Assembly (NCBI GenBank): GCA_024680675.1
Contig: JAILBX010000038.1
Coordinates: 1 to 41,939 of the forward strand
Length of the DNA: 41,939 bases
Direction of reading: 5' to 3'
Source of the DNA: Lachnospiraceae bacterium
GTDB taxonomy: Bacteria > Bacillota > Clostridia > Lachnospirales > Lachnospiraceae
Below, piece after piece: positions 1 to 41,939 of this stretch. The notes beneath the pieces were generated by a model, which did not search any database, was not told the DNA's origin, and was given only the letters and a program-made list of their open reading frames with translations. Position numbers and translations under genes: made by a program. Numbering within the stretch: the first letter of the stretch is position 1; every line of letters starts with the position of its first letter.

Positions 1-16
1 TAAATCAAAAAGATAA

Positions 17-38
17 CCCACCACCTTCAGGTGGTGGG
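17..38. repeat. Perfect 9-bp hairpin CCCACCACC/GGTGGTGGG
   Basis: A perfect 9-bp stem with the four-base loop TTCA. On the minus strand it is followed by TTATCTTTTT, so it could terminate transcripts coming from the hydrolase gene at 158-1090. Hairpins of this GGTGGTGG type also occur near ends of IS200/IS605-type elements, but no transposase is visible in the window. The role is therefore open. Confidence 0.7.
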
Positions 39-48
39 AGAAGCTTTT

Positions 49-80
49 CGCAGGTGCCGGGTTCAAGCCCGGTACCTGCG
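49..80. repeat. 13-bp hairpin with TTCAAG loop (minihelix-like)
   Basis: C49-G61 pairs with C68-G80 over 13 bp with one G.T pair, closing a TTCAAG hexaloop. The shape resembles a tRNA acceptor plus T-arm minihelix. No D arm or anticodon arm precedes it and the loop is one base short of a T loop, so it is not a tRNA gene. It may be the 3' end of a mobile element or another structured RNA. Confidence 0.6.
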
Positions 81-81
81 G

Positions 82-130
82 GATTGCGAAGCAATCTGAT
101 TTATAACGAGCAAATTGCGAAGAAATTTGC
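82..130. repeat. Two short hairpins sharing TTGCGAAG
   Basis: GATTGC-gaa-GCAATC (82-96) is followed by GCAAATT...AAATTTGC (110-130). Both contain TTGCGAAG around the loop. Together with the two preceding hairpins they form four stems in 115 bases. This looks like a dispersed palindromic repeat or element end. Only genome-wide copy counting would show which. Confidence 0.5.
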
Positions 131-157
131 GAGGTTGACAAGGGGTCATTTTGTGTC

Positions 158-1090
158 TTACCGGATATTGGCCTTCATAAATTTCAAAACCTCTTCTCCT
201 GCCTTTACAGCGGCCTCAGGTTTAAAACCATGGCCTTCATTTTCAAGGACAATAAGCCTGGCGTTTTTATAAAGCTTTGAGGCCTTTTCGGAATAGGACA
301 AGGGTACTATTTCATCCTTATCCCCGTGAAGGATCAGTACATTATTGGGATAGGAACCTATCTCATCAAAAACATTAAAATCGTGTATGGATGTAAAGAA
401 TTCCTTCCCTAATTTCATTCCCCAGAAATCTTCACTTTCAGGTATCATAGCCGTGTCCGGAAAGGTTTTACGCCAGTCATCGGCAATGCAGAGAGCAGGA
501 AAATAAAGTGCCATGGCACATACCTGATCTCCAAGCTCCTCTGTAGCAAGGGTAGTAACCAGTCCACCCTGACTTCCTCCAAAGAGAAATATATTATTCT
601 TATCTATCATGTCATCGTTTTTGAAGTATTCAAAAGCACTTAAGAGGTCACTCTTTTCAGTAAAGATAGTCATGTCCACAGTTTCACCGCTGCTTCTTGA
701 ATTTGCAGACCCACCGCAGAAATCCATAGTGTAGGCGGAAATACCGTTTGCAGCGTAGCTTTCTGCTTCCAGTCTGAAATCATCTCCCGATCCGTTATAA
801 CCGTGACACATTATGATCAGGGGGGTTTTTGAATCTGTTTCAGGAGAGTAAAGTGTACCATATATGGTATTTTCTCCATTTGCTATTTTAATGACTTCGG
901 ATTTTACTTTGTGATCAGATTTCATAACAAGCTCCTTAGAATAATTTTGTTCAGCTTCCCCGGCATCATCCCGTGTGGATTCCGGGGAGTTGTTCTGATC
1001 AGGCTCTTTAGGATCAGTATGAGCTGCCTTTTTACATCCTGTCATCAGACAAAGACCGATCATGATCATTATAAGAATTTTTTTCTTCAT
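158..1090 (-). CDS. Alpha/beta hydrolase lipoprotein (feruloyl/cinnamoyl esterase-like)
   Basis: A 310-residue secreted serine hydrolase. The N-terminus has a lipoprotein signal ending in the lipobox LMTGC (Cys about 19), followed by an acidic, Ser/Asn-rich linker to about residue 55. The hydrolase core shows the oxyanion segment HGYNGSG, the nucleophile elbow GGSQGG (Ser173), the acid HGDKDE (Asp259) and the base GHGF (His287), so the triad is complete. The GGSQGG elbow and a short insert after strand 6 resemble cinnamoyl/feruloyl esterases of gut Firmicutes and rumen Butyrivibrio, which release hydroxycinnamates from plant cell walls. That substrate is inferred; another ester is possible. 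The gene has its own promoter (-35 at 1184-1189, -10 at 1161-1166) and an AAAGGA ribosome site nine bases before ATG. It is transcribed divergently from the hydrolase at 1311. Confidence 0.88.
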   Translation of the reverse strand: MKKKILIMIMIGLCLMTGCKKAAHTDPKEPDQNNSPESTRDDAGEAEQNYSKELVMKSDHKVKSEVIKIANGENTIYGTLYSPETDSKTPLIIMCHGYNGSGDDFRLEAESYAANGISAYTMDFCGGSANSRSSGETVDMTIFTEKSDLLSAFEYFKNDDMIDKNNIFLFGGSQGGLVTTLATEELGDQVCAMALYFPALCIADDWRKTFPDTAMIPESEDFWGMKLGKEFFTSIHDFNVFDEIGSYPNNVLILHGDKDEIVPLSYSEKASKLYKNARLIVLENEGHGFKPEAAVKAGEEVLKFMKANIR

Positions 1091-1160
1091 TATCCGGATC
1101 CTTTCGTTAATGTGCCTATAAGCAATGAAAATATGAAAATATGCATCTTCCTACTATTTT

Positions 1161-1189
1161 ATATTACTCTGGCTTTTATAACTTGTCAA
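1161..1189 (-). promoter_or_regulatory. Promoter of the esterase-like gene
   Basis: On the minus strand TTGACA (1184-1189) and TAATAT (1161-1166) are separated by 17 bp, a near-consensus sigma-A promoter. Transcription would start near 1154, about 64 bases before the ATG at 1090. Confidence 0.75.
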
Positions 1190-1263
1190 AGTAAGTGATC
1201 CGGGGCACTTTTTCAGATATTATATTATCTGTAAAAGATGTTTTTCAAAAAATGACAAGTATA

Positions 1264-1272
1264 TGGTATAAT
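1264..1272 (+). promoter_or_regulatory. Extended -10 promoter for gene at 1311
   Basis: TGG-TATAAT (1264-1272) is an extended -10 element with no good -35 upstream. A second TGC-TATAAT lies at 1293-1301 but overlaps the ribosome binding site, so the first is the better candidate. Confidence 0.45.
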
Positions 1273-1310
1273 TCTAGTGTTATGTATTGGTTTGCTATAA
1301 TGAGGTTGGT

Positions 1311-2315
1311 ATGAAGATCAAAGAATATAAGGGATTAATATTTAAACTTGCCGCAGCACTGTCTATTATAAGCAGTGCTTATGTATACGCCGGCTGGCCT
1401 TTTTTTCATTTTATAACCTATGCAGGAGGAAGCAGGAAGGGGAGGGGTAATGAAAACCGTAAAAAATGGTTTTCCTTAAAGCATACTAAGATAAACCATC
1501 CTACCTATGAGCATGCAAGGGAATACAGAGAGGCCAGGGACTGGTGCAGAAAGCAGAAGATGGAGGAATGGTATATAAGAAGCATGGATGGACTTATGCT
1601 TCATGCTTCCTATCTTGAGGCCCTTAATCCAAAAAGATTTGTTATCCTCTGTCATGGGTATAGGGGAAGCAGGTTTGGAAGTGTGGCCAACATAGCAAAG
1701 TACCTTCACAGGGAAGGCTGTAATCTTCTTTTTATCGATCAGCGCTGCTGTGGAGAAAGCGATGGAAAATATATAACCTTTGGTGCTAAAGAACAGTATG
1801 ATGTTATTGAATGGATAAACCGGATCCAGAAGGAAAATCACAAAAGACTTCCCATATATCTTTACGGGCAGTCTATGGGAGCAACTTCCATACTTCTTGC
1901 ATCAGGTCATTCCCTTCCAAATGAAGTGAAGGGTATTATAGCAGATTGCGGTTTCCATTCCATGAAACAACAGCTTAGAGATATGGCATCGGAATGGTTT
2001 CATTTAAAAAGGATTGGTATCCTGCTTTTCAGAGTGGATCTTTTCTGCCATATTTTTGGGGGATTTTCAATGAAGGATACGGACGTGACCATGGCCTTAA
2101 AGCTGAATCAGAGTCCTGTGCTTTTCTTCCACGGAGAAAAGGATACTTATGTTTCACCGGTAAATTCAATTTATAATTATGAGCTTTGCAAGGCGGAAAA
2201 AGAGCTGGTTATGATACCTAAAAGCAGACATCTGTGCTGTTCCTATGATGCCCCGGCTTATTACAGAAAAAAGCTTATGGACTTTTTTGGAAAGTATGAT
2301 AAAGAGACTGTGTGA
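1311..2315 (+). CDS. Membrane-anchored alpha/beta hydrolase (YqkD-like)
   Basis: A 334-residue alpha/beta hydrolase. Residues about 8-30 form a hydrophobic N-terminal segment, so the enzyme is probably membrane-tethered. The core has HGYRGSRFG (oxyanion region), the nucleophile elbow GQSMG (Ser188), the acid GEKDTY (Asp278) and the base SRHLCC (His307). The layout, including the DQRCCGESDG strand-turn, matches the YqkD/BEM46-like group of serine hydrolases, whose substrates are mostly unknown. A start eight codons upstream is possible, but the ATG at 1311 follows GAGG at a good distance. The flavin reductase gene begins 81 bases downstream on the same strand, so co-transcription is likely. 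No specific substrate can be named. Confidence 0.82.
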   Translation: MKIKEYKGLIFKLAAALSIISSAYVYAGWPFFHFITYAGGSRKGRGNENRKKWFSLKHTKINHPTYEHAREYREARDWCRKQKMEEWYIRSMDGLMLHASYLEALNPKRFVILCHGYRGSRFGSVANIAKYLHREGCNLLFIDQRCCGESDGKYITFGAKEQYDVIEWINRIQKENHKRLPIYLYGQSMGATSILLASGHSLPNEVKGIIADCGFHSMKQQLRDMASEWFHLKRIGILLFRVDLFCHIFGGFSMKDTDVTMALKLNQSPVLFFHGEKDTYVSPVNSIYNYELCKAEKELVMIPKSRHLCCSYDAPAYYRKKLMDFFGKYDKETV

Positions 2316-2396
2316 TGCTTACGGAGCTATACTTCAAAAGCTTTACTGTTTCAATGGATCACAGCCTTAAAGGAAGGGGAAAGGGTATATTTTATT

Positions 2397-3002
2397 ATGG
2401 CAAAAGAATGTTGGAAGCCGGGGAATATGCTTTATCCTGTTCCTTCGGTGATGGTCAGCTGTAAAAGCGGAGAAGAAAGATCTAATATAATAACTGTTGC
2501 ATGGGCCGGAACCATATGCTCGGATCCGGCAATGGTGTCCATATCTGTCCGTCCTGAAAGATATTCGTATAATATTATTGAAAAGAGCAGGGAATTTGTG
2601 ATCAATCTTGTAACCGAGGAGCTTACAAAAGCCTGTGACTGGTGCGGAGTAAGATCGGGAAGGGATCACGATAAGTTTAAGGAACTTGGCCTTAAGGAAT
2701 ATTTTTCCGGTATCATAGAGGCTCCTGCCATAGAAGAGAGTCCCGTAAATATCTATTGTAAGGTAAAAAAGATAGAAAAGCTTGGATCTCATGATATGTT
2801 TATTTCAGAGGTGGTTGGAGTTACGGTGGATGACAGCTACATGGACAAAAGGGGCAGATTTGCCCTTGAAAGTTGTGGACTTATCACTTATTCCCATGGT
2901 GAGTACTATTCACTTGGAAAAAAGATCGGAAGCTTTGGATATTCGGTTAAGAAGCCTGCAAGGGCAAAAAAGACCAAGGGTAAAATTAGGAAGACAGTTT
3001 GA
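2397..3002 (+). CDS. Flavoredoxin / flavin reductase family protein
   Basis: A 201-residue FMN-binding split-barrel protein of the flavin reductase-like (RutF/flavoredoxin) family. The family signature is visible: PVPSVMVSCKS near the N-terminus, then ISVRPERYSYNII, FVINLVTEEL and the Cys-containing CDWCGVRSGRDHDKF segment typical of the clostridial/flavoredoxin subgroup. Length is normal. Members bind FMN and pass electrons between NAD(P)H or ferredoxin and acceptors in anaerobes; the partner here is unknown. The C-terminus ends in a basic Lys/Arg-rich tail (from about residue 183). The gene sits behind the hydrolase at 1311 and is followed by a terminator-like hairpin at 3025-3060. Confidence 0.88.
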   Translation: MAKECWKPGNMLYPVPSVMVSCKSGEERSNIITVAWAGTICSDPAMVSISVRPERYSYNIIEKSREFVINLVTEELTKACDWCGVRSGRDHDKFKELGLKEYFSGIIEAPAIEESPVNIYCKVKKIEKLGSHDMFISEVVGVTVDDSYMDKRGRFALESCGLITYSHGEYYSLGKKIGSFGYSVKKPARAKKTKGKIRKTV

Positions 3003-3024
3003 CCCAATATAGGGTATAATATAA

Positions 3025-3060
3025 GCTATGGAGTTTTATAAATTCCATAGCATTTTTTAT
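3025..3060 (+). terminator. Rho-independent terminator after flavin reductase
   Basis: GCTATGGA (3025-3032) pairs with TCCATAGC (3044-3051) and is followed by ATTTTTTAT. It separates the flavin reductase from the glycan operon that starts at 3075. Confidence 0.65.
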
Positions 3061-3074
3061 AAGGACTGGTTTAT

Positions 3075-4271
3075 ATGAAAAGAATAATATTATTTAAGGG
3101 AAACGGTATCTGTTATAATACCCTGAATATTTTTGCGGACATTGTTTCGGGAGAATTGAGTAAGTTGGGGATAGAAAGCGGCTTTGTGGATCTTTCTCTT
3201 CCTGCCGATGAGCTGGGGGACAACTTTGAGGATGAGGTTAAAAAGGGATGCGATGCATTTTTGGGCTTTAATATAGGCGATGTTCTTTTTGGTTGTGAAA
3301 ACCTTTTTAACTATTTAAAAAAGCCGGTATTTGACTGGATAGTCGATCACCCCTGTGAACATGCCCCGGTCATACAAAATAATATAAATGACTTCAATGT
3401 TATCTGCCTTGACAGGGATCATAAGATCTTTATCGAGAAATACCTGGAGGGGATAAATAAGGTGGCTTTTATACCCCTTGGAGGTTATTATGCTCCTGAA
3501 ACAGTAGCCGGACAGAGTGAGCTTCCCTTTGGCAGAGACCAGTTCGAAAGCAGAAGATATGATATATCCTTTACAGCAAGCCATATACCTTTGCCTGGAA
3601 TTATGAATAAGATCGATTCACTTCCGGACAGGATGAGAAAAATAAGCCTGACCATAATAGACTACTTAAAGCAGAATAGGGACTCTACAAATGAGGAGGC
3701 TCTTATCTATGCCTTAAATGAGGTCATTGGCACAAAGGATGTGGGAAATGAGATTATAAGGAAAATAGGATTTTATACAAAAACCGCCCTGTTTTACATG
3801 AGACAGTATGTAAGAGAAGAGTTTGTTAAAAATCTTATAAAATCGGGAGTAGAAGCCCACCTCTTTGGAGTAGGCTGGGAGGAGCTTGAAGGTGAGGGCC
3901 TTGGCAATATTATAATCCATGCCCCTATAAGCTATGAGGAAACAAGCCATATTGCATATGATTCAAGGATATCAATAAATATCCTTCCCTGGTTTAAAAA
4001 CGGCTTACATGACAGGATACCTACTTCAATGCTGAAGGGATCTGCGGTGTTTACTGATACTAACAAATATATTAATGAGGATTTCAGTCTGGCAGAGGAC
4101 AGGGAGCTGATCACCTTTGATATGAAGGATCCGGAAAGCGCTCCGGCTATACTTGAAGCTTTTGCCAAAGACAGGGATAAGCTTTATGATATTGCAGTAA
4201 GAGGAAGGAAAAAGGCAAAGGAAAGATTTGGATGGAACAGCAGGGTAAGAGAATTTCTTTCACTGCTTTGA
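3075..4271 (+). CDS. CgeB-like glycosyltransferase (GT1/GT4 fold)
   Basis: A 398-residue cytoplasmic glycosyltransferase of the CgeB/DUF3880-type group. The N-terminal half shows alternating beta-strand/helix segments and a motif resembling the DWIVDHP region of this family. The C-terminal half carries the Glyco_trans_1_2-like part (about 245-398), with HAPISYEETSHIAYDSRISIN, then RIPTSMLKGSAVFTD and the closing RERF-W-SR pattern. Such proteins glycosylate spore-surface or flagellar proteins or build surface glycans; donor and acceptor are not predictable. It is the first gene of a five-gene unit, and its stop codon lies just before the next start (4280). A paralogue of the same type is at 9583-10782. 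Confidence 0.8.
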   Translation: MKRIILFKGNGICYNTLNIFADIVSGELSKLGIESGFVDLSLPADELGDNFEDEVKKGCDAFLGFNIGDVLFGCENLFNYLKKPVFDWIVDHPCEHAPVIQNNINDFNVICLDRDHKIFIEKYLEGINKVAFIPLGGYYAPETVAGQSELPFGRDQFESRRYDISFTASHIPLPGIMNKIDSLPDRMRKISLTIIDYLKQNRDSTNEEALIYALNEVIGTKDVGNEIIRKIGFYTKTALFYMRQYVREEFVKNLIKSGVEAHLFGVGWEELEGEGLGNIIIHAPISYEETSHIAYDSRISINILPWFKNGLHDRIPTSMLKGSAVFTDTNKYINEDFSLAEDRELITFDMKDPESAPAILEAFAKDRDKLYDIAVRGRKKAKERFGWNSRVREFLSLL

Positions 4272-4279
4272 GGATAAAT

Positions 4280-7200
4280 ATGAGTAATAAACTGGACATA
4301 GAAGAATACAGAAAGCTTTGGGAAAGGGATAAGGACTATACTCCCGGCAAGAAGATCATTATAGTTATAGTATCCTTTAATTGTGAGCATCTTATGAAGG
4401 AAAATATAAATAGCATAAGAGCCACCCTTCCGAAGGAATGCTATAAAATAGTGGTGGTGGACAATGCTTCTACAGATGGTGTAGGAAGGTATCTTTCTGC
4501 GCAGGAGGATATTCTTCTTATAAAAAACCGGGAAAACGTGGGCTTTGGTCCTGCCTGTAATCAGGGAGTAAGGGCTACCCTGGGAAGTGAGCTTGAAAAT
4601 AGTGACATATTACTTTTAAATAACGATACAAGGCTTGCACCGGCCTCTCTTTATTATCTTATGAAGGCATTATACGAGGATGAGGCCACAGGGGCAGTGG
4701 GAGGAGTATCCAATTACGCCGGTAACAGGCAGCAGCTGGAGCTTTATTTTGACAGGGCTGAAAAATACATTGAGTTCTCTGAGGTAATAAACACTGAAAA
4801 GGAAGAATGCCTTGATGAGAGAGTAAGACTTTCAGGTTTCTGCATGCTCATAAGAAGGAAGCTCTGGGACGATATCGGAGGCTTTGATGAGGATTTTTCT
4901 CCGGGATATTTTGAAGATGATGCTTTATCCATGGAGATACTTAAAAGGGGCTTCAGGCTTAAGGTGGTAAAAAACAGTTTTATTTATCATGCCGGAAGTC
5001 AGAGCTTTATAAAGACCGATAACTATGAAGAGCTTTTAAAGGAACACAGGGAGCTTTTTATAAAGAAATACGGATTTGATATAATAGATTGCGCTTATGG
5101 GGATGAGGTCATACTTTTTAAGCTTCCCTATAAGAAGGAGGATAGCTTCAGAGTTTTGGAGCTTGGCTGCAAATTGGGAGCAGATCTTAAATCTATAAGG
5201 AACCGCTATGGAAATGCTTATCTTGCAGGAATAGAATCGGATCCCGCAATTTACGAGATCGCAAGACATACGGAAAATGTTTTTCCTTCTGTAAGAGCCT
5301 GTAAGGAAGGGGCAGGAGATGATAAATTCAATGTCCTGATAATTGATCCTTTGCTAATAGCAAAAATGTCCGGGGAGGAAAAGGCGGAGCTTGTGGGCTT
5401 GTGCGATCCAACTGCTCTTTTGATAACAAAAAATCCTGTATATGAAAACTTTCCTTTCAAGGATGTGAAACTGATAATATGGGATCTGGATGATACCTTC
5501 TGGAAGGGGACTTTAAGCGAAGAGGAGATAGTTCCCATCCCCGAGAATATAGAACTTGTAAAGCAGCTTACTGATAATGGGATCATAAATTCAATTTCAT
5601 CTAAAAATGATGAAGCTCCTGCTGTTTCAAAGTTAAAGGAAGTGGGGATTTATGATCATTTTGTTTTTAATAATATAAACTGGGATGATAAAGGGACACA
5701 GATAAGAGATAAGATTAAAAGAATGGGGCTTAGACCTGAGAATGTTCTCTTTATAGATGATAATGTGAGAAATCTTGAGGAAGCAAGGTATATATCAAAG
5801 GATCTGCTTACGGCAACTCCGGACATACTTTTGTATCTTGTGAATTTTGTTATTAAGCTTCATGGAAGTGATCGCTCTCATTCAAGGCTTGATCATTATA
5901 AAATCCTTGAAAGCAAGTCAATAGCCATGGATAAGAGCCTGTCAAAGGAGGAATTTCTTTATGACAGTGACATCCATGTTACCATTGATAAAAACTGCCT
6001 TGAAGAGCTTGACAGGATCCATGAGCTTTGTATGAGAACAAATCAGTTAAACTATACAAAGAACAGGGACGATAAGGAGCTGCTTACCAGATTTATAGTA
6101 AATGACTGGAATGATTCGGCTTATGTAAGGGTCAGAGACAGGTTTGGTGATTACGGTATAGTGGGTTTTTACTGTTTTAATAAAAGAGAAAAGAAGGTAG
6201 AGCACTTTTTCTTCTCTTGCAGGGTTCTTGGTATGGGGATCGAGCAGTATGTTTATCAGAAGCTTGGATGTCCCGATATGGAGATAAAGGAGCCTGTTGC
6301 AAGTCCTCTTTCAAAGACCTTAAAAACTCCCTGGATAAAGGAAGACAAGGGTCTTGAGATAAAGGAGGATAAGGTCAGAGACTCCAGAGTAAGAGTCCTT
6401 TTAAAGGGACCTTGCGATATGAGTGCCATAGAGCCATACCTTACGGGAGGAAATATAACCACAGAATTCAACTATATAAATGAAAAGGGTTTTGTGACAA
6501 CAGGGCAAAACCATACCATGCATATATATGAGAGTATGGAGCTTTCCGATAAGGAGATAGATGAAATACTAAAAGAGGTTCCCTTTATCATAAGAGGAGA
6601 CTTTGAGACCAAGCTTTTCAGCGAAGAGTACAGTATAATCTGCTTAAGCCTCCTGCAGGATCTTAGCGCTGGACTCTACAGAAACAGGGAAAGCGGGGCA
6701 TATATAAGCTTTTCAAGTAAAAACTATGACCTTACTTCTGAAAAATTCAGGGAAAGATTTATAAATAAAAGCATACAGGGTCATGATTTTGACTTTACCG
6801 AAGAGATAATAGACAGATTTTCACAAAAATGGGAGTTTATCGGCAACACACCAATAGATCTTCTCCTTCGTAATCTGGATTTCATTTATGATAATGTTAA
6901 GGGTAATCCAATATTCCTTATCATACTTGGCAGCGAGGTGGATTACGAGGGCTATAATGAGGAGTTTGACGGACTCTGTGAGATATACAGGGAGGTTAAT
7001 CCTATAATAAGAGCCTTTGCCGAGGATCATGACAATGTCAGGATAATAGATCCAAGTGACTATATTCATTCTCAGGAGGATTTTAATGACTCCATCAACC
7101 ATTACAGCAGAAATGTTTACTATGAGATAGCAGGCAAAATATGTGAGTATATAAACGAGGCAGTTGAAAAGCTTGCAAAAGAACAGGGAAGAGTAAAGTA

Positions 7201-8113
7201 TACAGACACCTTTGAAAAAATAGATATTCCCAAGGACTTTTACAGGCCTGAGAAGAGATCCGGCTTCCTTGTGGATGAGACAAGGAAAAAAATATGGGCT
7301 GTTCAGCTGGATCTGGTAAAGGAATTTGACAGGGTATGCCAAAAATACGGCCTGACCTACTATATGGATAACGGAACACTTCTGGGTGCCGTAAGACATG
7401 AAGGCTATATTCCCTGGGATAATGACATTGATCTGGTTATGATGAGGCCTGATTTTGACAGGCTTAAGAAGCTTGCAGACCGGGAGTTTACGGAGCCCTA
7501 TGGTTTTCAGGTTTCAGAGGATGTGGAGGGAATGGTCTATTTAAATGCCTTTGGGCGTCTCAGGAATGCCAATACCTCTGCAGTGGAGTTTTATGATGCT
7601 CCAAGAGCCAGGAACCAGGGAATATTTATTGATATTTTTGTTTTTGATGATGCCGGGGGTGACGGCAATGAGTCGGAAGTAAAATATAATATGAAGCTGG
7701 AGCTTTGGATCGCCTGTACCAATCCGGAGCTTTTGAGGGAAATGGCAGCAGGGGGTCAGACCAACCTTGACAGGGATTCTGTTTATAAGCTTTTAGAGCT
7801 GCCGGTTATGGAGAGAGTGGATACCTATGAAAAGTTCTGTCTGGAAAATTTCGGCCTCTCCACTAATATAAAGGTGCTGCAGGATCATACTCCGCCTATG
7901 CCAAGATCTTATTTTGACGGGGTTATCTACCTGCCCTTTGAAGGCTTAAGGCTTCCTGCACCTGTTAAGTATGACAGTGTTTTAAAAGCCAGATACGGAA
8001 ACTATATGAAGCCCGTTATGGCTCCCTCCCAGCATGAGGATATAGAAATGGATCCTCTGCATCCATATTATCTAAAGCTATGGCAGCATAACTCTCAGAC
8101 AGAAGAAAGGTAA
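4280..8113 (+). CDS. Giant fusion: GT2, HAD-IIIC/FkbH-like, SGNH-like, LicD
   Basis: A 1277-residue cytoplasmic multi-domain enzyme. The ATG at 4280 is chosen because TGAGGA precedes it; an upstream frame extension would overlap the previous gene. Domains in order: GT2 glycosyltransferase (about 24-285; DNAST at 61, NND at 114-116, FEDD at 211-214); a degenerate class I methyltransferase-like segment (about 288-390; ELGCKLG at 294); a HAD-IIIC/FkbH-like domain (about 396-535; WDLDDT with Asp402 and Asp404, SSKNDE, IDDN) followed by a GNAT-like part to about 665; an SGNH-hydrolase-like region (about 700-970; DSINH at 937-941); and a LicD nucleotidyl/phosphotransferase domain (about 1000-1277; DNDID at 1047-1051). 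FkbH-like proteins activate glyceryl groups, and LicD family members attach phosphocholine or related groups to surface glycans. The combined reaction is inferred: sugar addition plus decoration with acyl or phospho groups. No acyl carrier protein is visible nearby. Confidence 0.85.
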   Translation: MSNKLDIEEYRKLWERDKDYTPGKKIIIVIVSFNCEHLMKENINSIRATLPKECYKIVVVDNASTDGVGRYLSAQEDILLIKNRENVGFGPACNQGVRATLGSELENSDILLLNNDTRLAPASLYYLMKALYEDEATGAVGGVSNYAGNRQQLELYFDRAEKYIEFSEVINTEKEECLDERVRLSGFCMLIRRKLWDDIGGFDEDFSPGYFEDDALSMEILKRGFRLKVVKNSFIYHAGSQSFIKTDNYEELLKEHRELFIKKYGFDIIDCAYGDEVILFKLPYKKEDSFRVLELGCKLGADLKSIRNRYGNAYLAGIESDPAIYEIARHTENVFPSVRACKEGAGDDKFNVLIIDPLLIAKMSGEEKAELVGLCDPTALLITKNPVYENFPFKDVKLIIWDLDDTFWKGTLSEEEIVPIPENIELVKQLTDNGIINSISSKNDEAPAVSKLKEVGIYDHFVFNNINWDDKGTQIRDKIKRMGLRPENVLFIDDNVRNLEEARYISKDLLTATPDILLYLVNFVIKLHGSDRSHSRLDHYKILESKSIAMDKSLSKEEFLYDSDIHVTIDKNCLEELDRIHELCMRTNQLNYTKNRDDKELLTRFIVNDWNDSAYVRVRDRFGDYGIVGFYCFNKREKKVEHFFFSCRVLGMGIEQYVYQKLGCPDMEIKEPVASPLSKTLKTPWIKEDKGLEIKEDKVRDSRVRVLLKGPCDMSAIEPYLTGGNITTEFNYINEKGFVTTGQNHTMHIYESMELSDKEIDEILKEVPFIIRGDFETKLFSEEYSIICLSLLQDLSAGLYRNRESGAYISFSSKNYDLTSEKFRERFINKSIQGHDFDFTEEIIDRFSQKWEFIGNTPIDLLLRNLDFIYDNVKGNPIFLIILGSEVDYEGYNEEFDGLCEIYREVNPIIRAFAEDHDNVRIIDPSDYIHSQEDFNDSINHYSRNVYYEIAGKICEYINEAVEKLAKEQGRVKYTDTFEKIDIPKDFYRPEKRSGFLVDETRKKIWAVQLDLVKEFDRVCQKYGLTYYMDNGTLLGAVRHEGYIPWDNDIDLVMMRPDFDRLKKLADREFTEPYGFQVSEDVEGMVYLNAFGRLRNANTSAVEFYDAPRARNQGIFIDIFVFDDAGGDGNESEVKYNMKLELWIACTNPELLREMAAGGQTNLDRDSVYKLLELPVMERVDTYEKFCLENFGLSTNIKVLQDHTPPMPRSYFDGVIYLPFEGLRLPAPVKYDSVLKARYGNYMKPVMAPSQHEDIEMDPLHPYYLKLWQHNSQTEER

Positions 8114-8118
8114 AGAAG

Positions 8119-9582
8119 ATGGAAGAAAACGGTTATCCCTATGTGGAGGATAAGGAGCTTGGCAATGACCTTTTAAAAGCTCTGACTGACAATGAGGGCA
8201 AACGGAAAAAAATAATAATATGTTATATAAGCATAAGCGGCCTTGCACAAAATAAAGAGATAGCAATAGGGAAGCTTAGGGAGGTTTTTGCTGTATTTAA
8301 GGAAAATAATGAAGCTGTGGCTATGATCTATCATGCCGATCCGGCAATAAAGGAGTTTCTGCAGGGCTATGACAGACAGCTTTTTGAAGCCTACAGTGTC
8401 CTTATAGAGAGAATGAAAAGGGAAGCCTTCTTTATATATGATGAGAGTCTTGATAATCACTTCTTGGCAAGACTATGCGACGGCTTTTACGGAGATAACG
8501 GAAATCTGATGTATCATTGCATACAGGCAAAAAAGCCGGTTATGTGTATAAATTATGAGATAAGGGACGGCAGTGACCATGTTCTGGAGGATGAGGGGAC
8601 TTATCCTTTGGAGGATATGGAAGCTAAAGCATCGATGAATGGTAATAAGGGCTTAGGGTATGACAACTATGATGTGCTTATAGTTATAACCCTGGCGGAT
8701 TATGACAGGGTTAAAAGAAATTATAAAAGACTCTCTGAAAATATTCCGGGCAGAAGGATCATATTCATAGGAAGCAGGGAGGTTGGAGAAAGAGTCAGGG
8801 AGGACAATATTTCCGAAAGGTTTGACTTCATAGATGAAAATGACCTTATACCCTATGAAAATGTAGAAAGGGTAATGAAGGAAATCCTTAAGGTGGATGA
8901 GATACCCCGGGGAATGGTGGGCTGGTATTACCAGCAGTTTCTAAAGATGAGCTACTCTGATATCTGCAGGGATGACTATTATATGACCTGGGACGGAGAT
9001 ACTATCCCCTGCAGAAGCTTTTCCATGTTTGATAAGGATGGAACTCCCTTCTTTGATCTGAAGCAGGAGTATTGCGAAAACTATTTTATAACCCTTGGAA
9101 GACTCTTTCCGGGAATGAAAAAATGCATTGATAAGTCCTTTATATCGGAGCATATGCTTATGAAAAAGGAGTTTATGCTTGAGATGATAAGGGCTATTGA
9201 AGGGGATGAAAGGCTATGCGGCAGTAAATACTATGAGAGGATACTCCGCAGCATAGACATTGATAAGATGAAGGCTTCAAGCTTTTCTGAATTTGAGACC
9301 TATGGAAGTTATGTTTCTCTTAAGCATTTTGGAGCCTATAAGCTCAGGGACTGGCATTCCTTCAGATACTGCGGAAACTTTTTTGATCCGGATACTATCA
9401 CCGAAGAGGATTTTGAGTGGCTTTCCAAGGACTTTGAAGCGGTTTCCTTTGAAAAGAGAGCAAACAGAACTCCGGAGTCCATGGCCATCTTTACCAATCC
9501 CAAGTACAGAGCCAGGCTAAGTGCGAGACAGATAGTTGAAGCCATTCAGGAGGAATCGGAAGGTTATAAGGAGGTATGGTAA
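8119..9582 (+). CDS. Two-domain glycosyltransferase-like protein (DUF6492-like)
   Basis: A 487-residue cytoplasmic protein starting five bases after the giant fusion gene. Residues about 30-175 resemble the C-terminal half of CDP-glycerol glycerophosphotransferase-like proteins of Lachnospiraceae, with the pattern ISISGL, FKENNEAV, FYGDNGNLMYHCIQ and KPVMCIN. The usual WWRPHP motif is replaced by MIYHADP, so this half may be a sensor or binding relic. Residues about 195-470 resemble the DUF6492 glycosyltransferase family: VLIVITLADYDRVKRNY, GWYYQQFLKMSY, the metal-site-like WDGDT, EYCENYF and SFISEHMLM. The assignment rests on remembered family patterns, not on a search. Its place between a LicD fusion and a glycosyltransferase supports a role in surface-glycan assembly. 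Confidence 0.65.
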   Translation: MEENGYPYVEDKELGNDLLKALTDNEGKRKKIIICYISISGLAQNKEIAIGKLREVFAVFKENNEAVAMIYHADPAIKEFLQGYDRQLFEAYSVLIERMKREAFFIYDESLDNHFLARLCDGFYGDNGNLMYHCIQAKKPVMCINYEIRDGSDHVLEDEGTYPLEDMEAKASMNGNKGLGYDNYDVLIVITLADYDRVKRNYKRLSENIPGRRIIFIGSREVGERVREDNISERFDFIDENDLIPYENVERVMKEILKVDEIPRGMVGWYYQQFLKMSYSDICRDDYYMTWDGDTIPCRSFSMFDKDGTPFFDLKQEYCENYFITLGRLFPGMKKCIDKSFISEHMLMKKEFMLEMIRAIEGDERLCGSKYYERILRSIDIDKMKASSFSEFETYGSYVSLKHFGAYKLRDWHSFRYCGNFFDPDTITEEDFEWLSKDFEAVSFEKRANRTPESMAIFTNPKYRARLSARQIVEAIQEESEGYKEVW

Positions 9583-10782
9583 TTGGGAGCTGACGCTTGC
9601 CTGAATATGGTGTTTTACAGATACGGATCCATATGCGAGCCTGATATGATAGATGCCTTTAAGTCTGCAGGACTTAAAGTTTTTGAAATAGATGAAGAAA
9701 TAAAAAATAAGGAAATACTTCCATCGAGACAGGTAGAGCTTGTGGACAGGGAAATAAGGAGACATGGACCTCTTTTTGTATTCAGTATAAATTTCTTTCC
9801 CGCTCTGGCGGAGATATGTTCCATTCATGGTACATTTTATCTGTGTCAGACAGTGGATTCTCCTGTTAATCAGCTCTTTTCCCGGTCAATAACAAAAAAA
9901 ACCAACAGGATCTTTTTATTTGACAAGGGACAGTACAGAAGGTTTCATGGCTACAATGAAGGGAGAATATTTCATCTTCCCCTCTCTGCAAATGTGGAAA
10001 GATATGACAGGGTTATATCTTCCATAGGAGAAGAGGACAGAAAAAAGTATTCAAATGACATAGCTTTTGTGGGATCCCTGTATTCTGAAAAAAACGACTT
10101 AAACAAGGCTACGGATATAAGTCCTTATACAAAAGGTTATATAGACGGCCTGATCAACAGTCAGAAGTCGGTTTACGGAGCCTTCTTTATAGAAGATGCC
10201 CTTAATGACAGGGTGATCAAGGAGCTTAAAGAAATATTTCCCGAGCTTTTCAGATTTGATAAGGCCATAGAGGAAACAGACAGCTATATTGCCGCAAACT
10301 CTCTTATAGCACCGGGAATAGCCGAAAGGGAAAGGGTAGAGACCCTTAATATGCTGGCAAAAAGCTTTAAGGTAACCTTATATACAAGAAGCGACAGAGG
10401 GGAGCTTTCGGGAGTTGATGTAAGAGGGGGTGTTTCCACTCATTTGGAAATGCCTAAAATCTTCAATCTTTCCAAGATAAATTTAAATATGACAGTCAGA
10501 TCCATAGAAAGCGGTCTGCCTCTCAGGATCTTTGATATAATGGCCTGTGGGGGCTTTGTAATAACTAACTATCAGGAAGAGCTTTCAGAGCATTTTGAAG
10601 TGGGAAAAGAGGTGGAAATGTATTCCGATCCTTTGGAATTAAAAGAAAAATGTGACTACTATCTAAGACATGATGAGGAAAGAAGGAAGATAGCTCAAAG
10701 GGGCTATGAAAAGGTGAAAAATGAACATAGCTGTAAGAAAAGAGTAAAAGATATGATAGAAAGGGTGGTAAGTGATATATAA
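9583..10782 (+). CDS. CgeB/DUF3880-like glycosyltransferase, paralogue of 3075 gene
   Basis: A 399-residue glycosyltransferase with a TTG start directly after the previous stop codon. The start is supported by AAGGAGGT eight bases upstream; the first in-frame ATG (9607) has no ribosome site. The N-terminal half is DUF3880-like (FVFSINFFPALAEIC, YLCQTVDSPV, FLFDKGQYRRF). The C-terminal half has the Glyco_trans_1_2 pattern: a Lys/Leu-rich EMPKIFNLSKINLNM stretch, then LPLRIFDIMACGGFVITNY, and a terminal region that contains HDEERRKIAQRGYEKV. Family members act in flagellar, spore or surface glycosylation. The stop overlaps the next start by one base (TAATG), so translation coupling to the mutase gene is likely. 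Confidence 0.85.
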   Translation: MGADACLNMVFYRYGSICEPDMIDAFKSAGLKVFEIDEEIKNKEILPSRQVELVDREIRRHGPLFVFSINFFPALAEICSIHGTFYLCQTVDSPVNQLFSRSITKKTNRIFLFDKGQYRRFHGYNEGRIFHLPLSANVERYDRVISSIGEEDRKKYSNDIAFVGSLYSEKNDLNKATDISPYTKGYIDGLINSQKSVYGAFFIEDALNDRVIKELKEIFPELFRFDKAIEETDSYIAANSLIAPGIAERERVETLNMLAKSFKVTLYTRSDRGELSGVDVRGGVSTHLEMPKIFNLSKINLNMTVRSIESGLPLRIFDIMACGGFVITNYQEELSEHFEVGKEVEMYSDPLELKEKCDYYLRHDEERRKIAQRGYEKVKNEHSCKKRVKDMIERVVSDI

Positions 10783-11903
10783 TGGCAAAGTATGATTATC
10801 TTATAGTTGGGGCAGGGATATTTGGTTCGGTATTTGCATATGAAGCAGGCAAGGCTAATAAAAGGTGTCTGGTCATAGACAAAAGAGACCATATAGCCGG
10901 CAATATTTACACAAAAAAAATCGAAGGGATAAACGTTCATAAATACGGAGCCCATATATTCCATACAAGCAATAAGGATATATGGGACTACATGAATTCC
11001 TTTGTGGATTTTAACAGGTATACAAATTCTCCTCTGGCAAGGTATAAGGATGAATTATATAATCTTCCTTTTAACATGAATACCTTTCACGCTCTCTGGG
11101 GTGTAAGGACTCCCCAGGAGGCTAAAGCAAAAATTGAAGAACAAAAGGAAGAGGCTCTTAAGCTTATGGAGAAAAAGGGCATAAGGGAACCGGGAAACCT
11201 TAAGGAACAGGCTATATCCCTGGTGGGAAAGGATATTTATGAAAAGCTGATCGAGGGCTATACGGAAAAACAATGGGGGAAGAGGGCAACCGAGCTTCCG
11301 GCCTTTATAATAAAGAGACTGCCCGTAAGATTTACCTACGATAACAATTACTTTAATGATCTTTATCAGGGTATTCCCATAGGAGGTTATACCGGCATAG
11401 TTGAAAAAATGCTGGAGAATACAGAGGTAAGGTTGTCATGCGATTTCTTTGAAAACAGAGAAGAATATTTAAAGATAGCCGACAAGATAGTTTTTACCGG
11501 AATGATAGATGAATTTTACGATTACAGATTTGGAGAGCTTGAGTACAGAAGTCTCAGATTTGAAACGGAAACTCTTGATATGGAAAACTATCAGGGTAAT
11601 GCAGTAGTTAATTATACAGAGTATGAGGTACCTTATACCAGGATAATAGAGCATAAGCATTTCGAGTATGGCACTCAGGAAAAGACCGTAATAACCAGAG
11701 AGTATCCAAAAAGCTGGAAAAAGGGAGATGAGCCCTACTATCCCATGAATGATGAAAAGAACAATGCCTTATTTGCAAAATACAGAGAGCTGGCGGATAA
11801 GGAGGAAAGGGTTATTTTCGGAGGAAGACTCGGAGAATACAAGTACTACGATATGCATCAGGTTGTGGAAAGGGCTCTTAAGGCTGTAAACGAAGAGCTG
11901 TAA
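10782..11903 (+). CDS. glf: UDP-galactopyranose mutase
   Basis: A 373-residue flavoenzyme that interconverts UDP-galactopyranose and UDP-galactofuranose, supplying the five-ring sugar for surface glycans. The N-terminal FAD-binding Rossmann motif is GAGIFGS (residues 10-16). The family motifs HKYGAHIFHTSN, YTEKQWGKRATELP, RFTYDNNYFNDLYQGIP and the C-terminal GRLGEYKYYDMHQ are all present and the length is typical. It closes the five-gene operon and implies that the product contains galactofuranose, a sugar absent from mammals. The operon ends at the bidirectional hairpin at 11957-11999. Confidence 0.96.
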   Translation: MAKYDYLIVGAGIFGSVFAYEAGKANKRCLVIDKRDHIAGNIYTKKIEGINVHKYGAHIFHTSNKDIWDYMNSFVDFNRYTNSPLARYKDELYNLPFNMNTFHALWGVRTPQEAKAKIEEQKEEALKLMEKKGIREPGNLKEQAISLVGKDIYEKLIEGYTEKQWGKRATELPAFIIKRLPVRFTYDNNYFNDLYQGIPIGGYTGIVEKMLENTEVRLSCDFFENREEYLKIADKIVFTGMIDEFYDYRFGELEYRSLRFETETLDMENYQGNAVVNYTEYEVPYTRIIEHKHFEYGTQEKTVITREYPKSWKKGDEPYYPMNDEKNNALFAKYRELADKEERVIFGGRLGEYKYYDMHQVVERALKAVNEEL

Positions 11904-11956
11904 AAACTGTAAATGGGGACAGTAAAGAAAAAATATAAAAATAAAAAGGCAAAAAA

Positions 11957-11999
11957 AAACCGGTAAGCACTGTATGAAAATACTTTTGCCTGCCGGTTT
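11957..11999 (-). terminator. Bidirectional terminator between glf and FliD-like gene
   Basis: AAACCGGTAAGCA (11957-11969) pairs with TGCCTGCCGGTTT (11987-11999) in 12 of 13 positions. On the minus strand the stem is followed by nine T, an excellent Rho-independent terminator. On the plus strand only a weak TTTA follows. The stop codon of the FliD-like gene (11998-12000) lies within the stem. Confidence 0.85.
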
Positions 12000-13308
12000 A
12001 ACAATATCCGCTGAATAACATTCCGGAATAATTACTTGTCACATAAGGTGCCGAGAAATTATGTCCGGGATTTTTATATTCCACTATCTTTCTATTGGTA
12101 TACTGCATGGGATCCAGAGCGATCTCTGAGGTCTTCTTAAGAATGGAATCAGCAAAATCCTTTATGGCCGAAAGCTTGTCAGTGGAGGATTCATCCTCCA
12201 ATAAGGCTGATTTGAATTTTTCGGTGTTAAAGGAAAGCTTGGCATCGGTGGAAAGATTTATTCCCAGATCCTCAAGCCCCTTGCTGAACCTGGTGGTCAG
12301 GGATTTCATTTCATTTACCAGGGTTTTTGAATAGGGCTGCTGCTCTGCATAGCGGGATGTATTATCAATAAAACCGTTATAGCCCTCAAGCAGCTTGTTA
12401 ACATTGTCTATAAGGGATTCCACATCCGTTTTAAATCCTATATTTACCTCTTCTCCTTCCGCGGTTGGAGCCACCAGAGTAAGATCCAGTATGTCATCTA
12501 CCGTAAAGTGATTGCCGGAAGCGCTTTTCTCATTTCCGTTTAAAGTAAATACTGCATTTTGGGGTGGAGCTGAAATATTGGACATACCAAGATAGTCAAC
12601 GATCCCACTTGCTTTGCTGGTTTTATTATCGGAAATCGAAAACTGAAGCTCTGAATCCTTCCTTGTTCCCGTTTCCTCAGAGCTGAGCTTAAGTGCAGTT
12701 CTGCCCTCTTCATCATATACAAGCTCGGCGCTGATCCCGATCTGAGCTCTTGTTATGAGCTTTTGAAGCTTATCCTGGATAGTTTTGTTGCTGTCATTTT
12801 CACCTATGTTAAACTGGAATTCGTAGTCTGTATCCTTTGAATGCAGATCAAAGGAATAGGTATCAGCCTCCAAAGGGATCTTTTCATCGGGAGACAAAAA
12901 GTTACCCGTATTTTCCTGCCTGCTTGCAAGCTGTTTGACGGAAAGACTGAATTCGCCTACTTCCTCTTCAGCTTTTTTATTTCCTATATATCCGGCTAAA
13001 ACCTTTGTTTCATCACTTGATGAAACGGTTTTCTTGGAAAGGAGATCCTCCTCATCCGAATGAGAAAGGGAAGCAATGGTATTTTTTAAACTCCTTGAGT
13101 TTTCCTTTAAATCTATAACATAGTTCTTTGTAGCTTCGCTGTCATCCAATAAAAAGAGAGGGGAATCTTTGCTTTTTTCGACTATAGAATTATAAACACC
13201 ACGCAGCTCACTCTTCTTATGCGTATCATACTTGGTATTAGAACGCATAGGACTGTAGGTGGTATTAATCTGGTTATATATGCTATTTAATACAGCTAGA
13301 TCTGCCAT
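11998..13308 (-). CDS. FliD-like flagellar filament cap / hook-associated protein 2
   Basis: A 436-residue protein. The ATG at 13308 is chosen over an upstream extension because AGGAGGGGCAAC precedes it directly. A coiled-coil N-terminal part (about 1-100) is followed by FliD-type central domains: FSLSVKQLASRQENTG, a YSFDLHS beta segment, a hook-IN-like stretch around TIQDKLQKLITRAQIGISAELV, and LKLSSEETGT. The C-terminal FliD_C-like part has NKLLEGYNGFID and LEDLGINLSTDAKLSFNTEKF. Length fits FliD, which caps the growing filament. It lacks the usual N-terminal FliD signature, and no flagellin, FliS or motor gene is nearby, so it may be a stand-alone surface protein. It faces the glycan operon convergently. 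Confidence 0.72.
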   Translation of the reverse strand: MADLAVLNSIYNQINTTYSPMRSNTKYDTHKKSELRGVYNSIVEKSKDSPLFLLDDSEATKNYVIDLKENSRSLKNTIASLSHSDEEDLLSKKTVSSSDETKVLAGYIGNKKAEEEVGEFSLSVKQLASRQENTGNFLSPDEKIPLEADTYSFDLHSKDTDYEFQFNIGENDSNKTIQDKLQKLITRAQIGISAELVYDEEGRTALKLSSEETGTRKDSELQFSISDNKTSKASGIVDYLGMSNISAPPQNAVFTLNGNEKSASGNHFTVDDILDLTLVAPTAEGEEVNIGFKTDVESLIDNVNKLLEGYNGFIDNTSRYAEQQPYSKTLVNEMKSLTTRFSKGLEDLGINLSTDAKLSFNTEKFKSALLEDESSTDKLSAIKDFADSILKKTSEIALDPMQYTNRKIVEYKNPGHNFSAPYVTSNYSGMLFSGYC

Positions 13309-13436
13309 GTTGCCCCTCCTTTCTTCCTTGAATGGATACACTTTGGCAAAATCAATTTCGCCTATCCGCTTGCAGGATCAGATCGGCCTTATCTGAAAAT
13401 GCAGTCGGAACGTGTGGGCATATTAAGACAATTTGG

Positions 13437-13465
13437 TACTTATATACTACTACATTACAGGTCAA
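13437..13465 (-). promoter_or_regulatory. Candidate promoter of FliD-like gene
   Basis: On the minus strand TTGACC (13460-13465) precedes TATAAG (15 bp spacer) or TAAGTA (17 bp). It would give a leader of about 120 bases. No flagellar sigma-D box with both halves was found. Confidence 0.4.
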
Positions 13466-13497
13466 AAATCAATATTTTTTGATAAATAACACTGTAA
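13455..13497. repeat. Inverted repeat TTACAG...CTGTAA with inner arm
   Basis: TTACAG (13455-13460) and CTGTAA (13492-13497) flank an inner TCAAAAA...TTTTTTGA pair. It overlaps the -35 candidate of the FliD-like gene, so it could be an operator or a leader hairpin. Confidence 0.45.
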
Positions 13498-13549
13498 TTT
13501 TTTCAGTAAAATAGGGCTTTTTTGACTCTTTTTAACTATATCTTGTGGT

Positions 13550-13610
13550 CTGAAAGAAAAGGAAAAAATTATAATAATTTTAGAAAATTTCTCCTTTTTC
13601 CTTCTTTCAG
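13550..13610. repeat. 61-bp imperfect inverted repeat upstream of Rieske gene
   Basis: CTGAAAGAA (13550-13558) and TTCTTTCAG (13602-13610) are exact inverted arms, extended inward by A-rich GGAAAAA and CCTTTTTCC segments. TATAAT lies in the centre at 13570-13575. The 374-base gap between the FliD-like and Rieske genes therefore holds two inverted repeats and probable promoters, but no coding region. Confidence 0.55.
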
Positions 13611-13682
13611 GTTGACGGGTAAAATAAAGAGTGGGAAAATTATAGATAAACATTTTAATGATCAAGGGGAATAGGAGATCAC

Positions 13683-14651
13683 ATGATCAAAGATCAATGG
13701 TATGCCATATTATGGTCGAAGGAGCTTAAGGAAGGAAAGGCTGTTGGAGTAAAGAGATTTGGGGAAAAGCTGCTGCTTTACAGGGATGAGTCAGGCAGGG
13801 CAAACTGTGTGGCAGATGCCTGTGCTCACAGAGGCGCCAGCCTGTCAAAGGGATGTGTAAGATCGGGAAGGATCCAGTGTCCCTTTCATGGGATAGAATA
13901 TGGAAGAGACGGCAGCTGTGTATTCATTCCCTCGGAAGGCAGAGCTGCAGGGAATGACTATAAAAGATTTAAGCTTAAGTGCTATAAGACCTATGAAGCA
14001 GGGGATATAATCTTTGTCTGGTACGGAGAAGGTGAGCCTGAAGGCAAGCCGGATTATTTTGAGATCATTGAAGATAAAAGCTTTGTTTACAGCCATTTTA
14101 ATGACCACTGGGGAGTGGATTATTCAAGAGTAATAGAGAATCAGCTGGATGTATCACATCTGGCATTTGTACACAAAAGCACCATAGGAAGGGGAGGGAA
14201 AAGTCTGGTTAACGGGCCTAAGGTTATATGGCTTGATGAAAATACCCTGCAGACCAGCGCCAATAATGAAGTGGACAGGGGACAGACGCCAAAAAGTGCC
14301 GAGGAAAGCATAATAAAGAATACCAATCTTACCTTTAAATTTCCCAATATGTGGCTGAATCATATTACAGACAAGATAATGGTGCTTGCTTTTTTTATAC
14401 CGGTGGATGATGAAAACAGTATAATAGCCCTGAGATTTTATAACAGGATCACGGGGATCAGAGCCATAGACAGCTTTATAGCCCTTTTTGGCAAATGGGC
14501 CAATAAGATTATCGAGCGCCAGGATAAAAGGATAGTTGAAACTCAGCTGCCTAAAAAAAGCAGCCTCAGAATGAATGAAAAGCTTGTCAGTGCAGACATG
14601 CCTATAATAAAGTACAGAGAAAGAAGAGAAGAGCTTATTAAAAAAGCCTGA
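13683..14651 (+). CDS. Rieske [2Fe-2S] ring-hydroxylating oxygenase-like protein
   Basis: A 322-residue oxygenase alpha-subunit-like protein. The Rieske cluster ligands are Cys47, His49, Cys66 and His69 in C-x-H-x16-C-x2-H. The mononuclear iron site has Asp156, His159 and His164 in the pattern D-x2-H-x4-H. This is the arrangement of VanA/pheophorbide-oxygenase-type Rieske non-haem enzymes, which use oxygen to hydroxylate or demethylate aromatic compounds. Length is near normal for the family. No reductase or ferredoxin gene is adjacent. A complete oxygenase in what looks like an obligate anaerobe is unexpected; it may use trace oxygen or act in another redox role. A lipid kinase follows 22 bases after its stop. 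Confidence 0.88.
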   Translation: MIKDQWYAILWSKELKEGKAVGVKRFGEKLLLYRDESGRANCVADACAHRGASLSKGCVRSGRIQCPFHGIEYGRDGSCVFIPSEGRAAGNDYKRFKLKCYKTYEAGDIIFVWYGEGEPEGKPDYFEIIEDKSFVYSHFNDHWGVDYSRVIENQLDVSHLAFVHKSTIGRGGKSLVNGPKVIWLDENTLQTSANNEVDRGQTPKSAEESIIKNTNLTFKFPNMWLNHITDKIMVLAFFIPVDDENSIIALRFYNRITGIRAIDSFIALFGKWANKIIERQDKRIVETQLPKKSSLRMNEKLVSADMPIIKYRERREELIKKA

Positions 14652-14673
14652 TGGGAAGAGAGAAGCAGAAAAT

Positions 14674-15594
14674 ATGAAGAAAGCGTTATTGATAATAAAT
14701 GTTACGTCCGGAAAAGCTCTGCTGTCTAAGAGACTTGCAGATCTGATCGAGTTTTTTATGCAATGCGGATATGAGATAAGGGTACATATAATCAATCCGG
14801 AAAAGGGTCTTACGTTAAAGCAGCTCAAGAAAGAGGAAGTGAAGGAATATGACCTTGTGGTCCTTGGGGGAGGAGACGGGACTCTTAACAGTTTTATAAA
14901 TTATTTAATGGAAATTGATGAAAGACCTGTGATAGGTTACCTTCCATCCGGAAGTACCAACGATTTTGCAAAATCCATCGGCATACCTGCGGATCTTAAT
15001 AAGGCCTGTAATGTTATAAGAAAAGGCGAACTCTTCACCTATGATATCGGCAGCTTTAACGACAAGTATTTTAATTATGTTGCCGCCTTTGGAGCCTTTG
15101 CGGAGGTCAGCTTTGCTACGGATCAGAACATGAAAAATGCCATAGGCTATGCTGCCTATGTTTTAAATGCCATTAAGGATATACCCCAGAGCATAGGTTA
15201 TTCAAAACATCTGCATATCGAAACAGACACAAAAACAATAGAGGGAGATTATGTGTTCGGAGCTGTGAGCAATTCGGTTTCCGTAGGAGGTTTAAAGCTT
15301 TACGGGAATACCCCTGTGGGGCTGGATGACGGCAAGCTTGAGCTCCTTTTGATAAAGACTCCCCAGGTTGTTACGGATTTTTCCTATATACTAAATGCAA
15401 TTAGTACAGGGGATCTCAATAATGAGTTTGTAAGTCTGATACAGATAAAGTATGCCAACATAAGCTCTGAAGAGGAGATCACCTGGTCTATAGACGGAGA
15501 GTTTGGCGGAAAATGCAGAGAAACCAAAATAGGTATCGTTGAAAAGGCCATAACAATAAAGTCCGGGCTGAAAGCAGTGAGAAAAAATAATTGA
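14674..15594 (+). CDS. YegS/DgkB-like lipid kinase
   Basis: A 306-residue diacylglycerol-kinase-fold protein. The ATP-binding motif GGGDGTLNSF (about residues 66-75) and the following PVIGYLPSGSTNDFAKSIG segment are diagnostic of the DAGK catalytic family. The C-terminal beta-rich domain, with DDGKLELLLIK and WSIDGEFGG, completes it. Members phosphorylate diacylglycerol or related lipids, recycling the lipid released in lipoteichoic acid synthesis (DgkB role), or act on other lipids. That substrate is inferred. It is probably cotranscribed with the Rieske gene, because there is only a 22-base gap and no promoter. Confidence 0.9.
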   Translation: MKKALLIINVTSGKALLSKRLADLIEFFMQCGYEIRVHIINPEKGLTLKQLKKEEVKEYDLVVLGGGDGTLNSFINYLMEIDERPVIGYLPSGSTNDFAKSIGIPADLNKACNVIRKGELFTYDIGSFNDKYFNYVAAFGAFAEVSFATDQNMKNAIGYAAYVLNAIKDIPQSIGYSKHLHIETDTKTIEGDYVFGAVSNSVSVGGLKLYGNTPVGLDDGKLELLLIKTPQVVTDFSYILNAISTGDLNNEFVSLIQIKYANISSEEEITWSIDGEFGGKCRETKIGIVEKAITIKSGLKAVRKNN

Positions 15595-15619
15595 CGAATC
15601 AGGGATACTGTGTTATATT
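15591..15619 (+). promoter_or_regulatory. Promoter of rpmG-secE-nusG-rplKA
   Basis: TTGACG (15591-15596) and TATATT (15614-15619) are 17 bp apart. The -35 overlaps the stop codon of the lipid kinase gene. Transcription should begin near 15626. Confidence 0.85.
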
Positions 15620-15632
15620 AGTCTTCGGTTTG

Positions 15633-15651
15633 AGGGCTAAGCCCTTTTTTT
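15633..15651 (+). terminator. Short hairpin with T7 tract before rpmG
   Basis: AGGGCT/AGCCCT around a single A, followed by seven T. It would end lipid-kinase transcripts. For the new promoter it lies only about eight bases after the start point, too early for normal intrinsic termination. Confidence 0.6.
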
Positions 15652-15720
15652 CGTGATTAAATAAATTTAACACGTCTGGCAAAATGCCGTAAAAGTAATG
15701 AAAATCCGGAGGTAAGAATA

Positions 15721-15870
15721 ATGAGAACTAGGATTACTCTTGCTTGCACAGAATGCAAGAATCGTAATTATGACACAACAAAAGATAAAAAGACTCATCC
15801 CGACAGGATGGAGACTAAGAAGTATTGCAGATTCTGCAAGGCTCATACACTTCATAAGGAGACCAAGTAA
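15721..15870 (+). CDS. rpmG: 50S ribosomal protein L33
   Basis: A 49-residue protein of the large ribosomal subunit. It starts [17 protein letters not shown] and ends with [17 protein letters not shown]. The two CxxC pairs (CTEC and CRFC) mark the zinc-binding form of L33, whose non-zinc paralogue replaces it under zinc limitation in many Firmicutes. The ribosome site GGAGGT is well placed. It is first in the transcript that also carries secE and nusG, the usual Firmicutes order. Confidence 0.97.
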
Positions 15871-15882
15871 TCATCCTATAGG

Positions 15883-16006
15883 AAAGGGCAGGATCTTGGC
15901 CCTTCTTTACTGTGTCAGATAAAGAGAGACTTGTTATGGAGTCTTCAAAGGTCTGCTTAGGGGCATGACCCCTGTCTATTGATTTAAGAAGCCGGCAGTT
16001 TGCCGG
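15883..16006 (+). promoter_or_regulatory. Four consecutive hairpins between rpmG and secE
   Basis: Stems at AAGGGC/GCCCTT (15884-15904, followed by CTTT), AGACT/AGTCT (15927-15944), AGGGG/CCCCT (15959-15973) and CCGGC/GCCGG (15992-16006). The first resembles a weak attenuator. tRNA-Trp, which often sits here in Firmicutes, is absent. Confidence 0.5.
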
Positions 16007-16022
16007 GAAAAAGGAGTTATTT

Positions 16023-16250
16023 ATGAGTGACGAGAATAAGGCTGCAGTAAAATCAGCAGATAAGTCTAAAGATAAAGGAAGTTGGTTTAAGGGGCTTAAG
16101 GCAGAGTTTAATAAGATAGTCTGGGAGAGCCGCGACAATGTTACCAAACAGACCATAGCAGTGGTTGTCGTTTCTTTGGTACTTGGTGTCATAATAGCTA
16201 TATTGGATCTGATCTTACAATATGGTGTGGATTTTATAGTGGGACTGTAG
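16023..16250 (+). CDS. secE: Preprotein translocase subunit SecE
   Basis: A 75-residue single-pass membrane protein of the SecYEG channel. A charged N-terminal region (about 1-28) leads to the conserved WFKGLKAEFNKIVW amphipathic segment, then a single transmembrane helix (about 44-68, AVVVVSLVLGVIIAILDLIL). Length is typical for Firmicutes SecE. The AAGGAG ribosome site is six bases before ATG. Position directly before nusG is universal in bacteria. Confidence 0.96.
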   Translation: MSDENKAAVKSADKSKDKGSWFKGLKAEFNKIVWESRDNVTKQTIAVVVVSLVLGVIIAILDLILQYGVDFIVGL

Positions 16251-16327
16251 GCATAAATTATAATGTCCCGGGCAGTGTGAAATGATCTGTACACATCTTG
16301 ACATTGGAAGATCGAAAGGAGAAGGAT

Positions 16328-16861
16328 ATGGCGGAATATAACAGTACGGAAGCGGGCTGGTATGTGGTTCACACCTATTCCGGATATGAAAATAAAGTAA
16401 AGGCAAACATTGAAAAGGCTATTGAGAACAGACATCTTGAGGAGGAGATCTTAGAGGTAAGAGTTCCTATGCAGGATGTCACCGAATTAAAGAACGGCGT
16501 AAGGAAGACTACTTCAAAAAAGCTGTTTCCGGGGTATGTTCTTATAAATATGTATATGAATGATGTAACCTGGTATGTTGTAAGAAACACCAGAGGTGTT
16601 ACAGGATTTGTGGGACCGGGAAGCAAGCCTGTTCCCCTTACGGAAAATGAGATGAAGCCTTTGGGTATCAAAACCGATAATGTGTTTATTGATTTTGCCG
16701 AGGGTGATACAGTGGCCGTTGTAGCCGGGGTCTGGAAGGACACCGTGGGAGTTATCCAGCGTATGGACATGGGTAAGCAGGCGGCTACAATAAATGTAGA
16801 GCTTTTTGGTCGTGAAACACCGGTTGAAATAAGCTTTACCGAAATAAGCAAGATGGACTGA
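16328..16861 (+). CDS. nusG: Transcription termination/antitermination factor NusG
   Basis: A 177-residue protein with an NGN domain (about 10-115; WYVVHTYSGYENKVKANIEK, FPGYVLI, VRNTRGVTGFVG) and a KOW domain (about 125-177; EGDTVAVVAGVWKDTVG). It binds the RNA polymerase clamp and couples transcription to translation or pausing. The ATG at 16328 follows AAGGAGAAGG; an upstream TTG frame extension has no ribosome site. It is followed by the candidate L1 mRNA site and rplK. Confidence 0.97.
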   Translation: MAEYNSTEAGWYVVHTYSGYENKVKANIEKAIENRHLEEEILEVRVPMQDVTELKNGVRKTTSKKLFPGYVLINMYMNDVTWYVVRNTRGVTGFVGPGSKPVPLTENEMKPLGIKTDNVFIDFAEGDTVAVVAGVWKDTVGVIQRMDMGKQAATINVELFGRETPVEISFTEISKMD

Positions 16862-16949
16862 AGCAAGTAGGTCAAGGATATTTATCAATCAGAGTTCATA
16901 GGATTTTCCTGTTAATATACAAGATCGGGTGAAAACCCATCCGTTGAAC

Positions 16950-16984
16950 TGTGGGAGGAGCAATAAAGCTCCGCCACTACCACA
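16950..16984 (+). promoter_or_regulatory. Candidate L1-binding autoregulatory site before rplK
   Basis: TGTGG (16950-16954) pairs with CCACA (16980-16984). Inside, GGAGC pairs with GCTCC, separated by an asymmetric internal loop. This two-helix shape resembles the 23S rRNA site bound by L1, the known repressor of the rplK-rplA mRNA in other bacteria. The identity is inferred from shape and position. Confidence 0.6.
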
Positions 16985-17003
16985 TTTATAGGAGGAAGAA
17001 AAA

Positions 17004-17429
17004 ATGGCAAAAAAGGTAGAAGGCTATATTAAGCTGCAGATCCCTGCCGGAAAAGCTACACCGGCACCCCCGGTTGGTCCTGCTCTTGGTCAGCATGGTG
17101 TCAACATCGTGGAGTTTACAAAGCAGTTTAATGCCAGAACAGCAGACAAGGGAGATGTTATAATCCCTGTAGTGATCACAGTGTACGCTGACAGAAGCTT
17201 TAGTTTTATAACTAAGACTCCTCCGGCAGCAGTTCTGATCAAGAAGGCATGCAACATTAAGTCAGGTTCAGGAGTTCCCAACAAGAACAAGGTTGCAGTT
17301 CTCTCAAAGGATAAGTTAAGAGAGATAGCAGAGACCAAGATGCCGGATCTTAATGCAGCAAGCATTGAAGCAGCAATGAGTATGATAGCAGGAACAGCCA
17401 GAAGCATGGGCGTTACTGTAGAAGAATAA
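17004..17429 (+). CDS. rplK: 50S ribosomal protein L11
   Basis: A 141-residue protein of the GTPase-associated centre. It begins with [20 protein letters not shown] and contains the conserved [14 protein letters not shown] and GTARSMGV segments, including the thiostrepton-region proline loop. Length is typical. The GGAGGAAG ribosome site is well placed. It is cotranscribed with rplA 13 bases downstream and probably controlled at the hairpin 20 bases upstream. Confidence 0.98.
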
Positions 17430-17442
17430 GGAGGTAGCAGGA

Positions 17443-18132
17443 TTGAAACACGGTAAGAAATATAACGAGGCCGCAAAGCTTGTTGATCGTGCTACACAGT
17501 ACGACCCCAAGGAGGCTATTTCGTTAGTTAAGAAAACAGCAACAGCAAAGTTTGACGAGACAGTAGAGGTTCATATAAAGACCGGTTGTGACGGACGTCA
17601 CGCCGAGCAGCAGATCCGTGGAGCAGTTGTACTGCCAAACGGAACAGGTAGAGTAACAAGGGTGCTGGTATTTGCCAAGGGCGATAAGCTGGCAGAGGCA
17701 GAGGCAGCCGGAGCAGATCACGTAGGAGGAGATGAGCTCATTCCCAAGATCCAGAATGAGGGATGGCTTGATTTCGACGTAGTTGTAGCAACTCCCGATA
17801 TGATGGGTGTTGTAGGCCGTCTCGGTAAGGTTTTGGGACCTAAGGGTCTTATGCCAAATCCTAAGGCCGGTACAGTAACAATGGATGTTACCAAGGCTGT
17901 TAATGATATTAAAGCAGGTAAGATCGAGTATCGTCTTGATAAGACAAATATCATTCACGTTCCCGTAGGAAAGGCTTCCTTCACAGAAGAAAAGCTTGCG
18001 GAAAACTTTGATACACTTATGGACGCCATAGTTAAGGCTAAGCCCAGCTCTCTTAAGGGACAGTACTTAAGAAGCATTGTGTTAAGCACAACTATGGGAC
18101 CGGGAGTTAAGGTGTCTACTGCAAAATATTGA
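17443..18132 (+). CDS. rplA: 50S ribosomal protein L1
   Basis: A 229-residue stalk protein with a TTG start preceded by AAGGAGGTAGCAGG. Family motifs include [38 protein letters not shown] and the C-terminal [16 protein letters not shown]1 holds the E-site stalk and in many bacteria represses its own operon. In most Firmicutes rplA is followed directly by rplJ; here a CapA-like gene intervenes. Confidence 0.98.
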
Positions 18133-18146
18133 TCAATTATACACGT

Positions 18147-18193
18147 TTAAGAGAATGCATGGGAATCCCTTGCAGGGCTTTTGGGCGGACTCT
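18147..18193 (+). other. Structured element after rplA
   Basis: Outer arms TTAAGAG and CTCTTAA enclose a smaller GCATGGGA/TCCCTTGC hairpin and a G-rich stretch. It lies between the rplA stop and the terminator at 18207, and its role is unknown. Confidence 0.4.
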
Positions 18194-18206
18194 TAATAAA
18201 AACGAG

Positions 18207-18240
18207 ATACCACGGCTTACCGGTCGTGGTATTTTCTTAT
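18207..18240 (+). terminator. Terminator of rplKA transcript
   Basis: ATACCACG (18207-18214) pairs perfectly with CGTGGTAT (18225-18232) and is followed by TTTCTTAT. The T run is moderate, so some readthrough into the CapA-like gene is possible. Confidence 0.8.
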
Positions 18241-18320
18241 AACGGCCATGGTTTAAGCTTTCAGGGAAGGATCAAATTTTATATCCTTTGGGATAAGGGG
18301 ATCTTATAAAGGTTTTGTTT

Positions 18321-19781
18321 ATGAAGAAGAAGTTTATTGTTATATTTTTTATATCCTTATTACTTATATCAGCCTTTTTGGGATGCAGGGAAGGTGACAG
18401 TGGTAAAGAGTCCCCTTTCAAGGTTGAAAAAAGAAGCGAAGGGGAAGGAGATATCCCTGTTATTTCCATGGAGGAAGATAAAAAGGATAAGGAGGAAGAG
18501 ACTTCGGAGCAGGAGCCTCCCCTTATAGTCGTAAATACAGAGGGGGATACTGAATATGAGCCTATAGATCTTGAACCTGAGGAATATCTGTGGGATTTTG
18601 AAAGCCGGATCTTTTCCAAGGAAACCGCAAGTGAGGAAGAAGCAGTCTTAGCCTTTGCCGGAGATATTTCCTTTGCAGAGGGATATAGCAATATGTCCAA
18701 GCTTCATGATAACAATGATGATATAAATACAGTTATAAAGCCGGAAGTTATGAAGGGGATAAAGGAAGCGGATATATTCATGGTAAATAATGAGTTCCCT
18801 TATAGTAACAGAGGCAGCAAAAATGAGGGTAAGACCTTTTCCTTTAGAGCAAGACCCGAAAGCGTGAGATTCCTAAAGGATATGGAGGTCGATATTGTTT
18901 CCCTTGCAAATAACCATGCCTTTGACTATGGGGAGGAGGCTCTTATTGACTCCATGGATATACTAAAGGAAGCAGATATTCCCTTTGTTGGAGCGGGACA
19001 CAATATATCAGAGGCTATGCAGCCTGTTTATTTTAAGGTGAATAAGAAGCTTTTGGCCATAACCTCTGCAACTCAGATAGAAAGGACAGGGAACCCGGAA
19101 AGTAAGGAGGCTACTGAGAGCTCGGCGGGAGTTTTAAGAACTTTAAATGCCGAAAAAATGGTGAAATGCATTAAAGAAGCAGAGGAAAAAGCTGATTTTG
19201 TCATTGTTTTTGTCCACTGGGGTTCTGAGAACACAGATCTGGTAGAGGCATCTCAGAGAGAGCTTGCAAAAAAGTATGTTGAAGCCGGGGCTGATGCGGT
19301 GATAGGCGCCCATCCCCATTGTCTACAGGGTATAGATTATGTGGAGGGGGTTCCTGTTTTTTACAGTCTTGGTAATTTCTGGTTCAATTCCAGAAGGGTG
19401 GATACCGGTTATCTTAAACTGACGCTTAATACAAGCGGGGAGGATTGCTCCATAAAGGAGCTTAGATTTGTTCCCTGCATACAGAACGGTCTGACCACAA
19501 GCCTTGCAAATGAGGATGAGGCGAAAAGGATCTGTGAATATATACAGGGCATTTCAAATCATGCAAGTATTTCCCAGGATGGAGTCATAAGCTACTCGGA
19601 GCAGGATAATAATATTCAAAATGGACAGAACACATCTCCTTCCAAGGATTTTATAAAGAAACAGGATGAAGTGCCGGAGAACCAGGAAAATCCGGAGGGA
19701 CTATCGGATCCTGCAGCGCTTTTAAATCAGCTGCCTCTTCCGGAAGGAACTGCTGATGAGACTATAAGCCAGGGACAATAG
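18321..19781 (+). CDS. CapA-family metallophosphatase-like lipoprotein
   Basis: A 486-residue secreted protein. A signal peptide ends in a lipobox-like AFLGC, followed by an acidic Glu/Asp/Lys linker to about residue 105. The CapA/PgsA-type calcineurin-like domain (about 110-400) shows FAGDIS (Asp115), NNEFP, SLANNHAFDYG (His199), VFVHWGSEN, GAHPHCLQG and YSLGNFWFN. A Gln/Pro/Glu-rich tail follows. CapA proteins take part in poly-gamma-glutamate or polysaccharide capsule assembly, but most family members are uncharacterised and no capB/capC is present. The ATG at 18321 has AAAGG eight bases before it; a TTG two codons upstream is possible. It sits unusually between rplA and rplJ, behind a terminator. 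Confidence 0.88.
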   Translation: MKKKFIVIFFISLLLISAFLGCREGDSGKESPFKVEKRSEGEGDIPVISMEEDKKDKEEETSEQEPPLIVVNTEGDTEYEPIDLEPEEYLWDFESRIFSKETASEEEAVLAFAGDISFAEGYSNMSKLHDNNDDINTVIKPEVMKGIKEADIFMVNNEFPYSNRGSKNEGKTFSFRARPESVRFLKDMEVDIVSLANNHAFDYGEEALIDSMDILKEADIPFVGAGHNISEAMQPVYFKVNKKLLAITSATQIERTGNPESKEATESSAGVLRTLNAEKMVKCIKEAEEKADFVIVFVHWGSENTDLVEASQRELAKKYVEAGADAVIGAHPHCLQGIDYVEGVPVFYSLGNFWFNSRRVDTGYLKLTLNTSGEDCSIKELRFVPCIQNGLTTSLANEDEAKRICEYIQGISNHASISQDGVISYSEQDNNIQNGQNTSPSKDFIKKQDEVPENQENPEGLSDPAALLNQLPLPEGTADETISQGQ

Positions 19782-19813
19782 TGATCCCTCTTTCTGCTCC
19801 TTATAAAAAAATC

Positions 19814-19842
19814 TTGACAAGAATAAGCTTATGTGGTAATTT
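19814..19842 (+). promoter_or_regulatory. Promoter of rplJ-rplL
   Basis: TTGACA (19814-19819) and TAATTT (19837-19842), 17 bp apart. Start point near 19849, just upstream of the L10 leader. Confidence 0.75.
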
Positions 19843-19849
19843 CTATAAG

Positions 19850-19992
19850 GTTGTAAAACCATACCGAAGACAGCAGGTGCCGGGTATCATATACCAGAGG
19901 CGTAAGTGTTCGCCTGCCGAGGAGAAAAAGAGTATTTGGATAGTATTATCTTTATATACCTTGCTTCGTGTCTTCGAGGCCGGGTTTTTTTA
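19850..19992 (+). ncRNA. Ribosomal protein L10 leader with terminator
   Basis: The 311-base gap before rplJ carries an L10-leader-type RNA. CGAAGAC (19865-19871) pairs with GTCTTCG (19970-19976) as the closing stem, around internal hairpins and the GCCTGCCGAGGAGAAAAAG segment. A competing terminator uses GCTTCG (19963-19968) with CGAGGC (19975-19980), followed by CGGG and seven T. The two structures share TCTTCG and exclude each other. In other Firmicutes L10-L12 binding switches this leader to stop transcription; here that is inferred. Confidence 0.85.
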
Positions 19993-20092
19993 TTTGTATA
20001 TATATAGCTTAGCTGTAAGGACTGCCTTGCCATGGTAAGCTTTAAGGATAAAAATACCAAGCCTGAATAATACTAAATTAAGGAGGTAAAAA

Positions 20093-20653
20093 ATGGCTAA
20101 GGTTGAGTTGAAGAAACCTATAGTAGAGGAAATTTCCGAAAACGTAAAAGATGCTCAGTCTGTAGTAGTGGTTGACTATCGTGGATTGACCGTTGCTGAA
20201 GATACAGATTTAAGAAGGCAGCTTCGTACGGCCGGAGTAGTCTACAAGGTTTACAAAAACACAATGATGAACTTTGCTTTTAAGGGAACTGAATTTGAAA
20301 GCCTGCTTCCTCATCTTGAGGGACCCAGTGCCATAGCTGTATCCAAGGATGATGCTACAGCTCCCGCAAGAGTACTTGCAAAGTTTGCTAAAACAGCGCC
20401 TAAGCTTGAGATCAAGGGCGGCGTTGTAGAGGGAGTTTACTATGATGCAAAAGGAATGCAGGACATAGCAAAGATCCCTTCAAGAGAAGAACTCTTGTCA
20501 AAGTTACTTGGTTCTATACAGTCACCTATTACAAACTTTGCCCGCGTTATGAACCAGCTTGCTGAAAAGGGCGGAGCAGGGGCAGTAGAACCAAAGGCCG
20601 AAGCAGCCGCTCCCGCTGAGGAAGCAAAGGCTGAAGAGCCCGCAGCAGAATAA
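20093..20653 (+). CDS. rplJ: 50S ribosomal protein L10
   Basis: A 186-residue protein that anchors L7/L12 dimers on the stalk. The N-terminal rRNA-binding part has the conserved [11 protein letters not shown] and [17 protein letters not shown] segments. The C-terminal helix binding L12 is followed by an Ala/Glu/Pro-rich tail (about 165-186) that is longer than minimal L10. The ribosome site AAGGAGGT is strong. It is preceded by its own promoter and autoregulatory leader. Confidence 0.98.
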
Positions 20654-20702
20654 TTTAAGAAGAATTGTAAAAAGATTAGAGATAATACGGAGGAAAATAA
20701 TA

Positions 20703-21080
20703 ATGGCAAAATTATCTACAGCAGAAATCATTGATGCTATTAAAGAGTTAACAGTTTTAGAGTTAAATGACCTTGTAAAGGCTTGTGAGGAAGAGTTTGG
20801 CGTATCTGCAGCAGCAGGTGTTGTAGTTGCAGCAGCAGGCGGAGATGCCGGTGCAGCAGCAGAAGAGAAGACCGAGTTCGATGTTGAGCTTACAGAGGTT
20901 GGAGCTGAGAAGGTTAAGGTTATCAAGGCAGTTCGTGAAGCAACCGGCTTAGGACTTAAGGAAGCTAAGGATCTTGTTGACAGCGCTCCCAAGGTTATCA
21001 AGGAAGCAGCTGCTAAGGAAGAGGCTGAGGAGCTTAAGAAGAAGCTTGAGGAAGTTGGAGCTAAGGTTACACTTAAGTAA
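20703..21080 (+). CDS. rplL: 50S ribosomal protein L7/L12
   Basis: A 125-residue stalk protein that recruits translation GTPases. The N-terminal dimerisation helix region ([21 protein letters not shown]) is followed by an Ala/Gly-rich hinge and the C-terminal domain with [24 protein letters not shown]-type sequence. It is cotranscribed with rplJ. An attenuator hairpin and a nested promoter separate it from rpoB. Confidence 0.98.
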
Positions 21081-21152
21081 TTGCTTCCATCTGAAAAGCG
21101 ATTTTCGGTTTTTGAAAAAAGAATATTATTTTATTCAAAGTTAAAATAAACA

Positions 21153-21182
21153 TTGACAAAGAAGAAGAGCTTGTGGTATTAT
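21153..21182 (+). promoter_or_regulatory. Promoter of rpoB nested in attenuator
   Basis: TTGACA (21153-21158) and TATTAT (21177-21182), 18 bp apart. Start point near 21189, about 90 bases before rpoB. The -10 lies in the loop of the hairpin annotated next. Confidence 0.8.
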
Positions 21183-21219
21183 GTATGATGCGCTATTTTG
21201 GAAACACAGGCTCTTTTTT
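21166..21219 (+). terminator. Attenuator/terminator between rplL and rpoB
   Basis: AGAGCTTGTG (21166-21175) pairs with CACAGGCTCT (21205-21214) with one G.T pair, followed by six T (21214-21219). It can form in rplJL transcripts but not in RNA from the nested promoter, which lacks the left arm. Confidence 0.75.
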
Positions 21220-21279
21220 GATGCCTTGTAAAATCTTCCTAAAATATGGGCAAAAAAAAATAAATGGGGTGAAACGTCG

Positions 21280-24200
21280 ATGGAAAAGAACAGGATACGT
21301 CCTACTTTTGCAGGTAAGAACATAAGAATGAGCTACTCCAGACAGAAGGAAGTTCTTTCTATGCCTAATCTGATTGAAGTTCAGAAGAATTCTTACAAAT
21401 GGTTTTTGGACGAAGGTCTGAAAGAAGTATTTAGTGACATCTCGCCGATAATGGATTATAACGGACACTTAAGCCTTGAATTTGTTGACTTTAAGCTTTG
21501 TGAGGAGGACGTTAAATATTCAATTGAAGAGTGTAAGGAAAGAGATGCCACCTATGCTGCTCCTCTTAAGGTTAATGTACGACTTTATAACAGGGAGAGC
21601 GGTGAGATTATCAGTCACGACATTTTCATGGGTGATCTTCCACTTATGACAGCAACTGGAACCTTCGTCATAAACGGCGCAGAAAGAGTAATCGTAAGCC
21701 AGTTAGTCAGATCTCCCGGGATCTACTATGCCATAAGCCATGATAAATTCGGTAAAAGGCTGTTTTCATCCACAGTTATACCAAACAGAGGTGCATGGTT
21801 GGAATATGAAACCGATTCCAATGATGTTTTCTTTGTGCGTGTTGACAGAACAAGAAAGGTTCCTGTAACTGTTCTTATAAGGTCTTTGGGAATAGGAACA
21901 AATCAGGAGATAATCGATCTTTTTGGAGATGAGCCTAAGATCATGGCTTCCTTTGCAAAGGATACTGCCACAAACTATCAGGAAGGTCTTTTGGAGCTTT
22001 ACAGAAAGATCCGTCCCGGAGAGCCTCTCACGGTTGAAAGTGCAGAGAGCCTTATCACGGCTATGTTCTTTGATCCCAGAAGGTATGACCTTGCCAAGGT
22101 GGGAAGATATAAATTTAATAAAAAACTGTCATTTAAGAAGAGGATAAGCGGTCATATCCTGGCAGAGGATGCAGTAAACCAGGAAACAGGTGAGATCATT
22201 GCCAGTGCCGGAGAAAAGGTGACTGTTGAGCTTGCAGAGACCATTCAGAATGCAGGTATCCCTTATGTTATGATACAAACAGAGGAGAGGAACGTTAAGG
22301 TTCTCTCCAATATGATGGTTGACATAAATACTTATGTTGAATGTGAGCCTAAGGATTTGGGTATCACAGAGCTTGTATACTATCCTAAGCTTAAGGAAAT
22401 ACTGGATGAATGCGCAGATGATCCGGAAGCTCTTTCCGATGCCATTATGTCCAATGTTCATGAGCTTATACCAAAGCATATCACCAAGGAAGATATTTTA
22501 GCTTCAATAAACTATAATATCCATCTTGAATACGGAATCGGTAATGATGATGATATCGATCATCTTGGTAACAGACGTATAAGAGCGGTTGGTGAGCTTT
22601 TACAGAACCAGTACAGAATAGGTCTTTCCAGACTGGAAAGAGTTGTCAGAGAGCGTATGACCACCCAGGATCTTGAGGGGATATCACCTCAGGCTCTTAT
22701 CAATATCAAGCCGGTAACTGCAGCAGTCAAGGAGTTCTTCGGTTCATCCCAGCTGTCCCAGTTTATGGATCAGAACAATCCTTTGGGTGAGCTCACTCAT
22801 AAGAGACGTCTTTCAGCTTTGGGACCGGGTGGTCTTTCCAGAGACCGTGCAGGTTTCGAGGTCAGAGACGTTCACTATTCTCACTATGGAAGAATGTGTC
22901 CCATTGAGACCCCTGAAGGTCCCAACATCGGACTTATCAACTCTCTTGCATCCTACGCAAGGATAAATGAGTATGGATTTATAGAAGCACCCTATAGAAA
23001 GATAGATCATTCCGATCCCAAGAATCCTGTGGTAACGGACGAGGTTGTATATATGACAGCCGATGAAGAGGATAATTACCATGTAGCTCAGGCCAGTGAG
23101 GCTCTGGATGCAGAGGGTCATTTTGTAAGGAATATGGTTTCCGGTCGTTACAGAGAGGAAACCCAGGAATATGATAAGTCCATGTTTGATTTTATGGACG
23201 TATCTCCCAAGATGGTATTCTCTGTGGCTACAGCCCTTATTCCCTTCCTTGAGAATGATGATGCCAACCGTGCCCTTATGGGATCCAACATGCAGCGTCA
23301 GGCGGTTCCCCTTCTTTTAACCGAGGCTCCCGTAGTGGGGACAGGTATGGAACCCAAGGCAGCAGTTGACTCCGGAGTCTGCGTAGTGGCAAAGAAGTCG
23401 GGAACAATAGAAAGCGTTGTTTCAAATGAGATAAAAATGGCTAATGATGACGGTTCAAAGGATGTTTATCGTCTTATGAAGTTTATGCGAAGCAACCAGT
23501 CAAACTGTTACAATCAAAGGCCAATAGTAAATAAAGGCGAGCATGTTGAGGCAGGTCAGGTAATTGCCGATGGACCTTCAACCTCAAACGGCGAGCTGGC
23601 ACTGGGCAAGAACCCTCTTATAGCCTTTATGACCTGGGAAGGCTATAACTACGAGGATGCGGTTCTTTTAAGTGAAAGACTTGTTCAGGATGATGTCTAT
23701 ACCTCGGTTCATCTTGAAGAGCATGAGTCTGAAGCGAGAGATACCAAGCTTGGAGCAGAAGAGATCACAAGAGATGTGCCCGGAGTAGGTGAGGATGCTC
23801 TTAAGGATCTGGATGATAGAGGTATCATAAGGATAGGAGCAGAGGTCAGGGCAGGTGATATCCTTGTGGGAAAGGTAACTCCCAAGGGAGAGACTGAGCT
23901 GACTGCTGAAGAGAGACTTTTAAGAGCCATATTCGGTGAGAAGGCAAGAGAAGTCAGAGATACCTCCTTAAAGGTGCCTCATGGAGAATACGGAATAGTA
24001 GTTGATGCAAAAATCTTTTCAAGAGAAAACGGAGATGAGCTTCCTCCGGGAGTAAATCAGTCCGTAAGAATATATATAGCCCAAAAGAGAAAAATATCCG
24101 TTGGAGATAAGATGGCCGGACGTCATGGTAACAAGGGTGTTGTTTCAAGAGTGCTTCCCGTAGAGGATATGCCTTACCTGCCAAACGGACGTCCTGTGGA

Positions 24201-25215
24201 TATAGTCCTTAATCCTTTGGGTGTGCCTTCACGTATGAATATCGGTCAGGTTTTGGAGATCCACTTATCCCTGGCTGCCAAGGCACTGGGCTTTAATGTT
24301 TCCACACCTGTCTTTGACGGTGCCGATGAGAAGGATATCGTTGAGACCTTAAAGCTTGCAAATGACTATGTAAATCTGCCCTTTGATGAAATTGAAGCCA
24401 GGGCGGAGGCAGAAAAGGCAGGACTTCCTTACGAGGAGGGTAAAGAAACCTTTGCAGGAAAACATAGAGATGAATTAAATGAAGAAGTATTTGATTATCT
24501 GTCAGAAAACAGAGCTCACAGAGAATTGTGGAAGGGAGTTCCCATTTCCGAGGATGGTAAGGTAAGACTTCGTGATGGACGTACCGGAGAATACTTCGAC
24601 AGTCCCGTTACTATAGGACACATGCATTATCTGAAGCTTCATCATCTGGTTGATGATAAGATTCATGCCCGTTCTACCGGACCATACTCACTGGTTACCC
24701 AGCAGCCCCTTGGAGGAAAGGCCCAGTTTGGTGGTCAGCGTTTCGGAGAGATGGAAGTTTGGGCTCTTGAGGCATATGGCGCTTCATATACTCTTCAGGA
24801 GATATTAACAGTTAAGTCTGATGACGTTATCGGTCGTGTTAAGACTTACGAGGCAATAATAAAGGGTGAAAATGTTCCTGATTCAGGAATTCCCGAGTCC
24901 TTTAAGGTTCTCTTGAAGGAGCTGCAGTCTCTGGGACTTGATGTGAGAGTACTCAGAGAAGACAACTCGGAGGTTGAGATCGGAGAAACAGTTGATTACG
25001 GAAATACCGATTTCAAGTCTATACTTGAAGAGGATTCGAGAAGGTACAGGGATTCACAGAGAGACTTTGCCGATAACGGATATACAGCACAGGAATTTGA
25101 CAGTAATGGCCAGCTGAACGATATTGACGAGGATGACAGTTCTGACGAGGACGATATGTATGAATCAGATTCTTTCGAAGATGATATGGTACTTGATGGC
25201 GATTTAGACCAGTGA
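21280..25215 (+). CDS. rpoB: DNA-directed RNA polymerase subunit beta
   Basis: A 1311-residue core RNA polymerase subunit. It shows the RpoB lobes in order, with the rifampicin-pocket segment [19 protein letters not shown] followed by [20 protein letters not shown] (wild-type residues), [10 protein letters not shown], the active-site KVTPKGE and [19 protein letters not shown], and the C-terminal [18 protein letters not shown] Glu/Asp-rich tail (about 1255-1311) is longer than in E. coli and typical of this group. It is cotranscribed with rpoC 34 bases downstream. Expression can come from rplJ readthrough and from the nested promoter. Confidence 0.98.
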
Positions 25216-25249
25216 TCGATAACAAAACTTTTGGAAGGAGTGCCAAGAA

Positions 25250-28200
25250 ATGCCGGATAACAAGCAAGAAGGATATCAGCCGTTAAGCTTTGATGCCATA
25301 AAGATAGGGCTGGCATCACCTGAAAAGATAAGGGAGTGGTCAAGAGGTGAAGTAAAAAAGCCCGAGACCATAAACTACAGAACACTTAAGCCCGAGAAAG
25401 ACGGCCTGTTCTGTGAAAAAATATTTGGACCCAGTAAAGACTGGGAGTGTCACTGCGGTAAATACAAGAAGATCCGTTACAGAGGCGTTATCTGTGACAG
25501 ATGTGGCGTAGAGGTTACCAAGGCAAGTGTAAGACGTGAGCGTATGGGTCACATTGAGCTGGCAGCACCGGTTTCACATATTTGGTATTTTAAGGGTATA
25601 CCCAGCCGTATGGGACTTATACTTGATATATCTCCAAGGAATCTGGAGAAGGTTTTGTATTTTGCCAATTATATAGTTTTGGATCCCGGAAGTACGGATC
25701 TGAAATATAAGCAGATACTTACGGAAAAAGAGTATCAGGAAGCTTACAATGAGTGGGGCAGAGAGTTCAGAGTAGGCATGGGAGCAGAGTCTGTAAAGGA
25801 GCTGCTTATGTCTATAGATCTGGAAAAGGATGCCGAAGAATTAAAGACAGAGCTGGAAGAATCTTCAGGTCAGAAGAGAGCCAAAATAATAAAGAGGCTT
25901 GAGGTGGTTGAAGCCTTCAGAGAGTCAGGAAATAAACCTGAATGGATGATCATGGACGTTATTCCTGTTATTCCTCCGGATTTAAGACCTATGGTTCAGC
26001 TGGATGGAGGCAGATTTGCAACCTCTGACCTTAATGATCTGTATCGTAGGATAATAAACAGAAATAATCGTTTGAAGAGACTCTTGGAGCTTGGAGCACC
26101 GGATATCATTGTCAGAAATGAAAAAAGAATGCTTCAGGAAGCCGTTGATGCTCTTATTGATAACGGCAGAAGGGGAAGACCTGTAACAGGCCCCGGAAAC
26201 AGAGCTCTCAAGTCCCTTTCAGATATGTTAAAGGGTAAGTCGGGACGTTTCCGTCAGAACCTTTTGGGAAAGCGTGTTGACTATTCAGGTCGATCAGTTA
26301 TCGTGGTTGGACCGGAGCTAAAGATATATCAGTGCGGATTACCCAAGGAGATGGCTATAGAGCTTTTCAAGCCCTTTGTTATGAAGGAGCTGGTAGCAAA
26401 TGAAACAGCTCATAATATTAAAAATGCCAAGAAGATGGTTGAGAGACTTCGTCCGGAGGTTTGGGATGTGCTTGAGGATGTTATCAAAGAGCATCCTGTT
26501 ATGCTTAACCGTGCACCAACACTTCACAGACTTGGTATTCAGGCCTTCGAGCCTGTACTTGTTGAAGGTAAGGCCATAAAGCTTCATCCTCTGGTTTGTA
26601 CGGCATACAATGCTGACTTTGACGGAGACCAGATGGCTGTACATTTACCTCTGTCCGTGGAGGCCCAGGCTGAGTGCAGATTCTTACTGCTTTCACCAAA
26701 TAACCTCTTAAAGCCTTCAGACGGCGGACCTGTTGCGGTTCCCTCTCAGGATATGGTGCTTGGTATTTATTACCTGACCATGAATAAGTACAGAGATTAT
26801 TCCAATCTTCCCGGCTATGAAGAGAAGGTAAGATTTACCTATGCTGACCTGGATGAAGTAGCCGATGACTATAAGAAGCGGATAGCAGCTCAGGCTCAGG
26901 ATGCTTCAGGGGAAGAGCTTATCAGTGAAAATACCTTTATCAAGGTCTGTGTGGATCCTGAAAGAGACAGATGGGTAATCTGTCAGTATATAGATATACT
27001 GGGAAGATATTATGCTTCTATGAACCAGGCTCTTTTGGCATATGAAAATAAAGATATTACCCTTCATCAGAGAATAAACGTGAGGATCGAAAAGGAAGAT
27101 CCTCAGGGCAATCTTCATACTGGAGTTATTAACACAACTCTCGGAAGAATGATCTTTAATGAGATACTTCCTCAGGATCTTGGTTTTGTTGATCGTGAGG
27201 ATCCTGAAAATGTTCTCAAGTTAGAGGTTGATTTCCATGTAGGTAAGAAGCATCTTAAGCAGATCCTTGAGAAGGTTATCAATACTCATGGAGCTACAAA
27301 GACTGCAGAGGTGCTTGATGATATAAAGGCCATGGGATATAAATACTCGACCCTGGCAGCTATGACTGTTTCCATATCAGATATGACCGTTCCCGGTGAG
27401 AAGGCAGAGCTTTTGGAAAAGGCACAGAATACCGTGGATCAGATAACAAAGAACTTCAGAAGAGGACTTGTTACTGAGGAAGAGCGTTATAAGGGAGTTA
27501 TAGAGACCTGGAAACAGACTGATGACCGTCTTAAGAAGATACTTCTTAATGGTCTTGATAAGTATAATAATATTTACATGATGGCTAATTCCGGTGCCAG
27601 AGGATCTGATGACCAGATCAAACAGCTTGCCGGCATGAGAGGACTTATGGCAGATACAACAGGTCGTACAATTGAGCTGCCTATTAAGTCAAACTTCCGT
27701 GAAGGACTTGATGTATTGGAGTACTTTATGTCAGCTCACGGAGCCAGAAAGGGACTTTCCGATACAGCTCTTAGAACAGCCGACTCAGGTTATCTTACAA
27801 GACGTCTTGTAGATGTATCCCAGGAGCTTATCATAAGAGAAAGGGATTGTTCCGAGGGCTTGGATGAGATTCCCGGAATGTATGTTAAGGCCTTTATGAA
27901 TGAAAAGGCCAAGATAGAGTCCTTAAGAGACAGAATACTTGGCAGATATGCCTGCCTTGATGTCCTTGATAAGGATGGTAATGTTCTTGTTAAAAAGAAC
28001 CATATGATCACTCCGAGACGTGCGGACAGGATCATTGCCAAGGGTGTGGATGAAAACGGCGTGCCCTTAAGAGTTGAAGCAGAAGATGGTTCAATGGTTG
28101 ACAATATGAAGGCGAAGGGCGTAAAGATCCGTACCATCCTGACCTGTCGCTGCCATAACGGAATATGTTCAAAGTGCTACGGAGCCAATATGGCTACAGG

Positions 28201-29155
28201 AGAAATGGTTCAGGTTGGTGAGGCAGTGGGTATCATAGCTGCCCAGTCCATCGGTGAGCCCGGTACTCAGCTTACTATGAGAACCTTCCATACAGGTGGT
28301 GTTGCCGGAGATGACATCACTCAGGGTCTTCCCAGAGTTGAGGAGCTTTTCGAAGCAAGAAAGCCCAAGGGTCTTGCAATTATTTCTGAGATATCAGGTC
28401 ATGCTGTTATTGAGGACACAAAGAAAAAGAAAGAGGTTGTGGTCACCAATGCAGAGACAGGTGAGATAAAGAGATACCTGATTCCCTTTGGTTCAAGGAT
28501 AACAGCCCAGATAACAGACAATCCGGAAGGAATAGATATAGTAGCAGGTGATCCTCTTACAGACGGATCCGTTAATCCTCACGATATCCTTAAGATAAAG
28601 GGTATAGATGCTGTTCAGGATTATATGATATCTGAAGTTCAGAAGGTTTACAGATTACAGGGTGTTGATATCAACGATAAGCATATTGAGGTAATAGTCC
28701 GTCAGATGCTTAAGAAGGTAAGGATAGAGGAGAACGGTGATTCCGGCTTCCTTCCCGGCACACTGATAGATCTTCTGGATTATGAGGATATGAACAGTGA
28801 GCTTATAAAAGAGGGTAAGAAACCGGCAGAAGGAAAACAGATAATGCTTGGAATAACAAAGGCTGCTTTGGCAACCAATTCCTTCCTGTCAGCTGCTTCC
28901 TTCCAGGAGACAACCAAGGTTCTTACGGAAGCTGCCATAAAGGGTAAGGTTGATCCTCTTATAGGTCTTAAGGAAAATGTTATCATCGGTAAGCCTATAC
29001 CGGCAGGTACGGGAATGAAGATCTACAGAGATGTGGTTCTTGATACATCATTTGCTGATGCTGAAGGCGAGGAGCAGGAGGAGATCTTTGATGAAACAGC
29101 AGATATTGAGCCGGAAGAAGACGATCAGCTTTTTGAAATGGAAACAGAAGAATAA
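25250..29155 (+). CDS. rpoC: DNA-directed RNA polymerase subunit beta'
   Basis: A 1301-residue catalytic subunit. The N-terminal zinc site is [19 protein letters not shown], the catalytic loop [15 protein letters not shown] carries the three magnesium-binding Asp, and the second zinc site is [13 protein letters not shown]. The bridge-helix/trigger-loop region includes [19 protein letters not shown]. An acidic C-terminal tail follows. Length is normal for Firmicutes. AAGGAG lies nine bases before ATG. The gene ends at a bidirectional terminator, beyond which the opposite-strand pilus-like operon arrives. Confidence 0.98.
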
Positions 29156-29175
29156 AAAGAATTAAGTAAGTAAAT

Positions 29176-29208
29176 AAAAAAAGGGTTCCCAAGTGGAACT
29201 CTTTTTTT
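29176..29208. terminator. Bidirectional terminator between rpoC and pilT-like gene
   Basis: AGGGTTCC pairs with GGAACTCT, flanked by an A tract on the left and a T tract on the right, so it can stop transcription from both sides. Both operons converge here. Confidence 0.85.
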
Positions 29209-29226
29209 ATCTTTAGAATATACTGA

Positions 29227-30402
29227 TCATTTCCAGGCTCCGAAGAAGCCTTTTTTCTCAGGTGCTGCAGTGCCAGCCGAAGAAGCTGTCTGACTGCCTG
29301 TATAGCCTGGCACTGTTGTATTTGTGCTCATCTTATTTGCATAATAGAGCTTATTTGATAGATTTTCCGGATTTGTTGTAAAGGAATAAGCGGTTTTTTC
29401 ATCTATCTTGCCTGCTTTTATCAGGTTCATAAGGCTTGTATTCATAGATATCATACCATCAACAGAGGAGGTGTCTATGATAGAGTCGATACTTTGGATC
29501 TTCTGGTCTCTTATGTTTGTTCTGATGGCAGGCGTCAGAGTCATTATTTCAAAGGCCGGAGCGATACCGCCGCCTATTGTGGGTATGAGCTGCTGGGAGA
29601 CTACTGCCTGAAGGACCATAGAAAGCTGTATATAGATCTGATGCTGCTGGTTGGGAGGAAAAGCATCAATAATACGCTCTATGGTATTTGCCGCACCTAT
29701 GGTATGAAGGGTGGAAAGGACAAGATGTCCGGTTTCGGCAGCCGTCATAGCAACGCTTATGGTTTCTGAATCTCTCATTTCTCCTAAAAGAATTACATCG
29801 GGACTTTGCCTTAAGGAGGCTCTTAATGCGGTAATGTAGCTGTCTGTATCCGAAGCTACTTCACGCTGGGAAACAATGCTCATCTTATGCATATGAAGAT
29901 ACTCAAGAGGATCCTCCAGGGTAATTATATGGGCCTGTCTGGTGGAATTTATATAGTCTATCATACAGGCAAGGGTTGTGGACTTACCGGATCCCGCAGG
30001 TCCTGTTATTAGCACAAGTCCCTTTTTTCTATTGGAAAGATTTATGACATTTGCAGGTATCTCAAGATCCTCAGGGTTTGGTATATTAAAGTTAATAACA
30101 CGGATGACAGCAGAGAGAGAGCCTCTTTGCTTATAAGCCGATACTCTGTATCTTGCCACTCCCTTTAGGGCAAAGGAGAAGTCATCATCTCCGGTATTCA
30201 TAAGTTTTTTCATATCCCGGTTACCTGCCAGATCATAGATCGCTGTTATATATTCTGAGCATTGGGCAGGCATAAGCTTACATTCATCGGTCTGTTCCAT
30301 TTTACCGTTGGTACGATAGGTAAGCGGTCGTCCGGCTACAATAAAGATATCAGATGCTTTGCCTTCAAGAGTCACCTTGGATAATATATCTGTAATAGCC
30401 AT
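29227..30402 (-). CDS. pilT: PilT-like type IV pilus ATPase
   Basis: A 391-residue hexameric ATPase of the PilT/VirB11 family. The N-terminal domain has SDIFIVAGRPLTYRTNGKM. The ATPase core has Walker A GPAGSGKSTT (Lys140), the Asp box ITLEDPLEY, Walker B VILLGEMRDSET and the His box GHLVLSTLHT. An AIR-type motif (PAIRTNIRDQ) supports PilT rather than PilB. The C-terminal tail is Ala/Ser/Gly-rich. PilT retracts type IV pili at the inner membrane. It is the last gene of the operon and the only motor ATPase present in it. AGGAGG precedes the start. Confidence 0.92.
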   Translation of the reverse strand: MAITDILSKVTLEGKASDIFIVAGRPLTYRTNGKMEQTDECKLMPAQCSEYITAIYDLAGNRDMKKLMNTGDDDFSFALKGVARYRVSAYKQRGSLSAVIRVINFNIPNPEDLEIPANVINLSNRKKGLVLITGPAGSGKSTTLACMIDYINSTRQAHIITLEDPLEYLHMHKMSIVSQREVASDTDSYITALRASLRQSPDVILLGEMRDSETISVAMTAAETGHLVLSTLHTIGAANTIERIIDAFPPNQQHQIYIQLSMVLQAVVSQQLIPTIGGGIAPAFEIMTLTPAIRTNIRDQKIQSIDSIIDTSSVDGMISMNTSLMNLIKAGKIDEKTAYSFTTNPENLSNKLYYANKMSTNTTVPGYTGSQTASSAGTAAPEKKGFFGAWK

Positions 30403-30417
30403 TTTTATCCTCCTTTT

Positions 30418-30930
30418 TTATTCAAAAGTAACCAGATTCATATTATTGTCCCCATCCTTTTTTGAATCATCCACCCATTCGGGATTTGCTTCAGTACTAT
30501 AAGATTGGATATGGAAGACGGAATAGTCTCCGCTATGAGGGTAATTAACCTGTAAAACAACCCTTAAGTTCTGTCTGTCATTTACGGGAAGGGTAAAGTA
30601 TAGGTTTAGTCCTTCATCCTCATATAGATTGTAGAAGGAATCCTGGGAATTATTATCATATTTGGAAAGAACTGCCTCGTAATATTCTTCTTCATTTTTA
30701 CTTTCCTTTGCTATCTCAGTGAGCTCATTGTGGATCTGAACAAGCATGATATCGGCATTGCCGGCGGCACGGTAGTATTCCTTTGTTTTTTCGGCCCCCT
30801 GCCTGCTTAAAAGATTGTCTGTGTTGGCACTTAGAAAGGATAATCCTGCAAAGGTGACCATACAAAGTATAACAAAGGCTGAGAGAACTGATGAGGTACC
30901 TATATTCATTCCGCCTGAAAATTTTTTCAT
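30418..30930 (-). CDS. Small membrane protein of the pilus-like operon (DUF4860-like)
   Basis: A 170-residue protein with one N-terminal membrane helix (about 12-34; SSVLSAFVILCMVTFAGLSFL), preceded by KKFSGGMNIG. The rest is an extracellular, acidic, Tyr-rich domain with LYFTLPVNDRQNLRVVLQVN. It has no canonical prepilin Glu5. I think the family is DUF4860, but this is from memory. It sits between the pseudopilin-like gene and pilT with 12- and 15-base gaps and a strong AAAGGAG site. Its likely role is a minor pilus subunit or scaffold. Confidence 0.65.
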   Translation of the reverse strand: MKKFSGGMNIGTSSVLSAFVILCMVTFAGLSFLSANTDNLLSRQGAEKTKEYYRAAGNADIMLVQIHNELTEIAKESKNEEEYYEAVLSKYDNNSQDSFYNLYEDEGLNLYFTLPVNDRQNLRVVLQVNYPHSGDYSVFHIQSYSTEANPEWVDDSKKDGDNNMNLVTFE

Positions 30931-30942
30931 AGCATACTCCTT

Positions 30943-31395
30943 TTATCCCTGGGATCCCTCTAAAAACTTTGTGGCTGTCAGATCATAAACGGTATCAGAA
31001 TCAAGAAGGTCGTAAATGATAACATGTATTGTTTCTATTGGGTCAGTAGGGAAAACATTCAGTGTTACATCGGCAACATAACGGGCATTGTCGTCAGTGG
31101 GAGAGCAGACAGTAAAATCCTTATCGTAGTAGATCTGAAGATAAGAATCATCCTCACCCAACTCCACATCCTTATAGAGAGCGGCTATGCTGTAAAGAGA
31201 TCCGTCTGTACCTCTCATTGCATCACATAGGGCTGCAGATATATTTATGGCAGAGTTCAGTTCCTTGGTTTCTTCATCTAAAAGGTGAGAGCTTACAAAG
31301 CACTGCACACAAATGGCTGATGCAATGGAAAAAAACATTATTGTAATGATCAGCTCCATAAGGAAAAGGGAGCTTCCCGATGTTTTCCTTTTCAT
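30943..31395 (-). CDS. Pseudopilin-like protein with degenerate prepilin signal
   Basis: A 150-residue protein whose N-terminus, SGSSLFLMELIITIMFFSIA, has the type IV pilin hydrophobic helix with a conserved Glu (residue 14). If the Glu is position +5 of the mature protein, cleavage would fall after Ser9, not after the usual Gly. A Gly stands at residue 7. The remaining domain is acidic and beta-rich. It probably forms part of the pilus-like fibre or tip complex. The AAGGAG site is seven bases before ATG. No prepilin peptidase gene is in the window. Confidence 0.7.
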   Translation of the reverse strand: MKRKTSGSSLFLMELIITIMFFSIASAICVQCFVSSHLLDEETKELNSAINISAALCDAMRGTDGSLYSIAALYKDVELGEDDSYLQIYYDKDFTVCSPTDDNARYVADVTLNVFPTDPIETIHVIIYDLLDSDTVYDLTATKFLEGSQG

Positions 31396-31405
31396 TATTT
31401 ACTCC

Positions 31406-31894
31406 TTAGTGGGTTCCGGAATAGACCGTGACATAAAAGTTATAGTCCTTGTCATAGGCATCCCTTATATTGAATTTGATTATGGAAGAGCTTATCTTGT
31501 CCACATAGAAATCCTTTACTTCAATGATCTTCTGTCCGGTTCTAAGATCCGGGAGGTAGTCATTAGGACTGGTTATTTCTTTTATGAAGCCCTGATCCTC
31601 GTATAAATATGTACAATAAACAGTACCATTAAGCTCTTCGTTCAGTTTGAGGATAGATTTACCGTCTTTACTTATGACTTCAACACCGTCAGTACGGTCA
31701 TAACGTCTTATCTTCTCAACAATGTAAGCCTGTATGGTCCTGCCACTGTAATTCAGGTCTGAATCATGGACTACTTTTTTGTAGACCTTGGCGCCAAACA
31801 GAACTATAAATATGGAACAGAGCATGAAAACTGCCATAAGAGCCAGTATGAATAGCAGGTCAACTATGGACTTGTCACGTCTTCTGAAATTCAT
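31406..31894 (-). CDS. Membrane-anchored operon protein (DUF4860-like)
   Basis: A 162-residue protein with a basic N-terminus (MNFRRRDKS) and one membrane helix (about 11-37; DLLFILALMAVFMLCSIFIVLF). The outer domain is beta-rich, with IIEVKDFYVDKI and IIKFNIRDAY, and ends YSGTH. It is the second protein in the operon with this layout. The family DUF4860 is suggested from memory only. Its start is supported by GGGGAATATA. Confidence 0.65.
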   Translation of the reverse strand: MNFRRRDKSIVDLLFILALMAVFMLCSIFIVLFGAKVYKKVVHDSDLNYSGRTIQAYIVEKIRRYDRTDGVEVISKDGKSILKLNEELNGTVYCTYLYEDQGFIKEITSPNDYLPDLRTGQKIIEVKDFYVDKISSSIIKFNIRDAYDKDYNFYVTVYSGTH

Positions 31895-31940
31895 TATATT
31901 CCCCTTTACAGATATTATTATTAAAGCAGAGCTAAAGCCT

Positions 31941-32279
31941 TTACTTTGTCAGATTTTTTTCTATTACCATGACAGATGGCATGATATTTGAAGCCACAGG
32001 CTCATAGCTGATTATGTATTTATCATGGTCATAGGTAAGACCGTAGTGGCTCTCTATGTAGCTTAAGGAGGGAGGATAGATACCCTCTATGGCATAGCAG
32101 TGAACTATATCCTTGTTCAGCGCATTTTCAAGCATTTCCTTTTCATTGCTCAGGGAACTGCCTGAAAGATAATTAATACCTGCAATAAAAAGCAGGATGA
32201 CCAAAAGAAAGACGATTATTGAAAGGTTAGCAGATGTAAATAAACGTTTTGTCAGCTTTTGTTTACTGAATCTGTTCAT
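31941..32279 (-). CDS. Small membrane protein, unknown function
   Basis: A 112-residue protein. A basic N-terminus (MNRFSKQKLTKR) leads to one membrane helix (about 20-40; IIVFLLVILLFIAGINYL). The outer part, about 70 residues, contains GIYPPSLSYIESHYGL, a pattern seen in minor pilins and GspG/PulG-like C-terminal regions. No prepilin signal is evident. It follows the GspF-like gene by 16 bases with an AGAGGAG site, so it is probably a structural part of the pilus-like machine. Confidence 0.55.
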   Translation of the reverse strand: MNRFSKQKLTKRLFTSANLSIIVFLLVILLFIAGINYLSGSSLSNEKEMLENALNKDIVHCYAIEGIYPPSLSYIESHYGLTYDHDKYIISYEPVASNIMPSVMVIEKNLTK

Positions 32280-32295
32280 TTTATTCTCCTCTGTA

Positions 32296-33345
32296 TTATC
32301 CGATAGTTGACATTATGCTCATTAAGGGCATCATAACCGAAAGAAGTATTAAACATACGATTACTGAAAAAACTATTACCAGGGAGGGCTCGATAATGGA
32401 AATAATGTTGCTTATCTTATCATCGATCTCGCTTTCATAGTTTTTGGATATCTTTTCAAGAGCCTTGTCGATGGATCCGGATTTTCCGCCAACGGATATC
32501 ATTCTTGAATAAAGGTTATTAAAGATCCTGGATTCAACAATAGACTCGGAAAAGGAAGCACCCTGGCGGATCCTTTCTCTGCATACAGCTATCTTTTTTT
32601 CAACAAAGTCGTTGTCAATGGCCTTTTCAACCATAGCAAGACTTTCATCCGGTCCAAGATTGGTATTCATGGTAAGAGCCATGGAGCTGGCAAATCTGCC
32701 GGCGGCTATTTTTTCATAAAAGCCTCTTGAAAGGGGAAAACGGGATAAAAATTTTGCAAAAAGCCGGCGCCCCTTTACTGTTTTTGAAAAAACAAAATAG
32801 AGGATCACAAGGAGCAGGAGAATACCTATAAAGAGCAGGGAGTATCTGCTGATAGTAGTACCAAAGTCCAAAAGCCCCTTTGAGAAGCCGCTCATGGAAG
32901 AACCAAGCTGGTTATAGACCTGGTTGAAAACAGGAAGGACCTTTATCACCAGAACCAGGATGACTATAAACATCATAAAGATTATCATTACAGGATAGGT
33001 AACAGCACTCTTTATCCCCTGAGCTATATTATCTTCTCTTTCATAATATGCAGCAAGGGAGTGGGTCACTTCATCCAGCTTTCCCGATCTTTCTCCTATT
33101 TCTATCATATCAAGAGCGTATTTTGGAAAAACTCCGGAAACCTGAAAGGCCTGAAAGAGGAGCTTTCCCTCGTGAAGACTTTCCATTATGACCTCAAGGA
33201 TCTTTTTCCCTTCAGCGCTTGCCGCATCCTCCATCATAATGTTTATTCCATCCATGTGGGTCAGACCCGCATCCAGTGTCATGGCAAACTGATCGAAGAA
33301 AAGCGCCAGCTCCTTGTTGGAAAGCTGTTTTGGAACTTTACTCAT
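32296..33345 (-). CDS. GspF/PilC-like platform protein
   Basis: A 349-residue inner-membrane platform protein of type II secretion/type IV pilus machines. Two T2SF domains are visible: the first around residues 10-130 (FFDQFAMTLDAGLTHMDGI, YALDMIEIGERSGKLDEV), the second around 208-330 (FASSMALTMNTNLGPDESL, MISVGGKSGSIDKALEKI). Membrane helices lie at about 118-142, 165-187 and 318-345. The platform connects the ATPase with the growing pilus. Its gene has a strong AGGAGG site and is the second gene of the operon. It would be expected to partner with an assembly ATPase, but only PilT is seen here. Confidence 0.9.
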   Translation of the reverse strand: MSKVPKQLSNKELALFFDQFAMTLDAGLTHMDGINIMMEDAASAEGKKILEVIMESLHEGKLLFQAFQVSGVFPKYALDMIEIGERSGKLDEVTHSLAAYYEREDNIAQGIKSAVTYPVMIIFMMFIVILVLVIKVLPVFNQVYNQLGSSMSGFSKGLLDFGTTISRYSLLFIGILLLLVILYFVFSKTVKGRRLFAKFLSRFPLSRGFYEKIAAGRFASSMALTMNTNLGPDESLAMVEKAIDNDFVEKKIAVCRERIRQGASFSESIVESRIFNNLYSRMISVGGKSGSIDKALEKISKNYESEIDDKISNIISIIEPSLVIVFSVIVCLILLSVMMPLMSIMSTIG

Positions 33346-33359
33346 TGTAGATATCCTCC

Positions 33360-34421
33360 TTAATATGCGTACTTGGTAACATAATTACTTCCGTCACCAA
33401 TAAATTTTTTTAGATCGCCTTCTTTTGTGTTGGCAGCAAAGGTGGGATCCATAAGTGCCCAGGTATTTCCGTCAAATTCGATCATGCCATTGATCCAACC
33501 GGTATCAGCGGTATAAACGCTGATCCAGGCATGGTAGGCGTCTCCCGCATAGCCTATCTCAAGCCTTGTGGGAATACGCTGACTTCTTAACATGGCTGCC
33601 ATTACAGAGGCATAATCAAAGCAAATGCCTTTTTTAGCCGCAAGGATCTTATCGGGATCCGGGACATAGCCGCTTTGTACTGTATCGGCTTTTTCATTGT
33701 CATAGCTTATATTTTCAACCATATAGGAATATACGCTGTTTACCACATCCAGATCGCAGGTAGCTGATTCTGCCAGCTTGGCAGCCTCCTTGACCACATT
33801 TGAATCAGCCTTGAAATTAACATACTTGTTCGGGTAAAGGTAGGGCCCGAATTTGTTTTTTATTGTAACCTCAAATTCCTGGGAAAAAACAGTGGCATAC
33901 TGGTCGGCGGAAACGTTCTCATATACAGAGATCTGATATTTGCCGTCATCAGCGGTAAGGGGTATAACCTCATCTGCATTGGGGGTCAGGTTATAGGTGT
34001 AGGTCACCTGATTGTTTCCCGACAGCTGCATCTTAACCTTTTCACAGCTTCCCGTGTATTTTACTATGATATAGCCTTCTATACTGTTTGAAAGGTTTAC
34101 TGAAACCAGGTCATTACCGATTATATCGGAGCCTAAAAAGGAAGGGGTCAGCACCTGGGGAGTATTGTCCCTAATGCCGCCGGATGCCTTTGTGGTAACA
34201 GTAGTCTCATCATTGCCAAAGCTACAGGCTGTAAGCAAAAACCCTGACACAAAGAGGACGGTCAGAGGAAGTATAGGAGAAAGCCTCTTTTTAAATTTTG
34301 GAGCAAGTAAGAAAAAACAAAAAAAGACCACAGCAAAAACTGTGAGTATGGCGGGCTTCAGTAATATAAATGAATTTAGTGATTCCGAGTATGTATTAAG
34401 CATTTTCCATGTGTTTACCAT
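33360..34421 (-). CDS. Membrane-bound transglutaminase-like protein
   Basis: A 353-residue protein with the transglutaminase-like triad Cys267 (KGICFDYAS), His297 (AYHAWISVY) and Asp325 (LMDPT). The N-terminus has a hydrophobic helix, then a second stretch PLTVLFVSGFLLTAC ending in a lipobox-like Cys, so it may be anchored by two helices or processed as a lipoprotein. A Ser/Thr-rich part and a beta-sandwich-like region (about 90-190) precede the catalytic domain. Such bacterial domains act as cysteine proteases or cross-linkers. The ATG at 34421 was chosen; a TTG at 34442 and an ATG at 34403 are alternatives without better ribosome sites. It is the promoter-proximal gene of the pilus-like operon. 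Confidence 0.82.
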   Translation of the reverse strand: MVNTWKMLNTYSESLNSFILLKPAILTVFAVVFFCFFLLAPKFKKRLSPILPLTVLFVSGFLLTACSFGNDETTVTTKASGGIRDNTPQVLTPSFLGSDIIGNDLVSVNLSNSIEGYIIVKYTGSCEKVKMQLSGNNQVTYTYNLTPNADEVIPLTADDGKYQISVYENVSADQYATVFSQEFEVTIKNKFGPYLYPNKYVNFKADSNVVKEAAKLAESATCDLDVVNSVYSYMVENISYDNEKADTVQSGYVPDPDKILAAKKGICFDYASVMAAMLRSQRIPTRLEIGYAGDAYHAWISVYTADTGWINGMIEFDGNTWALMDPTFAANTKEGDLKKFIGDGSNYVTKYAY

Positions 34422-34478
34422 TCTTATCTTTTCTATATACAACAGGCAGAAGGAAAACTTTCCTTTGACTATGCCTTC

Positions 34479-34487
34479 ATTATAGCA
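34479..34487 (-). promoter_or_regulatory. Extended -10 promoter of pilus-like operon
   Basis: On the minus strand TGC-TATAAT (34487-34479). The -35 match is poor. Start point near 34472. A perfect AAGGAAA/TTTCCTT palindrome (34451-34466) lies between it and the first gene. Confidence 0.6.
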
Positions 34488-34601
34488 TTAAATATTAAGG
34501 AAATGAACCGAATTATTAAAAGCCTGAGAAAAGATTGAGCCTTTGTATCACAAAAAAAACAAAGCAAAAAAGCAATTTCCCGGCAAAGCCCTTATTTTCC
34601 C

Positions 34602-34630
34602 TTGACATTAAAGAAAAATAAATATAAAAT
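34602..34630 (+). promoter_or_regulatory. Promoter of rpsL-rpsG-fusA
   Basis: TTGACA (34602-34607) and TAAAAT (34625-34630) with a 17-bp spacer. The start point falls near 34637, immediately before a 9-bp leader hairpin (34640-34648 with 34656-34664). Confidence 0.85.
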
Positions 34631-34693
34631 ACTACAGCGTGCGTAAAATACATTGTTTTATGCAGTAAACCAATAAGACAGGAGGTGAAAAGA

Positions 34694-35110
34694 ATGCCAA
34701 CATTTAATCAGTTAGTAAGGAAGGGCAGAGAGACATCTGTAAAGAAGTCAACGGCACCGGCTCTTGGAAGAGGATTTAACTCCCTTCACAAAAAGCCCAT
34801 AGCTACAGCTTCCCCTCAGAAGAGAGGAGTTTGTACAGCTGTAAAAACTGCTACACCTAAAAAGCCTAACTCAGCTTTAAGAAAGATCGCAAGAGTACGT
34901 CTTTCAAACGGAATCGAGGTAACCAGCTATATTCCCGGTGAAGGTCACAACCTTCAGGAGCATAGTGTTGTTCTCATCCGTGGCGGCAGGGTTAAGGACT
35001 TGCCCGGTACCAGATACCATGTAATAAGGGGAACACTGGATACAGCCGGAGTTGCTAATAGACGTCAGGCACGTTCCAAGTACGGAGCTAAGAGACCTAA
35101 GGCAAAATAA
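34694..35110 (+). CDS. rpsL: 30S ribosomal protein S12
   Basis: A 138-residue decoding-site protein. The ATG at 34694 follows AGGAGGTGAAAAGA; a GTG three codons upstream lacks support. Family motifs: [12 protein letters not shown], the streptomycin-site loop [13 protein letters not shown] (Lys unchanged from sensitive forms), [20 protein letters not shown] and a basic C-terminus. It is the first gene of the str-type operon, with rpsG and fusA following. Confidence 0.98.
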
Positions 35111-35249
35111 CGGGTAAGTTTTAAGTACCACAAAAAACTAAATATAAGTGTTGGAATTCATTTCATTTCATTTGATATTGATGAGACACGGACACATTTA
35201 GCTGGTGAGTACCTGTGATTTAATGATTATTATTAAGGAGGGAAGAATC

Positions 35250-35720
35250 GTGCCACGTAAAGGACATATTCAAAAAAGAGACGTATTAGCAGATCCCATT
35301 TACAATTCAAAGGTTGTTACAAAGCTCGTTAATAACATTATGTTAGATGGCAAGAAGGGCGTAGCACAGAAGATAGTTTACGGCGCATTTGAAAAGGTTG
35401 AGAATAAGGCAGGAAAGCCTGCTCTTGAAGTCTTCGAGTCAGCCATGAACAATATAATGCCTACTCTTGAAGTAAAAGCAAGACGTATCGGTGGTGCTAC
35501 ATATCAGGTTCCCATCGAGGTAAGACCTGACAGAAGACAGGCTCTTGCTCTTCGCTGGCTTACAATGTTCTCACGTAAGAGAAGTGAGAAGACCATGGAA
35601 GACAGACTTGCTAACGAGATACTTGACGCATCCAATAATACGGGTTCTGCAGTTAAGAGAAAAGAAGACATGCACAAGATGGCAGAGGCAAACAGAGCTT
35701 TTGCACATTACAGATTCTAG
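35250..35720 (+). CDS. rpsG: 30S ribosomal protein S7
   Basis: A 156-residue protein that organises the 16S 3' domain. The GTG start at 35250 follows AAGGAGGGAAG; the usual start PRKGHIQKR(D) fits the family. Conserved segments: [50 protein letters not shown]. The 139-base gap before it holds a possible long-range stem (GTACCAC with GTG-A-GTAC) and CATTT direct repeats. Confidence 0.98.
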
Positions 35721-35732
35721 GAGGAGTAAATT

Positions 35733-37850
35733 TTGGCTGGAAGAGAATATCCATTGGAAAGGACCAGGAATATCGGGATCATGGCTCATATCGATGCGGG
35801 TAAGACCACACTGACTGAGCGTATCCTGTATTATACCGGTGTTAACTACAAGATTGGTGATACTCACGAGGGCACAGCTACCATGGACTGGATGGAGCAG
35901 GAGCAGGAGAGAGGTATAACCATAACATCAGCCGCTACTACCTGCCACTGGACACCCAGGGATCACATGAAGCCTAAGGATGGGGCTTTGGAGCATCGTA
36001 TCAATATCATAGATACTCCGGGTCACGTTGACTTTACTGTTGAGGTTGAGAGATCACTGCGTGTGCTTGACGGAGCTGTGGGAGTTTTCTGCGCAAAGGG
36101 TGGTGTTGAGCCTCAGTCGGAAAACGTATGGCGTCAGGCTGATACTTATAATGTACCCAGAATGGCCTTTATTAATAAGATGGACATTTTGGGAGCTGAT
36201 TTTTATTCAGCAGTAGAACAGATACGTACAAGACTTGGTAAGAATGCCATATGTGTTCAGCTTCCTATAGGTAAGGAAGATGAGTTCAAGGGCATCATAG
36301 ACTTGTTCGAGATGGAAGCATATATTTATAACGATGATAAGGGTGAGGATATTACAATTACCTCCATACCCGATGATATGAAGGATGATGCGGAATTATA
36401 TCATACAGAGCTTGTGGAAAAGATCTGTGAGCTTGATGATGATCTTATGATGCAGTATCTTGATGGCGAGGAGCCTTCGATAGAGGATATGAAGAAGGCT
36501 TTGAGAAAAGGAACCTGTGAGTGTACTGCCATTCCTGTCTGCTGTGGTTCAGCTTACAGAAATAAGGGAGTACAGAAGCTTCTTGATGCCATCCTTGAGT
36601 ACATGCCCGCACCTACAGATATACCTGCTATAAAGGGTACAGATCTTGAAGGAAATGAGGTAGAGAGACATTCATCCGATGATGAGCCTTTCGCTGCACT
36701 TGCATTTAAGATCATGGCTGATCCCTTCGTAGGAAAGCTGGCATTCTTCAGAGTTTATTCAGGAACAATGAATTCCGGTTCATATGTTCTTAATGCTACA
36801 AAAAATAAAAAGGAAAGAGTTGGACGTATCCTTCAGATGCATGCCAACCACAGAGCTGAGCTTGACAAGGTTTATTCCGGAGATATAGCTGCAGCAGTAG
36901 GCTTTAAGCTTACAACCACAGGTGATACGATCTGTGATGAGCAGCATCCGGTTATCCTTGAGTCTATGGAGTTCCCTGAGCCTGTTATAGAGCTGGCTAT
37001 AGAGCCTAAGACCAAGGCCGGTCAGGGTAAGTTAGGCGAGTCCTTAGCAAAGCTTGCAGAAGAGGATCCTACCTTCCGTGCTCATACAAATGCCGAAACC
37101 GGACAGACCATCATAGCCGGTATGGGTGAGCTTCATCTTGAGATAATCGTAGACAGACTCTTAAGAGAATTTAAGGTTGAAGCTAATGTAGGCGCACCTC
37201 AGGTTGCATATAAGGAAGCTATCACCAAGGCTGTTGATATAGAAAGCAAGTATGCAAGACAGTCAGGTGGACGTGGACAGTATGGACATTGTAAGGTTCG
37301 TTTCGAGCCTATGGATGCAAACGGAGATGAACTCTTTAAGTTTGATTCAGAGGTTGTGGGAGGAGCTATTCCCAAAGAATATATCCCCGCTGTAGGAGAG
37401 GGTATAGAAGAAGCTACCAAGACAGGTATTTTGGGAGGCTTCCCGGTTGTAGGTGTACATGCTACGGTTTATGACGGATCATACCATGAAGTGGATTCAT
37501 CGGAAATGGCCTTCCATATTGCCGGATCAATGGCCTTTAAGGATGCTATGCAGAAGGCTTCACCGGTACTTCTTGAGCCCATAATGAAGGTGGAGGTAAC
37601 AATGCCTGAAGAGTATATGGGAGATGTTATCGGTGATATAAATTCCCGTCGTGGACGTATAGAGGGTATGGATGATGTTGGAAACGGAAAGATCGTAAGA
37701 GGCTTCGTTCCCCTTTCGGAAATGTTCGGTTACGCAACAGATCTTCGTTCAAAGACACAGGGTCGTGGAAACTACTCAATGTTCTTTGAGAAGTATGAGC
37801 CGGTTCCAAAGTCAGTTCAGGAAAAAGTACTTGCTAATAAGAAGGTTTAA
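35733..37850 (+). CDS. fusA: Elongation factor G
   Basis: A 705-residue ribosomal translocase GTPase. TTG start with AGGAGGAG nine bases upstream. G1 [20 protein letters not shown]3 DTPGHVDF and G4 NKMD are intact. Domain II ([22 protein letters not shown]), domain III/IV ([15 protein letters not shown]) and domain V ([20 protein letters not shown]) follow. Length is typical. The gene is cotranscribed with rpsLG; tuf has its own promoter downstream. Confidence 0.98.
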
Positions 37851-37857
37851 ATTATCC

Positions 37858-37886
37858 TTGAAAATAAGCAGGGAATGCAATATAAT
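37858..37886 (+). promoter_or_regulatory. Promoter of tuf
   Basis: TTGAAA (37858-37863) and a perfect TATAAT (37881-37886) with a 17-bp spacer. A GAGC-gaag-GCTC hairpin (37898-37909) lies at the predicted 5' end of the message. Confidence 0.85.
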
Positions 37887-37951
37887 CAAGTTTAAACGAG
37901 CGAAGGCTCAGGAATAGAGAAGAGAAATAATCAATTAGGAGGATTATTAAA

Positions 37952-39139
37952 ATGGCAAAAGCTAAATTTGAAAGAAAGAAACCACATTGTAATATTGGTA
38001 CCATCGGACACGTTGACCATGGTAAGACAACTCTTACAGCAGCTATCACCAAGGTTCTCTCAGAGAGAGTTGCAGGTAATACAGCTACTGATTTTGAGAA
38101 CATAGATAAAGCTCCCGAAGAGAGAGAAAGAGGTATCACCATTTCTACTGCTCACGTTGAGTATGAGACAGAGAAGAGACATTACGCTCACGTTGACTGC
38201 CCAGGCCATGCTGACTACGTTAAGAACATGATCACCGGTGCTGCACAGATGGATGGTGCTATTCTGGTTGTTGCTGCTACTGACGGTGTTATGGCTCAGA
38301 CAAAGGAGCATATCCTTCTTTCACGTCAGGTTGGTGTTCCTTACATCGTTGTATTCCTTAACAAGTGTGATATGGTAGATGATCCCGAGCTTATCGAGCT
38401 CGTTGAGATGGAAGTTACCGAGCAGCTTGAAGAGTACGACTTCACAGATTGTCCTATAGTTAAGGGTTCAGCTCTTAAGGCTCTTGAGGATCCTAAGGGC
38501 GAATGGGGAGACAAGATCATGGAGCTTATGGATACAGTTGATTCCTACATTCCTGATCCTCAGAGAGATACTGATAAGCCTTTCCTTATGCCTGTTGAGG
38601 ACGTATTTACTATCACTGGTCGTGGAACAGTTGCTACAGGTAGAGTTGAGCGTGGAACACTTCATATGTCTGATGAAGTTGAGATCGTTGGTATCAAGGA
38701 AGAGACAATGAAGTCAGTTGTAACCGGTATCGAGATGTTCAGAAAGCTTCTTGATGAGGCTCAGGCCGGTGATAATATCGGTGTTCTTCTTCGTGGTGTG
38801 AACAGAACTGATATCGAAAGAGGTCAGGTTGTTGCTAAGCCCGGAACAGTTACCTGCCATAAGAAATTTACAGCTCAGGTTTACGTTCTTACAAAGGATG
38901 AAGGTGGACGTCATACACCTTTCTTCAACAACTATCGTCCTCAGTTCTATTTCAGAACAACAGACGTAACAGGTGTCTGCAATCTTCCTGACGGAACAGA
39001 GATGTGCATGCCTGGTGATAACGTTGAGATGACTATCGAGCTTATTCATCCTGTTGCCTGTGAGCAGGGACTTACATTCGCTATCCGTGAGGGTGGTAGA
39101 ACAGTAGGATCAGGAAGAGTTGCTACTATCATCGAGTAA
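37952..39139 (+). CDS. tuf: Elongation factor Tu
   Basis: A 395-residue GTPase that delivers aminoacyl-tRNA. G1 [16 protein letters not shown]3 [19 protein letters not shown] and G4 NKCD are intact. Domains II ([17 protein letters not shown]) and III ([22 protein letters not shown]) are complete. AGGAGG precedes ATG. It is followed by a strong terminator. Confidence 0.99.
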
Positions 39140-39165
39140 TTTTGACAATAAGATCTTTGATATAG

Positions 39166-39206
39166 AAAAAACGGATCCCCGTGTATTTGCGGGGATCTGT
39201 TTTTTC
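39166..39206. terminator. Terminator after tuf
   Basis: CGGATCCCCG pairs with GCGGGGATCTG around TGTATTT, flanked by an A tract and followed by TTTTTT. It is a strong Rho-independent terminator. Confidence 0.93.
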
Positions 39207-39235
39207 TTGCTAAAAAAGATATTAAAGTATAAAAT
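39207..39235 (+). promoter_or_regulatory. Candidate promoter of hydrolase-GPx gene
   Basis: TTGCTA (39207-39212) and TAAAAT (39230-39235), 17 bp apart. Start point near 39242. It begins right after the tuf terminator. Confidence 0.55.
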
Positions 39236-39281
39236 ATTACGGATACGGGCATGGCATGGATCTTAGAGGGAGGTTTTGAAG

Positions 39282-40391
39282 ATGAAGAAACTTATGGTTC
39301 TTTTTCCGGGCATCGGATATACAAATGACAAACCCTTATTGTATTATACAAAAAAGATAGCAAAACAGCATGATTATGAGATTTTTGAGGTTGAATTCAA
39401 GGATATTTCCAAGGATGATGTTTTTAATAACAGAAAGAAAATGTTAGAAGCCTTTAATAAGGTATCCCTCATTGCTGAAGAGTATTTAAATCCCCTGACT
39501 TTTGAGGATTATGATGACATAATCTTTGTATCTAAAAGTATAGGTACAGTGGCTGCTTCGGTATATGCCCACAGGCAGGGTATAAAAGCCAGGCAGGTTT
39601 ATTTCACACCCTTAGAACAGACCTTTTCTTTAATAGAAGAGGGAAATGGCCTGGTATTTACAGGAAGCGAGGATCCCTGGGTGATCCATGAAAATATTGT
39701 TAAGGGCTGCAGAGAAAAGAAGCTGAATATAAGGATATTTAAGGGGGCTAATCATTCTCTTGAAACAGGAGATGTACAAACGGATCTTGAAAATATGGTT
39801 GACATAATTGAAGAGACTGAGAATTATCTTGTGGGAAGTCCCATCTATAGTTTTGAAGTTAAAAACAGAAAGGGAGCTTCTGAAGATCTGAAGGAATATA
39901 AAGGGAAGGTGCTTCTTATCGTAAACAGTGCAACAGGCTGCGGCTTCACCCCACAGTATGAAGCTTTGGAAAAGCTGTACAGAGATCATAAGGAGGAAGG
40001 TTTTGAAATACTGGATTTTCCCTGTGACCAGTTCGGTCATCAGGCCCCGGGCAGCAATGAAGAAATTCATAACTTTTGTACGGCCAGATATGATATTTCA
40101 TTTCCTCAGTTTGGAAAAATAGAAGTAAACGGAGAAAATGAATCAGAATTGTATGCTTACCTTAAATCAAAACAGGATTTTAAAGGCTTTTTGAGAAATT
40201 CTCAAACAGGTATATATATTGAAAGGCTGGTTAAGGAAGCAGATCCCGATTACCAGAACAACAGTAATATAAAGTGGAATTTTACCAAATTTCTGATCAA
40301 CAGAAAGGGGCAGGTGATAGACAGATTTGAACCCGATGCCGGAACGGAAATAGTTCTTCAGGCTGTAGAGAAGGCTCTCAGGGAGGATTGA
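39282..40391 (+). CDS. Fusion: alpha/beta hydrolase-like domain + glutathione peroxidase
   Basis: A 369-residue fusion. Residues about 1-180 are an alpha/beta hydrolase-like fold: LFPGIGYTNDKP, the nucleophile elbow VSKSIGT (Ser86), FTGSEDPW and GANHSLETGD. Residues about 185-369 are a glutathione-peroxidase domain: NSATGCGFTPQYEALEKLY (peroxidatic Cys220), DFPCDQFGHQAPGSNEEI, ISFPQFGKIEVNG, KWNFTKFLINRKGQVIDRF. The motif is Cys-type, not selenocysteine. Glutathione is usually lacking in such anaerobes, so thioredoxin is the likely reductant. The start at 39282 follows GGGAGG; a TTG two codons upstream is possible. The fusion suggests coupled lipid or ester hydrolysis and peroxide removal, which is inference. 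Confidence 0.85.
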   Translation: MKKLMVLFPGIGYTNDKPLLYYTKKIAKQHDYEIFEVEFKDISKDDVFNNRKKMLEAFNKVSLIAEEYLNPLTFEDYDDIIFVSKSIGTVAASVYAHRQGIKARQVYFTPLEQTFSLIEEGNGLVFTGSEDPWVIHENIVKGCREKKLNIRIFKGANHSLETGDVQTDLENMVDIIEETENYLVGSPIYSFEVKNRKGASEDLKEYKGKVLLIVNSATGCGFTPQYEALEKLYRDHKEEGFEILDFPCDQFGHQAPGSNEEIHNFCTARYDISFPQFGKIEVNGENESELYAYLKSKQDFKGFLRNSQTGIYIERLVKEADPDYQNNSNIKWNFTKFLINRKGQVIDRFEPDAGTEIVLQAVEKALRED

Positions 40392-40399
40392 TGTGGGAC

Positions 40400-40426
40400 A
40401 ATACCTGCCCTGTCAGACAAGGTATT
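40400..40426. terminator. Weak hairpin after hydrolase-GPx gene
   Basis: AATACCT (40400-40406) pairs with AGGTATT (40420-40426), but no T run follows, so termination is doubtful. Confidence 0.4.
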
Positions 40427-40515
40427 ATATATAGCATACAAAAAATGATTGTAAATTTTGTGTAAATATTTTTTTAAGATACTGTGTATAATGGATTTAA
40501 AATTTTTTTTAAATA

Positions 40516-40614
40516 TGCTATGATATCAGAGGTGTTTTCATCGGGTTCCTACCCGCAGGAATTCAATGCCGACGATAAAAAGGCATTAAATAATAAAAAG
40601 AAGGGGCGAAAAAA
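40516..40614 (+). promoter_or_regulatory. Extended -10 promoter and hairpin leader of chemoreceptor
   Basis: TGC-TATGAT (40516-40524) is a candidate extended -10. The leader then has CGGG-ttccta-CCCG (about 40542-40555) and ATGCC...GGCAT (about 40567-40586) hairpins and ends with AAGGGGCG before ATG. A known riboswitch class could not be assigned. Confidence 0.4.
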
Positions 40615-41939
40615 ATGAAAAAAGGTATCACAATGCAGTTGATGATGATGATACTGCCGCTGGTGGTGGTTTTACTGGTTGCAGTTCTCTTCATTGGTAA
40701 CGAAAATCTGACTACTCTTGATGAAGCAAAGGCGGTTTATTATGATGAGATAGGTCAGATAGAAACTTCATTATTAGCAATGGACAGGGATATGTATCAG
40801 GCTGAGCTTGATCTGAACGGAGTTTATGACATTCATAGCGGTATAGGAATTGAGTCTGAACTCGAAGAGGAGATAGCCGGTTATAAGGAGAATATTCAAC
40901 AGGTCAAGGACGGGATCGGAAAAGTAAGGAACCTTTACCTGCAGGATCCTTATCTCTACAATGAATTTAAGATATCAGGCCAGACTGAATCAAATTCCGC
41001 CATACTGAGTACTTATGAGAAAGAAATTGCGGCTTGGATCCCTATGTATGATCCTGAAACCGGAAGCGGAGATTTCAAGGCTCAGCATGAGGCCTTTCTT
41101 GCAGCAAGAGAACATTTGAGTATACTTGAAGACAGTATGGAAGAGTATGCAAATCATAAAAATGTTGAAATGCAGGCTGAAATAAGATCTACTCTTGTAA
41201 AGACAATTGTAATAGTAATGATAATCGCTGTTCTCTGCATTGCATACGGTATTTATGTTGCCTTGAATATAGCAAAGAACACAAAGTCTATAGAGTCCTC
41301 TATAACGGAGCTTGCAAAGGGAGATCTTACTGTTGAAATAGATAAGGCAGTTCTCAAGCGTAATGATGAGATCGGTGGAATGGGTCGTGCAGTTGAAAAA
41401 TTCATTCATGAATTAAGAGACATTGTAGGAAAGATAAAGAGTTCCTCCAACAATGTTCTTTCATCCGGAGATGAGCTTGAAAATATGGCTTCACAGACGA
41501 GCCAGACTGCAGATGATATAGCACATGCAGTTGATGATGTTTCAAAGGGTGCAGTTTCCCAGGCTGAAGATATAGAGAATGCTACAGCAAGAGTCAACGA
41601 GATGGGAACCATAATTGAGACCATAGTTGAAAATATCGAGAGTCTTAATAATACATCCGAGAATATGCAGAATGAAGGAAATCAGGCTGTTAAGATCATT
41701 CAGGAGCTTTCTGAATCCAATGACAAGACAGTAGAGGCAGTTATGGGAGTTGCCAAGAATGTTGAGGCTACTGATGAATCTGTTCAGAGGATCTCGGCTG
41801 CGGTACAGCTTATAGCAAATGTTGCCGATCAGACAAACCTCCTGTCTCTGAACGCATCCATAGAGGCAGCCAGGGCAGGTGAAGCAGGAAGAGGTTTTGC
41901 TGTTGTTGCATCTGAAATACAGAATCTTTCAGATGAGTC
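40615..41939 (+). CDS. Methyl-accepting chemotaxis protein (3' end beyond window)
   Basis: At least 441 residues, open at the window end. Transmembrane helix 1 spans about residues 8-28 ([20 protein letters not shown]). A helical extracellular sensor domain follows (about 29-195), then helix 2 (about 198-218; [21 protein letters not shown]) and a HAMP domain (about 219-270). The cytoplasmic signalling coiled coil ends at the edge in the hairpin tip [20 protein letters not shown], the CheA/CheW-binding consensus. It senses an unknown ligand through a four-helix-bundle-type domain and signals to CheA, implying chemotaxis. The ATG is placed behind AAGGGGCG. Confidence 0.95.

Follow-up and report, generated by a model that had tools for sequence, protein, structure and literature searches.

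What does a single polypeptide do when it joins a glycosyltransferase, a methyltransferase-like piece, an FkbH-type HAD domain, an SGNH-like domain and a LicD domain? We find such a protein encoded in a 41.9-kb stretch of Lachnospiraceae DNA (the window) as a single uninterrupted frame of 1277 residues with no internal stop. The longest possible frame begins at 4232, and the ATG at 4280, preceded by what looks by eye like an AGGAT-type ribosome site, lies just past the stop (4271) of the upstream gene. The locus reads as follows.

3075..4271, plus strand, upstream glycosyltransferase-like gene (Glyco_trans_1_2, Pfam)
4280..8113, plus strand, whole fusion protein (1277 aa, ORF analysis)
8119..9582, plus strand, DUF6492 protein (Pfam)
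9583..10782, plus strand, DUF3880/Glyco_trans_1_2 glycosyltransferase-like gene (Pfam), a recurrent neighbour
10782..11903, plus strand, UDP-galactopyranose mutase (Glf, NCBIfam), near the fusion in loci L038 and L184 too
11998..13341, minus strand, FliD-like flagellar cap protein (Pfam FliD_C, 6.1e-10), at the equivalent place in L038 and present in L184

The intact frame, profile searches and structure modelling agree with the original prediction that one polypeptide carries all five parts, with GT2, FkbH/HAD and LicD recovered by profiles and SGNH by the model.

4355..5014, plus strand, GT2 glycosyltransferase domain, residues 26-245 (Pfam PF00535)
5135..5455, plus strand, short methyltransferase-like Rossmann piece, residues 286-392 (weak Methyltransf_25 matches in homologues)
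5465..5791, plus strand, HAD-IIIC (FkbH) domain, residues 396-504 (NCBIfam TIGR01686/TIGR01681; Foldseek HAD phosphatase matches)
5792..6349, plus strand, FkbH C-terminal part, residues 505-690 (TIGR01686 match to residue 662; structure model)
6218..6220, plus strand, Cys647 of the SCR motif, present in canonical FkbH too
6368..7204, plus strand, SGNH-fold domain, residues 697-975 (model; Foldseek SGNH/GDSL matches)
6413..6415, plus strand, Cys712 (GPCD), on the loop that follows strand 1 (705-709 in the model), at the place of the SGNH serine
7100..7102, plus strand, His941, on the loop leading into the last helix of the model, where SGNH enzymes usually have their histidine
7310..8110, plus strand, LicD domain, residues 1011-1277 (Pfam)

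A search for the same domain order in other genomes recovers it in full in two, with 74% (L038) and about 64% (L183/G434) identity, and we therefore reject an assembly error as the source of the fusion. The gene at 3075-4271 was also considered as a detached N-terminus of the L038 protein and rejected, as it has no match to that protein.

The GT2 domain is matched by Glycos_transf_2 over residues 28-195 (1.2e-16; 61.6 bits against a cut-off of 23.3) and contains VVVDNASTDG, NNDT and EDD, which we take to be GT2 motifs; catalytic-type motifs or residues are likewise present in the HAD and LicD domains, as predicted. The methyltransferase-like assignment rests on Methyltransf_25: the window protein matches it weakly (E 0.02, profile positions 1-41 of 97), and of 10 homologous segments 9 match with an E-value of 1 or lower, the best at 3.7e-5. 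This piece has no hit in L010 and L011 and is the least conserved, at 55% identity to L038 and 45% to L183, compared with 62-82% in the other catalytic domains.

The middle of the protein was originally described as an FkbH-like HAD domain with a GNAT-like part, followed by an SGNH-like region. These are not three separate modules: residues 393-970 correspond to a conserved enzyme of about 600 residues that occurs in stand-alone form in many phyla, and of the 82 complete frames 70 consist of this HAD-GNAT-SGNH core alone, on which ground we reject a fusion of three unrelated modules. These 82 sequences are what is left of 86 core frames after exclusion of four partial ones; of 152 related stretches, the 80 best were kept. 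Many core genes of distant relatives sit amid sugar and glycosyltransferase genes. Profile libraries name the family just "FkbH domain" or "HAD-IIIC phosphatase".

The HAD domain of the window protein is matched by Pfam Hydrolase/HAD (1.1e-8), by HAD-IIIC (TIGR01681; 42.6 bits against a cut-off of 35.75) and, over residues 396-662, by FkbH (TIGR01686; 152.4 bits against 146.65). This last profile is borderline for the core, as 3 of 9 scanned relatives pass and the others score 128-143 bits, and the match covers 283 of its 323 positions, ending at 285. All 82 core sequences have D402, D404, T406, S441, K471, D493 and D494 in the HAD domain, and likewise C647, which is also found in all 24 canonical FkbH rows that have a residue there. 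The GNAT-like label for residues 505-690 is a putative one, taken from the FkbH family, whose model matches as far as residue 662; the 50 fold matches listed for the 590-residue three-domain model are all HAD-type phosphatases.

The AlphaFold model of the SGNH part has a mean pLDDT of 95.1, and Foldseek matches it chiefly to SGNH/GDSL hydrolases and acyltransferases, with a TM-score by target of about 0.5-0.57 for most; the best E-value of 5.2e-4 is the sole match at 0.001 or better, and some unrelated folds, FabI among them, also appear. A Pfam search of this part gives nothing above cut-off (PF19040 at 0.033 is sub-threshold), and PDB sequence searches return nothing convincing beyond HAD, LicD and GT2. 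The models bear out the predicted HAD and SGNH folds, the latter with modest Foldseek support. C712, D713, G884, N907 and H941 are invariant in all 82 core sequences, and the domain is among the best conserved parts of the protein, at 81% identity to L038 and 73% to L183. All 82 sequences carry cysteine where the GDS block has its serine nucleophile, and DxxH lacks its Asp, with none at 938 in the 82 rows and one at 937 in 33; lacking this usual serine and aspartate, the SGNH domain might therefore not transfer acyl groups. The O-acetyltransferase OatA is among the Foldseek matches (E 0.012), and the predicted fold is common to OatA-type SGNH O-acyltransferases and the window domain, which differs in having Cys for Ser and no DxxH. 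OatA acts outside the cell.

The original prediction also noted that an ACP, the usual FkbH partner, is absent nearby. This absence stands, but it is general to core loci rather than peculiar to this one. Using a home-made ACP profile built from four seeds, one of them contained in L162, we find no ACP-like frame in the window, and none of the 85 core loci shows an ACP gene closer than 1.5 kb; the flanking DNA reaches that length on both sides in 67 of them and falls short on one or both in 18 (about 1.4 kb or less for L009-L012, none for L010). This count comprises the loci of the 82 complete frames plus those of partial frames L075, L082 and L095, with the window counted once; an ACP lies farther off in L077 and L082. 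By comparison, canonical FkbH loci, sampled solely from the window's own family (120 Lachnospiraceae genomes), have an ACP within about 1.5 kb in 21 of 26 cases, or 20 of 25 once the locus from the window's genome, the source of an ACP-profile seed, is left aside. When only Lachnospiraceae loci flanked by 1.3 kb or more on each side are compared, the counts are 0 of 15 core versus 20 of 25 canonical loci (p 8e-7). A tree with 24 canonical rows (one of the 26 loci, L149, has no long frame) separates core from canonical FkbH with 100/100 support, a split that carries a long-branch warning. The core shares the HAD-IIIC residues and the SCR cysteine with the FkbH/OzmB-type glyceryl transferase-phosphatases (TIGR01686) but forms its own branch and has a C-terminal SGNH domain with an invariant Cys, whereas canonical FkbH proteins have instead an N-terminal part, SGNH-like by eye, that has no conserved nucleophile. 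Since no ACP gene adjoins it, we file the core as a sister branch rather than as canonical FkbH.

We retain the claim that one enzyme both adds and decorates a sugar as the best explanation, and tentatively propose a multi-step enzyme of the flagellin glycan that would attach a sugar, a glyceroyl group by way of a two-cysteine relay, and a phospho-alditol. The GT2 domain would add the sugar. The HAD domain would draw on an acyl phosphate, with 1,3-bisphosphoglycerate the likeliest, and load glyceroyl as a thioester on Cys647, from which the group would pass to Cys712 in the adjoining SGNH domain rather than to a separate ACP; aided by His941, the SGNH domain may then acylate the sugar at a hydroxyl or an amino group. 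The phospho-alditol that LicD adds, ribitol-phosphate or that of another pentitol, would come from the CDP-linked form. That the core transfers an acyl group to a sugar we consider fairly probable, and the group is probably glyceroyl; that the relay runs with no ACP is plausible, if slightly doubtful. We know of no activity for any core protein found here.

Rather unlikely, in our judgement, is that the core acts in the canonical FkbH mode, placing glyceroyl or a similar acyl group on an unlinked ACP for the SGNH domain or some other enzyme to pick up. An ACP might act in trans, since the window's genome has ACPs, with 11 PP-binding places including one beside a separate canonical FkbH, and the conservation of C647 fits this mode, as does the proposal, in excerpted text, that FkbH proteins load ACPs (PMC7489565). 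The contrast in neighbouring ACP genes between core and canonical loci, the separate branch and the FkbH profile match that stops at 285 of 323 argue against it. Unlikely too is that the HAD domain is a phosphatase, or uses a different acyl phosphate, and that the SGNH domain is a deacylase or esterase that trims the glycan, as the phosphatases among the HAD matches and esterases among the SGNH fold matches might suggest; the SCR cysteine and the other FkbH residues are kept, however, and a Cys replacing Ser is unusual for an esterase.

LicD spans residues 1020-1240 in Pfam (1.2e-34), and all 11 distinct LicD rows retain D1047, D1049, D1051 and D1118; these correspond to the catalytic Asp residues of FKRP, three by alignment and the fourth (D1118 = Asp416) by motif. 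The domain shares these residues with LicD/FKRP phospho-alditol transferases, and its relatives have neighbours of the CDP-pentitol type: IspD/TarI-like, polyol dehydrogenase and Rpe-like genes lie upstream of the fusion in L183 and L184, and IspD/TarI-like and polyol dehydrogenase genes adjoin a LicD gene in the window's genome. The TarI-like gene stays under its NCBIfam cut-offs and is better matched by IspD, and we regard a pentitol-phosphate donor as an evenly balanced reading.

The flagellar setting, absent from the original prediction, makes it likely that the fusion protein works on the flagellin glycan. Flagellar or Maf genes (flagellin, FliD, FliW, CsrA, FliS, FlaG or Maf) are found at 8 of 12 loci of close relatives; the flanking DNA covered at the other four shows no flagellar gene, and all 12 genomes have a flagellin gene. 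FliD lies near the fusion in the window, L038 and L184, and a LicD-DUF6492 gene lies directly 3' of flagellin in the window's genome and in G425. No flagellar gene is found in the flanks of 67 of 68 loci of distant relatives, which are not a fair control because they come mostly from lineages that we take to lack flagella. The glycan might instead be another surface polymer, of capsule or cell wall, with the flagellar neighbours incidental, consistent with the roles of Glf, LicD and nonulosonate genes in capsules too, with the sugar-gene surroundings of many distant relatives and with the four close relatives that show no flagellar gene; given the eight that do, and a Maf-type (PF01973) domain inside the L010 fusion frame itself, we consider this improbable. 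That the middle domains have decayed, leaving only GT2 and LicD to matter, would fit the short, fast-evolving methyltransferase-like piece but is most improbable, given that all 82 sequences keep the invariant residues of the HAD, GNAT-like and SGNH parts and that the SGNH domain is so well conserved.

We know of no GT2 or LicD fusion in the flagellin system of C. jejuni, where ACPs are present and the fkbH-type protein has a gene of its own. Excerpted text of a flagellar-glycan study compares its fkbH-domain gene cj1302 alongside maf genes (PMC7099621), and that of another places di-O-methyl-glyceric acid pseudaminic acid on its flagellin (PMC3068675); the likeness to the flagellin-glycan enzyme proposed here lies in the two together, which we infer to be connected. 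Like the glycan proposed here, the flagellin sugar of the C. difficile type A and P. aeruginosa b-type systems is decorated further through a phosphodiester, but with N-methylated threonine, and the excerpted text mentions neither FkbH nor SGNH (PMC11833859). Neither "FkbH" nor "acyl carrier" occurs in the text of the Shewanella sfm paper.

More speculatively, HAD-GNAT-SGNH proteins may constitute an undescribed, ACP-free branch of acyl-activating enzymes that moves glyceroyl from 1,3-bisphosphoglycerate through C647 and C712 to a sugar, acting alone on surface sugars in many phyla and, in Lachnospiraceae, within flagellin-glycan megaenzymes whose end domain is swapped (LicD, DUF6492 or Maf); in L039, L040, L010, L011 and L184 the GT2-core protein carries DUF6492 as part of the fusion. 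If the relay is true, it would amount to FkbH chemistry with no carrier protein, couple surface-sugar acylation directly to a glycolytic intermediate and give the family a testable job, and swapped end domains would account for part of the flagellin-glycan diversity of gut Lachnospiraceae. Outside Hymenobacter, association of the core with pseudaminic acid genes is loose; within it, the head-to-head gene before the core belongs to the pseB cluster in 16 of 19 loci (profile check in L098).

The fusion is a single open frame of 1277 codons (window 4280-8113, plus strand), and this uninterrupted frame, together with its profile matches and an SGNH-type model, bears out the original prediction that one polypeptide carries GT2, HAD-FkbH, SGNH-like and LicD parts. 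Its point of interest is not its length but the conserved HAD-GNAT-SGNH core (residues 393-970), with two invariant cysteines and no acyl carrier protein (ACP) gene close by.

Domains of the 1277-residue fusion protein
Residues 28-195: GT2 domain, Pfam/NCBIfam profile match
About 107 residues between GT2 and HAD: methyltransferase-like piece, weak profile match
Residues 396-662: FkbH-type HAD domain, NCBIfam, 152.4 bits (cut-off 146.65)
Residues 1020-1240: LicD domain, Pfam/NCBIfam profile match

For the methyltransferase-like piece, predicted to be degenerate, the match of the window protein itself is weak, but nine of ten homologous segments hit Methyltransf_25 with E values no higher than 1, the lowest being 3.7e-5. 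It is the least conserved part of the fusion, with 55% identity to locus L038 and 45% to L183 (62-82% for the remaining catalytic domains), and comparison with the fusions at L010 and L011 finds no match to it there; it is thus probably dispensable.

A scan of genome contigs, from which the best 80 of 152 related stretches were kept, gives a complete core in 82 frames, of which 12 are fusions and 70 are stand-alone proteins 575-643 aa long; these frames come from Bacteroidota, Bacillota, Gastranaerophilales, Knoellia, Acidimicrobiaceae, Desulfosarcina, Fibrobacter and others. Invariant in all 82 rows are HAD residues D402, D404, T406, S441, K471, D493 and D494, C647 within an SCR motif, and G710, C712, D713, G884, N907 and H941 of the SGNH part. 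Judged by sequence, the HAD-GNAT-SGNH centre is one enzyme. Canonical FkbH proteins, the usually ACP-partnered type sampled from Lachnospiraceae, have the same HAD residues (25/25 rows) and the C647 equivalent (24/24 rows with a residue there), and their aligned rows hold no conserved nucleophile in the region N-terminal to the HAD domain. A HAD-GNAT tree splits 82 core from 24 canonical rows with 100/100 support, on branches that the tool flags as long. The title of a work cited in PMC5318452 describes OzmB as a bifunctional glyceryl transferase/phosphatase. The open-licence literature searched yielded no description of the fusion, or of HAD-GNAT-SGNH proteins as a class.

Residues 697-975 are predicted with a mean pLDDT of 95.1, and the 50 structural matches listed are mostly SGNH/GDSL hydrolases and acyltransferases. 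The fold match is modest, with a single match at E ≤0.001 among the 50, large rmsd, and a few other folds present (FabI, azoreductase and, ranked second, a domain of a plant resistance protein). In the model C712 directly follows the first strand and H941 falls where the last strand leads into the last helix, the sites of the nucleophile and histidine in SGNH enzymes; the Asp of DxxH is absent from all 82 core rows.

Using a small home-made ACP profile over ~1.5 kb around each gene, we find an ACP in 21 of 26 canonical FkbH loci from Lachnospiraceae (20/25 without the locus holding a profile seed) and in none of 85 core loci, the window counted once, 67 of which have 1.5 kb on both sides. Restricted to Lachnospiraceae loci flanked by 1.3 kb or more in each direction, the counts are 0/15 for the core versus 20/25 for canonical FkbH (Fisher p 8e-7). 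Two core loci have a more distant ACP, L077 at 2.4 kb and L082 at ~3.2 kb. A search for an unlinked ACP had been suggested, and the window's genome does have 11 PP-binding places, including an ACP adjoining a separate canonical FkbH on another contig, so that an ACP acting in trans with the core is possible.

GT2 plus core extends over ~950 residues in 7 of 37 genomes of the window's genus, with LicD in the same frame in three: the window, G425 (the same locus as L038, with identical coordinates) and G434. The predicted domain order therefore recurs, and the 1277-aa fusion is real. In G424 the neighbourhood of Glf, DUF3880 gene and FliD is kept and the C-terminus is DUF6492 instead of LicD; L039, L040, L010 and L011 have DUF6492 at the N-terminus, and the terminal domain at L010 is Maf-type (PF01973). 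The GT2-HAD-GNAT-SGNH centre is thus constant, and the end modules around it are exchanged. Two genomes of the genus, the window's and G425, also carry LicD with a DUF6492-like end immediately after flagellin genes (L133 2126-4114, L188 1146-5257).

In the LicD domain D1047, D1049 and D1051 align with FKRP Asp360/362/364 (numbers of the construct shifted by 40, an offset set by the GGS motif), while D1118 corresponds by motif to Asp416; all four are present in 11/11 distinct LicD rows. At L183 and L184 the ~5 kb upstream of the fusion hold three genes of note, coding for an IspD/TarI-like protein, a polyol dehydrogenase and an Rpe-like protein; the genome of the window has the first two next to a LicD gene. 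The TarI-like gene is below NCBIfam cut-offs and scores better as IspD. The Asp match and these CDP-alditol-type neighbours make pentitol phosphate a first guess, and nothing firmer, for the LicD donor. The original idea of one enzyme that adds and decorates a sugar is partly supported. At six places an Rpe-like gene stands next to or close to the fusion, or next to LicD, a hint of a pentulose-phosphate branch that might supply CDP-alditol.

Rpe-like genes
L136, 10841-11521
L183, 8127-8804
L184, 4880-5545
L185, 11760-12422
L186, 3408-4070
L039, 15206-15922

Downstream of the fusion lie DUF6492, the DUF3880 gene, Glf and, in convergent orientation, FliD, an order found at L038 except for the position of the DUF3880 gene. 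Flagellin is encoded in the genomes of all 12 near-kin loci. The flanks examined hold a gene for flagellin, FliD, FliW, CsrA, FlaG, FliS or Maf at 8 of these 12 (L049 on Maf alone) and at 1 of 68 more distant core loci, which is not a fair control because most of these come from lineages presumed to lack flagella. L185 and L186 adjoin genes that by visual reading are flgM, flgN and flgK. In Hymenobacter the core gene is head-to-head with a pseB-cluster gene in 16 of 19 loci, followed by pseC-, cytidylyltransferase- and pseG-type genes in 15-17 and with a pseI-type gene at most five genes away in 3; these identities were checked by profile in L098 (PseB, PseC, PseG, CTP_transf_3) and L107 (PseI). 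In C. jejuni, maf genes are compared together with the fkbH-domain gene cj1302 (PMC7099621), and flagellin carries pseudaminic acid in a di-O-methyl-glyceric acid form (PMC3068675); by this analogy glyceroyl would be the likeliest acyl group of the core.

Elsewhere in the window, a Rieske [2Fe-2S]/VanA_C oxygenase-like protein (13683-14651, plus strand; Pfam 8.5e-24), in a Lachnospiraceae-type genome that would not be expected to have oxygen-using enzymes, is followed by a DAGK-type lipid kinase (14674-15594). A PGA_cap protein (18315-19781, plus strand) lies between the L1 and L10 ribosomal genes; at L038 a 516-aa frame, read by eye, precedes an L10-like gene. A minus-strand cluster of T2SSE ATPase, DUF4860, T2SSF and transglutaminase-like protein (29227-34442) is flanked by the RNA polymerase beta' and S12 genes, and a glutathione-peroxidase domain at 39276-40391 (plus strand) has ~190 additional N-terminal residues.
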